Shown in pieces: positions 1 through 64,000 of a stretch of 64,000 nucleotides of DNA. A model generated the notes under the pieces. The model was not told where the DNA came from. It did no database searches and saw only the letters and a list, made by a program, of their open reading frames with translations. Where the stretch lies: positions 1 to 64,000 of the forward strand of contig NZ_FMXB01000007.1 of the NCBI RefSeq assembly GCF_900103415.1, written 5' to 3'. The DNA comes from Methanobrevibacter millerae. GTDB taxonomy: Archaea > Methanobacteriota > Methanobacteria > Methanobacteriales > Methanobacteriaceae. A program made the position numbers and the translations under genes. The first letter of the stretch is position 1, and every line of letters starts with the position of its first letter.

Positions 1-16
1 AAAAAAAATCTAGGAA

Positions 17-41
17 TCCCCGACCTCTAAAAGGTCGGGGA
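17..41. terminator. Strong G+C-rich hairpin, probably the terminator of a gene ending before the window
   Basis: A 9-bp perfect stem (18-26 with 32-40, extendable by one T-A pair) encloses a 5-base loop. It is far more G+C-rich than its surroundings. A run of A lies on its left (1-8), so the T-tract is on the minus strand. No minus-strand gene lies to the right that it could terminate, so it may serve the end of an upstream plus-strand gene outside the window. The rest of 42-406 is A+T-rich and shows no gene. Confidence 0.5.
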
Positions 42-326
42 GGTTCAAATTTATGTATTTCCTTTGACGGGTAATATTGGACTTAAAATTAACGCCTAAT
101 TAACAGGATAATTCAGCTTCAAAAAGTGCCAATAATCAGGTTATTTTTGTAGTAAAAATTAGCAATTTATTATTACTTTAAATTTTTGTATTCCTAAAAA
201 TTATCGTTTATATTTTACTTTATTAAATAATAGCTATAATTAGTCTTTATTTTTAATTTAAAGCTAATTTAAGAAGTATTTTCTATCATCATATATATAC
301 TTTACTCAAATATTTTTTCAGAAATC

Positions 327-334
327 TTTATAAG
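327..334 (+). promoter_or_regulatory. Possible TATA box of hdrA
   Basis: TTTATAAG lies about 75 bases before the chosen hdrA start, which would give a leader of roughly 50 bases. Another TATA-like stretch lies near 290-300. The whole region is A+T-rich, so the choice is uncertain. Confidence 0.3.
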
Positions 335-406
335 TGTGTTCATACTACATATTTAATATCTAACTCTATGTTAGATAATTTCGCACACTTGTACAAGGTG
401 AAAATT

Positions 407-2395
407 ATGGCAGAAGAAAATAGAGATAATAATGAAGAATTAAGGATAGGTGTTTACGTCTGTCACTGTGGTGTTAACATCGGTGGAGTCGTCGACTGTC
501 CTGAAGTAGCTGAATATGCCAAGACATTGCCTGGCGTAGTTCACGCAACTGACTACAAATATATGTGTTCTGACCCTGGTCAAGCTTTAATCCAAGAGGA
601 CATTAAAGAGAAAAACTTGAACCGTATTGTTGTTGCAGCATGTTCCCCTCGTCTTCACGAACCTACTTTCCGTAGATGTGTAGAAGAAGCAGGATTAAAC
701 AAATTTTTATTTGAATTTGCAAACTTAAGGGAACAAGACTCCTGGGTACACATGGAATTACCTGAAGAAGCTACTGCAAAAGCAAAAGACTTAACCCGTA
801 TGGCTGTCGCTAAAGCAAGATTACTCGAACCATTAGAAGCAACTAAAGTAGCTGTAGACAAAAAAGCTTTAGTTATCGGTGGTGGAGTAGCTGGTATCCA
901 AACCGCTTTGGATTTAGGTGACATGGGATTCAAAACCTACATGGTAGAAAGAAACCCAACCATCGGTGGAAGAATGGGACAACTGGATAAAACTTTCCCT
1001 ACTCTTGACTGTTCAATGTGTATTTTAGCACCAAAAATGGTAGACGCATTTAAACATGAAAACATTGAATTAATTTCATACGCTGAAGTTAAAGAAGTTG
1101 ACGGTTACATCGGAAACTTCAAAGTAAAAGTTGAGAAAAAACCTAGATACGTTGATGAAGCATTATGTACTGGTTGTGGAGCTTGTCAAGAAGCTTGTCC
1201 TATCGAAATACCTAACTACTACGACGAAGGTGTAGGTATGGTAAAAGCTGCTTACATTCCATTCCCTCAAGCTGTACCATTATGTGCAACCATCGATAAA
1301 GATTACTGTATCGAATGTAACTTATGTGTACAGGCATGTGGTCCTGAAGCTATCGACCACAATCAACAAGTTGAAGAAATCGACTTGGAAGTCGGTACCA
1401 TTATCGCAGCTATCGGTTACGACCCATTCGATCCATCTGGAATTTACCAATACGGATACGGACGTTACTCAAACGTAATTACCGCTATGGAAATTGAAAG
1501 AATGATTAACGCATCAGGTCCTACCGGCGGTCACGTTATCAAACCATCCGACGGTATCGAACCTAAACGTGTTGCATTCATCCACTGTGTCGGTTCAAGG
1601 GATGAGCAAATCGGTAAACCTTACTGTTCCAGAGTATGTTGTATGTACTCCATGAAAAACGCTCAGTTATGTATCGACCACGAACCTGACACTGAAGTAA
1701 CCTGTTACTACATGGATATCCGTTCATTCGGTAAAGGATACGAAGAGTTCTACAAAACCTCTCAAGAAAAATACGGTATTGAATTTATCAGAGGTAGACC
1801 AGCACAAATCTTCGAAAACGATGACTTAACCTTAACAATCAGAGCAGAAGACACTTTACTCGGTAAAGTAACTGAATACACTTACGACTTAGTTGTATTA
1901 AGTGTAGGACTTGAACACTCTGCAGGATCCGACGAACTCAGACAAACCTTAGGTGTTTCCAAATCTGCAGACGGATTCTACATGGAAGCTCACCCAAAAC
2001 TCAGACCTGTTGACACCTTAACTGACGGTGTTTACATTGCTGGTGTAGCTCAAGGTCCTAAAGATATTCCTGACTCTGTAGCACAAGGTTCAGCTGCTGC
2101 ATCAAGAGCAGCTATCCCAATGGCTAAAGGTCAAGTAGAAATCGAACCTATTGTCGCACGTACTGATGAAGGTATTTGTGGTGCTTGTGAAGTTTGTGTC
2201 GAATTATGTCCATTCGGTGCTATTTCAATTGTTGCTGACGCTGGTAGTAACCACGCTGAAATCAACACTGCATTATGTAAAGGATGCGGTACCTGTGTAG
2301 GTGCATGTCCATCCGGTGCTATGGACCAACAACACTTCAAAACCGATCAAATCATGGCACAAATCAGTGCTGCTCTTGAAGACATAGGAAAATAG
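407..2395 (+). CDS. hdrA: CoB-CoM heterodisulfide reductase iron-sulfur subunit A
   Basis: HdrA is the flavin-bifurcating subunit of the soluble HdrABC complex. With the MvhADG hydrogenase, that complex couples reduction of CoM-S-S-CoB to reduction of ferredoxin in the cytoplasm. The 662-residue protein shows an N-terminal cysteine segment (about 15-21), an FAD-binding GGGVAG loop near 155, an LDCSMC motif near 200, two ferredoxin-like clusters near 254 ([12 protein letters not shown]) and 301 ([12 protein letters not shown]), and two more near 591 and 624. The start at 407 was preferred over the ATG at 368 because AAGGTG lies 6 bases before it and the protein then begins like the family. The hdrBC genes are not adjacent, as is usual in these methanogens. 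A hairpin with a T-run follows. Confidence 0.95.
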
Positions 2396-2398
2396 ATT

Positions 2399-2440
2399 TA
2401 GAGATTATTTAAATCTCTATTTCTTTTACTTTTTTTTAAA
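2399..2440 (+). terminator. Terminator of hdrA
   Basis: An 8-bp perfect stem (2399-2406 with 2412-2419) with a 5-base loop is followed by a T-rich stretch ending near 2437. It starts just after the hdrA stop codon. Confidence 0.6.
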
Positions 2441-2584
2441 AGCTTATTTTTACACATTATTTCAAAATCTTTTTTTCCCGAGTATTATCTTAAAATGCAT
2501 TTATCGGCTATTTTTCATAACTCTTATATTATAAGATAAACAAAAATTAAAACATACTTTTTAATTTAATTTAAGGTGTAGTAA

Positions 2585-3853
2585 ATGACTGATTATTATG
2601 ATGAAATTTTAAATTTTGAAAAGATAGCACAAGAACATACTCAATACATGAGAAACAGTATTAATCTTATTGCTTCTGAAAATGTTACGAGTGTAGAGGT
2701 CTCAGAAGCTTTAGCTACTGATTTTGCACACAGATATGCTGAAGGACAGGCATTTGAAAGATTCTATGAAGGATGTCAATACGTCGATTTAATCGAAGAC
2801 AAAACCAAAAAGCTTTCATGCAAAGTCTATGACTGTGATTATGCTAACGTACAGCCGGTATCAGGCGTAACTGCAAATCTTGCAGCATTTTTCGGATTTT
2901 CCAAACCTGGAGACAAAATCATGGCTTTGGAAGTACCTTCCGGAGGCCACATTTCCCACGCTGACGTTAGTGCGGCAGGTATTCACGGCCTTAAAACCGT
3001 TTTCCACCCTCTAGACAGCAATATAATGAACATTGACATTGACGCAATGAACAAAAAAATATTAGAGGAAAAGCCAAAAATCGTTTTGTTCGGTGGAAGT
3101 CTATTTTTATTCCCTCATCCTGTAAAAGAAGCTCGTGAAGCAGCTGATGAGGTTGGGGCTAAAATAATGTATGACGGAGCTCACGTTTTAGGTCTTATTG
3201 CCGGAGGACAGTTCCAGCAGCCTTTAAAGGAAGGTGCAGACCTGATGATGGGAAGTACCCACAAGACATTCCCTGGCCCTCAGGGAGGAATCATCCTTTC
3301 CCACAAGGAAAACGAGGAAATCATTGACAATGCAGTATTCCCTGGTGTAGTGAGCAATCACCACCTGCACCATTTATTGGGTTTAGGTATTGCAACTGCC
3401 GAAATGCTTGAATTCGGTGAAGCTTATGCAAAACAAACCATTAAAAACGCTCAGGCTTTAGGTCAGGCAATGTGTGAAAGAGGATTCAACGTATTATGTG
3501 AAGACTTAGGATTTACCGAGTCCCACCAAATCGCTGTTGACTTAACTAACATCAGATCAGCATCCGATATCGCTAAGGAATTGGCTGACAACAACGTTAT
3601 CCTAAACAAAAACCTCCTTCCAGGTGATGACAGGGACAATTCCGATGACCCTTCAGGAATTAGAATCGGTACCCAGGAAATTACCAGAAGAGGACTCAAA
3701 GAAAAAGAAATGGATGAAGTGGCTGAATTCATTCGCCGTGTTGCTGTCGACAAGGAAGACATTGCAGACGAAGTTGCTGAGTTCATGAATCAGTACACGA
3801 CATTGGATTACGCATTTTCCGATAAGGACGCTTACCAATATCACAAATTATAG
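2585..3853 (+). CDS. glyA: Serine hydroxymethyltransferase
   Basis: This PLP enzyme interconverts serine and glycine, passing the one-carbon unit to tetrahydromethanopterin (expected in methanogens) or tetrahydrofolate. The 422-residue length is normal. The PLP-lysine motif [12 protein letters not shown] is present with Lys near 227, and the N-terminal NLIASEN motif is also clear. AAGGTG precedes the ATG, and a TATA-like TTATATTA lies about 60 bases upstream. The flavoprotein gene follows after only 6 bases, so the two are probably co-transcribed. Confidence 0.95.
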
Positions 3854-3859
3854 ATTACT

Positions 3860-4552
3860 ATGAGAATAGGGTTTGCTTTTACTGGAGCCGGTCATTTACT
3901 CAAAGAATCTGTTCAGGTCGCTGAAAAACTGGCTAAAGACCATGAAGTAACAGTATTTCTTTCAGGAGCTGCTGAAGAAGTATTGAAAATGTACGGTCTT
4001 TATGAAAGGGTTGTTGCCATAACTGGCGGCAAATACAGGGAGCTTGCTACAGATTCCAATCAAAAGTTTTCATTTCCAATAACGGGCAGACTCTCACTCG
4101 GTAAATATGATTTGTTAATAGTTTCACCTGCCACCGCTAATACCGTTTCCAAAATCGTTTATGGCATAGCGGATACCTTGGTAACGAACGCCGTTGCTCA
4201 GGCAGGAAAAGGAGCAGTAAAAACTTATATGGTTCCCGTTGATATACATCCGGGACCAATTGACACTGTTCTTCCTTCAAAAATGGAAAAGGATAAATGT
4301 CAAAACTGCGATGAGTGCGTTGCGGCTCTTGCATGTCTTGAAGGCGCAATCATACCTCACGACGAAATCGATTTGACAAAATGCGTTGGCTGCGGTCAGT
4401 GCAGGAACACCTGTCCGTATGACGCCATTTCCGAAGGAAAAATCATTACCATCTACATGAGAGACATAGACATCGAAAACACCCGTAAACTATCCCAAAT
4501 CGATGATATTCAGATATTTGAAAGTCCTTTGGATATTTTAGAGAAAATCTAG
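3860..4552 (+). CDS. Archaeoflavoprotein with two ferredoxin-type clusters (DmrX / MJ0208-like)
   Basis: The N-terminal ~150 residues have a flavoprotein (FMN) fold: a start like other archaeoflavoproteins ([13 protein letters not shown]) and an SPATANT segment typical of flavin-binding proteins. The C-terminal ~80 residues carry two 4Fe-4S motifs (CQNCDEC...C and [12 protein letters not shown]). Relatives are annotated as MJ0208-family archaeoflavoproteins or dihydromethanopterin reductase (acceptor), DmrX. That role would fit its place behind glyA, another enzyme of pterin one-carbon metabolism. The exact acceptor cannot be read from sequence. Its 3' end overlaps the convergent DUF192 gene by 15 bases. 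Confidence 0.75.
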
Positions 4553-4831
4553 TTTCTCACCAATTTCTGAATTTAACTCATTTTCTTTGGTTTCAAGGAT
4601 ATATCTGGCTTTTTTATCAGTTTTATAATATCTCCAAGGTTTCAATGTTTTTTTATCAACTATCACTTTATTTTCATCCAAAAAGTAAACGTCAATCACA
4701 AAGCGCATGAATGAGGTGTGAACGCTCGAGCCGTATTTCAAGATAAACAGTAATCCGTAATCGATGTCCTTTTTAAACATCAGGCCAATTAGCCTTTTAA
4801 AGTAATTGTCGGCATATTTTATTTTAATCAT
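4538..4831 (-). CDS. DUF192 (UPF0127) family protein
   Basis: A 97-residue protein with the DUF192 pattern: an N-terminal R-L-x-G-L-M-F segment, a central hydrophobic GLLFIL strand, then [16 protein letters not shown] and a closing VLETKxxE-like segment ([10 protein letters not shown]). The molecular function of the family is not established. Unlike many bacterial members it has no signal peptide and is short, so it is probably cytoplasmic. It lies 60 bases downstream of the DsbA-like gene on the same strand and may be co-transcribed with it. It overlaps the convergent flavoprotein gene by 15 bases. Confidence 0.75.
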
Positions 4832-4891
4832 GGATTATAGCTTTATTATCCATATTAATAAGTTTAACTAATTTCTAAAGTCAATATTGCT

Positions 4892-5587
4892 CTAACCTTG
4901 TAGTTTTTCAAGATCCGAGTAATCTAGGAATGTCTTGTCATTGATTTCTCCGCTTAGAATGTCTTTTAAAGCGGTTTCAAATTCCCCGTATGAAAAGACT
5001 CCAGGTATGTAAAGCCTTTCCTGACCATAATCAATGATGAAGTAAGGCGTTGATGTAATCTGGTGCGTAAGGGCCTCTTCCTGGTCAAGGTAGACTTCAA
5101 TGTTATAGTAATTGTTTTCAAGAATCCTTTTTGCTTCGCCTTCATCAAGTCCGCATGAAACTGCAATTCTTGTTAAAACCTTAATGTCTGTGATGTTTTC
5201 GTTTTCACACATCCTGGCATGAAATATTGCTTCAGCAAGCTTTAAGGTAATTTCTGGATGCATATTCTGAGCAAATTTGCATAGCCTCAGCGCATCCTTA
5301 GAGCTTGTAAGGGGCATGTCTCGGTAATTGACTTTCAAGCCATCTTCAAGCGCAATCTCTTCGATTTCTGAAATCATTTCTGAGGCTTCTTCATCTGTTA
5401 ATCCGTACTTTTCGCCGTACCTTTGAGAAGTGCTTTTATCAGGCCTTTTACCGGCCGTAGGCTCAAGTTCAAATGGCTTGAATTCCCATTCACAGTCAAT
5501 ATCCAAGTTTTTAACGGCCTTTTTAAGCCTTTCAAGCCCGATATATGAATAGGGACAGTTGAAATCAATAATGTAAATAATCTTCAT
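4892..5587 (-). CDS. DsbA-family (FrnE-like) thiol oxidoreductase
   Basis: A thioredoxin-fold protein of about 231 residues. The CPYS active-site motif lies just after the first strand (IIYIIDFNCPYSYIG), a helical insert follows, and the cis-proline segment TSTPYF is near residue 180. The DsbA/FrnE group includes disulfide oxidoreductases and glutathione-transferase-like isomerases. Only one cysteine of a usual CxxC pair is present (CPYS), so a simple disulfide oxidase role is doubtful. There is no signal peptide, so it is cytoplasmic. The ATG at 5585-5587 was chosen because GATGAT precedes it; another in-frame ATG lies at 5594-5596. It is divergent from metK. Confidence 0.8.
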   Translation of the reverse strand: MKIIYIIDFNCPYSYIGLERLKKAVKNLDIDCEWEFKPFELEPTAGKRPDKSTSQRYGEKYGLTDEEASEMISEIEEIALEDGLKVNYRDMPLTSSKDALRLCKFAQNMHPEITLKLAEAIFHARMCENENITDIKVLTRIAVSCGLDEGEAKRILENNYYNIEVYLDQEEALTHQITSTPYFIIDYGQERLYIPGVFSYGEFETALKDILSGEINDKTFLDYSDLEKLQG

Positions 5588-5670
5588 TAGAATCATCTTT
5601 TTGCTTTTGTTATATCTATTTTGTTTTCTCTAAATTTAAAAATTTCTTATTTCCTCAAATTTCAACAATT

Positions 5671-5678
5671 TTTATATA
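5671..5678 (+). promoter_or_regulatory. TATA box of metK
   Basis: TTTATATA, the usual form of TATA box in these methanogens, lies about 48 bases before the metK ATG at 5726. The predicted leader is about 25 bases and contains GGTGAT. I saw no SAM-riboswitch-like structure in this short intergenic region. Confidence 0.5.
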
Positions 5679-5725
5679 ACATTTATGATAAAATTAATAG
5701 TGAATATTTGAATATTGGTGATAAT

Positions 5726-6892
5726 ATGAATGAACAAGGTAGAACATTTACATCAGAATCAGTAACTCAAGGACATCCGGATAAAGTTGCAGACATTATT
5801 TCTGATGCTATATTGGATGCGTACATGGCACAGGACAAAAATTCGCATGTCGCATGTGAAACTTGTGTAACAACTGATTTTTGTATGGTATTTGGTGAAA
5901 TAACCTCATCAGCTCATATCTCAGAAGATGAAATTGAAAAAATAATTAGAGACACGATTATTGAAATCGGTTATGATAATCCTGACCTGGAATTTGATGG
6001 TCATACATGTAAAGTTGAAAACAGGCTCCATGAACAATCTGCGGATATCAATCAGGGAGTGGACCGTGGAGATGAAGAATCCGGAGCCGGCGACCAGGGT
6101 ATGATGTTCGGTTTTGCAACCAATGAAACTGAATCATTAATGCCTTATCCGATTGATCTTGCTCGTAAATTAACTAATAAATTAACTGAACTTAGAGAAA
6201 GCGGTGAAATCCCATATTTAAGACCTGACGGAAAGGCACAGGTATCCGTAAACTATGATAAGGACGGAAATGTAGTCTCTTTAGATGCAGTAGTACTGTC
6301 AACCCAGCATGACGAAACGGTCTCAGACAATCAGGAACAGTTAAAGGAAGATATCCGTGAAAAGCTCTTCAAGGCAGTAATTCCAGCTGAATTAATGACT
6401 GAAAATACCAAAGAGCACATTAATCCAACAGGCAAATTCGAAATAGGTGGTCCTCACGGGGACGCAGGCCTTACAGGCCGTAAAATCATCGTAGATACCT
6501 ACGGAGGATACGCAAGACACGGTGGAGGAGCGTTCTCAGGAAAAGACTGCACTAAAGTGGACAGAAGCGCATGCTACATGGCAAGATACATTGCAAAGAA
6601 TATTGTAGCCAGCGGACTTGCTGAAAAATGTGAAATCCAGCTATCCTATGCAATTGGAGTAGCTGAGCCAACTTCAGTAATGGTAGATACCTTTGGAACC
6701 GCTGCAGCTGACCTTGATTTTGATGAAATAGTGCGTGAAAACTTCAAATTAACTCCTGATGGAATCATTGAAACATTAGGATTAAGGGACACTACTTATA
6801 AACAAACCGCAAAATACGGTCACTTCGGTATCGAAGGCCTTCCATGGGAAAAGACCGACAAGGCCGAAGACTTGAAAAAATACCTTAAATAA
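5726..6892 (+). CDS. metK: S-adenosylmethionine synthetase, bacterial MetK type
   Basis: It makes S-adenosylmethionine from methionine and ATP. The 388-residue protein carries the classic bacterial/eukaryal MetK signatures: GHPDK near the N-terminus, [25 protein letters not shown], and [17 protein letters not shown]. Most archaea instead use a divergent MAT family of about 400 residues without these motifs. The gene therefore looks acquired from bacteria, though its base composition resembles its neighbours. The start at 5726 is set by GGTGAT 4 bases upstream and by the family N-terminus; the frame runs open upstream to 5621. A hairpin terminator follows. Confidence 0.95.
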
Positions 6893-6896
6893 GACT

Positions 6897-6935
6897 TTCC
6901 TCTCTTGAGGAATAGTTTTCATTCTTTTTTTTACT
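6897..6935 (+). terminator. Terminator of metK
   Basis: A 6-bp stem (6897-6902 with 6907-6912) with a TCTT loop is followed by a run of T from about 6923. It lies directly after the metK stop codon. Confidence 0.55.
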
Positions 6936-7068
6936 TTTATTTTTCATTGAGTTAATTAACTATTTTTTTAGAATAATTTTTAAAATATTCGAAAATTGCA
7001 AAAACCTTTATTTATTATCTTTGATAAAAATATACATATTATAAATTATTAATTTTCGAGGAGTTACA

Positions 7069-10000
7069 ATGCCAATAAAAGAGGCAGAAAAATCATATGA
7101 TCATGATAAAATAGAAAAGAAAGTACAGAAATTCTGGAAAGAAGAAGATACTTTTAAGAAAGTCACAGAACTTAGAGAAAATGGTCCTAGATATTCATTT
7201 TTAGACGGTCCGCCTTACTGCAGTGGTAAAATCCACTTGGGTACAGCTTGGAATAAGGTAATTAAAGACTCTTATTTACGTTATAAATCTATGAACGGAT
7301 TCAGTTTAAGAAGACAGGCCGGTTGGGACATGCACGGTCTTCCAATTGAACATAAGGTAGAGCAATTAATGGGCATCAAATCCAAACAGGAAATCGAAGA
7401 CGATATAGGAATAGCTGCCTTTGTAGATAAGTGCAGAGAATTTGCAATCGAAAACAAGATAGCTATGGAAGAGGAATTCGACCAGCTGGGTGTTTGGATG
7501 GATTGGGATGACCCTTACATGACTTTGGACCCGCAATATATGGAATCATCATGGTGGACTTTAAAAAGGGCTAACGAACAGAATTTACTCGTTAACGACC
7601 AGAGGGTTATCAGCTGGTGTCCTCACTGCGGAACCGCACTTGCGGCAGCAGAAATCGAATATGAAGACAAGGTAGACCCTTCCATATTCATAAAGTTCCC
7701 TGTTAAAGGCGAGGAAAACACCTACTTCCTTGTCTGGACAACCACTCCATGGACCTTGCCTGCAAACATGGCAATCTGTGCAAACCCGGAATTCGATTAC
7801 GTTTATGTCAAAAAAGACGGTGAAGTATTAATATTGGCCGAAAACCTTATGGAAGAGGTTTTGGGAAAACAGGTTAAAATTCACAGAACCAAAATCCCCG
7901 CCGAAAACGAAGACGAAGAAGACCAGATTATAGAAGAAAAGGAAGTCCTATACGAAGTTTTAAAAACCGTTAAGGGCGAAGAATTGGTTGGCATGGATTA
8001 CGATTACATATTGGCCGATGAAATTCCAAAACAGATGGAACTTGACTCAGAAATTGAAAATGTCCACAAAATCCTATCCGGTGACCATGTAGAGCTTGGA
8101 GAAGGTACAGGTTTCGTTCACACGGCTCCTGGACACGGTCCTGAGGACTTTGAAGTGGGTCAAAAGTACGGCCTTCCAATTTTCTGTCCGGTCGGTGAAG
8201 ACGGATGCTTTACCGAAGACGCAGGAAAATACGCTGACAAATTTACAAAGGATGAAAATCCTCAAATCATTGAAGATTTAGAGAACAAAGGATTAATGTA
8301 CAGGGCAGAAACCATTGAGCACAGATACGGTGTGTGCTGGAGATGCAAAACCCCTATCATTTATATCGCAACCAAACAATGGTTCTTGAAAGTAACCGAC
8401 ATCAAACAAAAAATGCTTGATGAAATCGGAAAAGTCGAATGGGTACCTAAATGGGCCGGAGAAGGAAGGTTCTACGACTGGGTGGACAACGCCCGTGACT
8501 GGACTATTTCAAGGCAAAGATTCTGGGGTATTCCAATCCCTATCTGGGAATGTCCTGACTGTGGCGAAATCAAGGTAATCGGTTCACTTGACGAATTGAA
8601 ATCCGAAGCCCTTACAGAAATCGACGTATCAGACGCTGAACTCATTCACAGGCCATATGTGGATGAAGTAGAAGTCAAATGTGACAACTGCGGCAAGCCA
8701 ATAAAAAGGATTCATGACGTACTGGACGTATGGATCGATTCAGGAGTTGCAGGATGGGCTTCACTCTACTATCCTCAGCAAAAGGACAAGTTTGAAGACT
8801 GGTTCCCTTATGACTTCATTACAGAAGGCCACGACCAGACCAGAGGATGGTTCTATTCACAGTTAGGTACAGGTGTTATTTCAATGGGTCAAAGTCCGTA
8901 TCAGAAGGTATTGATGCACGGATTCGTATTGGATGAGAATGGAAACAAGATGTCCAAATCATTGGGTAATGTTGTAGCTCCCGAAGAGGTCATCGAAAAG
9001 TACGGAGCCGATGTTTTAAGATTCTATCTTTTATGGGCTTCAAAGCCATGGGATGACCTTAAATTCGTATGGGATGAGTTATTAAACATCAACAAGATGT
9101 TCAATATCCTATGGAACATTTACGTATTTTCAACAACCTACATGTCCCTGGATGACTTCAATCCTGTTGAATTAAGCGAAGATGACATTATATTAAGGGC
9201 TGAAGACAGATGGATTATCTCCAAAGCCAATACTTTAGTAAAAGAAGTGGCTGAAGACTTGGATAAGCTGTTCTTCCACAAGGCAACTCGTAAAATTAAT
9301 AATTTCATTCTTGAAGACTTAAGCCGCTGGTATGTAAGGCTTATTCGTGGAAGAACCTGGGTTGAAAGCGATGATCCGGACAAGTTAGGCGCTTATTATA
9401 GTTTATACACTGCTTTAATCAAACTTATTTCAGTATTGTGTCCTATCGCTCCTCACGTATCAGAGGAAATCTATGAAAATCTCGTTAAAGGCGTCAATCC
9501 CGATGCCCCTGAAAGCATTCACATGAACGACTGGGGATATGATGAAGACAAGATTGACACTGAGCTTGAAGCAAAGATGGATGTTGTGCGTGAAGTAATC
9601 GACGCGTCAATAAGGGCACGTGACATAGCACAGTACAAACTCAGATGGCCGGTATCAGACATTACGGTCGTTTCACAGGATGAAGATGTTTTAAAGGCCA
9701 TTGAAGAGCTTGAAGACATCATTAAAGATCAGTCTAATACAAAGGACGTTTTATGCGCAAGCGAATTTGAAAAGCTTTCATTCAACGCAAAGCCAAACCT
9801 CAAAAACCTCGGCCCAAGGCTCAAGGGAGATATGGGCAAGGTAATGAACGCCTTAAAGAACGGCGACGGTAATCAAATCAAGGCTGAACTTGAAGCGAAC
9901 GGCAGCGTAACGATAGAAGGCCATGAATTGTCCGGTGATGACATATTGTTTGACTCAGAACTTCCGGATGACTTTGTATCATCTGAATTTGAAGGCGGAA

Positions 10001-10308
10001 ATGTCTTCGTTAATACTAACATTACTTTAGAAATCAGGCAGGAAGCTATGGCTCGTGAATTAATAAGAAGAATTCAGGACATGAGAAAGGATTTGGATTT
10101 GGACGTTGAAGCCAACATTAACGTTGACGTCGAATCATCATCCGAATTCAAGGACTTAATCGTTCCTCAGGTGGAATTCATTTCACATGAGGTAAGGGCC
10201 AACAGCTTTATCATAACCGACAGTGAAGAATGCAGTAAAGACTCTAAGGACTATACCAAAGAGTGGGATATTGAAGGAGAAAAGGTAATTATTTCAATTA
10301 ATAAATAA
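7069..10308 (+). CDS. ileS: Isoleucyl-tRNA synthetase
   Basis: This class I synthetase charges tRNA-Ile. At 1,079 residues it has the archaeal/eukaryal-type length. The HIGH motif appears as IHLGT near residue 55, with Thr where the last His usually is; I recall this form from other Methanobacteriales. KMSKS lies near 627. The CP1 editing domain holds TTPWTLPAN, and an anticodon-binding domain follows. GAGGAG precedes the ATG. It is the first gene of a probable ileS-purL-moeA-protease run with small gaps. Confidence 0.95.
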
Positions 10309-10320
10309 AGGGTGTTTAAC

Positions 10321-12459
10321 ATGACTTTAGCTGACTCTGAAATTGAATACATTGAAGGAATCCTCGGCAGGAAAATGAACGAATTGGAAGAAGGAATGCT
10401 TGACGTGATGTTTTCAGAACATTGTTCCTACAAAAGCAGCAGGCCATTCTTAAGGGCTTTTCCAACCGAAGGAGAAAACATTATTTTAGGTCCTGGAGAC
10501 GATGCAGGACTTGTTTCCGTAACTGATAAATATGCATTGGCTGTAGGAATGGAATCACACAATCACCCTTCAGCTATTGAACCATACGGTGGAGCAGGTA
10601 CTGGTATCGGAGGAATCCTAAGAGACATTATCTCAATGGGTGCAATGCCTATAGCTCTTCTAGATTCATTAAGATTCGGACCTATGGAAGATGAAAAATC
10701 AAGATACTTATTTGAACATGTTGTTAAGGGAATTTCTGACTATGGAAACCGTGTAGGGGTTCCTACCGTTGCAGGAGAAATAGAATTCGACGAATCATTC
10801 AGGACAAACCCTCTCGTTAACGTAATGTGCGTAGGGCTTGTTGAAAAGGAAAACATCGTCCGTGCCCAGGCACCTAATTTCGGTGACGTATTCCTATTGA
10901 TGGGAGGAACAACCGGCCGTGACGGAATTCACGGTGTAACCTTTGCATCCGAAGAGCTGACTTCAGACTCTGAAACCGAAGACAGGCCTGCCGTTCAGGT
11001 AGCAGATCCGTTTACCAAAAAAAGGGTTTTGGAAGCCTCTTTGGAGATTTTAGAAAAAATCAATGTAAGTGGTGTCAAGGATTTGGGAGGCGGCGGTCTA
11101 ACCTGCTGCATTTCCGAGCTTGTTGATGCATCAAACAATGCCGCTTTCGTTGACCTTCAGGCTATTCCTTTAAGGGAAACCGGAATGACTCCATATGAAA
11201 TAATGCTTTCAGAATCCCAGGAAAGAATGGTATTCGTTATCAATCCTGACGACGTTGAACTCGCACAGCAAATCTGCGACAAGCACGAAATCGTATCATC
11301 CGTAATCGGTGAAGTCCGTGAAGGAAACAACATGATTATTTCAGACAACGGAGAGGAAATCGCAAACCTTCCAACCATATTATTGGCAGATCCTCCTTCC
11401 ATTGACAGACCATTGGAAGAAATTCCTGAAGATCTGGAGCCTGTGGTTGTAAATCATCCTCCAATTAAGGAATCCTTGCCTAAACTATTATCTTCACCTA
11501 ATATAGCTTCCAAAAGCTGGGTTTACAGACAATACGACCATGAGGTTCAAATTAGGACTGTTGTAAAGCCTGGAGATGACGCTGCAGTCTTAAGAATAGA
11601 TGACAATACTGCAATCGCGCTTACAACCGATTCCAACACAATCCACACAAAACTCTCTCCATTCGACGGGGCAGCAGGATGTGTTGCAGAAGCAATCCGT
11701 AACGTCGTTTCAATGGGTGCCACGCCTTATGCGGTTGTGGACTGCTTGAACTTCGGTAATCCTGAAAAGCCTGATATCTTATGGCAATTCAAGACAGCCA
11801 TTGAAGGCATGAGTCTTGTGGCAGAGAAATTCGACGCTCCCGTAATAAGCGGTAACGTAAGCTTCTATAACGAAACTGAAGGAATCAAGATCAATCCTAC
11901 TCCTGCTGTTGGTGTAATCGGTGTGGAAAACATTGAAAACATCAGAACCATGGACTTTAAAAACGAAGGGGATAAAATCATTTTAATCGGTAAAACATAT
12001 GATGAACTGACCGGTTCCGAGTATCACAGAACGATACACAACCTCGAAAAAGGTATCGCTCCAAGAATCAGAATCGATGACGAAGTTGCTAACGCAAAAA
12101 CCGTTTTAAACTTGCTTGACGATGATAAAGACAAGGATATCACCGCAATTCACGACGTATCAGCAGGCGGTTTGGCCGTTGCATTGTCAGAAATGGCGAT
12201 GTCATCCGATTTAGGATGTGAAGTGGAATTAACCAGCGATGAATTGGATGAAAATCAGCTGCTTTACTCTGAAAGCCATGGAAGATATTTAGTTACCGTA
12301 AAAAATGATAAATTGGACGAAATATTATCAAAAATGGATGTTCCCGTAACTGTTATAGGGGAAGTTAAGGGTGATGTCTTAAAAATAAATGATAATGAAT
12401 TTACTATTGATGAATTAAGGAATTCCTATACTGGAGTCATTGAGAAATACATGGCTTAA
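10321..12459 (+). CDS. purL: Phosphoribosylformylglycinamidine synthase subunit PurL
   Basis: PurL catalyses the ATP-dependent amidation of FGAR to FGAM in purine synthesis, together with PurQ and PurS, which are not in the window. The 712-residue length matches the small archaeal/Gram-positive PurL. Features include the [10 protein letters not shown] motif near the N-terminus, [26 protein letters not shown], and a duplicated second half with [12 protein letters not shown]. The ATG at 10321 has GGTG 6 bases before it and was preferred over a GTG at 10312. It starts 12 bases after ileS. Confidence 0.95.
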
Positions 12460-12481
12460 ATAATTATTGACTGGTGTTTAT

Positions 12482-13699
12482 ATGTTTTTATCAAAATTGG
12501 ACTCTTTAAATGATGCTGTAAAGCTCATTGATGAAAATCAAAAGGTAATGGACATAGAAGAAGTTCCATTGGCTGAAGCACATAAAAGAGTTTTAGCTGA
12601 AGACATTATTGCTTATCATAATTCTCCGCCGTTTGATAAATCAGCTATGGATGGATTTGCACTTAGGGGAGTAGATACATTCGGTGCATCTCAATCCAAT
12701 CCAAAAACCTTAAAGATAGTTGACGCTATCGGTGCCGGAGACTTTTGCGATAAGGTAATTAATGAGGGGGAAGCTATTGTAATAGCAACCGGCGCACCTA
12801 TTCCTGAAGGGGCTGATGCAGTTTTAATGAAGGAGTACACTACTGATGACGGCGAGGAATTGACCATTTATTCACAGGTCACTCCCGGCGAAAACGTCTC
12901 TCCAAAAGCGGAAGACATAAAAAAGGGTGAAAAGATACTCTCAAAAAATACTTTCATCAGATATTCCGAAATGGGACTGATAGCTTCAGCAGGTTATGAC
13001 AGCGTTAAGGTTTTCAAAAAACCTAAAGTTAAATTAATTATAACTGGTAATGAACTGGTTGAACCTACAAAAGAGGAAATAGACAAGGCTAAAATCATCA
13101 ATTCAAACAAATATACAATCAAGGCAATTGCTGAAGATTCAGGAGCAGTTGTAAGCATTTCCCATGCCGGCGATACTTTCGAAGAGGTTAAAGAAGAGGT
13201 TGAAAAGGCCAGTAAAGATTATGATGTCATTATGACGACGGGCGGAACGGCCATCAGTAAAGGGGACGTTGTTCTGGATGTTGTCGATGATTTGGGAGAA
13301 ATCTTATTCCACGGTGTTGCAATAAGGCCAGGAAAGCCAATCGGTGCCGGAATTGTAAATGATAAGATGGTATTTACCTTTTCAGGCCAGCCTGTTGCCG
13401 CCATGAGTCAGTTTGATATGTTTGCACGTAAATACTTATTCAAAATGCAGGGAAGGGACTTCGACTGGCATATAGTTCAAAGGGAAGCAAAACTTAAAAT
13501 ACCTTCACAGCTCGGAAGGACAGATTTCATCCGCGCATTTTCAGATGATACATATGCAAGGCATGTCCTGAACAGAGGTTCTGGTATTATTCGTTCAATG
13601 GTGGAGGCAAACAGCTATATCATCATAGACGAAAATGATGAAGGATACCAGAAGGGTGATATAATTAACGTTGTCTTCTTCGATTCATTACTTTGGTAG
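12482..13699 (+). CDS. moeA: Molybdopterin molybdenumtransferase MoeA
   Basis: MoeA inserts molybdate or tungstate into adenylated molybdopterin. The product serves formylmethanofuran dehydrogenase and formate dehydrogenase in methanogens. Of 405 residues, the first part holds the DKSAMDGFAL motif, the central MoCF-like domain holds TGNELVEP and TTGGTAISKGD, and GxPV (SGQPVAAM) and a C-terminal beta-barrel domain follow. The ATG at 12482 has GGTG upstream; a TTG at 12467 opens the frame but lacks a site. MoaC, another cofactor gene, is at 28130. Confidence 0.93.
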   Translation: MFLSKLDSLNDAVKLIDENQKVMDIEEVPLAEAHKRVLAEDIIAYHNSPPFDKSAMDGFALRGVDTFGASQSNPKTLKIVDAIGAGDFCDKVINEGEAIVIATGAPIPEGADAVLMKEYTTDDGEELTIYSQVTPGENVSPKAEDIKKGEKILSKNTFIRYSEMGLIASAGYDSVKVFKKPKVKLIITGNELVEPTKEEIDKAKIINSNKYTIKAIAEDSGAVVSISHAGDTFEEVKEEVEKASKDYDVIMTTGGTAISKGDVVLDVVDDLGEILFHGVAIRPGKPIGAGIVNDKMVFTFSGQPVAAMSQFDMFARKYLFKMQGRDFDWHIVQREAKLKIPSQLGRTDFIRAFSDDTYARHVLNRGSGIIRSMVEANSYIIIDENDEGYQKGDIINVVFFDSLLW

Positions 13700-13715
13700 A
13701 TGATGTGGTGTTTTA

Positions 13716-14849
13716 ATGAATGGGATTTATTATTATTTGATAGCCTTCACACTTATCTGGATATTGGCTTTTGCATTTAAAAATAAATTGTCCAATCATG
13801 GTTTCGAAATTGATTTTCCCGTAATAATGTGGAAAACGGAAAGGCTTAGGGGCTTCATAAAACGTATTGCAAATATATCTCCACGTTTCTGGAAGTATTT
13901 CATGAGTGTGGGTGTTGTCGTTTCTTTCGGTGCAATGGTATTCATGACATGGACCCTCGTGTCCTCACTTGAAACGATTTCCACGACCCCATCGGTTTCC
14001 CTGGTGATTCCGGGTGTTGAAATGCCGGGTTCATCAATTTACGTCCCGTTCGTTTATGGATTAATATCTCTGGCTACTGTATTGATAGTTCATGAATTCT
14101 CGCATGGAATACTTGCAACAGCTGAAAAGATTTCCATCAAATCAATAGGATTATTGTTGTTTTTAGTAATTCCCGGAGCTTTTGTAGAGCCTGACGAAGC
14201 GGAACTGGTAGCTTCAAAAAAATTATCTCAGTTAAGGGTTTATGCGGCAGGTTCCGTTGCAAACATGTCCCTGGCTGCCGTGGCTCTGGTGATATTTTTG
14301 GTAATTTCAAGCTTTGCGATTCCCGCTAACTTTCATGAAAACGGAATTGAAATCGGCCGTGTTGTGGGAGATTCTCCTGCAAGCGAATGCTTAAAGGAAG
14401 GAATGGTAATCGAATCAATTGACAATCATACAGTAGACGGTTCTGAAAGCTATTTGAATGTTGTCGGAACCTTTAAACCTGGAGACAATGTAACGGTAGG
14501 AACCGATCAGGGTGATTTCACGCTGACTCTAGGCAAGAATCCCAACAATGAATCCGTTGGTTATTTTGGTATTTCAGCCGCAAAGCATTATGAACTGTCA
14601 AACAATGCATTCGGACCTTTACCTTGGATTTATTTCGAGTTGCTGGAGCTGTTCCAGTGGATGTTTGTTTTGAATTTGGGAATTGGCTTATTCAATTTAC
14701 TGCCGATGAAGCCTTTGGACGGGGGTAAAATGCTTGAGGTTTTACTGAGCTACAAGCTTCCAGAACATCAGTATAAGCCATTGGTCAATTCAATTTCTGT
14801 AATAATGGCATTAATCATAATATTCAGCTTGGTTGCTGGATTTTTATGA
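13716..14849 (+). CDS. Site-2 protease family (M50) membrane metalloprotease with PDZ domain
   Basis: A 377-residue polytopic membrane protein. The zinc motif HEFSH lies at about 126-130 within a membrane segment, and the third metal ligand is Asp near 335 in NLLPMKPLDGGK. A PDZ-like domain between them (about 205-280) probably controls substrate access. Hydrophobic segments are visible near residues 5-20, 65-85, 105-125, 155-170, 180-200, 315-335 and 355-375. Family members cut membrane-embedded regulators or signal-peptide remnants; the substrate here is unknown. GGTG precedes the ATG. It is the last gene of the ileS run, with a 16-base gap after moeA. Confidence 0.88.
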   Translation: MNGIYYYLIAFTLIWILAFAFKNKLSNHGFEIDFPVIMWKTERLRGFIKRIANISPRFWKYFMSVGVVVSFGAMVFMTWTLVSSLETISTTPSVSLVIPGVEMPGSSIYVPFVYGLISLATVLIVHEFSHGILATAEKISIKSIGLLLFLVIPGAFVEPDEAELVASKKLSQLRVYAAGSVANMSLAAVALVIFLVISSFAIPANFHENGIEIGRVVGDSPASECLKEGMVIESIDNHTVDGSESYLNVVGTFKPGDNVTVGTDQGDFTLTLGKNPNNESVGYFGISAAKHYELSNNAFGPLPWIYFELLELFQWMFVLNLGIGLFNLLPMKPLDGGKMLEVLLSYKLPEHQYKPLVNSISVIMALIIIFSLVAGFL

Positions 14850-14882
14850 ATTTTCTTTTTTTGATGGTTTTCGGTTAAAAAA

Positions 14883-14916
14883 TAAAAAAAATTGAAAGAA
14901 AATGAATTCTTTCAAT
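14883..14916 (-). terminator. Terminator of the fprA-rbr operon
   Basis: A 10-bp perfect stem (14891-14900 with 14907-14916) with a 6-base loop lies directly after the rbr stop codon. Read on the minus strand it is followed by a run of seven T (14884-14890). The convergent M50 protease gene ends 41 bases to the left and may use the T-rich stretch at 14851-14862 instead. Confidence 0.65.
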
Positions 14917-15330
14917 CTAGAAGTATCTTTCTAAAATACCTTCTAAAATTTTGTAGTGACGACCTTCGTCTTTTGAGCTTTCTCTGAAGAAGTCAGCAGC
15001 GGTTTCAATTCCGGCTTCAGCTGCTTTTTCAGATGCTTCTCTTTTTTCGGCGTTAGCCATTTTTTCTCCACCCATCATCCATTCGATGTTTTCTTTAAGG
15101 GTGTCTTTGATGATTCCGTTCATTTCACAGAATCTTGCAGCATGTTCAGCTTCTTCCCATGCCAGTCTTTTGAAAACTTCAGCTAACTCTCCGTAACCTT
15201 CTCTTGAAGCTTGTCTGGACATTGCTAGATAAATTCCTACTTCGTTGGTTTCTCCTTCAAAGTTTCCTGCTACAAATTTTTCTACAGGGGTTCCTTTTGT
15301 AATTCCTATTTCATGTTCGTATTTTACCAT
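14917..15330 (-). CDS. rbr: Rubrerythrin (single diiron domain, no rubredoxin domain)
   Basis: A four-helix ferritin-like diiron protein of 137 residues that reduces hydrogen peroxide with electrons from small redox proteins. Metal-ligand segments are visible: [21 protein letters not shown] and [11 protein letters not shown]. The C-terminal rubredoxin domain of classical rubrerythrins is absent, so an external donor is needed. The ATG at 15330 has GGAG 9 bases upstream; an ATG at 15345 has no site. It lies 15 bases after fprA on the same strand, as an oxygen/peroxide defence operon. A similar gene order is known in Methanothermobacter. Confidence 0.9.
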
Positions 15331-15345
15331 GACAATACTCTCCAT

Positions 15346-16572
15346 TTATAATTCTTTACAAGCTTGAGCTAATTTTTTACCTAATTCGTAACTTGCAGTG
15401 TTTTCTTCTTCATTTGGTACGAAAGTGATTTCCTGTGTGTCAACAACATCAAATCCGCATCCGTTTAATTCTTCAGCGAGCATTTTAGGAGTTCCTCCTC
15501 TTCCGCCCATTGAACCGAAGGTAACTGCTTTTCTTACGATGCCTGTTCTGTTGAACAGGAGACCTTTAAGGTAGTACATGATGTCTCCGATACTTGGGTA
15601 TGGCACATCGTTGATTGTAGGGTCACCGACAGCAATTCCTTTACTGGTCAGGATGCTTTTGACAATTTCTGATCTTTCATCTTCGTGCAGGAAGAAGATT
15701 TCAACATCATAGCCTTCGGATATTGCACCTTCAGCAATTTCGTGAGCCATTGCTTGGGTTGAGTAGTGCATTGTGTCGTAGATGATTGTGATTTTGTCTT
15801 CACATACACCGGTTGCCCAGTTTTGGTAAGCTCCGATAATCTGCATTGGGTCGGTCCAGATTTGACCGTGGGATGGAGCGATTACTTTGATTTGTTCGAG
15901 CAATCCTAATTCAACTACTTCATCCAATTTTTTAAGTACAAGTTTGGAAAGTGGGGTAATGAGGTTTGCGTAGAATTTCTGAGCTGCGTCCATGAGGACG
16001 TATTCAGGAATTTCGTCACTGAACCTTTTTGTGTAACATAAGTGCTGACCGAATGCGTCGTTAGGGAATAAAATACCTGTGTCGTCTGCAAGCAGGGTAA
16101 ACATGCTGTCAGGCCAGTGGAGCAGGAATGCGTCCAGGAATGCCAGGGTTCTTCCGCCCACATCAAGGGTGTCTCCGGTTCCGACTGTAATGAATTCGGC
16201 GCCTTCCAATTTAGGATAATGTTTTAAAAGACCGTTTACAGCGATTTTTGTACAGTAAATAGGTGCTTCAGGGAATCTTTTGTGCAAGTCATATAAAACA
16301 CCTGAGTGGTCTTTTTCCACGTGGTTCTGGATGATGTAGTCTACTTTTACATCTCTTCCTTCCTGAGCGAATGCGTCATCGATACGTGCCATCATTTCGG
16401 CGGTTTTGCCAGGGTAGGCATTATCAATGATTGCGGCTTTGTCTTCTCCAAATACAAGGTATGCATTGTAAGTGGTTCCATCTAAAGTATATCCGTGGTA
16501 GCTTCTTAAATCCCAGTCAAGAACACCAATCCAATATACTCCTTCAGCTATTTTTTGAGCGTTGGCTTTCAT
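15346..16572 (-). CDS. fprA: F420H2 oxidase, flavodiiron protein FprA (FpaA)
   Basis: It reduces O2 to water using reduced F420, protecting the anaerobe from oxygen. The 408-residue protein has an N-terminal metallo-beta-lactamase-like domain with the diiron motif H84-x-E86-x-D88-H89 and a C-terminal flavodoxin-like FMN domain ([17 protein letters not shown]). The start at 16572 follows GAGGAG; the frame runs open to 16608. The upstream region carries an MsvR-box-like palindrome and is shared with the divergent msvR gene. Confidence 0.95.
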
Positions 16573-16597
16573 ATTAATCTCCTCAAAATAAATTTTG

Positions 16598-16613
16598 TTC
16601 GAATCCATACGAA
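16598..16613. promoter_or_regulatory. Candidate MsvR binding box in the fprA-msvR intergenic region
   Basis: TTCGAATCCATACGAA matches the MsvR box reported for methanogens (TTCGTA-N4-TACGAA, from memory) at 11 of 12 defined positions. It lies 26 bases upstream of the fprA start and downstream of the likely TATA box (a TATATATA stretch near 16650-16657). A protein bound here would block fprA transcription. Confidence 0.65.
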
Positions 16614-16674
16614 TGGCATATGAATTTAATATAACTTTGTAAAAGTCAATATATATAGATTATGTTTTTAAGAA

Positions 16675-16699
16675 TTGTTCGTTTTTTTTAATTGAACAA
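16675..16699. promoter_or_regulatory. Second, spaced inverted repeat in the fprA-msvR intergenic region
   Basis: TTGTTC at 16675-16680 and GAACAA at 16694-16699 form an inverted repeat with a 13-base T-rich centre. The left arm continues as TTCG. It could be a further MsvR site upstream of the fprA TATA box, but the match to the box is partial. Confidence 0.3.
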
Positions 16700-16762
16700 A
16701 AATTAAAATAATAAATAAAATTTAAATAATGATTTCATTTTTTTAGAATTGATATAAAGTTT

Positions 16763-16779
16763 AGTTAATTTTATTAACT
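16763..16779. promoter_or_regulatory. Perfect 17-base inverted repeat before msvR, possible operator
   Basis: AGTTAAT-TTT-ATTAACT is a perfect inverted repeat. It lies just downstream of a TATA-like GATATAAAG (16751-16759) and 36 bases before the msvR ATG, so it would overlap the msvR transcription start. It does not resemble the MsvR box, so its partner is unknown. Confidence 0.4.
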
Positions 16780-16814
16780 TTAAAAAATAAACTTTTAAAC
16801 ATGAGGTGTAATTA

Positions 16815-17579
16815 ATGGGGGATGAAAAACCGATTCAGATTTTCTCAAATCCCGAAAAGAATGTAGGCATTAATGTAGTGAAAAGTCCTGTGAAGCTCAC
16901 TATTCTTGAAATGCTAAGGGACAGTGAAATGGAATTCGATGAAATAGTTGTAAATACTGGAAAATCAAAATCCACAGTTTCCGTTCATTTAAAAAGCTTA
17001 AGGGAAATGGGAATAGTTTCATTTAAAATTCATCCCGAAGACAATCGTAAGAAGATATTTTACCTCAATTCAAAATACCTGGGTTCAGTTAACCTCACCG
17101 AACAGAAGGAAATCGAAGAAACCCAAAAGGACTATCTGATTGAAAACATCATCGAGGAAAACGGTGACTTTACAGTTTTATTGTTCCATACCCTAAGATC
17201 AATGCTCATTCAGGAAGGAATCAACATCGACCCGGTATTGCAGGCAACCGGAAATCGAATAGGCAAATCCCTTTTTGATATTGTATATGATGACGATCTG
17301 GAAGTATTTTTAGCTAATATTGCCGAATTCTGGGAAAATAATGGATTGGGCAGGCTTTCATTTGAAATAGGTGACATCATAAAAATCACTTCAGTGGACT
17401 GCTTTGAATGCAAACTGCTGCCTAAAACAGGAAAGCCGGCATGCTTTTTGGATGCGGGAATTATCGAAGCGTTATTCACCGAATACTTTAATTTGCCTGT
17501 CAGTGTAATCGAAATCCAGTGTTATACTATGGGTGATGGCAAATGCGTTTTCGAAATTGAACCGCTGCCATTAAATTGA
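16815..17579 (+). CDS. msvR: MsvR-type redox regulator (ArsR-like HTH plus V4R domain)
   Basis: A 254-residue transcription factor. The N-terminal winged helix-turn-helix (about 20-95) includes GKSKSTVSVHLKSLREMGI. The C-terminal V4R domain (about 115-254) has the signature cysteines CFECKLL, PACF and CYTMGDGKCVFEI. MsvR of Methanothermobacter controls the adjacent fpaA-rubrerythrin operon and its own gene in response to redox state through V4R cysteines. Gene order here is the same: it is divergent from fprA-rbr, with a box-like site between them. AGGTGTAATTA precedes the ATG. It ends 2 bases from the convergent cbiL. Confidence 0.88.
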   Translation: MGDEKPIQIFSNPEKNVGINVVKSPVKLTILEMLRDSEMEFDEIVVNTGKSKSTVSVHLKSLREMGIVSFKIHPEDNRKKIFYLNSKYLGSVNLTEQKEIEETQKDYLIENIIEENGDFTVLLFHTLRSMLIQEGINIDPVLQATGNRIGKSLFDIVYDDDLEVFLANIAEFWENNGLGRLSFEIGDIIKITSVDCFECKLLPKTGKPACFLDAGIIEALFTEYFNLPVSVIEIQCYTMGDGKCVFEIEPLPLN

Positions 17580-17581
17580 AA

Positions 17582-18283
17582 TCAGTCATCCAATTTAATG
17601 ATAGTGGTCGTAAGGTAAGGCTTGTCCTTTGAAAAGCCTTCAATAATCTTTTCGTTTTCACGCGTACAGTTTTGGACTGAATAAACGTCCTTTGTACGTT
17701 TGTTGTTCTCTATTTTTAACTCAAGCTTTCTCATATTTCTTGAAGCCTTCATCAATGCTATTGCGTTTGTATATTCCATCACGTCATTGAATCTATCGTC
17801 AATTTTGGGAACGACTGTCAGGATATCGTTCTGCTCGACTAAAGCTTCGTTACGTGCAGCTGCACATGCGGTAAATGAGGTAATTCCCGGAACAGTTTCT
17901 ATTTCATAGGCTCCTTTAAGTTTCTTTTGGACATAGGAATATGTACTGAAAATAGATGGGTCTCCAAGAGTTATGAATGCAACGTCACGACCGGTGTCGA
18001 GATACTGTGCAATAAGCTCTGAAGCGGACGTCCAAATCTTTTCAAGCTCATCCTTGTCTTCAATCATCGGGAATATAGGTTCTACAAGCATCAGTTTTTT
18101 AAAGTCCTTTCTTTTTTCGATTACTGGTTTTACTATTGAAAGTGCAATACTTTCCTTATCTTTTGAAGATTTTGGTGAAAAAACAACAGGTACCGTTTCC
18201 AGTATTCTAACAGCTTTTAATGTTAATAATTCCGTATCTCCTGGTCCTACACCTATTCCAAACAATTTTCCTCTTTCAGCCAT
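17582..18283 (-). CDS. cbiL: Cobalt-factor II (precorrin-2) C20-methyltransferase
   Basis: A SAM-dependent methyltransferase of the anaerobic cobamide pathway that methylates C20 of the corrin ring. Methanogens need cobamide for the Mtr methyltransferase. The 233-residue protein has the tetrapyrrole methylase fold: GIGVGPGDTELLTLKAV near the N-terminus, FITLGDPSIFSTY in the middle and EIETVPGITSFTACAA. The ATG at 18283 has GTGAT before it and was preferred over 18310. It is a stand-alone cbi gene here, with the helicase gene divergent from it. Confidence 0.9.
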   Translation of the reverse strand: MAERGKLFGIGVGPGDTELLTLKAVRILETVPVVFSPKSSKDKESIALSIVKPVIEKRKDFKKLMLVEPIFPMIEDKDELEKIWTSASELIAQYLDTGRDVAFITLGDPSIFSTYSYVQKKLKGAYEIETVPGITSFTACAAARNEALVEQNDILTVVPKIDDRFNDVMEYTNAIALMKASRNMRKLELKIENNKRTKDVYSVQNCTRENEKIIEGFSKDKPYLTTTIIKLDD

Positions 18284-18359
18284 TTTATCACTTATAATAT
18301 TTGTTATCAAACGCTCTTATATAATTTATTTATAGGACATTATACTAATATTATTTGTG

Positions 18360-20234
18360 ATGTCAAATTCAATGTTCTGTCCAAACTGCGGTATGCTTAA
18401 AAGCAATTGCATATGTGAAAATAAGGAATCTTTTGAAAATGAAAGTTCTACAACTTTGTTTTCATTTTCACAGCCTAAAGCTGAAAATAAAAGTCTGAAT
18501 TCCTATGCTGATAAGGTTATTATTAAACACGATGTAGTGGATGATGAGATTCCGGAAGTCTATTGTATTGAAGACCATAAGATGCAGGTTAACAGATTTC
18601 TGGAGCTTAAGGAATTATATCCTCATATTGACGATGATATTATTGAGAACTTTCCGTTTTATGAACCCAGATTAGGGCAATTGGAAATAATTCAGGATAT
18701 TAACGATGCAATCAAGCAGGGCTATAAATACATTATTCTGGAAGCCGGTACGGGAACCGGAAAATCAGCCATAGCCACAACACTGGCCAAAATGTATGAA
18801 TCAGCCTATATTTTAACGATGACAAAACAGCTGCAGGCCCAATACAGTGACGAATTTAAATTCCCGTTGGTTAAAGGAAGATCCAATTTCGCCTGTTTGA
18901 ATGATGGGCTTGAAGTAACGTGTGATATGGGAACCTGTAAGACTTCTCCTACTTCAAGCAACTTTTTCTGTTCATATGGTGTTGCCAAAAACCCAACCCT
19001 TGATGGAATACTGGCATTTGAAGATTCATTTGGCGGAGCGGTCTTTTACCAGTCATTATCCCACTGTCATTACTGGAGCCAAAAGGCCAATGCAATCAAC
19101 TCCCCCATTACATTAATGAATTATGATTACGCAATAGCTGAGCTGAATTATGTAAAGCACTTTGGAACCAGATCTTTAATGATTTTAGACGAAGCCCATA
19201 ATATAGAATCCAAGCTGATGAAAACAATGGAAGTTAACTTATATAATAACCGTCTGGAAAAGGATATCAGCAAGGTCATTTCTAAAGAAACCTTAAAGGA
19301 CGGCGAAGTTCAGGATTGGATAATGGAGATTTCAGCAATCGGTGATGCTTATGAGGACATTGACGTTAAGGATTTATCCAAAAACAAGGCTGAAAGGATT
19401 CGATCTACAATTTCAAGACTTAAAATTCTTAAAAAGAATCTTGAAAACGAGCCTGAAAACTGGGTCATTGACAGCGACGAGACAGGTGTGTCATTCAAGC
19501 CTTTAAGGGTTCACCATTATGCCAAGAACAATCTTTTAAAGTACGGAGATGTTGTTATTTTCATGAGTGCAACTATTTTATCCAGCAACTTATTTGCAAA
19601 GTGGCTAGGATTATCCCCTGATGAAGTCTATCACATCAAGGTGGACAGCCCTTTCACCAAGGAAAAGAGGCCTATAATTCTGAATCTGGCCGGAAAGATG
19701 TCTAAAAACAGGGTAGCTAAAACCGCACCAAAGACCATTCCTATTTTAAAGGAGATTTTAGAAAGGCATAAAGATGAAAAGGGACTTATTCACACCAACA
19801 GCTATAAGTGCCAGCATTATATTAACAATAACCTGATTAATTCAAGGCTTATTTCCCACAATTCCGATAACAGGGAAAGGATACTTGAATATTTTGAAAA
19901 GGACGAAAATCCGTTGGTTCTTGTTTCTCCGTCAATGAGTGAAGGCGTTGATTTGCCTTACGACAAGTGTCGCTTCCAGGTAATCTATAAAATACCGTTT
20001 CCTTACCTTGGGGACATGCAGATTAACATGAGACGCAAGAAGGACCAGAAATGGTATGCTTATAAGACTGTAATGACGCTTATGCAGGCCTACGGACGTG
20101 GAATGCGTGCGGAAGACGATTACTGCTATACCTATATCCTTGATTCGGACATTAATATGGTGCTTAAAAGTCCTCTTTACCGTTCACTTGTTCCTGATTT
20201 CTTTAAGGAAGCTGTTGTAAGAGTTAAAAAATAA
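18360..20234 (+). CDS. XPD/DinG-like superfamily 2 DNA helicase with N-terminal zinc ribbon
   Basis: A 624-residue helicase. A short zinc ribbon (CPNCG...CICE) occupies the first ~20 residues, the Walker A loop EAGTGTGKS is near 128-136 and the DEAH box is near 277-280. Cysteines between them (near 180-240) could bind the 4Fe-4S cluster of the XPD/DinG group. The C-terminal half has motifs V and VI (VSPSMSEGVDLP and AYGRGMRAEDD). Such enzymes unwind DNA 5' to 3' in repair. The ATG at 18360 (GTG at 18357 also possible) has no clear ribosome binding site. TATA-like TTATATAA at 18317-18324 suggests a very short leader. The TPR-HIRAN gene follows after 8 bases. Confidence 0.88.
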   Translation: MSNSMFCPNCGMLKSNCICENKESFENESSTTLFSFSQPKAENKSLNSYADKVIIKHDVVDDEIPEVYCIEDHKMQVNRFLELKELYPHIDDDIIENFPFYEPRLGQLEIIQDINDAIKQGYKYIILEAGTGTGKSAIATTLAKMYESAYILTMTKQLQAQYSDEFKFPLVKGRSNFACLNDGLEVTCDMGTCKTSPTSSNFFCSYGVAKNPTLDGILAFEDSFGGAVFYQSLSHCHYWSQKANAINSPITLMNYDYAIAELNYVKHFGTRSLMILDEAHNIESKLMKTMEVNLYNNRLEKDISKVISKETLKDGEVQDWIMEISAIGDAYEDIDVKDLSKNKAERIRSTISRLKILKKNLENEPENWVIDSDETGVSFKPLRVHHYAKNNLLKYGDVVIFMSATILSSNLFAKWLGLSPDEVYHIKVDSPFTKEKRPIILNLAGKMSKNRVAKTAPKTIPILKEILERHKDEKGLIHTNSYKCQHYINNNLINSRLISHNSDNRERILEYFEKDENPLVLVSPSMSEGVDLPYDKCRFQVIYKIPFPYLGDMQINMRRKKDQKWYAYKTVMTLMQAYGRGMRAEDDYCYTYILDSDINMVLKSPLYRSLVPDFFKEAVVRVKK

Positions 20235-20242
20235 TGATTTAA

Positions 20243-21052
20243 ATGAAAAAAGATTATTTGGTCTATTCGAAGGATTCTGCTCAAACTTCATTCAAGATTC
20301 CTGAAACTTCAAAAGTCGATAATTTAGTTAATGAAGGAAAATTCGACGAAGCTTTAACGTTAATTAATAAGTTAATCGAAAAGGACTCCAATGATTATGA
20401 AAACTGGTATTATAAAGGCATTATTCTTGATAATCTTGCCGAGTACGAAAAGGCCGTTGAATCCTTTAAAAAAGCTTTAGTTTTAAATGATGGTGATGAA
20501 ATCAAGACTTTCATTGCCAATTCATTATACAAATGGGCTAAAATCGCCTTTTTTCCTGACCTGGAATATCAAAAGGCTTTAGCGTTAATTGACGAGGCTT
20601 TGGAAATTATTCCTAAAAGTGAAGACTCATCCGAATTCTATTTTTTAAAGGGTGAGATTTTAGAAGCGTTAAAAGAACCTGTTGAAGCCAGAAAAAATTA
20701 TCTGATTGCTTACGGAGAATTCGATAAGCTAAGGGAATTTGAAGCACAGGTTGATTATTTAAACAATAATGAAGATGTTTTAATCAACATTACCGGAAGC
20801 TATTTCTATAACTTCACTCCGAGTGCTGGCCAGATTGTTGATTTGGTAAAAGAGAGTGAAAACGAGTATGACAGTGATGCGATAGCCATATATCTTGATA
20901 ACAAAAAGGTGGGCTATGTCGCCAACAGCGAATACACGCTTATGGATGGCATTAAAAGCGCTTCAAAAATAAATGGTTTAATTTCCGATGACGCCCAGGC
21001 CGAAATATTGTTCGTATATCTGGACGAGTATATCATCGCAAAATTAATATAA
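20243..21052 (+). CDS. TPR-repeat protein with C-terminal HIRAN-like domain
   Basis: A 269-residue protein. Residues about 25-165 form tetratricopeptide repeats (for example NWYYKGIILDNLAEYEKAVESFKKAL). Residues about 175-265 resemble a HIRAN domain (NITGSYFYNF, then LVKESENEYDSDAIAIY and KKVGYVANSE). HIRAN domains bind single-stranded 3' ends or stalled-fork DNA in HLTF/Rad5 helicases; TPRs mediate protein contacts. The gene starts 8 bases after the XPD/DinG-like helicase, so the two are probably co-expressed, and this protein may be its DNA-recognition partner. That role is inferred. Confidence 0.72.
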   Translation: MKKDYLVYSKDSAQTSFKIPETSKVDNLVNEGKFDEALTLINKLIEKDSNDYENWYYKGIILDNLAEYEKAVESFKKALVLNDGDEIKTFIANSLYKWAKIAFFPDLEYQKALALIDEALEIIPKSEDSSEFYFLKGEILEALKEPVEARKNYLIAYGEFDKLREFEAQVDYLNNNEDVLINITGSYFYNFTPSAGQIVDLVKESENEYDSDAIAIYLDNKKVGYVANSEYTLMDGIKSASKINGLISDDAQAEILFVYLDEYIIAKLI

Positions 21053-21058
21053 AAATAG

Positions 21059-21132
21059 CGGACCTGGAGGGATTTGAACCCCCGATCTCAGGATCCGAAG
21101 TCCTGCGTCATTCCAGACTAGACCACAGGCCC
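21059..21132 (-). tRNA. tRNA-Arg (anticodon UCG)
   Basis: The 74-base minus-strand sequence folds as a full cloverleaf. The 7-bp acceptor stem has one G-U pair, the anticodon stem is CAGGA/TCCTG with loop CTTCGGA (anticodon TCG), and the T arm has loop TTCAAAT. The discriminator base is G and no CCA is encoded. It would read CGA-type arginine codons. It lies between the TPR-HIRAN gene and the end of the minus-strand cluster. Confidence 0.93.
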
Positions 21133-21142
21133 AATAAATTAA

Positions 21143-22126
21143 TTATTTTTCATCATCTTTAAGTTCTTTGACGTCAGCGAAAATTTCATCGATTGATTCG
21201 CCGTCAAGCCGAGCTTGTTCATAGTCTTTCTCTTCAATCTCTTCCTTAATCAAACCCTTTTCAGATTCTGATTTTTCACGTGCGGGAGGAAGGTCTTCAA
21301 CATCAATTTCCTCTTCAGCATTTTCTTTTGATGGTTCTTCTTTTTTGGTGTTCAGGTTTTTAGAAAAAGATTTTTTAAGACTATTCTTTAAATCGTCCAT
21401 GTCGAACTCGCCGATTTTATAGGATTCCTTGTCAAGCGGAATGTTACTTTTTGGTATGACTTTCTCTTCTTTTTTCTCTTCAACTTTATTTAAGGTTTCC
21501 TTTTCTTCCTCAACAGTGTTGATGGAGTCAATCATATTGTCCAGCGGACTTTTCAGGTTAAGTACCTTAAATACTCCGTAAATCAAGAGCAAAATTCCTA
21601 TAATGATAAGGACTACAACCAAAAAGTTGTTTTCCCCGGAGACAACGTTGTCGATTATTCTCTCTGAACCTGAATTGTAGACAAAAACGGAGGCAACTAT
21701 AAATACCAGTCCAAGCACTATGCATATTATTGCCAAAACAGGCCTTTCTCCGATTTTAATGTTGACAAGATTGTCAAAGTTATCGCCGATATTGTCTTCA
21801 AAGCCTTCAGCCTGATTAATGACCGGAGCCTTTTCATCCAATTGTTCATTGATATTGGTTTCAATTATGTAATTTTCATCAATTTCAGCATTATCTTCTA
21901 AATTCACGGCATAGGGATTGTCTTTTCCAGGACGGTAGATGTATTCGTCATCTATTTCATAATCTTCATGTCCTTCATTAAGGAAATTGATTAATTCTTC
22001 GTCCTCTTCGAAATCATCTTCATCGAATTCAAGCTCCGAGTTTTCCGGCTTTTCCTCATCGTCCATATGATCAAGCATGTTTTTTAAATTGGAAATCCTA
22101 TGCTCTTTTTCTTTAGAATCTTTCAT
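21143..22126 (-). CDS. Acidic two-helix membrane protein of unknown function
   Basis: The family is not recognised. The 327-residue protein has a very acidic N-terminal half (about 1-140, rich in Glu and Asp). Two hydrophobic helices follow at about 150-170 (AIICIVLGLVFIVASVFV) and 190-212 (FLVVVLIIIGILLLIYGVF), then a charged, Glu/Lys-rich tail likely to be coiled or disordered. The start at 22126 follows GAGG; the frame is open upstream into tfs. It lies 10 bases after the transcription factor S gene on the same strand and is probably co-transcribed. Whether it has a transcription-related role is unknown. Confidence 0.75.
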   Translation of the reverse strand: MKDSKEKEHRISNLKNMLDHMDDEEKPENSELEFDEDDFEEDEELINFLNEGHEDYEIDDEYIYRPGKDNPYAVNLEDNAEIDENYIIETNINEQLDEKAPVINQAEGFEDNIGDNFDNLVNIKIGERPVLAIICIVLGLVFIVASVFVYNSGSERIIDNVVSGENNFLVVVLIIIGILLLIYGVFKVLNLKSPLDNMIDSINTVEEEKETLNKVEEKKEEKVIPKSNIPLDKESYKIGEFDMDDLKNSLKKSFSKNLNTKKEEPSKENAEEEIDVEDLPPAREKSESEKGLIKEEIEEKDYEQARLDGESIDEIFADVKELKDDEK

Positions 22127-22136
22127 ATGAATCCTC

Positions 22137-22448
22137 TTAATCGTAATCTCTCCATTTGTGGCCGCATGATGCGCATTCAAAGAACCTTGTAGGTGCTTCA
22201 TCCGCACTACGGGTTTGTTTTAATTCATAGTAAGCTTCATTATGGCCACATTCAGGACATATTTCAGTGATTTTTGATCTTAAATCAATAGCTTCACCCA
22301 TGTCAACAACGCCTTGTTTACCTTTCACTTCCTGGTGAACGGAATATTCGTTGTTGTCTGAAGCCAAATCCTTTGTATATCCACAAGCGCATTTAAGTTT
22401 GTTATCATTAGGAAGTAACATTGCACCACATTCCGGGCAAAATTCCAT
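22137..22448 (-). CDS. tfs: Transcription factor S (TFS, TFIIS/RPB9-like)
   Basis: TFS rescues backtracked archaeal RNA polymerase by stimulating transcript cleavage. The 103-residue protein has an N-terminal zinc ribbon (CPECG...CACG) and a C-terminal TFIIS-type ribbon (CPECGHNEAYY, then FFECASCGHKW). The catalytic acidic pair is visible as RSADEAPTRFF. GAGGTTGAT precedes the ATG. It belongs to a minus-strand set with rpoL and csl4. Confidence 0.95.
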   Translation of the reverse strand: MEFCPECGAMLLPNDNKLKCACGYTKDLASDNNEYSVHQEVKGKQGVVDMGEAIDLRSKITEICPECGHNEAYYELKQTRSADEAPTRFFECASCGHKWRDYD

Positions 22449-22533
22449 TATATCAACCTCTTAATTTTTATCCTATCTATTTAAAATCTTTTTTTTAAAT
22501 TATATAAAGTTATAGTTTTTCTAATTAGAATAT

Positions 22534-22950
22534 TTACTTGGAAAGGGAATTGAAACAATCATTTATAATTTTTTCATGGTCAAAGGCAAGATTCATCTTT
22601 TCCAAATCTCCTTTGCTGAAAATTGCTATATCGCATGCGTCGTCATCAGCTTTCATATCTGCCATATTTCCCTTTGCGGTATATGCAATACTTACGGTAT
22701 GTCTTCGGGGATCTCTTGAAGGGTCTGAATAAACTCCAACAAGCTCTTTTAGGTTTACTTTAATGCTGGTTTCTTCCAAAGCTTCCCTTATTGCAGCGTC
22801 TTCAACGCATTCGCCGTAATCAACAAAACCTCCGGGAAGTGCCCAGTAGTTCTTGTAGGGTTCATTTCCTCTCTTTATTAAAATGAAATTTTCATCTTCA
22901 TCAAAAATAAAAATGTCTACCGTCAAGCTGGGATTTTTATATTTTCCCAT
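22534..22950 (-). CDS. Nudix hydrolase
   Basis: A 138-residue hydrolase of nucleoside diphosphates linked to another moiety. The Nudix box is present from GGFVDYGE to REALEETS, with Ser in place of the usual Gly after EE. The ADP-ribose pyrophosphatase group is the nearest guess from SLTVDIFIF and YWALPGGFV; the substrate is not determined. The ATG at 22950 has GTGATA upstream. A longer frame to 23004 would overlap rpoL and was not chosen. Confidence 0.87.
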   Translation of the reverse strand: MGKYKNPSLTVDIFIFDEDENFILIKRGNEPYKNYWALPGGFVDYGECVEDAAIREALEETSIKVNLKELVGVYSDPSRDPRRHTVSIAYTAKGNMADMKADDDACDIAIFSKGDLEKMNLAFDHEKIINDCFNSLSK

Positions 22951-22987
22951 ACGTATCACACAAAAAATAAGAATAAAATTATTGAAG

Positions 22988-23263
22988 CTATAAATTGTCT
23001 TCAATAAGTTGTTTGAAAGTTGCGCTGTCTGATTTGAGTTGTTCAGCAGCTTTTTTCAATGCAGCCTTTGGGTCTGCGCCGTTTGTCTTTATGGTCATTA
23101 TTGGTTTGCCTGTAAGCGGGTGGTCGATATTGTATACTGCGTATTCAACATCATCATCCTGCATTAAAATGTGTCTGAGTGCATTACATACTCCGTGGCT
23201 TTCATCTTCAATTTCAAATTCGATTTCGGTTGCACTACTTTTTAAAACTCTGATATTATCCAT
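22988..23263 (-). CDS. rpoL: DNA-directed RNA polymerase subunit Rpo11 (L)
   Basis: A small RNA polymerase assembly subunit that pairs with Rpo3 (D) and resembles the alpha-subunit N-terminal domain. The 91-residue length is typical. The conserved core HGVCNALRHILMQDDDVEYA and the region DHPLTGKPIMTIKT are clear. AAGGTAGAT precedes the ATG. It starts 14 bases after csl4 ends. Confidence 0.95.
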   Translation of the reverse strand: MDNIRVLKSSATEIEFEIEDESHGVCNALRHILMQDDDVEYAVYNIDHPLTGKPIMTIKTNGADPKAALKKAAEQLKSDSATFKQLIEDNL

Positions 23264-23277
23264 TTTATCTACCTTAT

Positions 23278-23850
23278 CTATTCATTTACATAGTTTATTG
23301 ATACTTTACGCTTTTCTTTTTTGTTACATGAATTACATTGAACTTCGTCTCTTTTGTTGGTGGTGTGCATGTAGTCCCTGCAGCGGGTACACATTGCCTT
23401 TAGGACACCACAGTCTTTATCTACAGTACTTAAATCAACGTTATCTCCAGTGATTTTAACTACCTTTGCCTGAACGATATCTCCTATTCTGAATGCATCG
23501 CCCACCTTTTCAAGATAGTCCTTTTTTGCCTGAGAGATGTGAATGGCTCCCATATAAGGCAAGGCTAGAGGTCTTGGATTATCCTTGATGCAGTCTATAT
23601 TGATGTTAGCCCTTTGAGGCTTGATGTCGGTAATCTGACCGTATACAATGTCGCCCTTTTTCAAAAGAGCAGGCTTGCCTAGCTTTGAATCGACTGAGAT
23701 AATTCTTCTTTTACCATTAATCTTGACATTTCCTAGTACTGATGATTTAATTTCTCCATTATCGTCGTAAGTACCGTCTCCCGGTACATATTGTTCAATT
23801 ATTCCTAATTTATCGCCTGGCATTACTATTTGATCTTTATCTACGCCCAT
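23278..23850 (-). CDS. csl4: Exosome RNA-binding subunit Csl4
   Basis: A cap subunit of the archaeal RNA exosome that binds RNA and recruits DnaG to the Rrp41/42 ring. The 190-residue protein has an N-terminal beta domain (MPGDKLGIIEQYVPGDGTY), an S1 domain in the middle (GDIVYGQITDIK and FRIGDIVQAKVVKI) and a C-terminal zinc ribbon (CTRCRDYM...CNSC). GGTGAT precedes the ATG. It is followed by rpoL. Confidence 0.93.
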   Translation of the reverse strand: MGVDKDQIVMPGDKLGIIEQYVPGDGTYDDNGEIKSSVLGNVKINGKRRIISVDSKLGKPALLKKGDIVYGQITDIKPQRANINIDCIKDNPRPLALPYMGAIHISQAKKDYLEKVGDAFRIGDIVQAKVVKITGDNVDLSTVDKDCGVLKAMCTRCRDYMHTTNKRDEVQCNSCNKKEKRKVSINYVNE

Positions 23851-23928
23851 ATTAAATCACCAAAGTAAGAAAAAAATTTTTTATTAATATATTAATTTTA
23901 TTAATGTTCATATTTATAGTTAGTGCAA

Positions 23929-24927
23929 TTATCTTTTGTGAAAGAGTATTTCATCCAGCTGATAATTTTCCCAATCTCTTTTATTTAAAACAATTTCAAG
24001 CTCCTGTGGAGTGATAAGTGGTTTTTTATACATCTGGGAATCATCAATAGCTATTCTTGGACATGCAGTTACCACAAATGCGTCCAATTCAAGATATGCT
24101 AAAAGAGCATCCGGATTAACGTTATCAAGCATTATTATAAATCCTTCCATTCCATTGTCCTTAAGAATCCTTTTGATTTCATTTGCAAGTTCCATCCTGT
24201 ACTGGCCTTCCTTTGATGAAACGATGATACCCCATTTTTTCGCTTCCCTGGCCTTCACTATTCTTGCAAATCTTATTCTTAAAATCCTGTCCGCATATTC
24301 GGTCATTTCCCTGATTTCGCTGTTATATGGGTCAAGGGCAAAGACAGGGGTGTTTGTGAATAAGTGGATTCCTAAAGGATGAAAATTTCCGCTTCCCACA
24401 AAGAGGAATACTTCAGCATCCAGATTTTTGATTGAAGAGAAGTTGCAGCCCAATACCTGACCCTTTCTTGTGCTTTTGGATGATCCGAGCACGACTTCCT
24501 TTCCGTTATCCTCAAGAAAATCCTTCATTTCATTTAAAAGATGCAGATGCTGGGTTGTGGTAACAAGTCCGATTCTTGAATAGTCAGTTAAGACTTCAAG
24601 GCATCTTTTCAAATCCTTTTTAACGTCAATGTTTGCAAAGGCCTCTATGAAAAGGGTTGGAGTTTCATATCTGATTGGAAGGGGGGTATGGCCGAAGTGT
24701 ATTATCAAATCAACGGAATCCTTCATCTTGTAGTCGCTTACGTCGCAGGCTCCAAAGCAAGGGTCTCCGGAAATTATCACATTAACGTCGCATTCATCTT
24801 CAATTATTCGGGCAACGTTTACCGCCTGCATCTTAAGTCCTTCCGGAAACTGCAGACCAACTGTTTTAATGTCTTGGGAGTTGATTTTGCGGATTACCCT
24901 ATCCAAATCCATATTGTACAGTGACAT
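23929..24927 (-). CDS. dph2: Diphthamide synthase subunit Dph2 (3-amino-3-carboxypropyl transferase)
   Basis: This non-canonical radical-SAM enzyme adds the 3-amino-3-carboxypropyl group to a histidine of elongation factor 2, the first step of diphthamide synthesis. The 332-residue protein has the three cysteines that bind the 4Fe-4S cluster, in [16 protein letters not shown] and [10 protein letters not shown]. The ATG at 24927 lies 1 base after the hpt stop, which suggests translational coupling. An ATG five codons further in (24912) is also possible. Confidence 0.92.
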
Positions 24928-24928
24928 T

Positions 24929-25498
24929 TTAATCTTCAATCGTTTTTTCAATGACTACCTTTCCGTCAATGACATCAAGCTTGATTATGCTTAAAAGTTC
25001 AATGCCGGTTTCCTTTTCAACGATTTTCTTTCCTTCGCCCTTTTCAATGACTGCCACTGCAGACTTGATTTCAAGGTCCATGTCCTGTAAGGTTTTAAGC
25101 AGGGCTATGAAGGTTCCTCCGGTACTTACAACATCATCGATGATTAATATTTTTTCGCCTGGGTGCAAATCGTTAATGTAGAGGTTTGATGAGCCGTATC
25201 CGGTTTTCTGATATACTTCCTGTTCACCCTCAAGACCGTATTGCCTTTTTCTGATTACAACAAAAGGAATATCGGTTGCAAGGGACAGTGCGGTAGCCAA
25301 ATGTATTCCCATGGCTTCAACAGCAACGATTTTATCAACATCCAAATCCGCATGTTTGTGTACTGCCAATGACAATTCACGTAGCATTTTAGGGTCCATG
25401 GCAGGAACGCCATCACTTATGGGATTTACAAAATAATTATAATCTCCCTTTTTTACAATAGGGGATGATTCCAAAGATTTCTTTACTTCTTCCAACAT
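24929..25498 (-). CDS. hpt: Archaeal hypoxanthine/purine phosphoribosyltransferase
   Basis: It salvages hypoxanthine (possibly guanine or adenine) with PRPP. The 189-residue protein has the PRPP loop [14 protein letters not shown] and the type I PRTase fold, with [15 protein letters not shown] near the middle. It resembles the archaeal Hpt group related to bacterial adenine PRTases. The ATG at 25498 has GTGAG directly upstream; that GTG is an alternative start at 25507. It is the first gene of the minus-strand cluster, divergent from ffh. Confidence 0.88.
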
Positions 25499-25580
25499 AG
25501 TACTCACACAAAAATTTTAAAGTTAATAATAAATATATCTTATTATAATATTAATTATATTTATTTAAAAAAGTGATAAT

Positions 25581-26921
25581 ATGCTCGGTAATTTAGGAGA
25601 AAATCTTACTAATACAATGAAAAAATTAGTAGGAATGTCAGTTATTGATAAAAAAACAATAAAAGAAGTTGTTAAAGATATCCAACGTGCATTAATTCAA
25701 TCTGATGTTAATATTGCTTTAGTTTTAGATTTATCAAAAAGAATAGAAAACAGGGCTCTTGAAGAGGAACCTCCAAAGGGAATCACTCCAAGGGAGCATG
25801 TCATAACAATCATTTATGAGGAAATGGTAAATCTGTTGGGAAGCGAAGCCGTACCATTGGACATTAACGAAAGGCCTTTTAAGATTCTATTTTTAGGTCT
25901 TCAGGGTAGCGGTAAGACAACTACCATAGGTAAACTGTGCAGATACCTGCAGAAAAAGGGTTTCAACCCTGCAGTCGTATGTACGGACACATGGAGGCCT
26001 GCAGCTTATGAGCAGCTAAGGCAGTTAACCGAAGAGATGGACGTTCCGCTTTACGGCGATCCGGAAAACAAGGACGCTTTAGATTTAGCCAAAAAGGGTC
26101 TTGATGAGTTCAAGAACCGTAAGGTAATAATTTTCGATACTGCAGGTAGGCACAAGGAAGAATCTGATTTGATTGCTGAAATGGATCAGCTGGACGATAT
26201 AATCAATCCTACCGAAGCAATTCTTGTAATTGACGGAACAATAGGTCAGCAGGCAGGTGAACAGGCAAGAGCGTTTTCACAGGCCACTGATATCGGTTCC
26301 ATTATCATTACCAAACTCGACGGTTCAGCAAAAGGTGGGGGCGCATTGTCCGCCGTTGCAGAAACCGGAGCTCCAATCAAGTTCATCGGTACTGGTGAGA
26401 GGATTGACGACTTTGAAGTATTCGACCCTGAAAGGTTCATATCAAGATTATTGGGTATGGGAGACATCAAAAGCCTGATTGAAAAGGCTGAAGAGAATAT
26501 CGATGAGGATATTGCCCAAAAGACGATGAACAACATGCTGACGGGCAAGTTCACCCTTGAAGACATGAAAAACCAGTTTGAAATGATGAACAAGATGGGT
26601 CCTATGCAGCAGGTCTTAAACATGATTCCTGGAATGGGAAACAAGATTTCCAAGGAAGCCTCCCAGATGACAGAAGACAAAATCGAGTCCTATAAGATTA
26701 TGATGTCATCAATGACCAAGGAGGAGATGCAGAATCCGAAAATCATAAAGCAGTCAAGAATCCAGAGGATTGCACGCGGTGCCGGTGTTGATGAATCCGA
26801 AGTAAAAGAGCTTTTAAAATACTATAATAACACCAAAAAGACCATGAAGGGATTTGGAAAACGTGGCGGCCGTCTAGGCGGCGGTGCAATGAACCGTATG
26901 ATGGGCCAATTCATGAGATAG
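25581..26921 (+). CDS. ffh: Signal recognition particle protein SRP54
   Basis: The GTPase of the signal recognition particle, which binds signal sequences and 7S RNA. The 446-residue protein has an N domain (1-90), a G domain with G1 GLQGSGKTT at about 106, DTAGRH and [11 protein letters not shown], and a Met-rich M domain (about 300-446, for example [10 protein letters not shown]). GTGAT precedes the ATG. It heads the plus-strand run that goes on to pus10. Confidence 0.96.
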
Positions 26922-26927
26922 ATTCAC

Positions 26928-28121
26928 ATGCAGTTAGTTGATGAAATCATTGAAAAATCAGACGGCAAACTCTGCAGGCATTGCCTTGGAAGGATGCTTT
27001 CAAAAAGCATTGACGGTGAAGACAACGTTTCAAGAGCTGAATCATTGGATTTGGATTTGGACTTTAATGAATGCGTAATTTGCGATAACATCTTTGACAA
27101 GATTGATGATGAGCTCTTTGGAAAAATATATGATAAGCTCGTTTTTCTTGAAGTGGAATTTGACTCCTTTGTAGTCGGCTCCAGAATTCCTAAAGAGGTT
27201 CAGCAGAGGGATGAAGAATTCATTAAGGATTTGGATTTGGATGTTGAGCCAATAAAAAAGGAAATCAATAGGATTATAGGAAAAGAATTGGAAAATACCT
27301 TAAAAAAAGAAGTCAATTTCGAAAAGCAGGACATTATCGTTAACGTTAATTTAATTAAAAACCCCAAGGTCAGGGTTCAGATTAATCCTATTTTCATTGA
27401 AGGAAAATACAATAAACTGGTTCGTGGAATTCCCCAGACAAAATGGCCCTGCGGCAAATGCAAAGGCAGGGGATGTGAGGAATGCAATTTCACGGGAAAG
27501 CAGTATCCATGCTCCGTTGAGGAATTAATATCTGAACATGTTTTAAAAGCAACTAAAGGTTATGAGGCAAAGTTCCACGGTGCCGGTCGTGAAGACATTG
27601 ACGTGCTGATGCTGGGTTCCGGAAGACCATTTGTCCTAGAAATAAAGGAACCTAGAATAAGAAAAATTGATTTGGAAAAATTGGAAAAGGAAATCAATGA
27701 AATTAATGAGGGAAAAACTCAGTATCATGGTTTGAAGTTTTGCGAAAGAAAGAGAAAGGCGGAGATTAAAGTATCTTCACCGGATGCATATAAGGTTTAC
27801 AGGGCTCTTGTGAAATGCGAAGAGGCCTATGACAAGGATAAATTAGTGGCTTTGAAGGATTTGGGCGAAATCCACCAGCAGACTCCTATAAGGGTTTCAC
27901 ACAGGCGTGCCGACAAGGTTAGAATCAAGCATGTCCTGGATTTATCCTATGAAATAATCGACGATACCTCCTTTGAAATGACAATCAAAACCGAAGGGGG
28001 ATTATACATCAAGGAACTGATTTCCGGAGATGAAGGAAGGTCAAATCCCAACGTCGCTGAAAAACTGGGCGTTAAGGCGATTTGTGAAAAATTGGATGTA
28101 ATTGAAGTAAGTGAAAAGTAG
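26928..28121 (+). CDS. pus10: tRNA pseudouridine synthase Pus10
   Basis: It makes pseudouridine 54 and 55 in the T arm of archaeal tRNA. Of 397 residues, the N-terminal part has zinc-binding cysteines (CRHCLGRML and CVICD), a THUMP-like domain follows, a second cysteine set (CGKCKGRGCEEC) lies near 178, and the catalytic domain begins with GAGREDIDVLMLGSGRP, where an Asp is the catalytic residue. It starts 6 bases after ffh. Confidence 0.93.
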   Translation: MQLVDEIIEKSDGKLCRHCLGRMLSKSIDGEDNVSRAESLDLDLDFNECVICDNIFDKIDDELFGKIYDKLVFLEVEFDSFVVGSRIPKEVQQRDEEFIKDLDLDVEPIKKEINRIIGKELENTLKKEVNFEKQDIIVNVNLIKNPKVRVQINPIFIEGKYNKLVRGIPQTKWPCGKCKGRGCEECNFTGKQYPCSVEELISEHVLKATKGYEAKFHGAGREDIDVLMLGSGRPFVLEIKEPRIRKIDLEKLEKEINEINEGKTQYHGLKFCERKRKAEIKVSSPDAYKVYRALVKCEEAYDKDKLVALKDLGEIHQQTPIRVSHRRADKVRIKHVLDLSYEIIDDTSFEMTIKTEGGLYIKELISGDEGRSNPNVAEKLGVKAICEKLDVIEVSEK

Positions 28122-28129
28122 TGATAATT

Positions 28130-28597
28130 ATGGCAGATGAATTTACACATTTAACGGACAGTGGAGTACACATGGTTGAAGTCGGCGCAAAGCCTGATCA
28201 GAAGAGAAGAGCAGTAGCCTCAGGACAGATATTTCTGGACGAAAATACTATTAAAATGATTCAGGAAGAAGAAATCAAAAAGGGAAACGTATTGACTACG
28301 GCTCAAATAGCAGGAATTCAGGCCGTTAAGAACACTTCATCAATCATTCCATTATGTCATCCTTTGAATTTAACGGGCATTGAAATTGATTTTGACGTTG
28401 AATCTGATGTAATTACATGTACGTGCGGCGTTAACACTTTAGGAAAAACCGGAGTGGAAATGGAAGCCATAACAGGCGTAAGCGTTGCCCTTTTAACTAT
28501 ATGGGATATGGTTAAGGCCGTTGAAAAGGATGAAGACGGACAGTATCCTGATACAAAAATAAGCGAAATTAAAGTATTGAAAAAGGAAAAAATTTAA
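28130..28597 (+). CDS. moaC: Cyclic pyranopterin monophosphate synthase MoaC
   Basis: It acts with MoaA in the first step of molybdopterin synthesis. The 155-residue protein has the family core KRRAVASGQI, then PLCHPLNLTGIEIDF and GKTGVEMEA. GTGAT lies before the ATG at 28130; an ATG at 28121 overlaps the pus10 stop. It sits between pus10 and kae1-bud32. Confidence 0.95.
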   Translation: MADEFTHLTDSGVHMVEVGAKPDQKRRAVASGQIFLDENTIKMIQEEEIKKGNVLTTAQIAGIQAVKNTSSIIPLCHPLNLTGIEIDFDVESDVITCTCGVNTLGKTGVEMEAITGVSVALLTIWDMVKAVEKDEDGQYPDTKISEIKVLKKEKI

Positions 28598-30199
<1,602 letters not shown>

Positions 30200-30242
30200 T
30201 TTTTAGATAAATATATAAAAAATTTCATTCAAATCTATTTTT

Positions 30243-30794
30243 ATGATAACATTTATAACTGGGAACAAACATAAAGTTATAGAAGCAGAGAATATTTTCA
30301 AAGATTATGACATAAAACTTGAGCATATTGACTTAGGCTACATGGAACCTCAGGGAACTCTTGAGGAAGTGGCTATGTTTGGTGCAAAATATGCCAGTCA
30401 TAAGCTTAATAGACCTGTGATAGTTGAAGATGCTGGTTTATTCATTAAGGCTTTAAACGGATTTCCGGGAACCTATTCTCATTACGTTCAGGATACCTTG
30501 GGAAATCAGGGAGTTTTAAAGTTGTTAAATAATGTTTCTGACCGTTATGCCGAATTCAGGTCAGTTATTGGGTACTGCACCCCCAATTCTGAGCCCAAGA
30601 CTTTTTTAGGCAAGGTCGAAGGAGAAATATCAGTCGAAGAAAAAGGAGATTTAGGGTTTGCTTTTGATCCTATATTTTATGTGCCTAGTGAGTGTAAGAC
30701 TTTTGGCGAACTGACGACTGATGAGAAAAACCAATTTTCACATAGAAAAAATTCATTAAAGAAATTTATAGAGTGGTATACTACTCAAGATTAA
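30243..30794 (+). CDS. rdgB: XTP/dITP diphosphatase (RdgB/HAM1 family)
   Basis: A house-cleaning enzyme that hydrolyses non-canonical purine nucleoside triphosphates to monophosphates. The 183-residue protein has the N-terminal [21 protein letters not shown] and [11 protein letters not shown] motifs of the family. The TTTTT ATG context has no strong binding site. It lies 43 bases after kae1-bud32 and 22 bases before rps15. Confidence 0.94.
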
Positions 30795-30816
30795 TATTTT
30801 AATAGAGGTTATTAAT

Positions 30817-31215
30817 ATGGCAAGACCGGAATGGGTAACTTATAGTAACGAAGAAATTGAAGAAATGATTTTAAAATTTAACAGAGAAGGTAAAAGTACT
30901 TCCGAAATCGGTATTATCTTAAGGGACCAATACGGAATCCCTAAAGTAAAAGACGTAACCGGTGAAAGAATCACTGAAATCTTAAAAAGAAACGATCAAG
31001 CTGGTGAATACCCAGAAGATTTAATGAACTTAATTAGAAGAGCAGTTAACATCAGAGACCACTTGGAAGAAAATCCTAAAGATTTACACTCAAAAAGAGG
31101 TTTAACTATTATTGAATCAAGAATCAGAAAATTAGGTTCTTACTACGTAAGCGAAGGCGAATTACCAGAAGGTTGGAGATATAATCCAAAACAAGCAGCA
31201 CTCCTTGTTAAATAG
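30817..31215 (+). CDS. rps15: Small ribosomal subunit protein uS15
   Basis: It binds 16S rRNA in the central domain. The 132-residue archaeal length includes the N-terminal extension ([19 protein letters not shown]). The core [21 protein letters not shown] is clear. GAGGTTATT precedes the ATG. It is followed by a recJ-like gene, a common archaeal order. Confidence 0.97.
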
Positions 31216-31234
31216 AGGTGGCGAAGCCAGTAAT

Positions 31235-32536
31235 ATGCTCAAAGAGCATATTGAAAATGATGAAATTATTCGTATAATTTCACATAACGACGCTGATGGA
31301 ATATCAGCAGCAGCTGTAATAGCGAATGCTTTAAAGGAAGAAAATGTTCAATTTCACACAACTATAGTGCCACGCCTTAAAGAGGATGTTATAAATCAGC
31401 TCAGACATGAGCAACATGATTTATTCATCTTTTCTGATATGGGCAGTGCATTTGTAAGTGAATTAAACACATTCAAAAGTGATGTTATTATTGCTGATCA
31501 CCATCAGGTTGACGGAACTGAAGCAGATAGTAATTTGGTTCATGTCAATCCACACCTATTTGAAATTGATGGCAGTAAAGATTTGTCCGGAGCGGGTTCT
31601 GCTTACCTGTGTGTCCGCAATCTGGATAAAAAACATTTGGCTTATTTTGCACTTATCGGTGCTTTTGGAGATATGCAATGCCAGGACGGATTCAATGGCG
31701 TTAATAAACTTATTTTGGATGATGCTAAAGAGACTAATCTGGAAGTCAACGAAGACTTGAAAATCGTCTCCAAGGCATCAGAACCGCTCTTTAAGTCACT
31801 TGCATATACTTTTACGCCGCCTTTGCCGGGAATAAGCGGAGACCTTGAAGGATCAACTGCATTTTTGGAAAAGATAGGTTTGTCCTATGGAATCAAGTTC
31901 ACAGATTTGGCTGATGAGGAAAAGGACGTTCTGACTTCTGAATTAATAAAGATAAACCCTGACATTTACGGTGACTGCTATCTGATTCCAAAAGAGATTC
32001 CTATGCTTAGGGACCTTGAGGAATATGCTTATATTTTGGATGCCTGCGGTAAAAACAAGAAATATGGCTTAGGTTTAAGCATTGCTTTAGGTGAACGTGA
32101 AAAGGCATTGTCAACTGCAACAGAACTGCAGCGCAAATACCGTGACCAAATCGTCAAGGGTCTTGAATGGATTAAAAGGGAAGGTGCGGTTCAATTGAAT
32201 TCTTCCCAATATCTGTATAGTGAAGACAAGCTTTTAAAATCCGTAATGGGTACCATTGCAAGTATAGGATTGTCAGTTGAACTTTTGGATTCATCAAAAC
32301 CTGTGCTTGGCCTTTCAAGACTTCACAAGGACATCAAGATTTCCGGAAGGACAACAAGGGATATGGTAGCCAATGGAGTGGATTTGGGAAAGGCACTTCG
32401 TGACAGCTCAAACAACTTCGGAGGAACTGGAGGAGGCCACGATATTGCGGCCGGAGCCATGATTCCATATGAAAGCAAGGATAATTTCCTTCATTTGTTT
32501 GATGAGATGATTGAATATCAATTAAGTAATGATTAA
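31235..32536 (+). CDS. RecJ-like single-stranded DNA exonuclease / DHH phosphoesterase
   Basis: A 433-residue DHH-family protein. Motif I lies near 17-22 (HNDADGI), the DHH motif ADHHQVDG near 87-94, and a C-terminal DHHA1 domain holds [10 protein letters not shown]. Archaeal homologues are RecJ-like exonucleases or GAN (GINS-associated nuclease) involved in replication and repair. The ATG at 31235 was chosen over 31205, which would overlap rps15; GAGGTG lies about 14 bases upstream, rather far. Confidence 0.88.
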
Positions 32537-32537
32537 T

Positions 32538-33725
32538 ATGTTTTTAACTAAAAAAGAAGAAAAGATGTGTGACGGTGAGTTTGGAGAAACCATCCGTAAA
32601 AGCATGGATATTCTGGTGGCTTTGGGAGACATTTATGGAGCTTCCAAACTGGTTGACATTACCTCAGCCCAGGTATCCGGAGTTTCATACAAGACCATAG
32701 GCCAGGCAGGCCTTGAATACCTTGAGGATTTGGCTTCTGAGGAATTTGAATACTCAGGAATTAACGCTTCACTCAATCCGCCGGGAACCGATTTGGACAA
32801 CTGGAAAGCCCTTGGATTTCCCGAAGACTTTTCAATCAAGCAAAACCAGATTGTAGATGCCTATGGAAATCTTGGAATCTCTAAAACCTGTACATGCACT
32901 CCTTATCTTGTGGGCAATGTTCCAAGATTTAGGGACCACGTCTCATGGTCAGAATCATCTGCTGTGGCTTACGTCAATTCAGTCATTGGCGCTCGAAGCA
33001 ATCGTGAAGGCGGTCCTGCTGCTCTTGCGGCAGCTATTGTTGGAAAAACTCCTCTTTACGGATTCCATTTGGAACAAAACCGTAAGGCAAATTTAATCGT
33101 TAATGTTAACGGCGAACTTTCCGGTGCTGACTGGGGCGCATTGGGATATATTGTCGGAAAAGTAGTCGGCGGAGGAGTTCCTTACTTTAAAGTTAAAAAT
33201 ACTCCTTCAAACAATGATTTAAAGACCTTGGGTGCGGCTCTGGCTTCATCAGGTTCCGTTGCATTGTATCATATGGAAAACGTAACTCCAGAATGGAATA
33301 TCAATGACATTGAGGAAATCGAGGATTACGTATTTGTTTCTGATAATGACATTTTAGAGACTCGAGCCAAATTGACCACAACCGATAAAGAGCCTGATCT
33401 GATCTGTCTTGGATGTCCTCACGCTTCACTTGAAGAGATTAAAAAGGTTGCCCAAATCGTAAAAGGCAAGACTATTAAGAATAAGTTGTGGATTTGCACT
33501 TCAGTATCCGTTAAGGCAACTGCCGACAGGATGGGCTATACAGAAATGATTGAATCCGCGGGCGGAAACGTTGTATGCGACACCTGTATGGTTGTAGCTC
33601 CAATCGAAGACATGGGCTTTGAAGTCATTGGCGTCAACTCAGCAAAGGCAGCGAATTACGTTCCTTCAATGTGCGGACTTGACGTTGTTTATGATGATGT
33701 GGAAAATCTCATTCGATTTGAATGA
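32538..33725 (+). CDS. Aconitase X catalytic (large) subunit, probable phosphomevalonate dehydratase
   Basis: The 395-residue protein belongs to the AcnX large-subunit (former DUF521) family. In archaea this enzyme dehydrates 5-phosphomevalonate to an anhydro form in the modified mevalonate pathway for isoprenoid lipids. Cluster cysteines are visible in [14 protein letters not shown] and CDTCMV. Other family features are LTKKEEKM at the start and [23 protein letters not shown]. The ATG at 32538 lies 1 base after the recJ-like stop and has TGATT before it; an ATG at 32529 is possible. The small subunit is not in the window. Confidence 0.87.
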
Positions 33726-34228
33726 TGAATTTTTCCAACTTTTTTTATATAATATATTATACAATAGATTTTTTAAAATTCTACTAATGATAAATTTTTT
33801 TTTCATTGTGTCTTTTAATGAATATTTTATTACCATTTTATTAACATTTGAATTAATTCCTTTTTTTGACTTTTATCGTACTTATTATCATTATTTTTAT
33901 TATTTAGAACTTTATTAATCGTTCTTTCATTTTGAACAGTTATTTTGTTTATAAATTATATTGTATATTATTTCTTTTCTAAATAATTCAAAATCTTTTC
34001 TAAACAAAATTGTTATTTATTATATTAATATCTTAATTTGTTTATCAATGATATATATTTTTAACTATTGTTTAAGATAATAATTATTTTTCTGAAACGG
34101 TTTTAATTTGACCTTTATTTTCAAAAAGAAAAAGATATATATTTGTTTTTACTAAAATAAAGTTCGGTATTTAATCTATTTATATTAATAGATTAATTAT
34201 ACAATAGAAAAAATGAGGTTATACAAAT
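33726..34228. other. A+T-rich intergenic region upstream of the giant adhesin
   Basis: About 500 bases of very A+T-rich sequence hold no gene that I can support. The small frame crossing 33619-33918 is composed of low-complexity Phe/Ile/Tyr codons. The T-rich stretch just after 33725 probably ends the ffh-acnX run. The promoter of the adhesin lies at the right end. Confidence 0.6.
34171..34196 (+). promoter_or_regulatory. 26-base inverted repeat around the adhesin TATA box
   Basis: TTAATCTATT (34171-34180) and AATAGATTAA (34187-34196) are perfect complements around TATATT. The centre is about 45 bases before the ATG at 34229, where a TATA box with a leader of ~20 bases would be expected. A bound protein would block TBP. 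GAGGTTAT lies before the ATG. Confidence 0.45.
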
Positions 34229-37200
34229 ATGAATAGAAAGCATTTATTTATTATTTTATGCTTGTTTATGGTGTTTATTTCTACATTATCTCTTGCTTTT
34301 GCGGCGGATGATGCTGTAGATTCAACAATTTCTGCACCTGTTGAAGATACGCCAGTTATTCAAGCAGCCAATACACAAGAAGATATTCAGGCGAGCAGTC
34401 CTGAATCATTTACGCAACTGGATAATTTAATCCAGAATACGCCGTTGAACGGAACCGTTAAGTTGGGTAATAATTATACCTACTCGGGAGGTGGTGATAC
34501 CGGCCCTATTCTTATTAACAAAGACATAACGATTGATGGGGACGGATACACTATTGATGGTGCTGGTTCTTCATCGATTTTCCAAATAACGAATAATGCG
34601 CATGTTGTACTGAAAAATCTGGTATTTAAAAATGCGCGGGGAATCAATGGTTCAGCAATTAGCATGACTTCCGGTGAATATGTGGAGATTAATAATACGA
34701 CATTTATTAATAATTCTGCTATAAACGGGGGTGCGATTTATATTTCTTCGAATTCTTCTACTGTAAACTTCACTATAAGCATTGTTAACTCAACTTTCAT
34801 TAACAACAATGCTACAAATGGTGGAGCCATTTATGTTGGCGGTACTTTAATAAGTATAACCTCGTCTGATTTTAAATACAATACCGCTACCAATGATGGT
34901 GGATCAATGTACATGGATGCTGGTGGATCTATTAGCAAAAATAGATTCGAACATGAAAAAGCAGGCCGTGATGGAGGAGCAATTTACTTGAATAGTACAC
35001 TTAATTCCTCTTCAATAAATTCTAGTGTACTTACTAAATTAGGTTTATTTGATAATGTAATGTCATACTGTACTGCTGGTCGTGATGGTGGTGCAGGTTT
35101 CTTTAATGCAACTCATGGAACTATTAATAATTTAACATTAAATGGTAACGTAGCTAAACGTGATGGTGGTGGTATAGTATGGTTATGTTCAAATACTGGT
35201 ATAGTTCAATCTAATATATTTAATAATACTGCGGGACGTAATGGTGGAGGTATTTATTTATATCCTCCTACATTATCATCTATATATGATGCTGCTGTTG
35301 TAATCATGTATACTAATTTTGCAAATAATACTGCTGGTGTAAATAATACTACAAAAGGTAATGGTGGTGCTTTATACTGTGGTGGTATATTTGCTGTTGT
35401 ACTTAATTCTACATTTGAATGTGATACTGCATATGATGGTGCAGGTATATACTTAGATGTTGTTGCTGCTATTAATTACTGTACATTCAATATGGAAAAT
35501 GCTACTCATGATGGTGGTGCAATATATTTCTATGCAAGTAATACTAATATTCCACAGTCAAATAAATATATTGAGAGGATTATGCAAAATGGTGGTGTAA
35601 GACATTCTAACATTACTAATTGTATTGCTGGTCATGATGGTGGTGCTGGTTATGTATATGGTAATTATGGTATAGTTCAAAATGTTACCATGATTAACAA
35701 TACTGCAGGTAATGATGGTGGTGCTGGTTATGTTGTAGGTAATTATGGACAACTATTTGACAGTCATTTCATTAATAATACTGCAGGTAATGATGGTGGA
35801 GCATTGCTATGGGAAGGAGTAAATGGTACTATCAATAATATTCATGTTATTAACAATAAGGCAAAGATAATGGGTGGAGGTTTATCCTTAGATGCTGCTT
35901 CTTCAAAGGGTAATATTTCTATTGCTAATGCTACTTTTGCATATAATAATGCTACATATGGTGGTGCTATTTATTGTGCTAATATGTTTACTAGTATTTT
36001 GAATTGTAACTTTACTTTTGACACGGCTGTTGATGGTGGAGGTATCTATCTGGATTATGGTGCTTATCTTTATAATATTACTTTGATTAATGAAAGTGCG
36101 GACCGTGATGGTGGTGCCATATTTCTTAATTCTTCTAATACTATTTTGGATCCTGCCGTTTTAAAAGAGCTTTTAGCTAATGATAAGGTTGGTTTGATTG
36201 ATTCTTTAATTGTTAATTGTAGTGCTGGTCATGATGGTGGTGCCGGTTATGTTTATGGTGATTATTGTGTTGTAAAGAATGTTCCGATGTATAATAATCG
36301 TGCGGGCAATGATGGTGGTGCCGGTTATATTGTCGGTAACAATGGAATATTGGTTGGTGGTAGTTTCATTAATAACACTGCCGGTCGTGATGGTGGTGCA
36401 ATGCTCTGGGAAGGTGTTAACGGTACTGTTAGCAATATTGAGGTTATTAACAACACAGCAACTAATAATGGTGGAGGTATGTCTTTGGATGCTGCTTCCT
36501 CACAGGGTACTATTTCCATTTCCAACTCCAAATTCATTTTAAATAAAGCTTTTTATGGTGGTGGTGTTTACTGTGCGGGTATGTTTACCAGCGTATCGGA
36601 TTCATACTTTGCAAGCGATAATGCTTCTTATGGTGGAGGTATCTATCTGGATTATGGAGCATATATCCATAATGTTACAATGTTCAATGAAAGTGCTGTT
36701 TTTGATGGTGGAGGTATATATCTAAACTCTTCAAATACTGCACTTGATCCGGTTATCTTGCAGCAGCTTATGCTTGACAATAAGGTTGGTGTGATTGATT
36801 CTGTAATTCTTAATTGTAATGCAGGTCGTGATGGTGGTGCCGGTTACGTATACGGTGATTATGGTATTGTAAACAACTTGACCATGGTTAACAACTATGC
36901 AGGTCGTGATGGTGGTGCAGGTTATGTATTCGGTAACTTTGGTCAGTTATCCAACAGTACTTTCATTAATAACACTGCTGGTAATGATGGTGGTGCACTG
37001 TTATGGGAAGGAGTTAACGGTACAATTAAAAACATTACTGTAGTTAAAAATAAGGCAACCCGTAACGGTGGGGGTATTTCTCTCGATGCAGGTTCCGCTA
37101 AAGGTATAATTTCAATTGACGAGTCTTCATTCTCATCAAATGAAGGTAGTTTCGGTGGTGCGATTTACTGTGCTAACATGTTTACAAACGTATTGAATTC

Positions 37201-40200
37201 CAATTTCGCACACGATAGTGCTGAGTACGGTGGTGGAATCTATCTGGATTACGGTGCTTATATTCACAATACTACGCTCTTTAATGAAAGCGCTGAATAT
37301 GATGGTGGAGGTATTTATCTTAACTCTTCAAACACTGATTTAGATCCTGTCGTTTTACAGCAGTTAATGCTTGAAAATAAGGTTGGTGTGATTGATTCTG
37401 AAATTGTCGGCTGTCGTGCTGGTCGTGACGGTGGTGCCGGTTATGTATACGGTAACTACGGTGTTGTAAACAACTTGACAATGATTAATAACTATGCTGC
37501 CCGTGGTGGTGGTGCCGGTTATGTATACGGTAACTACGGTCGTCTATATAATTCAACCATGATTAATAATACTGCTGGTGATGATGGTGGTGCACTGTTC
37601 TGGCAGGGTAATGGTGGTACAGTAGTTAACATTACTTGTAGGGCTAACTTAGCAGGTGATGTAGGTGGATCAATTTTCATTTTCGGTTCTAACTTAACAT
37701 TCACAAACTCCAAATTTATGCTTTCAAATGCTACAACAAATGGTGGAGCCATTTATATTTATGGAAACAATGTTTTAGTTAATGATTCTTCATTTGATAA
37801 ATGTAGTGCTAATAATGAGCATGGTGGTGCTATTTATGCTGCCGGTTTAAACACAACAATTTCAAAATCAATTTTCACAATGAATAGGGTTAATGTCACA
37901 GCTGAAGCCCATGGTGGATCTATTGATGTTCAGGGTAATAACACTCATATTTTAGATTGTACTTTTGAGAAATGTAATGCGTTTGAAGGGGGTGTTGTTT
38001 ATGTCAGCGGTTCCAATGCTGTTTTAGAAAATCTCTCATGTATCTACAGTTTCGCAACGAAAGGTGGTGCTTTCTATATTGAAGGTGATGACGCTACCCT
38101 TTCAAATATTAATGCTTCACACAATAACGCTACAGATTATGGTGGAGCTATTTACATTTCAGGTAATAATGCTTTAATTACTGAATCCGATTTAGAAAAA
38201 TGTATCGCTTATGAAAAAGACGGTGGAGCTATTTATGTCGCCGGTTTAAATGCTGTAATTTCCGAGTCCAATTTTGTTCAGAATAGGGCTGACGGCGCTG
38301 AATCCCGCGGTGGTTCCATTAATGTTCAAGGTAACGATACCAAAATCCTCAACTGTACTTTCGACATGTGTACCGCTTACGAGGGTGGTGTTGTTTATAT
38401 TTACGGTTCCAACGTATTGATTGACGGATATTCCTGTAACCGCAGTTTCGCATCAAACGGAGGTGCAATTTACGTTATGGGAGACCATGCAACAATCGCT
38501 GACTTTAACATGTCATACACTAACGCCACTGACTATGGTGGTGCAATCTACATTGCAGGTGACTTTGCAACAATCGACAATTCAAACTTCACAAGATGTA
38601 TCGCATACACTAAAGACGGTGGAGCATTATTCATTTCCGGTTCAAACGCTACAGTTTCAAAATCAAACTTCGTTGAAAATAAGATAACCGGTGATGACGC
38701 TTGCGGTGGTTCCATTTACATTGAAGGAGATGGAGTTACCCTTGACGAATGTTACTTTACCAGATGTTCCGCTGTTGACGGCGGATCAATTTATGTAGCA
38801 GGTGACGATACAGAAATTTACAATTCTGCATTCATGATGACCCTTGCTGAAAATGATGGTGGAGCCATTTACCTCGGTGGTGTAAACGGCCATATCCACA
38901 ATTCCACTATCGGCTTTTCCAATGCTACCCGTGGTGGTGCAGTATTCATTGAAGGTAACAACTCATTGATTGAAGCTGATTTCGAAAAGTGTTTCGCTTC
39001 CAATAAGGGTCTTCCTTTAGTTTCATCAGCCGGTGGTGCAATTTACATCGAAGGTAATGAAAACGAGATTAAGGATTCCACTTTCAATACTGTTGGAGCC
39101 ATTGGCGGTAACGGTGGAGCAATATTCATTGAAGGTGATGACAATACGGTCAATAACATTACAACCCATACCACAATTGCCGTTAGAAACGGTCCGGGCT
39201 CTAAAGGTTACGGTGGAGCAATATTCATTTCCGGTGAAAACGCTAAAATTATGGACGCTGACTTTGAAACATTCTCAGCTTCAGAAAACGGTGGAACTAT
39301 CTATGTAGAAGGAGACAATGCAAACATTTTGGATTCCACTTTCAGATACGGTTCAGCCAAGGACGGAAATGCTATTTATGTTGAAGGTTCAGGCACTCTG
39401 GTTAACGGCTCCAGCTTTGCTAATATTGGTGCAAGTACACATGAGTCTATTAATCCTTCCACTTTAGGCGGTTGTATTTACGTTGCAGGAAATGACACTG
39501 TAATTACATGCAGTAACTTTACCCATACAAATGCAGGTAACGGTGGTGCCATTTACGTTGCTGGTGAAGGAACAGAAATTTCCCATGATTCTTTCGTTGA
39601 AACCAACGCTGTCAACGGTGCAGGTGTTTACGTTGCAGGAAACAATACCAATATTTTAGATTCCACATTCATTAGAATGAGTGTTACAGGCATTGGTGGA
39701 GCGATTTATTTAGGTGGTTCCAAATCCAGTGTTAAATCATCTAAATTCAGCTTTACAAATGCCACTTCAGGTGGTGCAATATATATTGACGGTAACGAAT
39801 CATTTATTGAAGGCAGCTTCGATCATTGTTTCTCCGTATCAAAAGATGATAATGTATCTTCCGGTGGTGCGATTTTAGTAGAAGGTAATGACGCTACCAT
39901 TTCCAATTCCAGCTTTGCATTTTCAATGGCTGAGGATTACGGCGGATGTATCTTCGTAGAAGGTAAAAATGCTATAATCACTGAAAGCAGATTTGAAAAC
40001 TGTAGTACAACTGGTAAATTTGGCGGAGGTGCAGTTTCTGTAAAAGGTTTCAACGCTACAATTTCCAATTCCAATTTCACAAGAAATATGGTAAACATTT
40101 CCAACAATGCTCACGGTGGAGCTATTGATTTACACGGTGATGAAGCGAAAGTTTTAAGATGTGATTTCGATTACTGTATGGCTTATAACGGTGGAGCCAT

Positions 40201-42667
40201 CAATGTGGAAGGTAAGGATGCAGTTATTGACGATGTTTTCGTTACCCACACTTCCGCTTACAACGGTGGGGGCGCTATTTACGTTGCAGGTGACGACGCA
40301 ACCATTTCCGGTTCCAGAATGACCTTAAACAATGCTACAAATTACGCTGGAGCGGTTTATGTTGAAGGTGAAAATGCCGTTATTGAAGGTACTACTTTCG
40401 ATAAATGTTCAGCTATTGTTGAAAATGGTGGAGCTCTTTACATTTCAGGTTTCAACGCTACAGTTTCAAATTCCAACTTCACATACAATTCAGCTAACGC
40501 AAGTGATGCACAGGGTGGAGCTATCTACATTGAAGGTAACGATACAAAGATTTTAAATTCCAACTTTGATTTCTGTGCAGCTTCAGAAGGTGGAGTTCTC
40601 TACATCAGCGGTGATAATGCGGTTATTGACGAATCCACTTTCACACACAGTTCAGCCTGGAATTATGGCGGGGCACTTTACGTTGCAGGTGATAACGTAA
40701 TTATTTCAAACTCAAACATGACTTTAAACAACGCTACCAATCATGGTGGATCACTTTATGTTGCAGGTAACAATACAAATATTAAGGGCAGTGCATTCCA
40801 AAAATGTTCTTCAGTTAACTTGGATGGTGGTGCTATTTATATCAGTGGTTTAAACACGACTATTTCCGATTCATACTTCAACAGAAACTCCGCTAACGGT
40901 ACTGATACTAAAGGAGGTTCCATTTACATTGAAGGTGAAGGAACTAAAGTTTTAGGTTCCGTCTTTGAAATGTGTATTGCAACCGACGGTGGAGTTATGT
41001 ACATTGAGGGAGATAATGCGGTCGTTGACAATTCCACATTCACTTACAGTACTGCATTTAACAGGGCAGGTGCCCTATATGTTGCAGGTGACAATGCCGT
41101 AATTTCCGGTTCCGCATTCGATTACAACAACGCTACGAATTATGGTGGATCCATTTACATTGCAGGTGACAATACCCAGATTATTGATGATTCATTCACA
41201 AGATGTTCCGTTAATTCCAAAAATGGTGGAGCACTTTATGTTGTTGGTTTAAACACAACCATTTCTGATTCTCACTTTACTTTGAACTCCGCTAATGCTA
41301 CTGGCGGTCGTGGAGGTTCCATAGATGTGGTAGGTGACGACACCAAGATTTTAAACTGTGACTTTATGAAATGTAGTGCAGACAATGGTGGAGTTCTTTA
41401 TGTAAACGGTTCAAATGCATTCATTGACAATGTTACAATAGAATTCAGTTCCGCTTACTCTGACGGTGGTGCAATGTATATTGCAGGTGACAATGCAGTT
41501 ATTTTAAATTCAAACATGACTTTAAACAACGCTTCAGACTATGGTGGAGCAGTTTATGTTACCGGAGCCAATGCTTTGATTAACAACACAATCTTTGATA
41601 AATGTTCTTCCAATAACTATCATGGTGGAGCCATTTACGTCTACGGTTTAAACACTACCATTTCATATTCCAACTTCACAAGAAACTCAGCAAACGGTAC
41701 AGGTGCTCACGGTGGTGCAATTGATGTTCACGGTAACGACACGACAATCTATAAATGTCTCTTCGACAGCTGCAGTGCTTACGATGGAGGAACACTTTAT
41801 ATTCGTGGTGAAGGTACTGTAATTGAAGGTATGGAATTTATACGCAGTATCGCACTCCATAACGGTGGTACAATCTATATTTTAGGTAATAACGTAACAA
41901 TATCCAATACAAGTTTCATACTCGGTAATGCAACCAATGGTGGTGCCATTTACGTTGCAGGTAACAATTCCAACATTACAGGTTCATCTTTCAAATTATG
42001 TATTGCAAAAGATCAGGGTGACGGTGGAGCTATCTATATTGAAGGTTTAAACGCTACAGTAGAGAATTCTCTATTTAATATTACCCAATCCACTACAGGT
42101 CGTGGTGGAGCTATTTACATTGAAGGTCAAGGCGCTGACATTTTAAATTCAACGTTCACCAGATCCAATTCCACTTCAGGTGGAGTTATCTATATTCAGG
42201 GTGATGATACTCACGTTTTAGACTGCGATATGAGCTTCTCCTCTTCCAATATTGTTCCGAACGCTACCGGTATGGGTCGTGGAGGTGCTTTGTTCGTTGC
42301 AGGTAACAATGCAGTAATTTCATCTGATTTCAGATTCACAAACGGTACTGGTGGACCGGGTTATCCTGGTAACGGTGGTGCAATTTATGTAGCAGGTAAT
42401 AATACGAACATTACTAAGTCTTCATTCTTTACTGTTATTGCGAAAAACGGTGGTGACGGTGGAGCTATCTATATTGAAGGTATTAACGCTACCGTTGAGA
42501 ATTCTGAGTTCCTTGTTACTCAGTCCGCCCGTGGTCGTGGTGGAGCGTTATACATTGCAGGGGACAATGCAACAGTTATTAATTCTGATTTCGTAAGGGC
42601 AAATTCAACGCCGGGGGTGTTATCTATATTGAAGGTGATGATACCAAGGTTCTTAATTCCTCAATGA
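34229..42667 (+). CDS. Giant adhesin-like protein, N-terminal part (signal peptide and beta-helix repeats), ends at a frameshift
   Basis: 2,812 residues as read. Residues 1-27 are a signal peptide (RKHLFIILCLFMVF, cleavage likely after LAFA). The rest is right-handed parallel beta-helix, built from repeats with GGAIY, NSxF and NNxA patterns like polymorphic membrane protein and pectate-lyase-fold adhesins. It is rich in Asn, Gly and N-x-S/T sites. Higher-order periods are 597 bases (35,630-37,600) and 399 bases (37,841-38,700 and 40,046-42,450). The frame ends with a non-repeat tail (TPGVLSILKV...IPQ) because of a one-base loss at the G-run 42,613-42,617. The repeat pattern then continues in the next frame. 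As written, the product would be secreted without its anchor. Confidence 0.9.
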   Translation: MNRKHLFIILCLFMVFISTLSLAFAADDAVDSTISAPVEDTPVIQAANTQEDIQASSPESFTQLDNLIQNTPLNGTVKLGNNYTYSGGGDTGPILINKDITIDGDGYTIDGAGSSSIFQITNNAHVVLKNLVFKNARGINGSAISMTSGEYVEINNTTFINNSAINGGAIYISSNSSTVNFTISIVNSTFINNNATNGGAIYVGGTLISITSSDFKYNTATNDGGSMYMDAGGSISKNRFEHEKAGRDGGAIYLNSTLNSSSINSSVLTKLGLFDNVMSYCTAGRDGGAGFFNATHGTINNLTLNGNVAKRDGGGIVWLCSNTGIVQSNIFNNTAGRNGGGIYLYPPTLSSIYDAAVVIMYTNFANNTAGVNNTTKGNGGALYCGGIFAVVLNSTFECDTAYDGAGIYLDVVAAINYCTFNMENATHDGGAIYFYASNTNIPQSNKYIERIMQNGGVRHSNITNCIAGHDGGAGYVYGNYGIVQNVTMINNTAGNDGGAGYVVGNYGQLFDSHFINNTAGNDGGALLWEGVNGTINNIHVINNKAKIMGGGLSLDAASSKGNISIANATFAYNNATYGGAIYCANMFTSILNCNFTFDTAVDGGGIYLDYGAYLYNITLINESADRDGGAIFLNSSNTILDPAVLKELLANDKVGLIDSLIVNCSAGHDGGAGYVYGDYCVVKNVPMYNNRAGNDGGAGYIVGNNGILVGGSFINNTAGRDGGAMLWEGVNGTVSNIEVINNTATNNGGGMSLDAASSQGTISISNSKFILNKAFYGGGVYCAGMFTSVSDSYFASDNASYGGGIYLDYGAYIHNVTMFNESAVFDGGGIYLNSSNTALDPVILQQLMLDNKVGVIDSVILNCNAGRDGGAGYVYGDYGIVNNLTMVNNYAGRDGGAGYVFGNFGQLSNSTFINNTAGNDGGALLWEGVNGTIKNITVVKNKATRNGGGISLDAGSAKGIISIDESSFSSNEGSFGGAIYCANMFTNVLNSNFAHDSAEYGGGIYLDYGAYIHNTTLFNESAEYDGGGIYLNSSNTDLDPVVLQQLMLENKVGVIDSEIVGCRAGRDGGAGYVYGNYGVVNNLTMINNYAARGGGAGYVYGNYGRLYNSTMINNTAGDDGGALFWQGNGGTVVNITCRANLAGDVGGSIFIFGSNLTFTNSKFMLSNATTNGGAIYIYGNNVLVNDSSFDKCSANNEHGGAIYAAGLNTTISKSIFTMNRVNVTAEAHGGSIDVQGNNTHILDCTFEKCNAFEGGVVYVSGSNAVLENLSCIYSFATKGGAFYIEGDDATLSNINASHNNATDYGGAIYISGNNALITESDLEKCIAYEKDGGAIYVAGLNAVISESNFVQNRADGAESRGGSINVQGNDTKILNCTFDMCTAYEGGVVYIYGSNVLIDGYSCNRSFASNGGAIYVMGDHATIADFNMSYTNATDYGGAIYIAGDFATIDNSNFTRCIAYTKDGGALFISGSNATVSKSNFVENKITGDDACGGSIYIEGDGVTLDECYFTRCSAVDGGSIYVAGDDTEIYNSAFMMTLAENDGGAIYLGGVNGHIHNSTIGFSNATRGGAVFIEGNNSLIEADFEKCFASNKGLPLVSSAGGAIYIEGNENEIKDSTFNTVGAIGGNGGAIFIEGDDNTVNNITTHTTIAVRNGPGSKGYGGAIFISGENAKIMDADFETFSASENGGTIYVEGDNANILDSTFRYGSAKDGNAIYVEGSGTLVNGSSFANIGASTHESINPSTLGGCIYVAGNDTVITCSNFTHTNAGNGGAIYVAGEGTEISHDSFVETNAVNGAGVYVAGNNTNILDSTFIRMSVTGIGGAIYLGGSKSSVKSSKFSFTNATSGGAIYIDGNESFIEGSFDHCFSVSKDDNVSSGGAILVEGNDATISNSSFAFSMAEDYGGCIFVEGKNAIITESRFENCSTTGKFGGGAVSVKGFNATISNSNFTRNMVNISNNAHGGAIDLHGDEAKVLRCDFDYCMAYNGGAINVEGKDAVIDDVFVTHTSAYNGGGAIYVAGDDATISGSRMTLNNATNYAGAVYVEGENAVIEGTTFDKCSAIVENGGALYISGFNATVSNSNFTYNSANASDAQGGAIYIEGNDTKILNSNFDFCAASEGGVLYISGDNAVIDESTFTHSSAWNYGGALYVAGDNVIISNSNMTLNNATNHGGSLYVAGNNTNIKGSAFQKCSSVNLDGGAIYISGLNTTISDSYFNRNSANGTDTKGGSIYIEGEGTKVLGSVFEMCIATDGGVMYIEGDNAVVDNSTFTYSTAFNRAGALYVAGDNAVISGSAFDYNNATNYGGSIYIAGDNTQIIDDSFTRCSVNSKNGGALYVVGLNTTISDSHFTLNSANATGGRGGSIDVVGDDTKILNCDFMKCSADNGGVLYVNGSNAFIDNVTIEFSSAYSDGGAMYIAGDNAVILNSNMTLNNASDYGGAVYVTGANALINNTIFDKCSSNNYHGGAIYVYGLNTTISYSNFTRNSANGTGAHGGAIDVHGNDTTIYKCLFDSCSAYDGGTLYIRGEGTVIEGMEFIRSIALHNGGTIYILGNNVTISNTSFILGNATNGGAIYVAGNNSNITGSSFKLCIAKDQGDGGAIYIEGLNATVENSLFNITQSTTGRGGAIYIEGQGADILNSTFTRSNSTSGGVIYIQGDDTHVLDCDMSFSSSNIVPNATGMGRGGALFVAGNNAVISSDFRFTNGTGGPGYPGNGGAIYVAGNNTNITKSSFFTVIAKNGGDGGAIYIEGINATVENSEFLVTQSARGRGGALYIAGDNATVINSDFVRANSTPGVLSILKVMIPRFLIPQ
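35540..37590 (+). repeat. 597-base (199-residue) beta-helix module, about four copies
   Basis: The marker encoding GHDGGAGYVYG or GRDGGAGYVYG starts at 35630, 36227, 36824 and 37421, exactly 597 bases apart each time. A second marker (LDPxxL) at 36149, 36746 and 37343 shows the same spacing. The first copy is the most divergent. Confidence 0.88.
37841..42450 (+). repeat. 399-base (133-residue) beta-helix module, two blocks
   Basis: The segment encoding GLNTTIS or close variants begins at 37841, 38240 and 38639 (399 apart), and again at 40046, 40448, 40847, 41246, 41645 and 42044 (402, then 399 four times). The stretch between the blocks (about 38,700-40,040) has the same short repeat but no clear 399-base period. 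Confidence 0.85.
42613..42617 (+). other. G5 run marking the frameshift that splits the giant adhesin
   Basis: Upstream the frame reads ...NSTPG then VLSILKV; the beta-helix pattern (GGVIYIEGDD) continues from here in the +1 frame. One extra G gives T-P-G-G-V-I-Y-I-E-G-D-D, like the neighbouring copy at 42,175-42,210. With that base the joined frame 34229-61062 is exactly 8,945 codons. The first frame stops with TGA at 42665-42667, which overlaps an ATG at 42664. Confidence 0.85.
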
Positions 42668-45600
42668 TGTTCTCATCTTCCAATATCCTTGAAGGATGTA
42701 CCGGTGACGGTAACGGTGGAGCTTTATACATTGCAGGGGACAATGCGATTATTTCAGCTGATTTCAGATTCAATAATGCTACAGGTAACGCTTCTGGTAA
42801 CGATACAGGTAAAGGTGGATCACTTTATGTTGCAGGTAATAACGTAACAATTACAGAGTCCACATTCTTCACGACATGTGCAAGGGATGATGGTGGAGCA
42901 TTATACATTACCGGTCAAAACGGTAAGTTATCCAATTCCACATTCACAAATAACTTTGCAGGTGACGACGGAGGAGCAATCTACTGGGAAGGTAGCAACG
43001 GTACAATATACAATATCACATGTAACGACAACAGAGCTATCAGTTCAACAGGTTCTTCAAACGGTGGTACTATCTGTATTACAGGTTCAAATGTTACTGT
43101 TGACAAATCAAGCTTCAATAAAACTCATGCATTGATTTCAGGTGGAGCAATATTTGCTACAGGTAACAATGTAACCATTTCAGACACTTCATTTGCAAAC
43201 TGTAACGTTTCAATGGAGATTGCAGATACCGGTAAAACCTATGTGAATGGTGGAGGAGCGATTTACGTATTGGGTAACTCATCCAACATTATAAACTGTA
43301 CATTCGAAAACACAAACGGCCGTGAAGGCGGAGCCCTTTATATTCAGGGAAACAACGTAACGATTGAAAACATAACTTCCACTTCCACTAATGCGAAAAA
43401 CGGTGGTTCCATTTACGTTTCAGGTCAAAACGCAATGATTCTTGATTCAAACATTACCCAAGCTCACGCTACAAGCGACGGTGGTGGATTGAACATTGTA
43501 GGTAACCACGTGGAAGTAATTAACTGTACTGTTGAAGACTGTACTTCAGGAAGTAAAACAGAATTGGGTAACGGTGCAGGTATTTATATATCCGGTAATG
43601 GTGTAGATATCGAGGATTCAAGATTCAAAAACTGTGTTGCACCGTTCGAAGATTTAGATGCTGAAAAAGGTTCCCAGGGTGGAGCTATTTACGTTGCAGG
43701 TAATGATGTTGAAATTATAAATGACACAATCGAAGAATGTCTTGCATATCAGGCCGGTGGTGTCTACATTTTAGGTAACAACGCTTTAATCAACATGTCC
43801 AGTTTCACTTCAAACAACGGTTCAGATGACGGTGGAGCACTCTACGTTGCAGGTCAAAACGGTTCAGTATACAATTCAAACTTCACCCACAACATTGCAG
43901 GTGACGACGGTGGTGCAATCTACTGGACAGGAAGCAACGGTTTCATGTATAACATCACATGTAACGATAACAAGGCTATCAGTTCAACCGGTAATTCAAA
44001 CGGTGGTACAATCTGTCTAACAGGTTCAAATATTACAATTGACAAATCAAGCTTCAATAAAACCTATGCATTGATTTCCGGTGGAGCCGTATTCATCACG
44101 GGTAACTATATTAACATTACAGACACAACATTTACGAACTGTAATGTTTCAATGGACATTGAAGAAACCCATAAGGATTATGTGAATGGTGGAGGAGCAA
44201 TCTATGTATTGGGTAACAATACCTATCTTTTAAACTGTTCCTTTGAAAACAACAATGCTCGTGAAGGCGGATCAATTTATATTCAGGGAAATGATGTAAA
44301 AATGGATAGATTAAAAGCTACGGACAATTATGCTAAAAACGGTGGTACCATTTATGTTGCAGGTGAAAATGCAAACATGACTAATTCTAATATAACCCAA
44401 TCCCATTCAGAATACGGTGGTGCAATATATATTGAAGGAGACTTTGCATACATATTCATGTCTGACTTTACTAACAATAATGCCAGCGGTAAAGGCATAA
44501 CCTCCTGTGGTGGAGCAATCTATATCAGAGGTGCCAACACCAATATTCTCAGGTCATACTTCTTAAACGATACTGCTATCGGCGGAGACGGTGGTTCCAT
44601 ATATATCGGTGGTTATAACGCAAACATTGAAAAATCAAACTTTAAAAACTCCAACGCTTATGACGGTGAAGGGGGAGCAATTTTCGTTGCAGGTAACTTG
44701 GCACATGTCCACGATTCAACATTCAACCAAACTCAGGCAGGAGACGGTGGTGCTATTTATATCGGTGGATTCAGAACAGGGGAAGATGCAAAAATCCTCA
44801 ACTGTACCATAACAAACAGTATAGCAACCGAAGACGGTGGTGCAATTTACATTGCTGGTCAAAACGCACTGATTTCTGTTGACGTCTCTGACACTAAAGC
44901 TGCAGGTTTAAAAAATAACACAGGATACGGTGGTGCTATTTACGTCGGTGGAGACGATGCAAACATTACTGTATCTTCATTCAACAACTGTAGTGCCGGA
45001 GTCAACGCATCCGGTGGTGCTATTTACGTTGAAGGGGATTACGCAAACATTGAAAAATCAACATTCAACAATACCTATGCAAAAGACGGCGAATTGGCTT
45101 CAGGTGGAGCTATTGCAATTGAAGGAAACATGGCTGTTGTAAGCGATTCCAACTTCACTGAATGTTTCGCATATAACGGTGGAGTATTATTTGTTGAAGG
45201 CCGTAGGGCAACTCTCCTCAATTCCAATGTGAGTGACTGTTATGCATACTCCTATGGTGGAGCTATCTATATTCTGGATGGTGAAAAGACACGTATCGAG
45301 GCTTCCAACTTTGATAACTGTACTTCCATTACAACCGAAGGTGGTGCAATATTTATCGACGGTGACTTTACTGTCGTCTTGAATTCCAATTTCACGAACT
45401 GTAACGCTTCCTCAAAAGATGGACTTGGTGGAGGTATTTACATCTTGGGTGAAGAGACAAGCATTCAAAACGCAACATTCGACAGATGTACGAGTGTTGA
45501 CGGTGGTGCAATTTATATTGAAGGTAATGACGCCCATATTTCCGATTCCAATTTCATCGGCAATGTATTGGTGAATTATACTGATGATGACAATTACGGT

Positions 45601-48600
45601 GGAGCTATTTACATAAATGGTGAGCGAACAGTCATTTCCACTTCAACATTTGAAAACCACTCCGCATATACCGGAGGATCTGTCTACATCAACGGTACGG
45701 ACACAACCATTTTGGATTCCGATATCAACAATTCCACTGCAGAATACGGTGGAGCAGTCTTTATCCAAGGTCTTAATGCTAAAATTAAAGGTGGAGATAT
45801 AAGCAACTGTTCCTGTAAATATGACGGTGGAGCTATTTATGTGAACGGTACCAATGCAGAAATTTCAGCCGATTTCGTAAACTGTAACGCAAGTTCAATA
45901 ACAACTCCTGATATTAAAGGTAACGGTGGTGCAATTTATGTAAACGGTACCAATACAAACGTGCACGATTCCACTTTCCTCAACTGTACTGCAATGAATG
46001 GCGGTTACGGTGGAGCTATTTATATTGAAGGAGTAGATACCACTGTTCAAACTTCCAGATTCGAGAATACTAAAACCAGTGATGAGGGTAAAGGAGGAGC
46101 AATTTACATTGAAGGTTCAAGAGCTACCGTTACGACTTCCGAATTTATCAATACTCATTCCCGTGAAGGTGGAGCTATTTATATTGAAGGTATTAATACC
46201 ACTGTAACTGACACGGTCTTTACTGAAACTAATGTAGGTACAGCCTCTTACTGGGGAGATTCCAGTTATAGTGGTGGTGCAACTGATTATACAGCCCCTA
46301 TTGCAGGTAATGGTGGAGCAATCTATATTTGGGGTCCAAATACTTATATTAAAAATGCTACAATTGATTCAAGCTATGCTACACAGCGTGGTGGAGCCAT
46401 TTATGTTGAAGGACATGATGCGAAAATATCCGCCAATATTCATGAATCTCATGCAGGTTTAACTGACACGTCAACTAACTTTAATGTAAATAATCCTGAT
46501 TATAAAGTTGATGTTCAAGAAATCAGAAATATGCTTAATGATATGGTGTCAACCTACGCTGTGAATGTTACAATTTACAACGATAATCTTTCTACAATCA
46601 AGAATAATGCAAAATCTGCTAGAGATGATCAAAACAATAAGGTTGATAATATACTTAATAATAAAAATGTATTTAATCAAGCTGTCTTTGATGCAGTTTT
46701 AGCGAATGTACTTGAAATCAATACTACATTGTCCTATTTGGAAAGTGAATCTCCATTAATTTATGATTCATTGATTGGCTATTATAATAATATTTATGCT
46801 GATTTAATTGAAATTAACACTAGTAGGGATTGGAATGAATTTAATGGACATATTAGAAATGATATTAGAAATAACTTAACTGCTATTATTAAATTTGTAG
46901 ATTATTGCAATGAGTTAGGTGGTGATTTAGGAAGAGGTAGTAATGATGCAAAATATCTACAGAATAATGATAAGACTTATGCTGCTGTGAATAGTAGGCT
47001 TGTAAAACTCCAAGACTATTATGAAGAGTTTAAAGGCGATATAAATAATTTAATCGGATATAACTCCGGATTTAATTATCTGGTAGATTATAATGAAGCA
47101 TTTGGCATTCAAGTAAATAAAACATATGACTCTGTTAATGCGCTACACGATCAAGGAATTAAGGGAGAAGGTGGTGCTATTTATGTGAACGGTACCAACA
47201 CTTTAATCTACGATTCCATCATGTCCAAAACTCATGCGGATAATAACGGTGACGGTGGTGCTGTATTTGTTGCAGGTGTAAACACTACAGTAAGGGATTC
47301 CTCTTTCGATGAATCTAAAGCTACTGATGGTGGTGCTGTTTATGTAACCGGTAGTGAAACATCTATTATGAATTCCAATTTCACTAATACCATTTCAACA
47401 AATAATGGTGGTGGAATTTACGTTGCAGGACACAATACTTATATCTCAGGAGATTCATTTGATAAATCTAAAGCGCAGGGAACTGATGCTACTGATGGTG
47501 GTGGAGCTATGTATATCGTTGGAGATGGAACCTATGTTTCAGATTCTAACTTCACATTATCAGACTCCAGTAGATATGGTGGTGCAATATATATAGCAGG
47601 TAAAAATACGGATATTCTCAGATCCAATTTCATACAGAACCATGCTTCATCTCCTGGTGGTGCAGTATACATTCAATCCAATTTAGGTTTAAATACTACT
47701 GTAGATGATTGTTACTTCTTTGATAACAGTGCCGGAGGCTCTGGAGGAGCATTGCACGTTTCAGGTACAAACACTACAGTAAATAACACTGTTTTCATAA
47801 AAAATCATGGTGTATCTTGGGGTGGTGCTATTTATATTAATGGTATTAATGCAACCGTACAATACACTAATTTAAGTGAAAATACCGCTTCTTCTAATGG
47901 TGGAGCTATCTACTGGCAGGGTGGTCACGGCGGAGATTCAATTATCGGATGTATTATCTTTAATAACAGTGCTACCTCATATGATTCTGCTTTAGGTGGA
48001 GGTGTATTCTGGAGTGTTGGTAATGATGTTACTCCGGGTGGTTTAGTAAAAGACACAATCTTTGACAGCAATTATGCCGGAAAACACGGTGGAGGTATGG
48101 ACTGGTACCGTACTGTAAACAGTACTATGGAAAACTGTACTTTCATTAATAACGTTGCCGGTAAAGACGGTGGTGGTTTCTACTGTGGTGATACTTCTGC
48201 ATTTGAAGTAAGTACAAACCTTACTTTAATTAATTCAAAATTCATTAATAATACTGCTAACTATGCTGGTGGGGGAGCTTCCATTCAGATGAGGTCTTCT
48301 CATATTGTAAATTGTCTTTTCGACGATAATATAGCATACTTCGGCGGATCCATTGTTATTAAAGATTCAAAAACTACATATAATGAAATTATTAATTGTA
48401 CTTTCATCAATTCTACTGCAAGTACCACTTTCATTAATTCCACGGTCCAATCAATTATTGATCATTATAAAGATTTAGATGAATTCTGTAAAGGTAAAGG
48501 TGGAGCGATATTCGCTAGAGACAATTATATTTCAGTTATAAACTCAACTTTCATTGACGGTAATGCTAAATACGGTGGAGCAATATTCTGGGATGGTGGT

Positions 48601-51600
48601 GAGAATTATCAAAGTACTGATCCTTCTAAAAAAACTGGTACTTTAGGTATTGGTGGCGTAATAAACAATTCAACTTTCATTGGAAACAATGCTACTCAGG
48701 GTGGAGCTGTCATGTGGACCAGTCCTGACGGAATAATAGCTAACTCAACTTTCAGAGGAAATAATGCAAGTGAAGGTGGTGCTGTCTATTGGAAAGGTGG
48801 AGTTGAATACATTGCATACGCCTGGAATTATAAAGATACATTTGCAATCCACGGTAATAACGGTAAAGTTGTCAATTCCGAATTCAGTGAAAATACCGCA
48901 ACAAAGGGTGGTGCTATCTACTGGACTGCTGAAAAAGGTAATGTTTCCAATTCAGTATTTACAGATAACTATGCTGAACTAGGTGGTGCCATCTACTGGC
49001 AAAACATCACTGAAACAGCAAATACTGGAAATCGTGCAATTTACTACAAAACAGCATCAACCGGTAGAAACGGTGTTGTCGAGAATTCCACATTCTTCGC
49101 CAACAAAGCTAATTATGACACAGGTAAAGGAGGAGCTATCTATTGGAACACTTCCTCAAGTAACATTACGGATACAACTTTCCTGAACAATACTGCAAGT
49201 AATGGTGGAGCTATTTACTGGGTAAACGGTACTAAAGTAGATAATTCAACTTTCAGATTCAACAAAGCTCATACAGGTTCTGCAATGTATTTCGATTCAT
49301 CCATGAAGGAAATGGATATCATCGATTCATCATTCTTGGAAAACAGGGCAGATTCCAACAGATTTGAAGATTTTAAAGTTGAAAATATTACAAATGGTGC
49401 TTCTACAACCGGTGTTCGTGTAAGCGCATACTTCATAGGAAACGACAATATTATTAATGCAATGTATAACAATGGCGGTGAAGTTTACTTCACTAATGTA
49501 GATTATCTTGGTGTCGATGGCACTCCTGCTCCTGTTATAAATAACACTGGTAATAGTCGTGTAACTCCTGTAAAAATCAGTACTGTACCTCCTAATTCAA
49601 ATACATTCTATCAAACCGATTATGAAAAAGGTCAGATTGTTAAAATAGTCATGTATGACCTAAACGGTCTTGTTTATGATGGTACTTTAATAACAGATGA
49701 TTATGGTAAAGTTTCATTAGAACAAAGTGGATTGGATGACTCAGTCAAAATGAAAATGGAACATCCTGCAGATGATTATTACACTTATCTTGGTATAAAT
49801 CATAATATTCAAATGGTATTTATAGATATTGAAACTGCAGACATCGAATGTCTTGATGACGAAATCATTAATCTTACGGTGTACCCTCAAAATAAATCTG
49901 AGACTAGAGCGCCTACGCGCAATCTTACAGTAAAGGTTATCGGAGATAATGGATTAACATATGAAGTAAATGTTACACTAACTCCTGTTGAAAATACAAA
50001 TCGTTCTATTGCACAGGTTACTGTTCCTAAATGTCCAACTGGCTATTATTCAGTTATGGTGCATTATTATGGTGATGATTATTACATTGAACATGATAAT
50101 TCATCTTCATTTAGAGCAAGAGGAACAGATCCTACAATCGTTATCGATACTGAAGACATCTGGGTTGGCCAGATGGAAATAATCAACATTACCGTTGACC
50201 CAACCAAAAAAGTAACGGGTAACGTATCAGTATATATTGACAGCGTATATTTCGGAGACTTGCCTCTTGTCAACGGAACCATACAGATTAGGGATAATAC
50301 ATTCCCTGTCGGACGCCATAACGTCATTGGAATCTATAACGGTGACGAGCACTTTAAGCTTGTACGTAACACATCCAGTTTCTTGGTTAAAAAATACACT
50401 CCATACTTTGTAATACATGCTCAGGACATTCTGGTAGACCAAACCGAATTTATTTGGATTGAACTTCCTAAAAACGCTACTGGATTTGTCTATCTTAAAG
50501 TAAACGGCGAACCGTATTACATTAATTTAACTGCAGGTGAAAGAAACATAACCCTTCCTGCATTCGCTCATGACGGCATATATGACGTTTGGGGTAATTA
50601 CTCCGGTGACGGTTACTGGAACAGTGTAATTAACACGACTCAATTCAGAGTTTCAAAACATAACATTACCCTGAATATCACGGATGTAGTCAAAATCTAT
50701 GGCGAATCCGAAAAGGCCAATATAACCTTCAATGTAACGGATGCGACGGGTAATGTGACAATCAAGATCAATGGTACTTTAAAGGTATATGAAAATGTTA
50801 CAATAGTCGGCGGTAAAGCAACGGTTGACATAAGCGGTCTGGATCCTGGAAATTACACCATGGAGGTAATCTATCTGGGTGACAGGAAATATAATGGAAA
50901 TACAACTTCCGGAAAACTTACCGTTAAAAGGGCAAAAATCCCTATCTATGTTGATACCTATAACATCTACTATGGTGAAAAGGAACATATTATAGCCCAT
51001 GTAAACACTACAGGATCTGTGACATTTAGGCTAAACGGTACTGTAATAGGTGATGATAGTCTCGCTAGAGGAGTTGCAGAATATGATACCAGGAACGATT
51101 TACTGCCTGGAATCTACACGGTCAACGCAACCTTCAGCGGAAATAAATATTATGAACCTGGATGGAACATTTCCACTTATGAAGTATATAAATTAAACAG
51201 AACTATCGTTTTAAATGTTTACGATATCATTTACGGAAATCTTGAAGAGTTAAGGGTATTTGTAAATGCAACAGGTAATGTAACCATTAAAGTTAATGGT
51301 ACTGAAAAAACTATTGTGCTTGACGTTGAACAATATGGAGCTATTGACAGAGGAAAAGCTTCCTGGATTCTAGAAGGTTTGGATGTAGGTACCTATCCTG
51401 TTGAAGTAACTTACAATGGTAATAATATTTATAATCCTAACAGCACCAGCGGAGTATTCCGTGTAATTCCACTGAATACTACTTTGGATGTCAGAGTCCA
51501 TGACATTTACGTATGGGATAGTGAATATCTCAACGTGACTGTAAAAGACTTACAAGGAAAGGTTATTAAAGACGCTCCTGGAAACATTACAATCACTGTT

Positions 51601-54600
51601 AACGGAGTAACTTACAGTGAAAAGTTATATAACGGTGTTGCTAGATTCGTAATCCCTGGATTAAGCGTAGGTTATAAGGATGTCTGGGCATTCTATGACG
51701 GAGACAAAAACCATGTAGGAAACAGATCCGACGCTTCATTTGTTGTCAAACAGAGAGTACCTCCTGTAAGCGTTGAAGGCGAAGACATCAAAGTCGGACA
51801 AGTCGAAACGATTCATGTGAAGATTCCTGCAAACGCAACAGGATTCGTAATCATAACCGGTAACTTCTCCAAAAACGGAATCTACGTAGCTAACTTTGAA
51901 AACGGCATGGCAGACATTCCGGTTTATAACTTGGCTAACGGAACCTACAGCGTACACATTAAATATTATGGAGACGCTCTTGACAACTACACAACGGCCG
52001 AAGCCAGCGATACATTCACTGTATCCAAAAACAACACTCCAATCAATATTGAAGTAGAAGACATCTTCTACAAGGAAATAGCCAATATTACGGTAAGCGT
52101 TGACAATGATGCTACAGGCCTGATAACGGTCAAGGTCGTTAACGGAAGCGGTGTTGTTAAAGAGGCCACATTGCCGATAATGAACGGCAAAGTCAACTTG
52201 CTTGTTGATAATCTGGCTGTCGATACATACACGGTTTATGCAAACTACTCTGGAAACTACAAGTACAACGTAAATCAAACCAGCAAAGCATTTAAAGTTA
52301 AAAAGATTGCTCCTGTTATCACAATTGATTCAGTAGAGACAAATTCAATTAGAAATGCAACCGTAGTTGTTCACATTACTCCTGGAACTACCGGAAACGT
52401 AACGATTACAGTTAACAATAAGCAATACTCAAGTAAAATCGAAAACGGTGTTGCAACATTTGTCATTGATCAATTGAATTCAGGCAATTACACGGTTTAT
52501 GCAGATTATCCTGGTGACAGAAACTTCACGGATGCTCATACCCACAAAGACAATGCGGTAAACATATTCAGATACTCATGCTATGTAATGAACGTCACTG
52601 CTGAAGACACTAAGGTTGATTTAAATACTACAATCATTGTAAATGTTCCTTGCGATGCTGTGGGCGAAGTGGCAATCTATATCAACGGTTCATTCATTGC
52701 TAATGTGCCTGTCGATAATGGCGTTGCAAAATTAAACGTAACTAAATCAATATATGGTAAATACGTAGTTAACGCAACATTCATGGACGGCAAATACGCC
52801 AACAAGACAGTAACTACCAATTATCATGTATTCAAATGGGATACTCCGATGATAATCAATGTCACTGACATTTATGTTGGAGACATCGAAACAATCGTTG
52901 TAAGTGTTCCTGATGACATTAAGAATAACGTAACTATTGAAATAGATGGAAAAACATACTCCGGCAAAGTAATTAACGGTAACGCAACATTTAAGGTAGC
53001 TAACTTGACTTACGGAAACAAGACGGTTACTTCAATCTATGGCGGCAACTACAAGTACCTCTTCAATGCTACTACAAATAACTTCACGGTTTACAAACGT
53101 CCATCTACATTAATTGTTAACACAACAGAAATTCATGTTGATGATGTTGCAATAATTAACGTAACGGTTCCTCAAAACGCTACTGGCTATGTTATTGTCA
53201 GCGTAAATGGAACGAACTATACAGTAAACTTAACCGGCGGCAAAGGTTCTCTGTCAGTTCCTGGTCTTGACTCAGGAATCTATAACATTAATGCAACCTA
53301 CCTCGGTGATGAACAGTACCTGTCAAGCGTCAACTCAACAACATTGAAAGTATCCAAAGTGCCTTCAACAGTATCTGCACATGCGGATAACATTACTGTC
53401 GGTGAAAAGGCAATCATTGAAATAATCGTTCCTGCTGATGCTACAGGCAACGTGACAGTTACTTTGGACCATAAGGATTATAACGTATCTGTTGGCGGCG
53501 GTAAAGGAATTCTTGTTGTTCCTGGCTTGAAAGTCGGAAATTACACTGTTGATGTCAAGTATCTCGGTGACAGGAAATATGAGGATAGCAGTAATGCTAC
53601 TAAATTCAGCGTAAATAAAATTAAAACTGATATGGAAGTCATTGATAACGGTAACGGAACTGTTACTATTGTTATTCCTGGTAACGCAACCGGTAACGTG
53701 ACTGTTGTTGTTGAAAATAAGACGTTCAACGGAACTGTGGTCAACGGCTGTCGACTCTTGACTAATGTAACTCCTGGTGTTCACAATATTACCGTAATCT
53801 ATTCCGGTGATGAAAACCACACAAGCGAAATCATTAATGCGACCGTAACGGTTCCAAGGTTCTTCACTCCTATTAAAGTTTATGTGGCCGATATTTATGT
53901 AGGTGATGTTGCTTTAATCAATGTGACTGTTCCTGTTAATGCTACTGGCAAGATTAGAATTGAGATTGATGGTAAGGAGTACTTCTATCCAATTGAAACA
54001 GGAATTGCAAGATTTGCTGTTGAAAACCTCACTGCAGGTGTAAAAACTGTTTATGTCTCATACAGGACTGACGGTAATTACTCAAGCAATTCCACTTCAG
54101 GCAATTTCACAGTTAAAAAACACATTCCTGTTGTTACTGTTGATACGACAGATATTAATGTTGGAGATATTGCGGTAATTAACGTAACCGCTCCAGTTGA
54201 CGTTACAAAACCTCTTGTCGTTAATGTTAATAATGTTGACTATTCAGTAAACGTAACTAATGGTATCGGTCAATTGAATGTCTCCGGTTTAGATAGCGGC
54301 AAATACAACGTAACTGTCAAATACCTCGGTGATGACAAATACTTAACTGGAAGCAATGATACTAGCTTTACTGTATCCAAAGTGCCTTCAACAGTATCTG
54401 CACATGCGGATAACATTACTGTGGGTGAAAAGGCAATCATTGAAATAATCGTTCCTGCTGATGCTACAGGCAACGTAACTGTAACTTTAGACCATAAGGA
54501 TTATAATGTATCTGTTGGCGGCGGTAAAGGAATTCTTGTTGTTCCTGGCTTGAAAGTCGGAAATTACACTGTTGATGTCAAGTATCTCGGTGACAGGAAA

Positions 54601-57600
54601 TATGAGGATAGCAGTAATGCTACTAAATTCAGCGTAAATAAAATTAAAACTGATATGGAAGTCATTGATAACGGTAACGGAACTGTTACTATTGTTATTC
54701 CTGGTAACGCAACCGGTAACGTGACTGTTGTTGTTGAAAATAAGACCTTCAATGGAACTGTTGTTAACGGTACTGTTACGATTAACTTGACTAATGTAAC
54801 TCCTGGTGTTCACAATATTACCGTAATCTATTCCGGTGATGAAAACCACACAAGCGAGATCATTAATGCGACCGTAACGGTTCCAAGGTTCTTCACTCCA
54901 ATCAGCGTTAACGTTACTGACATTTATGTTGGAGACATTGCTAAGATTAATGTGACTGTTCCTGTTAATGCTACCGGTAAAATCAGAATTGAAATTGACG
55001 GTAAGGAGTACTATGAAGACATTATTGGTGGCATTGCAAGGTTCAATATCGCAAACCTGACTGCCGGTGTAAAAACGGTTTATGCATCATACAGAACTGA
55101 CGTCAATTACTCAAGCAATTCCACTTCAGCCAAATTCATGGTATTCAAGTATCTTCCGGTAATCACGATTAATGCATCAGACATTACCGTTGGAGAAGTC
55201 GAATACATTAACGTAACTGCTCCTGCTGATGTAACAAGACCTGTAATCGTCAGTATCGGCGGTGTTGATTATTCAGTAAACGTTACCAATGGTATCGGTC
55301 ACTTGAATATCTCTGACTTGGGCGGCGGAAAATACAACGCAACTGTCAAATACTTAGGTGATGACAAATATCTGGCTGCAAACAATACAACCAGCTTTAC
55401 AGTATCCAAATTGCCTTCAACAGTATCTGCACATGCGGATAACATTACTGTCGGCGAAAAGGCAATCATTGAAATCTATGTTCTCGCTGACGCTACCGGA
55501 AACGTAACAGTAACTTTAGACCATAAGGATTATAACGTACCTGTTGCTGGCGGTAGAGGAACTCTTATAGTTCCTGGCTTGAAAGTCGGAAACTACACAG
55601 TTGATGTCAAATACCTTGGTGACAGGAAATATGAAGAAAGCAATAATGCTACTAAATTCAGCGTAAATAAAATCAATACTCAAATGGAAGTTATTGATAA
55701 TGGTAACGGAACTGTTACTATTGTTATTCCTGGCAATGCAACAGGCAATGTGACTGTTAAGGTTGAAAATAAGACATTCAACGGAACTGTTGTTAACGGT
55801 ACTGTTACCATTAATTTAACGAACGTAACTCCTGGTGTTCATAACATTACCGTAATCTATTCCGGTGATGACAACCACACGAGTGATATCATTAATGCGA
55901 CCGTAACGGTTCCAAGGTTCTTCACTCCAATCAGCGTTAACGTAACTGACATTTATGTCGGAGACATTGCTAAGATTAATGTGACTGTTCCTGCAAACGC
56001 TACAGGCAAGATCAGAATTGAAATTAACGGTAAGGAGTACTATGAAGACATTATCGGAGGAGTTGCAAGGTTCAATATCGCAAACCTGACTGCCGGTGTT
56101 AAAACGGTTTATGTATCATACAAGACTGACGGCAATTACTCAAGCAATTCCACTTCAGCCAACTTCACGGTATTCAAGTATCTTCCTGTAATCACGGTTA
56201 GTGCTATTAACATTACGGTTGGAGAGCTTGAAATAATTAACGTAACCGCTCCTGCTGATGTAACAAGACCTGTAATCGTCAGTATCGGCGGCGTTGATTA
56301 TTCAGTAAACATTACCAATGGTATCGGTCAGCTGGAAGTCCATGACTTGGGCGGAGGTAACTACAACGTAACGGCCAAATATTATGGTGATGACAAATAT
56401 CTGGATGCATCTAATAAAACCAGCTGTGTAGTGTACAAATTGCCTTCAACAGTATCTGCACATGCGGATAACATTACTGTCGGCGAAAAGGCAATCATTG
56501 AAATCAGTGTTTTAGATGATGCTACTGGAAATGTAACTGTAACTTTAGGAGGCAAAGATTATAACGTAACTGTTGGCGAAGGCAAAGGAATTCTTGTTGT
56601 TCCTGGATTGAAAGTCGGAAACTACACAGTTGAAGTCAAATATCTCGGTGACAGAAGATACGATGAAAGCAGCAATACCACTAAATTCAGCGTAAACAAA
56701 ATGTCCGGAGGCATGGAAGTAATTGATAACGGTAACGGAACTGTTACAATCATCATTCCTGGAAACGCAACTGGTAACGTAACTGTTATAGTTGAAAATA
56801 AGACATTCAACGGAACTGTTGTCAACGGCACAGTTACAATCGAGCTGACTAACGTAACTCCTGGTGTTCACAACATTACCGTAATCTATTCCGGTGATGA
56901 CACCCATGAAAGTGAAATCGTCAATACGACCGTAACGATTCCTCTAATTCTTACTCCGATTAAGGTCTATGTTGAAAACATTTATGTCGGAGACATTGCT
57001 AAGATTAATGTGACTGTTCCTGTAAACGCTACCGGAAAAATCAGAATTGAAATCGACGGTAAAGACTATTATTCAGATATTGATGGCGGAGTTGCAAGAT
57101 TTAGGGTTGAAAACCTCACTGCAGGCATCAAGACGGTTGCCGTATCCTACGCAGGAGATCGCAACTTCACACGCAACTTCACAACCGCAAACTTCACGGT
57201 ATTCAAGCATAAACTGACAGTTACTGTCGATGCAGGAGACATAATCGTTGGTGATGTCGCATTAATTAATGTAACGGCTCCAATTGACGTTACAAGGCCT
57301 GTTGTCGTTAACGTTGCCGGCGTTGATTATGCAGTAAACATAACTAACGGAATCGGACACTTGTCTGTCTACTATCTGGGCGGCGGCGAATATGTGGTAA
57401 CCGCAAAATACCTTGGTGACGATAAATACCTTACTGCCAACGATACTGCAAGATTTAAAGTATCCAAAATCCCTTCAACTGTTTCAGTTACTGCTGAAAA
57501 CATTACTTTCGGTGAAAAAGAAGTAATTCAAATAACAGTTCCTGCTGACGCTACCGGAAACGTAACGGTCACTGTGGACGGCAAAGACTATAATGTATCC

Positions 57601-60600
57601 GTCAGTGAAGGCAAAGGTATCCTTGTTGTTTCTGGCCTTAAAGTCGATAACTACACTGTTGAAGTCAAATATCTCGGTGACAGAAAATATGAGGAAAGCA
57701 ATAACGCAACTGCATTCACGGTCAAGAAGTTAACAACCGATGAGGTCATTGTAATCGACAACGGAAACGGAACGGTTACTGTTATTGTTCCTGGAAACTC
57801 AACAGGCAATATTACCATTGAAGTTGAAAATAAAACGTTCAATGGAACCCTGGTAAACGGCACGGTTACAATCGAGCTGACTAATGTAACTCCTGGCGAA
57901 CACAATATCACCGTGATCTACTCCGGCGATGAAAACCACAGTAACGCAACAGTCAATGCAACAGTAACGATTCCAAAACTCATTACTCCAATCAAGGTTT
58001 ATGTTGGAGACATTTATGTCGGCGACATTGCAAGAATCAACGTAACGGTTCCTGATGGTGCTATCGGCAGAATCAGAATTGAAATTGACGCTAAAGAGTA
58101 CTTCGCTCCAATCGAAAACGGAGTTGCAAGATTTGCTGTTGAAAACCTGACTGCCGGCGGAAAAACGGTTTATGTCTCTTATGTCGGAGACAACAACTAC
58201 ACCGGAAATCACACGTCAGGCAATTTCACGGTATTGAAGTACACTCCGGTCATTACGGTCACTGCATCTGACATCATTGTCGGAGACGTTTCATTAATTA
58301 ACGTAACCGCTCCAGCTGACGTAACAAGACCTGTTGTCGTTAATGTTGGCGGCGTTGACTATGCAGTTAACATTACTGGTGGAATCGGCCACTTGAATAT
58401 CACCGGTCTAGACGGCGGAGAATACGACGTAACCGCAAGATACCTTGGTGATGATAAATACGTGGCTGCTAACGATACTGCAAGCTTTAAAGTATCTAAA
58501 GTCCCTTCAACTGTTTCAGTTACTGCTGAAAACATTACTTTCGGTGAAAAAGAAGTAATTCAGATTACTGTTCCTTCTGACGCTACCGGAAACGTAACGG
58601 TCACTGTTGGTGGTAAAGACTACAATGTTTCAGTTTCTGAAGGCAAAGGCGTCCTTGTTGTCACTGGCTTGAAAGTCGGAAACTACACGGTTGAAGTCAA
58701 ATATCCTGGTGACAGAAGATATGAGGAAAGCGAAAACTCAACAGCATTCATTGTCAAGAAACTGAGCGCAGATGACATCAAGGTAATTGACAACGGAAAC
58801 GGCACTGTCACAGTCGTCGTTCCTGGAAACGCTACAGGCAACATCACGATAAAAATCGGAAACCAGACCTTCAACGGTACTGTAGTCAACGGAACAGCTG
58901 TTATTGAATTGACAAACGTAACTCCTGGCGAGCACAACATTACCGTAATCTACGGCGGAGACGAAATCTACTCCAACTCAACAGTTAACGGAACAGTAAC
59001 GATTCCAAGACTCACAACTCCAATCAAGGTTTACGTTGAAGACATTTATGTCGGTGACATTGCAAGAATCAACGTAACGGTTCCTGCCGGTGCTAGCGGC
59101 GAAATCAGAATCGAAATCAATGGTAAAGAGTACTTCGCTCCAATCGAAAACGGAGTTGCAAGATTCAATGTTGAAAACCTTACTTACGGTGTAAAAACGG
59201 TTGCAGTCACATACGGCGGTGATGAAAGCTACGTAGCTAACTTCACAACCGGAAACTTCACTGTATACAAACGCAATTCAGCCGTAAGCGCTGAAGTCGA
59301 AAGCGTCATTGTAGGCGAAATCGTAACGATTAAAGTCAAAGTCCCAACCGATGCAACAGGACAGGTACTGGTTGACATCGACGGAGTATCACAATACTAC
59401 GTAAATGTAACCGGCGGCGAAGGATTCGTTGACGTGCCTTACATACCAAGCGGAATATACGACGTCAATTTAACCTATATCGGTGACGACAAATACTTAT
59501 CAAGCACAAACAAAACAGTATTTGACGTCAATAAGGTCAAACCGTTCGTAATTCCAATTGCACATGACATTATCGTCGGCGAAAACGAAGTGATTAAATT
59601 AATCGTTCCTTCAGACGCTACCGGAAATGTAACTGTCGTAATTGATGGTCAGGAATACGTCTTTGACTTGAATGAAGGCACATTAGGCGCATACTACAAG
59701 GAAGGCGAAAAATACATCGTAGCCGTAAGCGGCGGAAACGGTGAATTGGTAATTGAAGGATTGCCTGTCGGCGAATATGTCGTAAGCGTAAGATACAATG
59801 GAGATCACAAATACACAACCGCAGACAACACGACAACATTCAAGGTACGTGACAGCAGCGATCTTGACATAATCGATTTAGGAAACGGAACTGTTGTCGT
59901 AAAAGTCCCTGGAAACGCAAGCGGTAACATTACAATAGTCGTTGAAAATCAAACCTATACTGCACCTGTAATAAACGGTACTGCAATAGTTGATTTAACC
60001 AACGTAACTCCTGGAGAGCACAACATTACCGTAATCTACTCCGGTGACGATACTCATGACCCTTCAGTTGAAAACGCTACAGTCAACATTCCAAAACTCT
60101 ACTGTCCAATAGACGTCGAAACCGAAAACATCCATGTCGGAGACGTTGAAGTCGTCAAGGTCACTGTTCCTAAAGACGCAACCGGTACAATTACAATTGA
60201 AATTGACGGTAAGGAATATACCAAACCGGTTAAAGACGGAAAAGCAGTATTTGAAGTTGAAGGATTGGAATTCGGTAACAAAACCGTTGCAGTTAAATAC
60301 TCAGGTGATGAAAGATACAGAGACAACTACACAACCGGGCAGTTTGAAGTAAACAAGCTTCCTACAACAATAACCGCAAAGGCTCATGACATCTATGTCG
60401 GAACCGATGAGATAATTGACGCCAAAGTGCTTCCGGAAGACGCAACCGGAAAAGTACTGGTTGACATTAACGGTGTTGGATACTATGGAAACATTACTGA
60501 AAACGGTATTGCAGGCATATTGATTCCTGAACTTCCAAGCGGAGAATACACAGCTATTGTAACCTATGAAGGAGACCACAAATACTTCCCAAGTACAACA

Positions 60601-61062
60601 ACAGTCAAATTCACTGTAACCAAACTCAAAACTCCTATCAATGCTGCAGGAGATGAAATCGAGGAAGGCGAATCAGCTACAGTTATTGTAAAAGTTCCTG
60701 AAGACGCAACCGGAACAATAACAATTGTCGTTGACGGTAAAAAATACACTGAAGAAGTTGAAAACGGTAAGGCAGTATTCAAGGTTCCTGGATTAGTCAA
60801 AGGTGACTGGGATGTGGACGCATCATACTCCGGTGATAAGAAATACGAAGCAAATGATACAATAACCGATATCTTGGTATATCGCTACGAACCGGTACCT
60901 GGAGGCAATGGAACCACTAATGAGACCAACAATACTCATCCGGACAATGCGTCTGTTTCAGAAAAAGGTATTTCATTAGCTGATTACCCAACCGGTAATC
61001 CAATTCTTGTGCTGTTGTTAATCTTGATTACACTTGGTGTTACAAGAAGATTTAAAAGATAG
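42664..61062 (+). CDS. Giant adhesin-like protein, C-terminal part (beta-helix, helical insert, Ig-like repeats, membrane anchor)
   Basis: 6,132 residues as read, with no signal peptide and no binding site at its ATG, so it is almost certainly the continuation of the frame from 34229. Beta-helix repeats run to about 49,500, broken by a helical, Asn/Asp-rich insert at 46,479-47,165. From about 49,600 to 60,870 come roughly 40 Ig-like domains of ~86 residues (Big_3-like; DIYVGD...INVTVP...VxYxGD). Six four-domain supermodules lie between 53,350 and 59,010. The end is a Thr/Asn linker, then SLADYPTGNP, a hydrophobic helix (ILVLLLILITLGV) and the basic tail TRRFKR: a YPTGNP-helix-Arg anchor like other Methanobrevibacter adhesins. 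Likely role: attachment to cells or feed particles (inferred). Confidence 0.9.
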   Translation: MMFSSSNILEGCTGDGNGGALYIAGDNAIISADFRFNNATGNASGNDTGKGGSLYVAGNNVTITESTFFTTCARDDGGALYITGQNGKLSNSTFTNNFAGDDGGAIYWEGSNGTIYNITCNDNRAISSTGSSNGGTICITGSNVTVDKSSFNKTHALISGGAIFATGNNVTISDTSFANCNVSMEIADTGKTYVNGGGAIYVLGNSSNIINCTFENTNGREGGALYIQGNNVTIENITSTSTNAKNGGSIYVSGQNAMILDSNITQAHATSDGGGLNIVGNHVEVINCTVEDCTSGSKTELGNGAGIYISGNGVDIEDSRFKNCVAPFEDLDAEKGSQGGAIYVAGNDVEIINDTIEECLAYQAGGVYILGNNALINMSSFTSNNGSDDGGALYVAGQNGSVYNSNFTHNIAGDDGGAIYWTGSNGFMYNITCNDNKAISSTGNSNGGTICLTGSNITIDKSSFNKTYALISGGAVFITGNYINITDTTFTNCNVSMDIEETHKDYVNGGGAIYVLGNNTYLLNCSFENNNAREGGSIYIQGNDVKMDRLKATDNYAKNGGTIYVAGENANMTNSNITQSHSEYGGAIYIEGDFAYIFMSDFTNNNASGKGITSCGGAIYIRGANTNILRSYFLNDTAIGGDGGSIYIGGYNANIEKSNFKNSNAYDGEGGAIFVAGNLAHVHDSTFNQTQAGDGGAIYIGGFRTGEDAKILNCTITNSIATEDGGAIYIAGQNALISVDVSDTKAAGLKNNTGYGGAIYVGGDDANITVSSFNNCSAGVNASGGAIYVEGDYANIEKSTFNNTYAKDGELASGGAIAIEGNMAVVSDSNFTECFAYNGGVLFVEGRRATLLNSNVSDCYAYSYGGAIYILDGEKTRIEASNFDNCTSITTEGGAIFIDGDFTVVLNSNFTNCNASSKDGLGGGIYILGEETSIQNATFDRCTSVDGGAIYIEGNDAHISDSNFIGNVLVNYTDDDNYGGAIYINGERTVISTSTFENHSAYTGGSVYINGTDTTILDSDINNSTAEYGGAVFIQGLNAKIKGGDISNCSCKYDGGAIYVNGTNAEISADFVNCNASSITTPDIKGNGGAIYVNGTNTNVHDSTFLNCTAMNGGYGGAIYIEGVDTTVQTSRFENTKTSDEGKGGAIYIEGSRATVTTSEFINTHSREGGAIYIEGINTTVTDTVFTETNVGTASYWGDSSYSGGATDYTAPIAGNGGAIYIWGPNTYIKNATIDSSYATQRGGAIYVEGHDAKISANIHESHAGLTDTSTNFNVNNPDYKVDVQEIRNMLNDMVSTYAVNVTIYNDNLSTIKNNAKSARDDQNNKVDNILNNKNVFNQAVFDAVLANVLEINTTLSYLESESPLIYDSLIGYYNNIYADLIEINTSRDWNEFNGHIRNDIRNNLTAIIKFVDYCNELGGDLGRGSNDAKYLQNNDKTYAAVNSRLVKLQDYYEEFKGDINNLIGYNSGFNYLVDYNEAFGIQVNKTYDSVNALHDQGIKGEGGAIYVNGTNTLIYDSIMSKTHADNNGDGGAVFVAGVNTTVRDSSFDESKATDGGAVYVTGSETSIMNSNFTNTISTNNGGGIYVAGHNTYISGDSFDKSKAQGTDATDGGGAMYIVGDGTYVSDSNFTLSDSSRYGGAIYIAGKNTDILRSNFIQNHASSPGGAVYIQSNLGLNTTVDDCYFFDNSAGGSGGALHVSGTNTTVNNTVFIKNHGVSWGGAIYINGINATVQYTNLSENTASSNGGAIYWQGGHGGDSIIGCIIFNNSATSYDSALGGGVFWSVGNDVTPGGLVKDTIFDSNYAGKHGGGMDWYRTVNSTMENCTFINNVAGKDGGGFYCGDTSAFEVSTNLTLINSKFINNTANYAGGGASIQMRSSHIVNCLFDDNIAYFGGSIVIKDSKTTYNEIINCTFINSTASTTFINSTVQSIIDHYKDLDEFCKGKGGAIFARDNYISVINSTFIDGNAKYGGAIFWDGGENYQSTDPSKKTGTLGIGGVINNSTFIGNNATQGGAVMWTSPDGIIANSTFRGNNASEGGAVYWKGGVEYIAYAWNYKDTFAIHGNNGKVVNSEFSENTATKGGAIYWTAEKGNVSNSVFTDNYAELGGAIYWQNITETANTGNRAIYYKTASTGRNGVVENSTFFANKANYDTGKGGAIYWNTSSSNITDTTFLNNTASNGGAIYWVNGTKVDNSTFRFNKAHTGSAMYFDSSMKEMDIIDSSFLENRADSNRFEDFKVENITNGASTTGVRVSAYFIGNDNIINAMYNNGGEVYFTNVDYLGVDGTPAPVINNTGNSRVTPVKISTVPPNSNTFYQTDYEKGQIVKIVMYDLNGLVYDGTLITDDYGKVSLEQSGLDDSVKMKMEHPADDYYTYLGINHNIQMVFIDIETADIECLDDEIINLTVYPQNKSETRAPTRNLTVKVIGDNGLTYEVNVTLTPVENTNRSIAQVTVPKCPTGYYSVMVHYYGDDYYIEHDNSSSFRARGTDPTIVIDTEDIWVGQMEIINITVDPTKKVTGNVSVYIDSVYFGDLPLVNGTIQIRDNTFPVGRHNVIGIYNGDEHFKLVRNTSSFLVKKYTPYFVIHAQDILVDQTEFIWIELPKNATGFVYLKVNGEPYYINLTAGERNITLPAFAHDGIYDVWGNYSGDGYWNSVINTTQFRVSKHNITLNITDVVKIYGESEKANITFNVTDATGNVTIKINGTLKVYENVTIVGGKATVDISGLDPGNYTMEVIYLGDRKYNGNTTSGKLTVKRAKIPIYVDTYNIYYGEKEHIIAHVNTTGSVTFRLNGTVIGDDSLARGVAEYDTRNDLLPGIYTVNATFSGNKYYEPGWNISTYEVYKLNRTIVLNVYDIIYGNLEELRVFVNATGNVTIKVNGTEKTIVLDVEQYGAIDRGKASWILEGLDVGTYPVEVTYNGNNIYNPNSTSGVFRVIPLNTTLDVRVHDIYVWDSEYLNVTVKDLQGKVIKDAPGNITITVNGVTYSEKLYNGVARFVIPGLSVGYKDVWAFYDGDKNHVGNRSDASFVVKQRVPPVSVEGEDIKVGQVETIHVKIPANATGFVIITGNFSKNGIYVANFENGMADIPVYNLANGTYSVHIKYYGDALDNYTTAEASDTFTVSKNNTPINIEVEDIFYKEIANITVSVDNDATGLITVKVVNGSGVVKEATLPIMNGKVNLLVDNLAVDTYTVYANYSGNYKYNVNQTSKAFKVKKIAPVITIDSVETNSIRNATVVVHITPGTTGNVTITVNNKQYSSKIENGVATFVIDQLNSGNYTVYADYPGDRNFTDAHTHKDNAVNIFRYSCYVMNVTAEDTKVDLNTTIIVNVPCDAVGEVAIYINGSFIANVPVDNGVAKLNVTKSIYGKYVVNATFMDGKYANKTVTTNYHVFKWDTPMIINVTDIYVGDIETIVVSVPDDIKNNVTIEIDGKTYSGKVINGNATFKVANLTYGNKTVTSIYGGNYKYLFNATTNNFTVYKRPSTLIVNTTEIHVDDVAIINVTVPQNATGYVIVSVNGTNYTVNLTGGKGSLSVPGLDSGIYNINATYLGDEQYLSSVNSTTLKVSKVPSTVSAHADNITVGEKAIIEIIVPADATGNVTVTLDHKDYNVSVGGGKGILVVPGLKVGNYTVDVKYLGDRKYEDSSNATKFSVNKIKTDMEVIDNGNGTVTIVIPGNATGNVTVVVENKTFNGTVVNGCRLLTNVTPGVHNITVIYSGDENHTSEIINATVTVPRFFTPIKVYVADIYVGDVALINVTVPVNATGKIRIEIDGKEYFYPIETGIARFAVENLTAGVKTVYVSYRTDGNYSSNSTSGNFTVKKHIPVVTVDTTDINVGDIAVINVTAPVDVTKPLVVNVNNVDYSVNVTNGIGQLNVSGLDSGKYNVTVKYLGDDKYLTGSNDTSFTVSKVPSTVSAHADNITVGEKAIIEIIVPADATGNVTVTLDHKDYNVSVGGGKGILVVPGLKVGNYTVDVKYLGDRKYEDSSNATKFSVNKIKTDMEVIDNGNGTVTIVIPGNATGNVTVVVENKTFNGTVVNGTVTINLTNVTPGVHNITVIYSGDENHTSEIINATVTVPRFFTPISVNVTDIYVGDIAKINVTVPVNATGKIRIEIDGKEYYEDIIGGIARFNIANLTAGVKTVYASYRTDVNYSSNSTSAKFMVFKYLPVITINASDITVGEVEYINVTAPADVTRPVIVSIGGVDYSVNVTNGIGHLNISDLGGGKYNATVKYLGDDKYLAANNTTSFTVSKLPSTVSAHADNITVGEKAIIEIYVLADATGNVTVTLDHKDYNVPVAGGRGTLIVPGLKVGNYTVDVKYLGDRKYEESNNATKFSVNKINTQMEVIDNGNGTVTIVIPGNATGNVTVKVENKTFNGTVVNGTVTINLTNVTPGVHNITVIYSGDDNHTSDIINATVTVPRFFTPISVNVTDIYVGDIAKINVTVPANATGKIRIEINGKEYYEDIIGGVARFNIANLTAGVKTVYVSYKTDGNYSSNSTSANFTVFKYLPVITVSAINITVGELEIINVTAPADVTRPVIVSIGGVDYSVNITNGIGQLEVHDLGGGNYNVTAKYYGDDKYLDASNKTSCVVYKLPSTVSAHADNITVGEKAIIEISVLDDATGNVTVTLGGKDYNVTVGEGKGILVVPGLKVGNYTVEVKYLGDRRYDESSNTTKFSVNKMSGGMEVIDNGNGTVTIIIPGNATGNVTVIVENKTFNGTVVNGTVTIELTNVTPGVHNITVIYSGDDTHESEIVNTTVTIPLILTPIKVYVENIYVGDIAKINVTVPVNATGKIRIEIDGKDYYSDIDGGVARFRVENLTAGIKTVAVSYAGDRNFTRNFTTANFTVFKHKLTVTVDAGDIIVGDVALINVTAPIDVTRPVVVNVAGVDYAVNITNGIGHLSVYYLGGGEYVVTAKYLGDDKYLTANDTARFKVSKIPSTVSVTAENITFGEKEVIQITVPADATGNVTVTVDGKDYNVSVSEGKGILVVSGLKVDNYTVEVKYLGDRKYEESNNATAFTVKKLTTDEVIVIDNGNGTVTVIVPGNSTGNITIEVENKTFNGTLVNGTVTIELTNVTPGEHNITVIYSGDENHSNATVNATVTIPKLITPIKVYVGDIYVGDIARINVTVPDGAIGRIRIEIDAKEYFAPIENGVARFAVENLTAGGKTVYVSYVGDNNYTGNHTSGNFTVLKYTPVITVTASDIIVGDVSLINVTAPADVTRPVVVNVGGVDYAVNITGGIGHLNITGLDGGEYDVTARYLGDDKYVAANDTASFKVSKVPSTVSVTAENITFGEKEVIQITVPSDATGNVTVTVGGKDYNVSVSEGKGVLVVTGLKVGNYTVEVKYPGDRRYEESENSTAFIVKKLSADDIKVIDNGNGTVTVVVPGNATGNITIKIGNQTFNGTVVNGTAVIELTNVTPGEHNITVIYGGDEIYSNSTVNGTVTIPRLTTPIKVYVEDIYVGDIARINVTVPAGASGEIRIEINGKEYFAPIENGVARFNVENLTYGVKTVAVTYGGDESYVANFTTGNFTVYKRNSAVSAEVESVIVGEIVTIKVKVPTDATGQVLVDIDGVSQYYVNVTGGEGFVDVPYIPSGIYDVNLTYIGDDKYLSSTNKTVFDVNKVKPFVIPIAHDIIVGENEVIKLIVPSDATGNVTVVIDGQEYVFDLNEGTLGAYYKEGEKYIVAVSGGNGELVIEGLPVGEYVVSVRYNGDHKYTTADNTTTFKVRDSSDLDIIDLGNGTVVVKVPGNASGNITIVVENQTYTAPVINGTAIVDLTNVTPGEHNITVIYSGDDTHDPSVENATVNIPKLYCPIDVETENIHVGDVEVVKVTVPKDATGTITIEIDGKEYTKPVKDGKAVFEVEGLEFGNKTVAVKYSGDERYRDNYTTGQFEVNKLPTTITAKAHDIYVGTDEIIDAKVLPEDATGKVLVDINGVGYYGNITENGIAGILIPELPSGEYTAIVTYEGDHKYFPSTTTVKFTVTKLKTPINAAGDEIEEGESATVIVKVPEDATGTITIVVDGKKYTEEVENGKAVFKVPGLVKGDWDVDASYSGDKKYEANDTITDILVYRYEPVPGGNGTTNETNNTHPDNASVSEKGISLADYPTGNPILVLLLILITLGVTRRFKR
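42880..44420 (+). repeat. 939-base duplication in the beta-helix region
   Basis: The block around 42,890-43,490 (SNGTIYNITCNDN...ISSTG, TICITGSNVTVDKSSFN, YVNGGGAIYVLGN) recurs at 43,830-44,430. TGTAACGA occurs at 43021 and 43960, exactly 939 bases (313 codons) apart. Confidence 0.8.
46479..47165 (+). other. Helical insertion domain within the beta-helix
   Basis: About 229 residues without GGAIY or NSxF repeats. They are rich in Asn, Asp, Leu, Ile and Lys with heptad-like spacing (for example VQEIRNMLNDMV and DNILNNKNVFNQAVFDAVL). The beta-helix pattern stops at SHAGLTDTST and resumes at KGEGGAIYVNGTN. The DNA is visibly more A+T-rich than both flanks. It is probably a coiled-coil arm projecting from the stalk. 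Confidence 0.7.
53350..59010 (+). repeat. Six four-domain Ig-like supermodules, period about 1,029 bases
   Basis: The segment encoding PSTVSA or PSTVSV starts at 53362, 54385, 55414, 56443, 57472 and 58504, with steps of 1023, 1029, 1029, 1029 and 1032. Each unit holds four Ig-like domains of ~86 residues: PSTVSAH..., MEVIDNGNGTV..., TPIxVxVxDIYVGD..., and a VITV-type domain. Copies 1 and 2 are almost identical over about 500 bases. Confidence 0.9.
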
Positions 61063-61070
61063 ATGTTAAA

Positions 61071-61110
61071 ATCTCCTGCTTTTTAGCGGGAGATGAATTT
61101 TACTTTTTTT
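61071..61110 (+). terminator. Terminator of the giant adhesin gene
   Basis: A 10-bp stem (61071-61080 with 61085-61094, one G-U pair) with a TTTT loop is followed by a T-run at about 61103-61111. It begins 9 bases after the stop codon. Confidence 0.8.
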
Positions 61111-61305
61111 TTATCAATATTCAATGCTTTCATGTTTTTTTCATGAAAAATTAACCTGTTTTAGCCTTAATTTTATTTTTATATATAAAGGATGTAAAAA
61201 ATCACAGTTGTGCACTTGCAAAATATCTTTATAATTTGCGAGACAAAATGATATATTATCCTGTTTTAAAACGGTTTTTAGATTGATTCAAATTTTAAAT
61301 TTGGG

Positions 61306-61382
61306 TTATTTTATCTAAAATAAATCTATTGTTTTATATAAAACAAAATAACTTGTATAAAGTTGTATTTTTGCAAAAATAC
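61306..61382. promoter_or_regulatory. Three perfect palindromes in the promoter of the nuclease-like gene
   Basis: TTATTTTA-TC-TAAAATAA (61306-61323), TTGTTTTATATAAAACAA (61329-61346) and GTATTTTTGCAAAAATAC (61365-61382) are each perfect inverted repeats. A TATA-like TGTATAAAG lies between the last two (61355-61363). GGTGAT precedes the ATG at 61403. A fourth, imperfect inverted repeat (61215-61224 with 61233-61242) lies further upstream. The rest of 61,112-61,300 is A+T-rich with no gene. Confidence 0.55.
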
Positions 61383-61402
61383 TTGAATATTAAGGTGATA
61401 TT

Positions 61403-62386
61403 ATGGTAGGAAGAAAACGAGAATATTATATGCAATTTGATGCGGCGCATACTTTTATGTTCAATGAATATCCTGCTGAGTATATTAAAACAATAGGTGT
61501 TCCGGGGCATTTTGTAAGATTTAGTAATAGAAAAGTTCTTTTAAATAATGGTATTACTGGTTTCATGGATTCGGCATTTATCCTTGATCCTGATGGTGAA
61601 ATATTAACTGAAAGGGTTGCAGCATGTCTGGAACATCAATCAACTCCTGTTGATCAAGAAAAATTAGAAAAAATGGGTGATTATGATATTCAGTTAGTTT
61701 CTGATGAAAATTTGCCTACACTAATAATTGTTGCATCACATTTAAGTTCTAGGAAATCCAAAACTATTCTTAGAAGATCACCATCAGATGTTACAATACT
61801 GTATTTCCTTGACCTTGGCGAAAAAGATAATCGTCGAAGATTAACAAGGTTAAGTAAGCTAATTGAAAACAATCAACATCTAACAACTGAAGATGCATTG
61901 AATCTTGGAGTAATTCTGCTTTACGCTCCCAGAGAATGTGCATGTGAAATAACTGAAAAAGTAGTAAATCTCTATCTTGCTATTCATGATGATTTAGATC
62001 GAAAGATGGAAAAATGTCTATATTCAGTTTTTTCCGTTTTGATTGATGCATTTTTTGATGACGAAACAGAATATAGGAGGTTAATGGACATGGTTAATGG
62101 AATAACTTCTAAAGAAGCTATAGATGAATTTGATGCAACTGCAAAAAGTTTCATGGAGCGCATAGAATGGACTGAAGAAGAGCTGGCTCGGTCTAATGCT
62201 ATGGTTCATGAACTTGGGGTTGAGAATTCTGGACTTAAGACTAAGAATTCAGAGCTTGGGGTTGAGAATTCCGGACTTAAGGCAAAGAATTCAGAGCTTG
62301 GGGTTGAGAATTCCGGACTTAAGGTTGAGAATGCTGAGCTTAAAGCTGAAGTTGCTAGGTTAACTGCTGCATTAAATGGAAAATAG
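61403..62386 (+). CDS. PD-(D/E)XK (Rpn-like) nuclease-family protein with repetitive coiled-coil tail
   Basis: A 327-residue protein. The N-terminal half resembles Rpn/YhgA-type PD-(D/E)XK proteins: Asp56 in FMDSAFIL and E77-H-Q79 in CLEHQST, the ExQ form seen in Rpn nucleases. Rpn proteins promote recombination in bacteria; whether this one cuts DNA is unknown. Residues 240-260 are helical (DEFDATAKSFMERIEWTEEELA). From about 265 comes a 14-residue repeat, nearly three copies (ELGVENSGLKxKNS), encoded by 42-base direct repeats and ending in AELKAEVARLTAALNGK. This is a coiled coil. GGTGAT precedes the ATG. A truncated copy of the tail follows. Confidence 0.65.
   Translation: MVGRKREYYMQFDAAHTFMFNEYPAEYIKTIGVPGHFVRFSNRKVLLNNGITGFMDSAFILDPDGEILTERVAACLEHQSTPVDQEKLEKMGDYDIQLVSDENLPTLIIVASHLSSRKSKTILRRSPSDVTILYFLDLGEKDNRRRLTRLSKLIENNQHLTTEDALNLGVILLYAPRECACEITEKVVNLYLAIHDDLDRKMEKCLYSVFSVLIDAFFDDETEYRRLMDMVNGITSKEAIDEFDATAKSFMERIEWTEEELARSNAMVHELGVENSGLKTKNSELGVENSGLKAKNSELGVENSGLKVENAELKAEVARLTAALNGK
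62208..62330 (+). repeat. 42-base in-frame direct repeats in the coiled-coil tail
   Basis: Nearly three copies of a 42-base unit beginning GAGCTTGGGGTTGAG encode ELGVENSGLKxKNS. Copies differ at very few bases, so the number of units could change by slippage or recombination without breaking the frame. Confidence 0.8.
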
Positions 62387-62498
62387 AGTAGTTTTTCTAT
62401 TCTATTTTCATGTTCATATTGTAAAATTAAATTTGGAATATGTGGCATTGTTTTTTCGCCCATTGTGGATAAGTATGTAGAATAATTGGGTTGACAAT

Positions 62499-62753
62499 AT
62501 GGTTAATGGAGTAACTTCACAAGAAAGTAAAGATGAATTTGATGCAACTGCAAAAAGTTTCATGGAGCGCATAGAATGGACTGAAGAAAAGTTGGCCAGA
62601 GCTAACGCTAAATATTCAGTACGTAAGGATAAGAATTTAGAGCTTAAGACTAAGAATTCAGAGCTTAAGGATAAGAATTTAGAGCTTAAGACTAAGAATG
62701 CTGAGCTTAAAGCTGAAGTTGCTAGGTTAACTGCTGCATTAAATGGAAAATAG
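62499..62753 (+). pseudogene. 5'-truncated duplicate of the nuclease-like gene tail (possible donor cassette)
   Basis: An open frame of 84 residues matches the last ~100 residues of the upstream gene: MVNGVTS, then DEFDATAKSFMERIEWTEE, a different heptad region (KDKNLELKTKNSELKDKN) and AELKAEVARLTAALNGK. 58 bases (62122-62179 and 62531-62588) and 63 bases (62328-62390 and 62695-62757) are identical. Weak similarity continues upstream to about 62,480, where the frame has TAG. No clear binding site precedes the ATG, so it is either a remnant or a small coiled-coil protein. The gap 62,387-62,498 holds nothing else. Confidence 0.65.
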
Positions 62754-63000
62754 AGTATTTTTTGTATTTTATTTTCACTTATTTTTTTAGATTAATGAGA
62801 ACACTTTATAATCATGCTTATTAATTATTTGTAAGATAAAATATCATTATTTCAAAAATTAAAGACGTTATCTTAAAAAACCTGCTTAAAAATAATTCTT
62901 CTTTACAATAATATTTTTACTTAATCAAATGTGTAATATAACCTTTAAATCAAATAACGAATAAATACAATATTGAGATAAATTTTAAGGATTGTTTTTC
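62754..63000. other. Intergenic region before the Mur ligase
   Basis: About 245 A+T-rich bases. The first ~20 resemble the 3' flank of the upstream nuclease-like gene (part of the same duplication). The rest has no gene and should hold the promoter of the Mur-ligase gene. AAGGATT lies about 8 bases before its ATG. Confidence 0.5.
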
Positions 63001-64000
63001 ATGAATTATTTAATTGTTGGTGCAGGAAATGCCAGTAGGCCCGTTGCAAGATTACTTAATCATTTAGGCCATGATGTCATTGTCACTGATTTAAAGGAAA
63101 TTTCAGAGTTCAAGATAGAATTTCAAAGAAGCTTAATTGAAATGGAAAAAGAGGGCGTTATTCTGGATTTGGGCAATAAAAATCCTGATTTAAACGGAAT
63201 TGAAGCAGTTTATGCTCCTCCAACGTTGCCAGATTCAGCCCCAATAGCCAAATTAATCAAAGACTCTGATGTTAAGATATTAACTAATGAGGAATTCTCC
63301 AAAATCGTAAATGACCTGATTCCCGTTGATATTATCGGAATTACTGGAACGATGGGAAAGACTACAACCACCTTCATTACAACCAGCCTATTCAAGCAGG
63401 CGGGATATAAGGTCTGGTCATGCTCATCACTGGTAAATAATCTTGTTTCCGAAGCCATCATTGATGGGATAGTTAAGGGAAAGGCAGATGACTGTGACAT
63501 AGCTGTTTTTGAACTTCCCCACGGTACAATCGGCCTTTTAAACAGCCTTGATATTAAAATAGGTCTTATAACAAACATCGCTGAAGACCATCTCTCCGAG
63601 TTCGGGGGATCTCTGGAACTGTACCAGAAGAGAAAACTGATTCTTGAAAAGATGTCCGAAACATTCATCGCAAATCACTCATGTTTTGACCTCATTAATC
63701 CTCAAAGAAACGATGCATTATATTATGCTTTAGACGAAGAAGTTGATTTTAAAGGTACCATTGGTGATGAATCCTTAACGATTGAATATAAAGATGGGTC
63801 TTTCACTACTCCCTTCTACATGATGAGCTACTTTTTTGAAAATTCCGTTGCAGCAAGTGCTGTTGCGCTGACATACGGCGTAAAGGAATCAGATATTATC
63901 GACGCTTTGACGGTGTTTAAAGGTCTTCCTGCCCATATGGAGGATGTGGGAGACTACAATGGAAGAAAGGTGATTCTGGACTCAGCATTCCTTTATGATG
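63001..64000 (+). CDS. Mur ligase family protein (partial), probable pseudomurein peptide ligase
   Basis: An open frame runs from ATG 63001 past the window end, with 333 residues visible. The N-terminal Rossmann domain (MNYLIVGAGNASRPVARLLN) is followed by the Mur-ligase P-loop GITGTMGKTTTT near 113-124 and the central domain (NIAEDHLSEFGGSLELYQKRK). The C-terminal domain is only begun. In Methanobacteriales such MurC/MurD-like ligases (pMur) are thought to build the peptide of pseudomurein. Which step this one performs cannot be told here. It is a cell-envelope gene, as is the giant adhesin nearby. Confidence 0.85.
   Translation, partial: MNYLIVGAGNASRPVARLLNHLGHDVIVTDLKEISEFKIEFQRSLIEMEKEGVILDLGNKNPDLNGIEAVYAPPTLPDSAPIAKLIKDSDVKILTNEEFSKIVNDLIPVDIIGITGTMGKTTTTFITTSLFKQAGYKVWSCSSLVNNLVSEAIIDGIVKGKADDCDIAVFELPHGTIGLLNSLDIKIGLITNIAEDHLSEFGGSLELYQKRKLILEKMSETFIANHSCFDLINPQRNDALYYALDEEVDFKGTIGDESLTIEYKDGSFTTPFYMMSYFFENSVAASAVALTYGVKESDIIDALTVFKGLPAHMEDVGDYNGRKVILDSAFLYD

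Follow-up and report, generated by a model that had tools for sequence, protein, structure and literature searches.

A giant adhesin-like gene of the rumen methanogen Methanobrevibacter millerae is split into two reading frames beside a run of five G residues, raising the question of whether the break is a reversible switch of a surface protein, an ordinary loss-of-function mutation, or an error in the sequence record. The gene lies in the window, the whole 64,000-nucleotide stretch of DNA that was analysed. An initial annotation had described an adhesin divided between two frames, and this division is confirmed by the two open reading frames (ORFs) at 34229-42667 and 42664-61062 and by a continuous syntenic orthologue. 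The two fragments are the following.

34229..42667, + strand: upper fragment of the adhesin-like gene, 2812 aa, with a signal peptide, beta-helix repeats and about 18 out-of-frame residues ending in TGA
42610..61062, + strand: lower fragment, in the -1 frame, with beta-helix repeats (Chlam_PMP-type), a long Big_3_5 Ig-like array and, at the C-terminus, a hydrophobic anchor; its first ATG is at 42664

The two ORFs, one frame apart, each represent part of a single adhesin-like protein of 8,944 residues. With a single base added, 34229-61062 becomes an exact run of 8,945 codons, stop included, as the initial annotation had correctly calculated. Read from its first ATG, the lower ORF spans 42664-61062 and encodes 6132 aa; its frame is open from 42589, and the two frames share about 78 nt. 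The coding frames stand out clearly from the alternatives, with 127 and 351 stops in the other two frames of the upper region and 358 and 724 in those of the lower region. Judged by hydrophobicity only, the N-terminus of the upper product resembles a signal peptide, and at the C-terminus of the lower one a hydrophobic anchor precedes RRFKR. Signal peptide and anchor are both present only when the two halves are joined, and the termini of the two ORFs support the earlier proposal that a net loss of one base has left these elements on separate products. Pfam matches in the lower half comprise Chlam_PMP (6e-16) and Big_3_5 (down to 1.6e-182); the upper half has no Pfam match, and the GGAIYI repeat is visible in it as in the lower half. 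This GG-A-I-Y-I beta-helix repeat runs uninterrupted across the junction, and the two halves align to the same unbroken syntenic orthologue, indicating that the break is not a chance arrangement. No other stop or frameshift is found in the 26.8-kb gene. In the lower half, the beta-helix repeats are interrupted at 46450-47190 by a non-repeat insertion that is probably helical (KVDVQEIRNMLNDMV...NNAKSARDDQNNKVDNILNNKN...).

The syntenic adhesin of G003, an SM9-like closed genome of 2,543,538 bases, is a single uninterrupted ORF of 6,829 aa that spans both halves, and the genes flanking it on both sides match at 79-95% identity. Upper residues 1-2799 align to residues 1-2885 of this orthologue and lower residues 1-4679 to residues 2019-6773, ranges that overlap because the repeats resemble one another. 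Across the junction, the G003 sequence is FIRANST-A-GGFIYIEG, and the relative RUG11657 has two copies of the equivalent unit, each FVRANST-A-GGIIYI. In this comparison with orthologues, of the kind suggested in the initial annotation, both genomes read through the site in frame. Relative to SM9, dN/dS is about 0.2 in each half, indicating purifying selection on the gene until very recently, or still. The sampled contigs have 36-38% GC versus a published 31.8% for SM9, and DNA aligned to SM9 is only about 76-82% identical; the window's genome and SM9 may, therefore, represent different species. ORFs of the non-ribosomal peptide synthase family in the window's genome are 4192, 4392 and 2573 aa long, in agreement with the 4187, 4390 and 2573 aa published for the M. 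millerae type strain ZA-10 (PMC4987999), which is probably the strain analysed here.

The position of the missing base can be examined against these orthologues and against a copy of the junction repeat unit that occurs earlier in the gene itself. The features of the junction region are the following.

42143..42274, + strand: the gene's own earlier copy of the junction repeat unit (LNSTFTRSNSTSGGVIYIQGDD...), TRSNST-S-GGVIYI, with the frame intact
42609..42610, + strand: best-supported position of the missing base, the third position of the Thr codon in RAN-S-T-A-GG
42613..42617, + strand: G5 tract, GGG GGT in the lower frame, encoding the conserved Gly-Gly of the repeat
42664..42669, + strand: ATG ATG of an S-M-M motif, for which the intact equivalent in RUG11657 is S-S-M-M-Y-S-S-S-N

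A one-base gap was moved along the site, and mismatches were counted with respect to three references: G003, RUG11657 and the earlier copy within the gene. Placement at 42609/42610 leaves 9, 8 and 11 mismatches, respectively (sum 28), whereas the most favourable placement in or next to the G5 tract leaves 11, 9 and 11; the sums for positions there range from 31 to 34. Placing the gap inside the tract costs 1-2 more substitutions per orthologue, a modest margin drawn from three references that are not independent. At the codon level, the window reads GCA AAT TCA AC- GCC GGG GGT GTT, compared with GCC AAT TCC ACT GCC GGT GGT TTC in G003 and GCC AAT TCT ACT GCA GGA GGT ATT in RUG11657; because the orthologues read RANST-Ala-Gly-Gly, the gap is best placed before the G5 tract. 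On this alignment, the missing base would lie 3-4 nt upstream of the tract, and a position within it is disfavoured. The use of GGG GGT for Gly-Gly recurs at other G5 sites of the gene. The initial annotation, accurate as to the location of the tract, had placed the break inside it and proposed that an added G repairs the gene. One added base does restore the frame, but it need not be a G of this tract, which encodes a conserved Gly-Gly, and the gap is better accommodated just upstream.

The relation of the break to the G tract bears directly on the suggestion that reversible slippage in this run toggles a giant archaeal adhesin between on and off states across the population. Such phase variation would suit a surface protein whose frame breaks no more than 4 nt from the tract, and the substitution cost of moving the gap into the tract is small. 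The reading is nevertheless very unlikely, since the gap fits better outside the tract and the intact orthologues lack a G run at the junction site (GCCGGTGGT, GCAGGAGGT). In a census of contigs C7, C1 and C4 (501 kb), five-base G/C runs are common, numbering 105, of which the junction tract is an unexceptional example; 10 runs of six were counted, and G or C runs of at least seven were absent. The window holds 18 G5 tracts, fewer than the 58 predicted by dinucleotide shuffles. The tract also falls below the minimum of a published slippage screen, which considered a repeat as a candidate for phase variation only from a length of 7 nt upwards (PMC3711429), and the break lies 31% into the gene. 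No report of phase-variable adhesins in Methanobrevibacter was found in the literature, of which coverage was incomplete. G-tract slippage was rejected as the leading idea on the basis of the orthologue alignment and the homopolymer census. Less probable still is a pair of functional genes, in which reinitiation of the stop-start type at ATGA 42664-42667 would produce the lower protein, a possibility that the initial annotation had also considered. The TGA and ATG do overlap in the required order, but the ATG belongs to the S-M-M motif that the unbroken RUG11657 shares and that G003 partly keeps, no good Shine-Dalgarno sequence precedes 42664, whereas the true start has GAGGTTAT, and the product would be devoid of a signal peptide. 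A scan with a general Shine-Dalgarno pattern yielded 548 loose matches and was of no help in judging this. The TGA/ATG overlap at 42664 is incidental, and reinitiation was rejected on the poor Shine-Dalgarno match and the motif that explains the ATG. Programmed or tolerated -1 recoding, by ribosomal or transcriptional slippage, would yield some full-length protein, and it accords with both the direction of the required shift (-1) and the lack of decay in the gene. It is, however, the least probable reading of all: the frame overlap (42590-42667) contains no X XXY YYZ slippery heptamer, the RNA downstream folds only slightly more stably than its shuffles (z -1.68), and the orthologues are continuous and need no shift, such that the split-frame arrangement is not conserved. 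The missing heptamer and the unremarkable fold led to rejection of this candidate.

A recent strain-specific deletion of 1 nt, most likely a few bases before the G5 tract, is favoured, with about an even chance of being correct, and would make the locus a loss-of-function allele and not a switch. Ranking close behind, as a serious but lesser possibility, is an assembly or consensus error, under which the gene in the cells would be whole, encoding 8,944 residues, and the draft would have dropped one base. The M. millerae type strain, ZA-10, is represented by a 2.73-Mb draft from the Hungate1000 project (PMC4987999), for which sequencing was by Illumina or PacBio (PMC6118326). An error is made plausible by the draft nature of the assembly analysed here (2,720,712 bases in 48 contigs), several contigs of which end within adhesin Big_3_5 arrays. 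The longest exact repeat in the 501 kb, at 239 bp, is located inside the adhesin gene, and directly after it, at 53745-53756, three 2-nt gaps occur within about 18 nt (net -6, in frame), with NGCRLLTN replacing NGTVTINLTN; apart from these gaps, the copy nearly matches the unit that lies 1029 bp downstream. This cluster is possibly an assembly seam, resembling poor gap closure. An error is also consistent with the intact state of the relatives covering the site and with a second isolated single-base frameshift in the draft, T4 to T5 versus SM9, in an ABC transporter permease orthologue at C1:~105285; a consensus error would, moreover, look equally like a singleton frameshift. Conversely, the junction is locally unique, the longest exact repeat around the break being 23 nt, and repeat collapse is therefore no obvious cause. 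The best gap placement lies outside a homopolymer, and when 178 conserved genes (184 kb) were set against those of SM9, the permease was the one clear frameshift, which does not amount to a high error rate. The adhesin break is one of perhaps two frameshifts in about 210 kb, a frequency compatible with an ordinary background of true pseudogenes or occasional errors. A further frame change flagged at C1:55252-55976 was excluded from the count as an apparently spurious ORF. No other broken adhesins were recognised on the three sampled contigs; an adhesin ORF at 175759-179661 of C4 seemingly has no signal peptide, but its frame extends beyond the stretch examined and it thus provides no evidence of a break. 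If the deletion is real, its recency can be bounded: because the 26.8 kb contain no further disruption, neutral decay since the break is limited to about 0.3-0.4% substitutions per site, as estimated from the fraction of stop-creating substitutions.

Under the favoured reading of a real deletion, presumably present in the cells and not just in the assembly, loss of one base just 5' of the G5 tract would shift the frame of the giant adhesin gene, with upper translation predicted to end about 55 nt past the deletion. The expected outcome is a secreted, unanchored 2812-residue N-terminal fragment accompanied by little or no lower product. We infer the loss of the protein product, and the allele would then be a loss of function for one among the genome's many adhesins. 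In that case, the sequenced strain lacks one of its largest surface proteins, a point relevant mainly to strain-level adhesion work, whereas an error would mean that the sequence record needs correction. Whether the break is real or an error, the case for this locus as a candidate for archaeal phase variation is weakened.

Comparison with known systems places both the gene and its break in familiar categories. M. millerae SM9 encodes a giant adhesin-like protein, sm9_1600, of 7805 aa (PMC4987999), and the window gene shares with such Methanobrevibacter adhesin-like proteins a signal peptide, beta-helix repeats, a Big_3_5 array and a C-terminal anchor, differing in that, in the assembly, a single base divides it between two frames. 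The locus resembles homopolymer-slippage contingency loci in that a surface protein has a frame break near a G run, but is unlike them in its short tract, in a gap better placed outside that tract, and in orthologues that have no tract. A closer parallel is the singleton class of frameshifted genes in GeneTack, attributed to indel mutation or sequencing error (PMC3711429), with which the window gene shares one isolated transition and its absence from orthologues, and from which it shows no difference in the features compared. The break is, in these terms, an ordinary one-off, one-base frame break in an already known kind of gene.

Follow-up and report, generated by a model that had tools for sequence, protein, structure and literature searches.

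Downstream of a nuclease-like gene in the methanogenic archaeon Methanobrevibacter millerae lies a short open reading frame (ORF) that repeats the 3' part of this gene, with different repeats in its middle. Is this fragment a donor of alternative tails, a relic of a duplication, or a gene in its own right? The window, i.e. the whole stretch of DNA that was analysed, comprises positions 1 to 64,000 of the forward strand of contig NZ_FMXB01000007.1 (assembly GCF_900103415.1). We consider it probable that the locus consists of an rpnL-like gene with an intragenic rpnS, followed by a duplicated, free-standing RpnS. What is new here is an archaeal, heptad-repeat version of the known Rpn gene-within-gene system.

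According to the excerpted text of Zhong et al. (2023; PMC10327210), Rpn genes of E. coli produce RpnS from an internal start, and RpnS blocks the toxic RpnL; a single added repeat breaks the match between the two. In the same excerpt, RpnS is also described as a separate downstream gene, i.e. ypaA behind rpnE and rpnCS behind rpnC, and these separate genes are said to have arisen independently at each gene. The gene-within-gene system was tested in E. coli and C. difficile (PMC10327210, excerpted text).

The nuclease-like gene, its proposed internal start and the tail copy

The window contains the following features, all on the plus strand:

61393–61399 (+): AGGTGAT, Shine-Dalgarno-like site of the full-length gene, read from the sequence
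61403–62386 (+): candidate rpnL-like gene of 327 aa, with a 229-aa PD-(D/E)XK-type part and a coiled-coil tail (ORF; conserved D13/D56/E77/Q79; structure model)
62075–62081 (+): AGGAGGT, internal Shine-Dalgarno-like site formed by the two Arg codons AGG AGG (sequence; family-wide codon bias)
62090–62386 (+): proposed intragenic rpnS of 98 aa, from the internal ATG at 62090 (start of the homology with the copy; 38 of 58 genes)
62122–62179 (+): 58-nt block, gene copy (exact repeat of 62531–62588)
62205–62341 (+): 42-nt repeats of the GVENSGLK type in the gene (repeat analysis)
62328–62390 (+): 63-nt block including the stop codon, gene copy (exact repeat of 62695–62757)
62499–62753 (+): free-standing rpnS-like ORF of 84 aa with its own ATG (ORF; homology to the gene tail)
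62531–62588 (+): 58-nt block, free copy (exact repeat of 62122–62179)
62614–62710 (+): 21/42-nt repeats of the KDKNLELK type in the free copy (repeat analysis)
62695–62757 (+): 63-nt block including the stop codon, free copy (exact repeat of 62328–62390)

The two blocks around different repeats, first noticed in the first-pass annotation, were confirmed as exact runs. From block start to block start the spacing is 206 nt in the gene and 164 nt in the copy; because the difference is 42 nt (14 codons), an exchange between the blocks would stay in frame, as the annotation had also claimed. The homology between gene and copy exceeds the two blocks and extends from ATG 62090 and ATG 62499, respectively, to 24 nt beyond the stop codon of the gene. 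Mismatches along this homology are clustered, with the longest identical run being matched in 9 of 5000 column shuffles, and the point differences are concentrated ahead of the 58-nt block (62090–62121).

Two other long ORFs frame the locus. An ORF of 6132 aa (42664–61062, +), with many beta-helix-like and Ig-like repeats, terminates just 5' of the nuclease gene and resembles a giant adhesin of the cell surface that is anchored in the membrane by its C-terminus. On the 3' side of the tail copy, the ORF at 62992–64000 (+) looks, by its GITGTMGKTTTT motif, like a Mur-ligase-type ATP-dependent ligase, which we take to be perhaps a pseudomurein enzyme.

The tail appears to have a start of its own. 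In the window, AGGAGGT is followed after 8 nt by ATG 62090, and the homology with the copy begins exactly there. To place this site in its family, we used a search that listed more than 100 places, of which 60 were taken with their flanks, chiefly those with high scores and no inner stops. A usable full-length ORF was obtained from 57 of these 60 (none from L048, L053 and L092), which together with the window gene gave a set of 58 genes (n = 55 in the structure alignment and n = 53 in the domain alignment). A start codon with at least five ribosome-site bases was present at residues 215–250 in 38 of the 58 genes and absent in 20. When the genes were divided into bins of 10 residues, such starts fell at residues 230–239 in 38 genes and at 220–229 in six, while every internal bin outside 220–239 held at most 4 of the 58; the true start had one in 30.

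Among 137 positions, none favours G more strongly than codons 225 and 226, which together form the internal Shine-Dalgarno site (codon 226 has 48 G to 7 A and codon 225 has 34 to 7, against 909 to 3289 overall), although the p-values of this codon bias overstate independence because the 58 genes are mutually related. This codon choice would be hard to explain unless the ribosome site itself were under selection. At the level of the sequence, an internal start for the tail alone is thereby present, as expected of an RpnL/RpnS system.

The same arrangement is found in E. coli. At rpnE/ypaA and rpnC/rpnCS, as in the window, the 3' part of a nuclease gene is present a second time behind that gene. 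In strain MG1655 the homology between rpnE and ypaA starts at AAGGAG-AGATTA-ATG, and the ypaA repeat is 12 nt longer; hence rpnE/ypaA and the window share both a homology that runs from the internal start and a difference in repeat length between gene and copy. The window differs in being archaeal and in that its copy is without the ribosome site that ypaA retains: no site of at least four matching bases precedes the start at 62499. The first-pass annotation regarded the fragment as a silent donor. Against this stand its own start codon, which exactly matches the internal start with ribosome site of the nuclease gene, and an arrangement identical to the antitoxin layout of E. coli described in the excerpted text of PMC10327210.

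We therefore propose the following mechanism for an RpnL/RpnS pair. RpnL would be a divergent archaeal Rpn-type DNA nuclease with a coiled-coil tail, and this tail would also be made alone from ATG 62090, yielding a small RpnS. RpnS would pair with the tail of RpnL and thereby hold off the nuclease. The ORF at 62499–62753 would be a duplicate of RpnS that stands alone and has since acquired different repeats. The anatomy of the locus, its recurrence in the family and the preference among synonymous codons at the internal ribosome site were observed directly. That RpnL is toxic, that RpnS inhibits it and that the tail repeats set the specificity is carried over by analogy from E. coli Rpn, and both predicted proteins would have to be expressed. 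The weakest point of the proposal is the free copy of the window itself, which we lean only slightly towards regarding as translated and functional. Because one extra repeat breaks inhibition in E. coli, the altered copy in the window may no longer inhibit its neighbour.

The predicted tail differs in shape from that of E. coli. The model of the window gene (pLDDT 94.9) places the tail of the full-length monomer in a single long helix (residues 237–326), with repeat units of 21 nt. Hence, the tail is predicted to be a single long coiled coil with 7-residue units, whereas E. coli RpnS folds into a bundle of three helices, the first of which contains 4-residue repeats; a compact three-helix bundle of the RpnAS type was not found in the model of the window tail.

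Identity of the nuclease domain

The comparisons of sequences and profiles indicate that the window gene probably encodes a divergent archaeal Rpn-type PD-(D/E)XK DNA nuclease. Residues D13, D56, E77 and Q79 are conserved in 52, 57, 56 and 50 of the 58 family members, respectively. In an alignment with the E. coli proteins they correspond to D11, D63, E82 and Q84 of RpnA, which according to an excerpt of Kingston (2017) needs these four residues for activity.

Direct comparison with the E. coli proteins gave only a faint signal. The family profile matched the four E. coli Rpn proteins with an hhalign probability of 4% (E 0.0097), and the best E value in hmmsearch was 0.04. Since the direct hhalign match is too weak alone, membership of the Rpn family is argued via archaeal intermediates. 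For this purpose, 20 TIGR01784-type loci were picked by hand, some of them for an adjoining short tail ORF, and the main ORF of each was chosen with the window-family profile. Each of the 20 loci contained an ORF that was matched by a nuclease-only profile of family residues 1–228 (E values from 6.6e-36 to 3.2e-6), against an E value of 0.5 for the best unrelated background ORF. In some of these loci the match to TIGR01784 spans the whole model (e.g. G048:C35, positions 2–272), below the curated cut-off. Furthermore, a profile that includes the archaeal intermediates placed three of the four E. coli Rpn proteins above all background ORFs (E 0.011–0.15), with the motif D...EHQS. The Rpn-like PD-(D/E)XK assignment of the first-pass annotation is thus upheld by the conserved catalytic set and by the profile link to the TIGR01784 loci, with no direct match of a curated model to the window protein.

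The known RpnL/RpnS systems (COG5464, TIGR01784, PF04754) share with the window family the D-D-E-x-Q set, an internal start for the tail and variable repeats. They differ in that curated models do not match the window family directly, the link running through intermediate archaeal Rpn genes. No Rpn model occurred among the matches listed for 55 members at E 0.01, where the listings covered 25 of 32 matched families in one scan and 25 of 26 in another. Matches to Pfam, NCBIfam and PADLOC for the protein and the 55 members were merely coiled-coil look-alikes and chance-level rows, and a PDB sequence search returned mainly coiled coils and no nuclease. PF12784 had no match in 67 genomes, a null result that is uninformative because its own controls were unmatched as well.

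Structure comparison suggested no more than a resemblance of fold. The model of the nuclease domain had a pLDDT of 96.7. With the domain alone, the highest-probability rows in Foldseek were EndoMS/NucS (0.87–0.90), at a non-significant E value of 0.15, and the whole model yielded no significant match. A VIA-align comparison of residues 12–143 with 2vld_B gave a Z of 7.6 and an rmsd of 3.1 over 105 aligned residues, while unrelated rows reached a similar Z. The resemblance to EndoMS/NucS is limited to the PD-(D/E)XK fold, and the domain layout is different.

A literature search on the Rpn family in Methanobrevibacter found no report, which is not proof of absence in print. The results carry the gene-within-gene Rpn system over to methanogenic archaea, where comparison across the family supports the internal start.

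Exchange and repeat change between gene and copy

Two orthologous pairs of loci with a nuclease gene and a downstream copy showed different histories. In the pair L056 (genome G004) and L074 (genome G016), the nuclease DNA is identical at 582 of 708 positions and the downstream DNA including the copy at 490 of 589. Within each of these genomes, gene and copy share an identical run of 83 nt. Six sites in this run differ between the genomes, and at all six the gene equals the copy of its own genome (conversion pattern), while at none does gene equal gene. Over the whole alignment there were 15 conversion sites, four orthologous sites, no crossed sites and 62 others. This pattern points to gene conversion after the split of the two genomes; repeated re-duplication appears less likely.

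In contrast, the loci L079 and L082, whose nuclease DNA is identical at 672 of 674 positions, contained 22 orthologous sites and no conversion sites, and their tails keep their own ends. Their repeat numbers have changed, with four versus one units in the gene and one versus three in the copy. Repeat number thus varies between close relatives, as in the RpnL/RpnS systems, with a unit of 7 aa instead of 4. Comparison of the two pairs implies that blocks are indeed exchanged in the family, although not universally, and that repeat number shifts on its own. Part of the recombination suggested in the first-pass annotation is therefore borne out, since gene-copy conversion occurs in the family; the tail swap itself was seen in neither of the two orthologous pairs.

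The rapid change of repeat number in L079 and L082 is also what slippage alone would produce, i.e. divergence of the middles through added or lost 21-nt units and point changes, without any exchange. This account is compatible with the reading as an RpnL/RpnS pair, and we regard it as possible but not as the likelier course of events, as it leaves both the clustered differences at 62090–62121 and the conversion pattern of L056 and L074 unexplained.

A more tentative extension of the RpnL/RpnS reading, which we rate as rather unlikely, is that gene conversion keeps the nuclease gene and the free tail matched to each other. The start-proximal part, presumed to be the pairing helix, would be homogenised repeatedly while the distal repeats drift, and cuts by the nuclease itself might initiate the process. 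If this were true, an archaeon could change the pairing code of its nuclease and still store a matching or earlier-type antitoxin. Natural gene conversion between a nuclease tail and a free antitoxin-like copy is relevant to the question of how the two partners continue to fit each other as their repeats change.

Free-standing tail copies across the family

We searched for ORFs that match the gene's own tail within 1.5 kb of the gene. Such an ORF was found downstream in 19 of the 58 loci and upstream in none (best upstream score 38). As DNA, 17 of the 19 copies align to their own gene (78–98%), whereas the copies in L062 and L080 are weak, with scores of 99 and 83 versus a shuffled-tail maximum of 88. 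Within the window's own genome there are 12 Rpn-like places, including 10 loci with a full-length ORF; six of these 10 have a downstream tail copy, among them the weak one in L062. A separate copy is thus common in these methanogenic archaea, both in the subfamily and among the full-length Rpn-like loci of this genome. A tail copy was also present in 8 of the 20 hand-picked TIGR01784-type loci of the genus, a rate that is biased because some of these loci were chosen for a neighbouring tail ORF. At four of those eight (L109, L110, L113 and L117), a single Rpn gene is followed by two tail-copy ORFs in tandem, which suggests that the antitoxin-like part was duplicated more than once. No free copy was present at eight loci whose genes are closer relatives of the window gene (L035–L041 and L044; identity 0.55–0.62 or near). 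Because L035–L041, its nearest relatives in the set, are among them, the copy in the window is either young or was lost in these relatives.

These copies bear on the explanation that the ORF is a functionless, decaying relic of a chance duplication of the gene's 3' end. Several observations agree with decay: the missing ribosome site at 62499, copies that begin at differing points across the family, and three of the 19 copies that are truncated or broken (L055, L045 and L050). However, about 16 of the 19 copies are open to their end, and copies occur exclusively downstream. Moreover, in L060, L067 and L068 a frameshift interrupts the duplicated lead, which derives from the nuclease part, but the RpnS part remains open; this argues against simple decay. 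A pseudogene label is also no safe guide, as RefSeq annotates E. coli ypaA as a pseudogene, yet its product was detected according to the excerpted text of Zhong et al. (PMC10327210). We consider decay unlikely.

Some copies carry signals for their own translation. A ribosome site of at least five bases was found at a candidate start in 6 of the 19 copies (L084, L067, L054, L060, L062 and the broken L055). In L079 and L082, the ATG of the copy overlaps the stop codon of the nuclease gene, as in translational coupling.

A DNA search of 66 further genomes of the genus yielded only short pieces of the exact window locus, and a scan of viral contigs found no relative. The silent-donor explanation, in which the expressed tail would be exchanged for the other repeat type through recombination between the blocks, is in line with the in-frame blocks, the clustered mismatches of the window pair, the conversion in L056 and L074, and the increase in RecA-independent recombination upon Rpn overexpression in E. 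coli (Kingston 2017, excerpt), but is highly improbable given that the copy opens with a start codon that is the counterpart of the internal start, and not at an arbitrary donor edge, that the tails of L079 and L082 keep their own ends, and that a genome with a swapped tail was not found among these 66.

Two further loci depart from the intact arrangement of nuclease gene and tail. At L066:2917-3852 (-), the tail of the nuclease gene is apparently frameshifted within its repeats (KKQRTNSKKQRN), whereas the downstream copy reads normally, so that the free copy may be the sole intact tail there. At L142 (G000:C25), three short, mutually matching Rpn-like ORFs of 128–182 aa lie near one another, perhaps as a broken tandem array.
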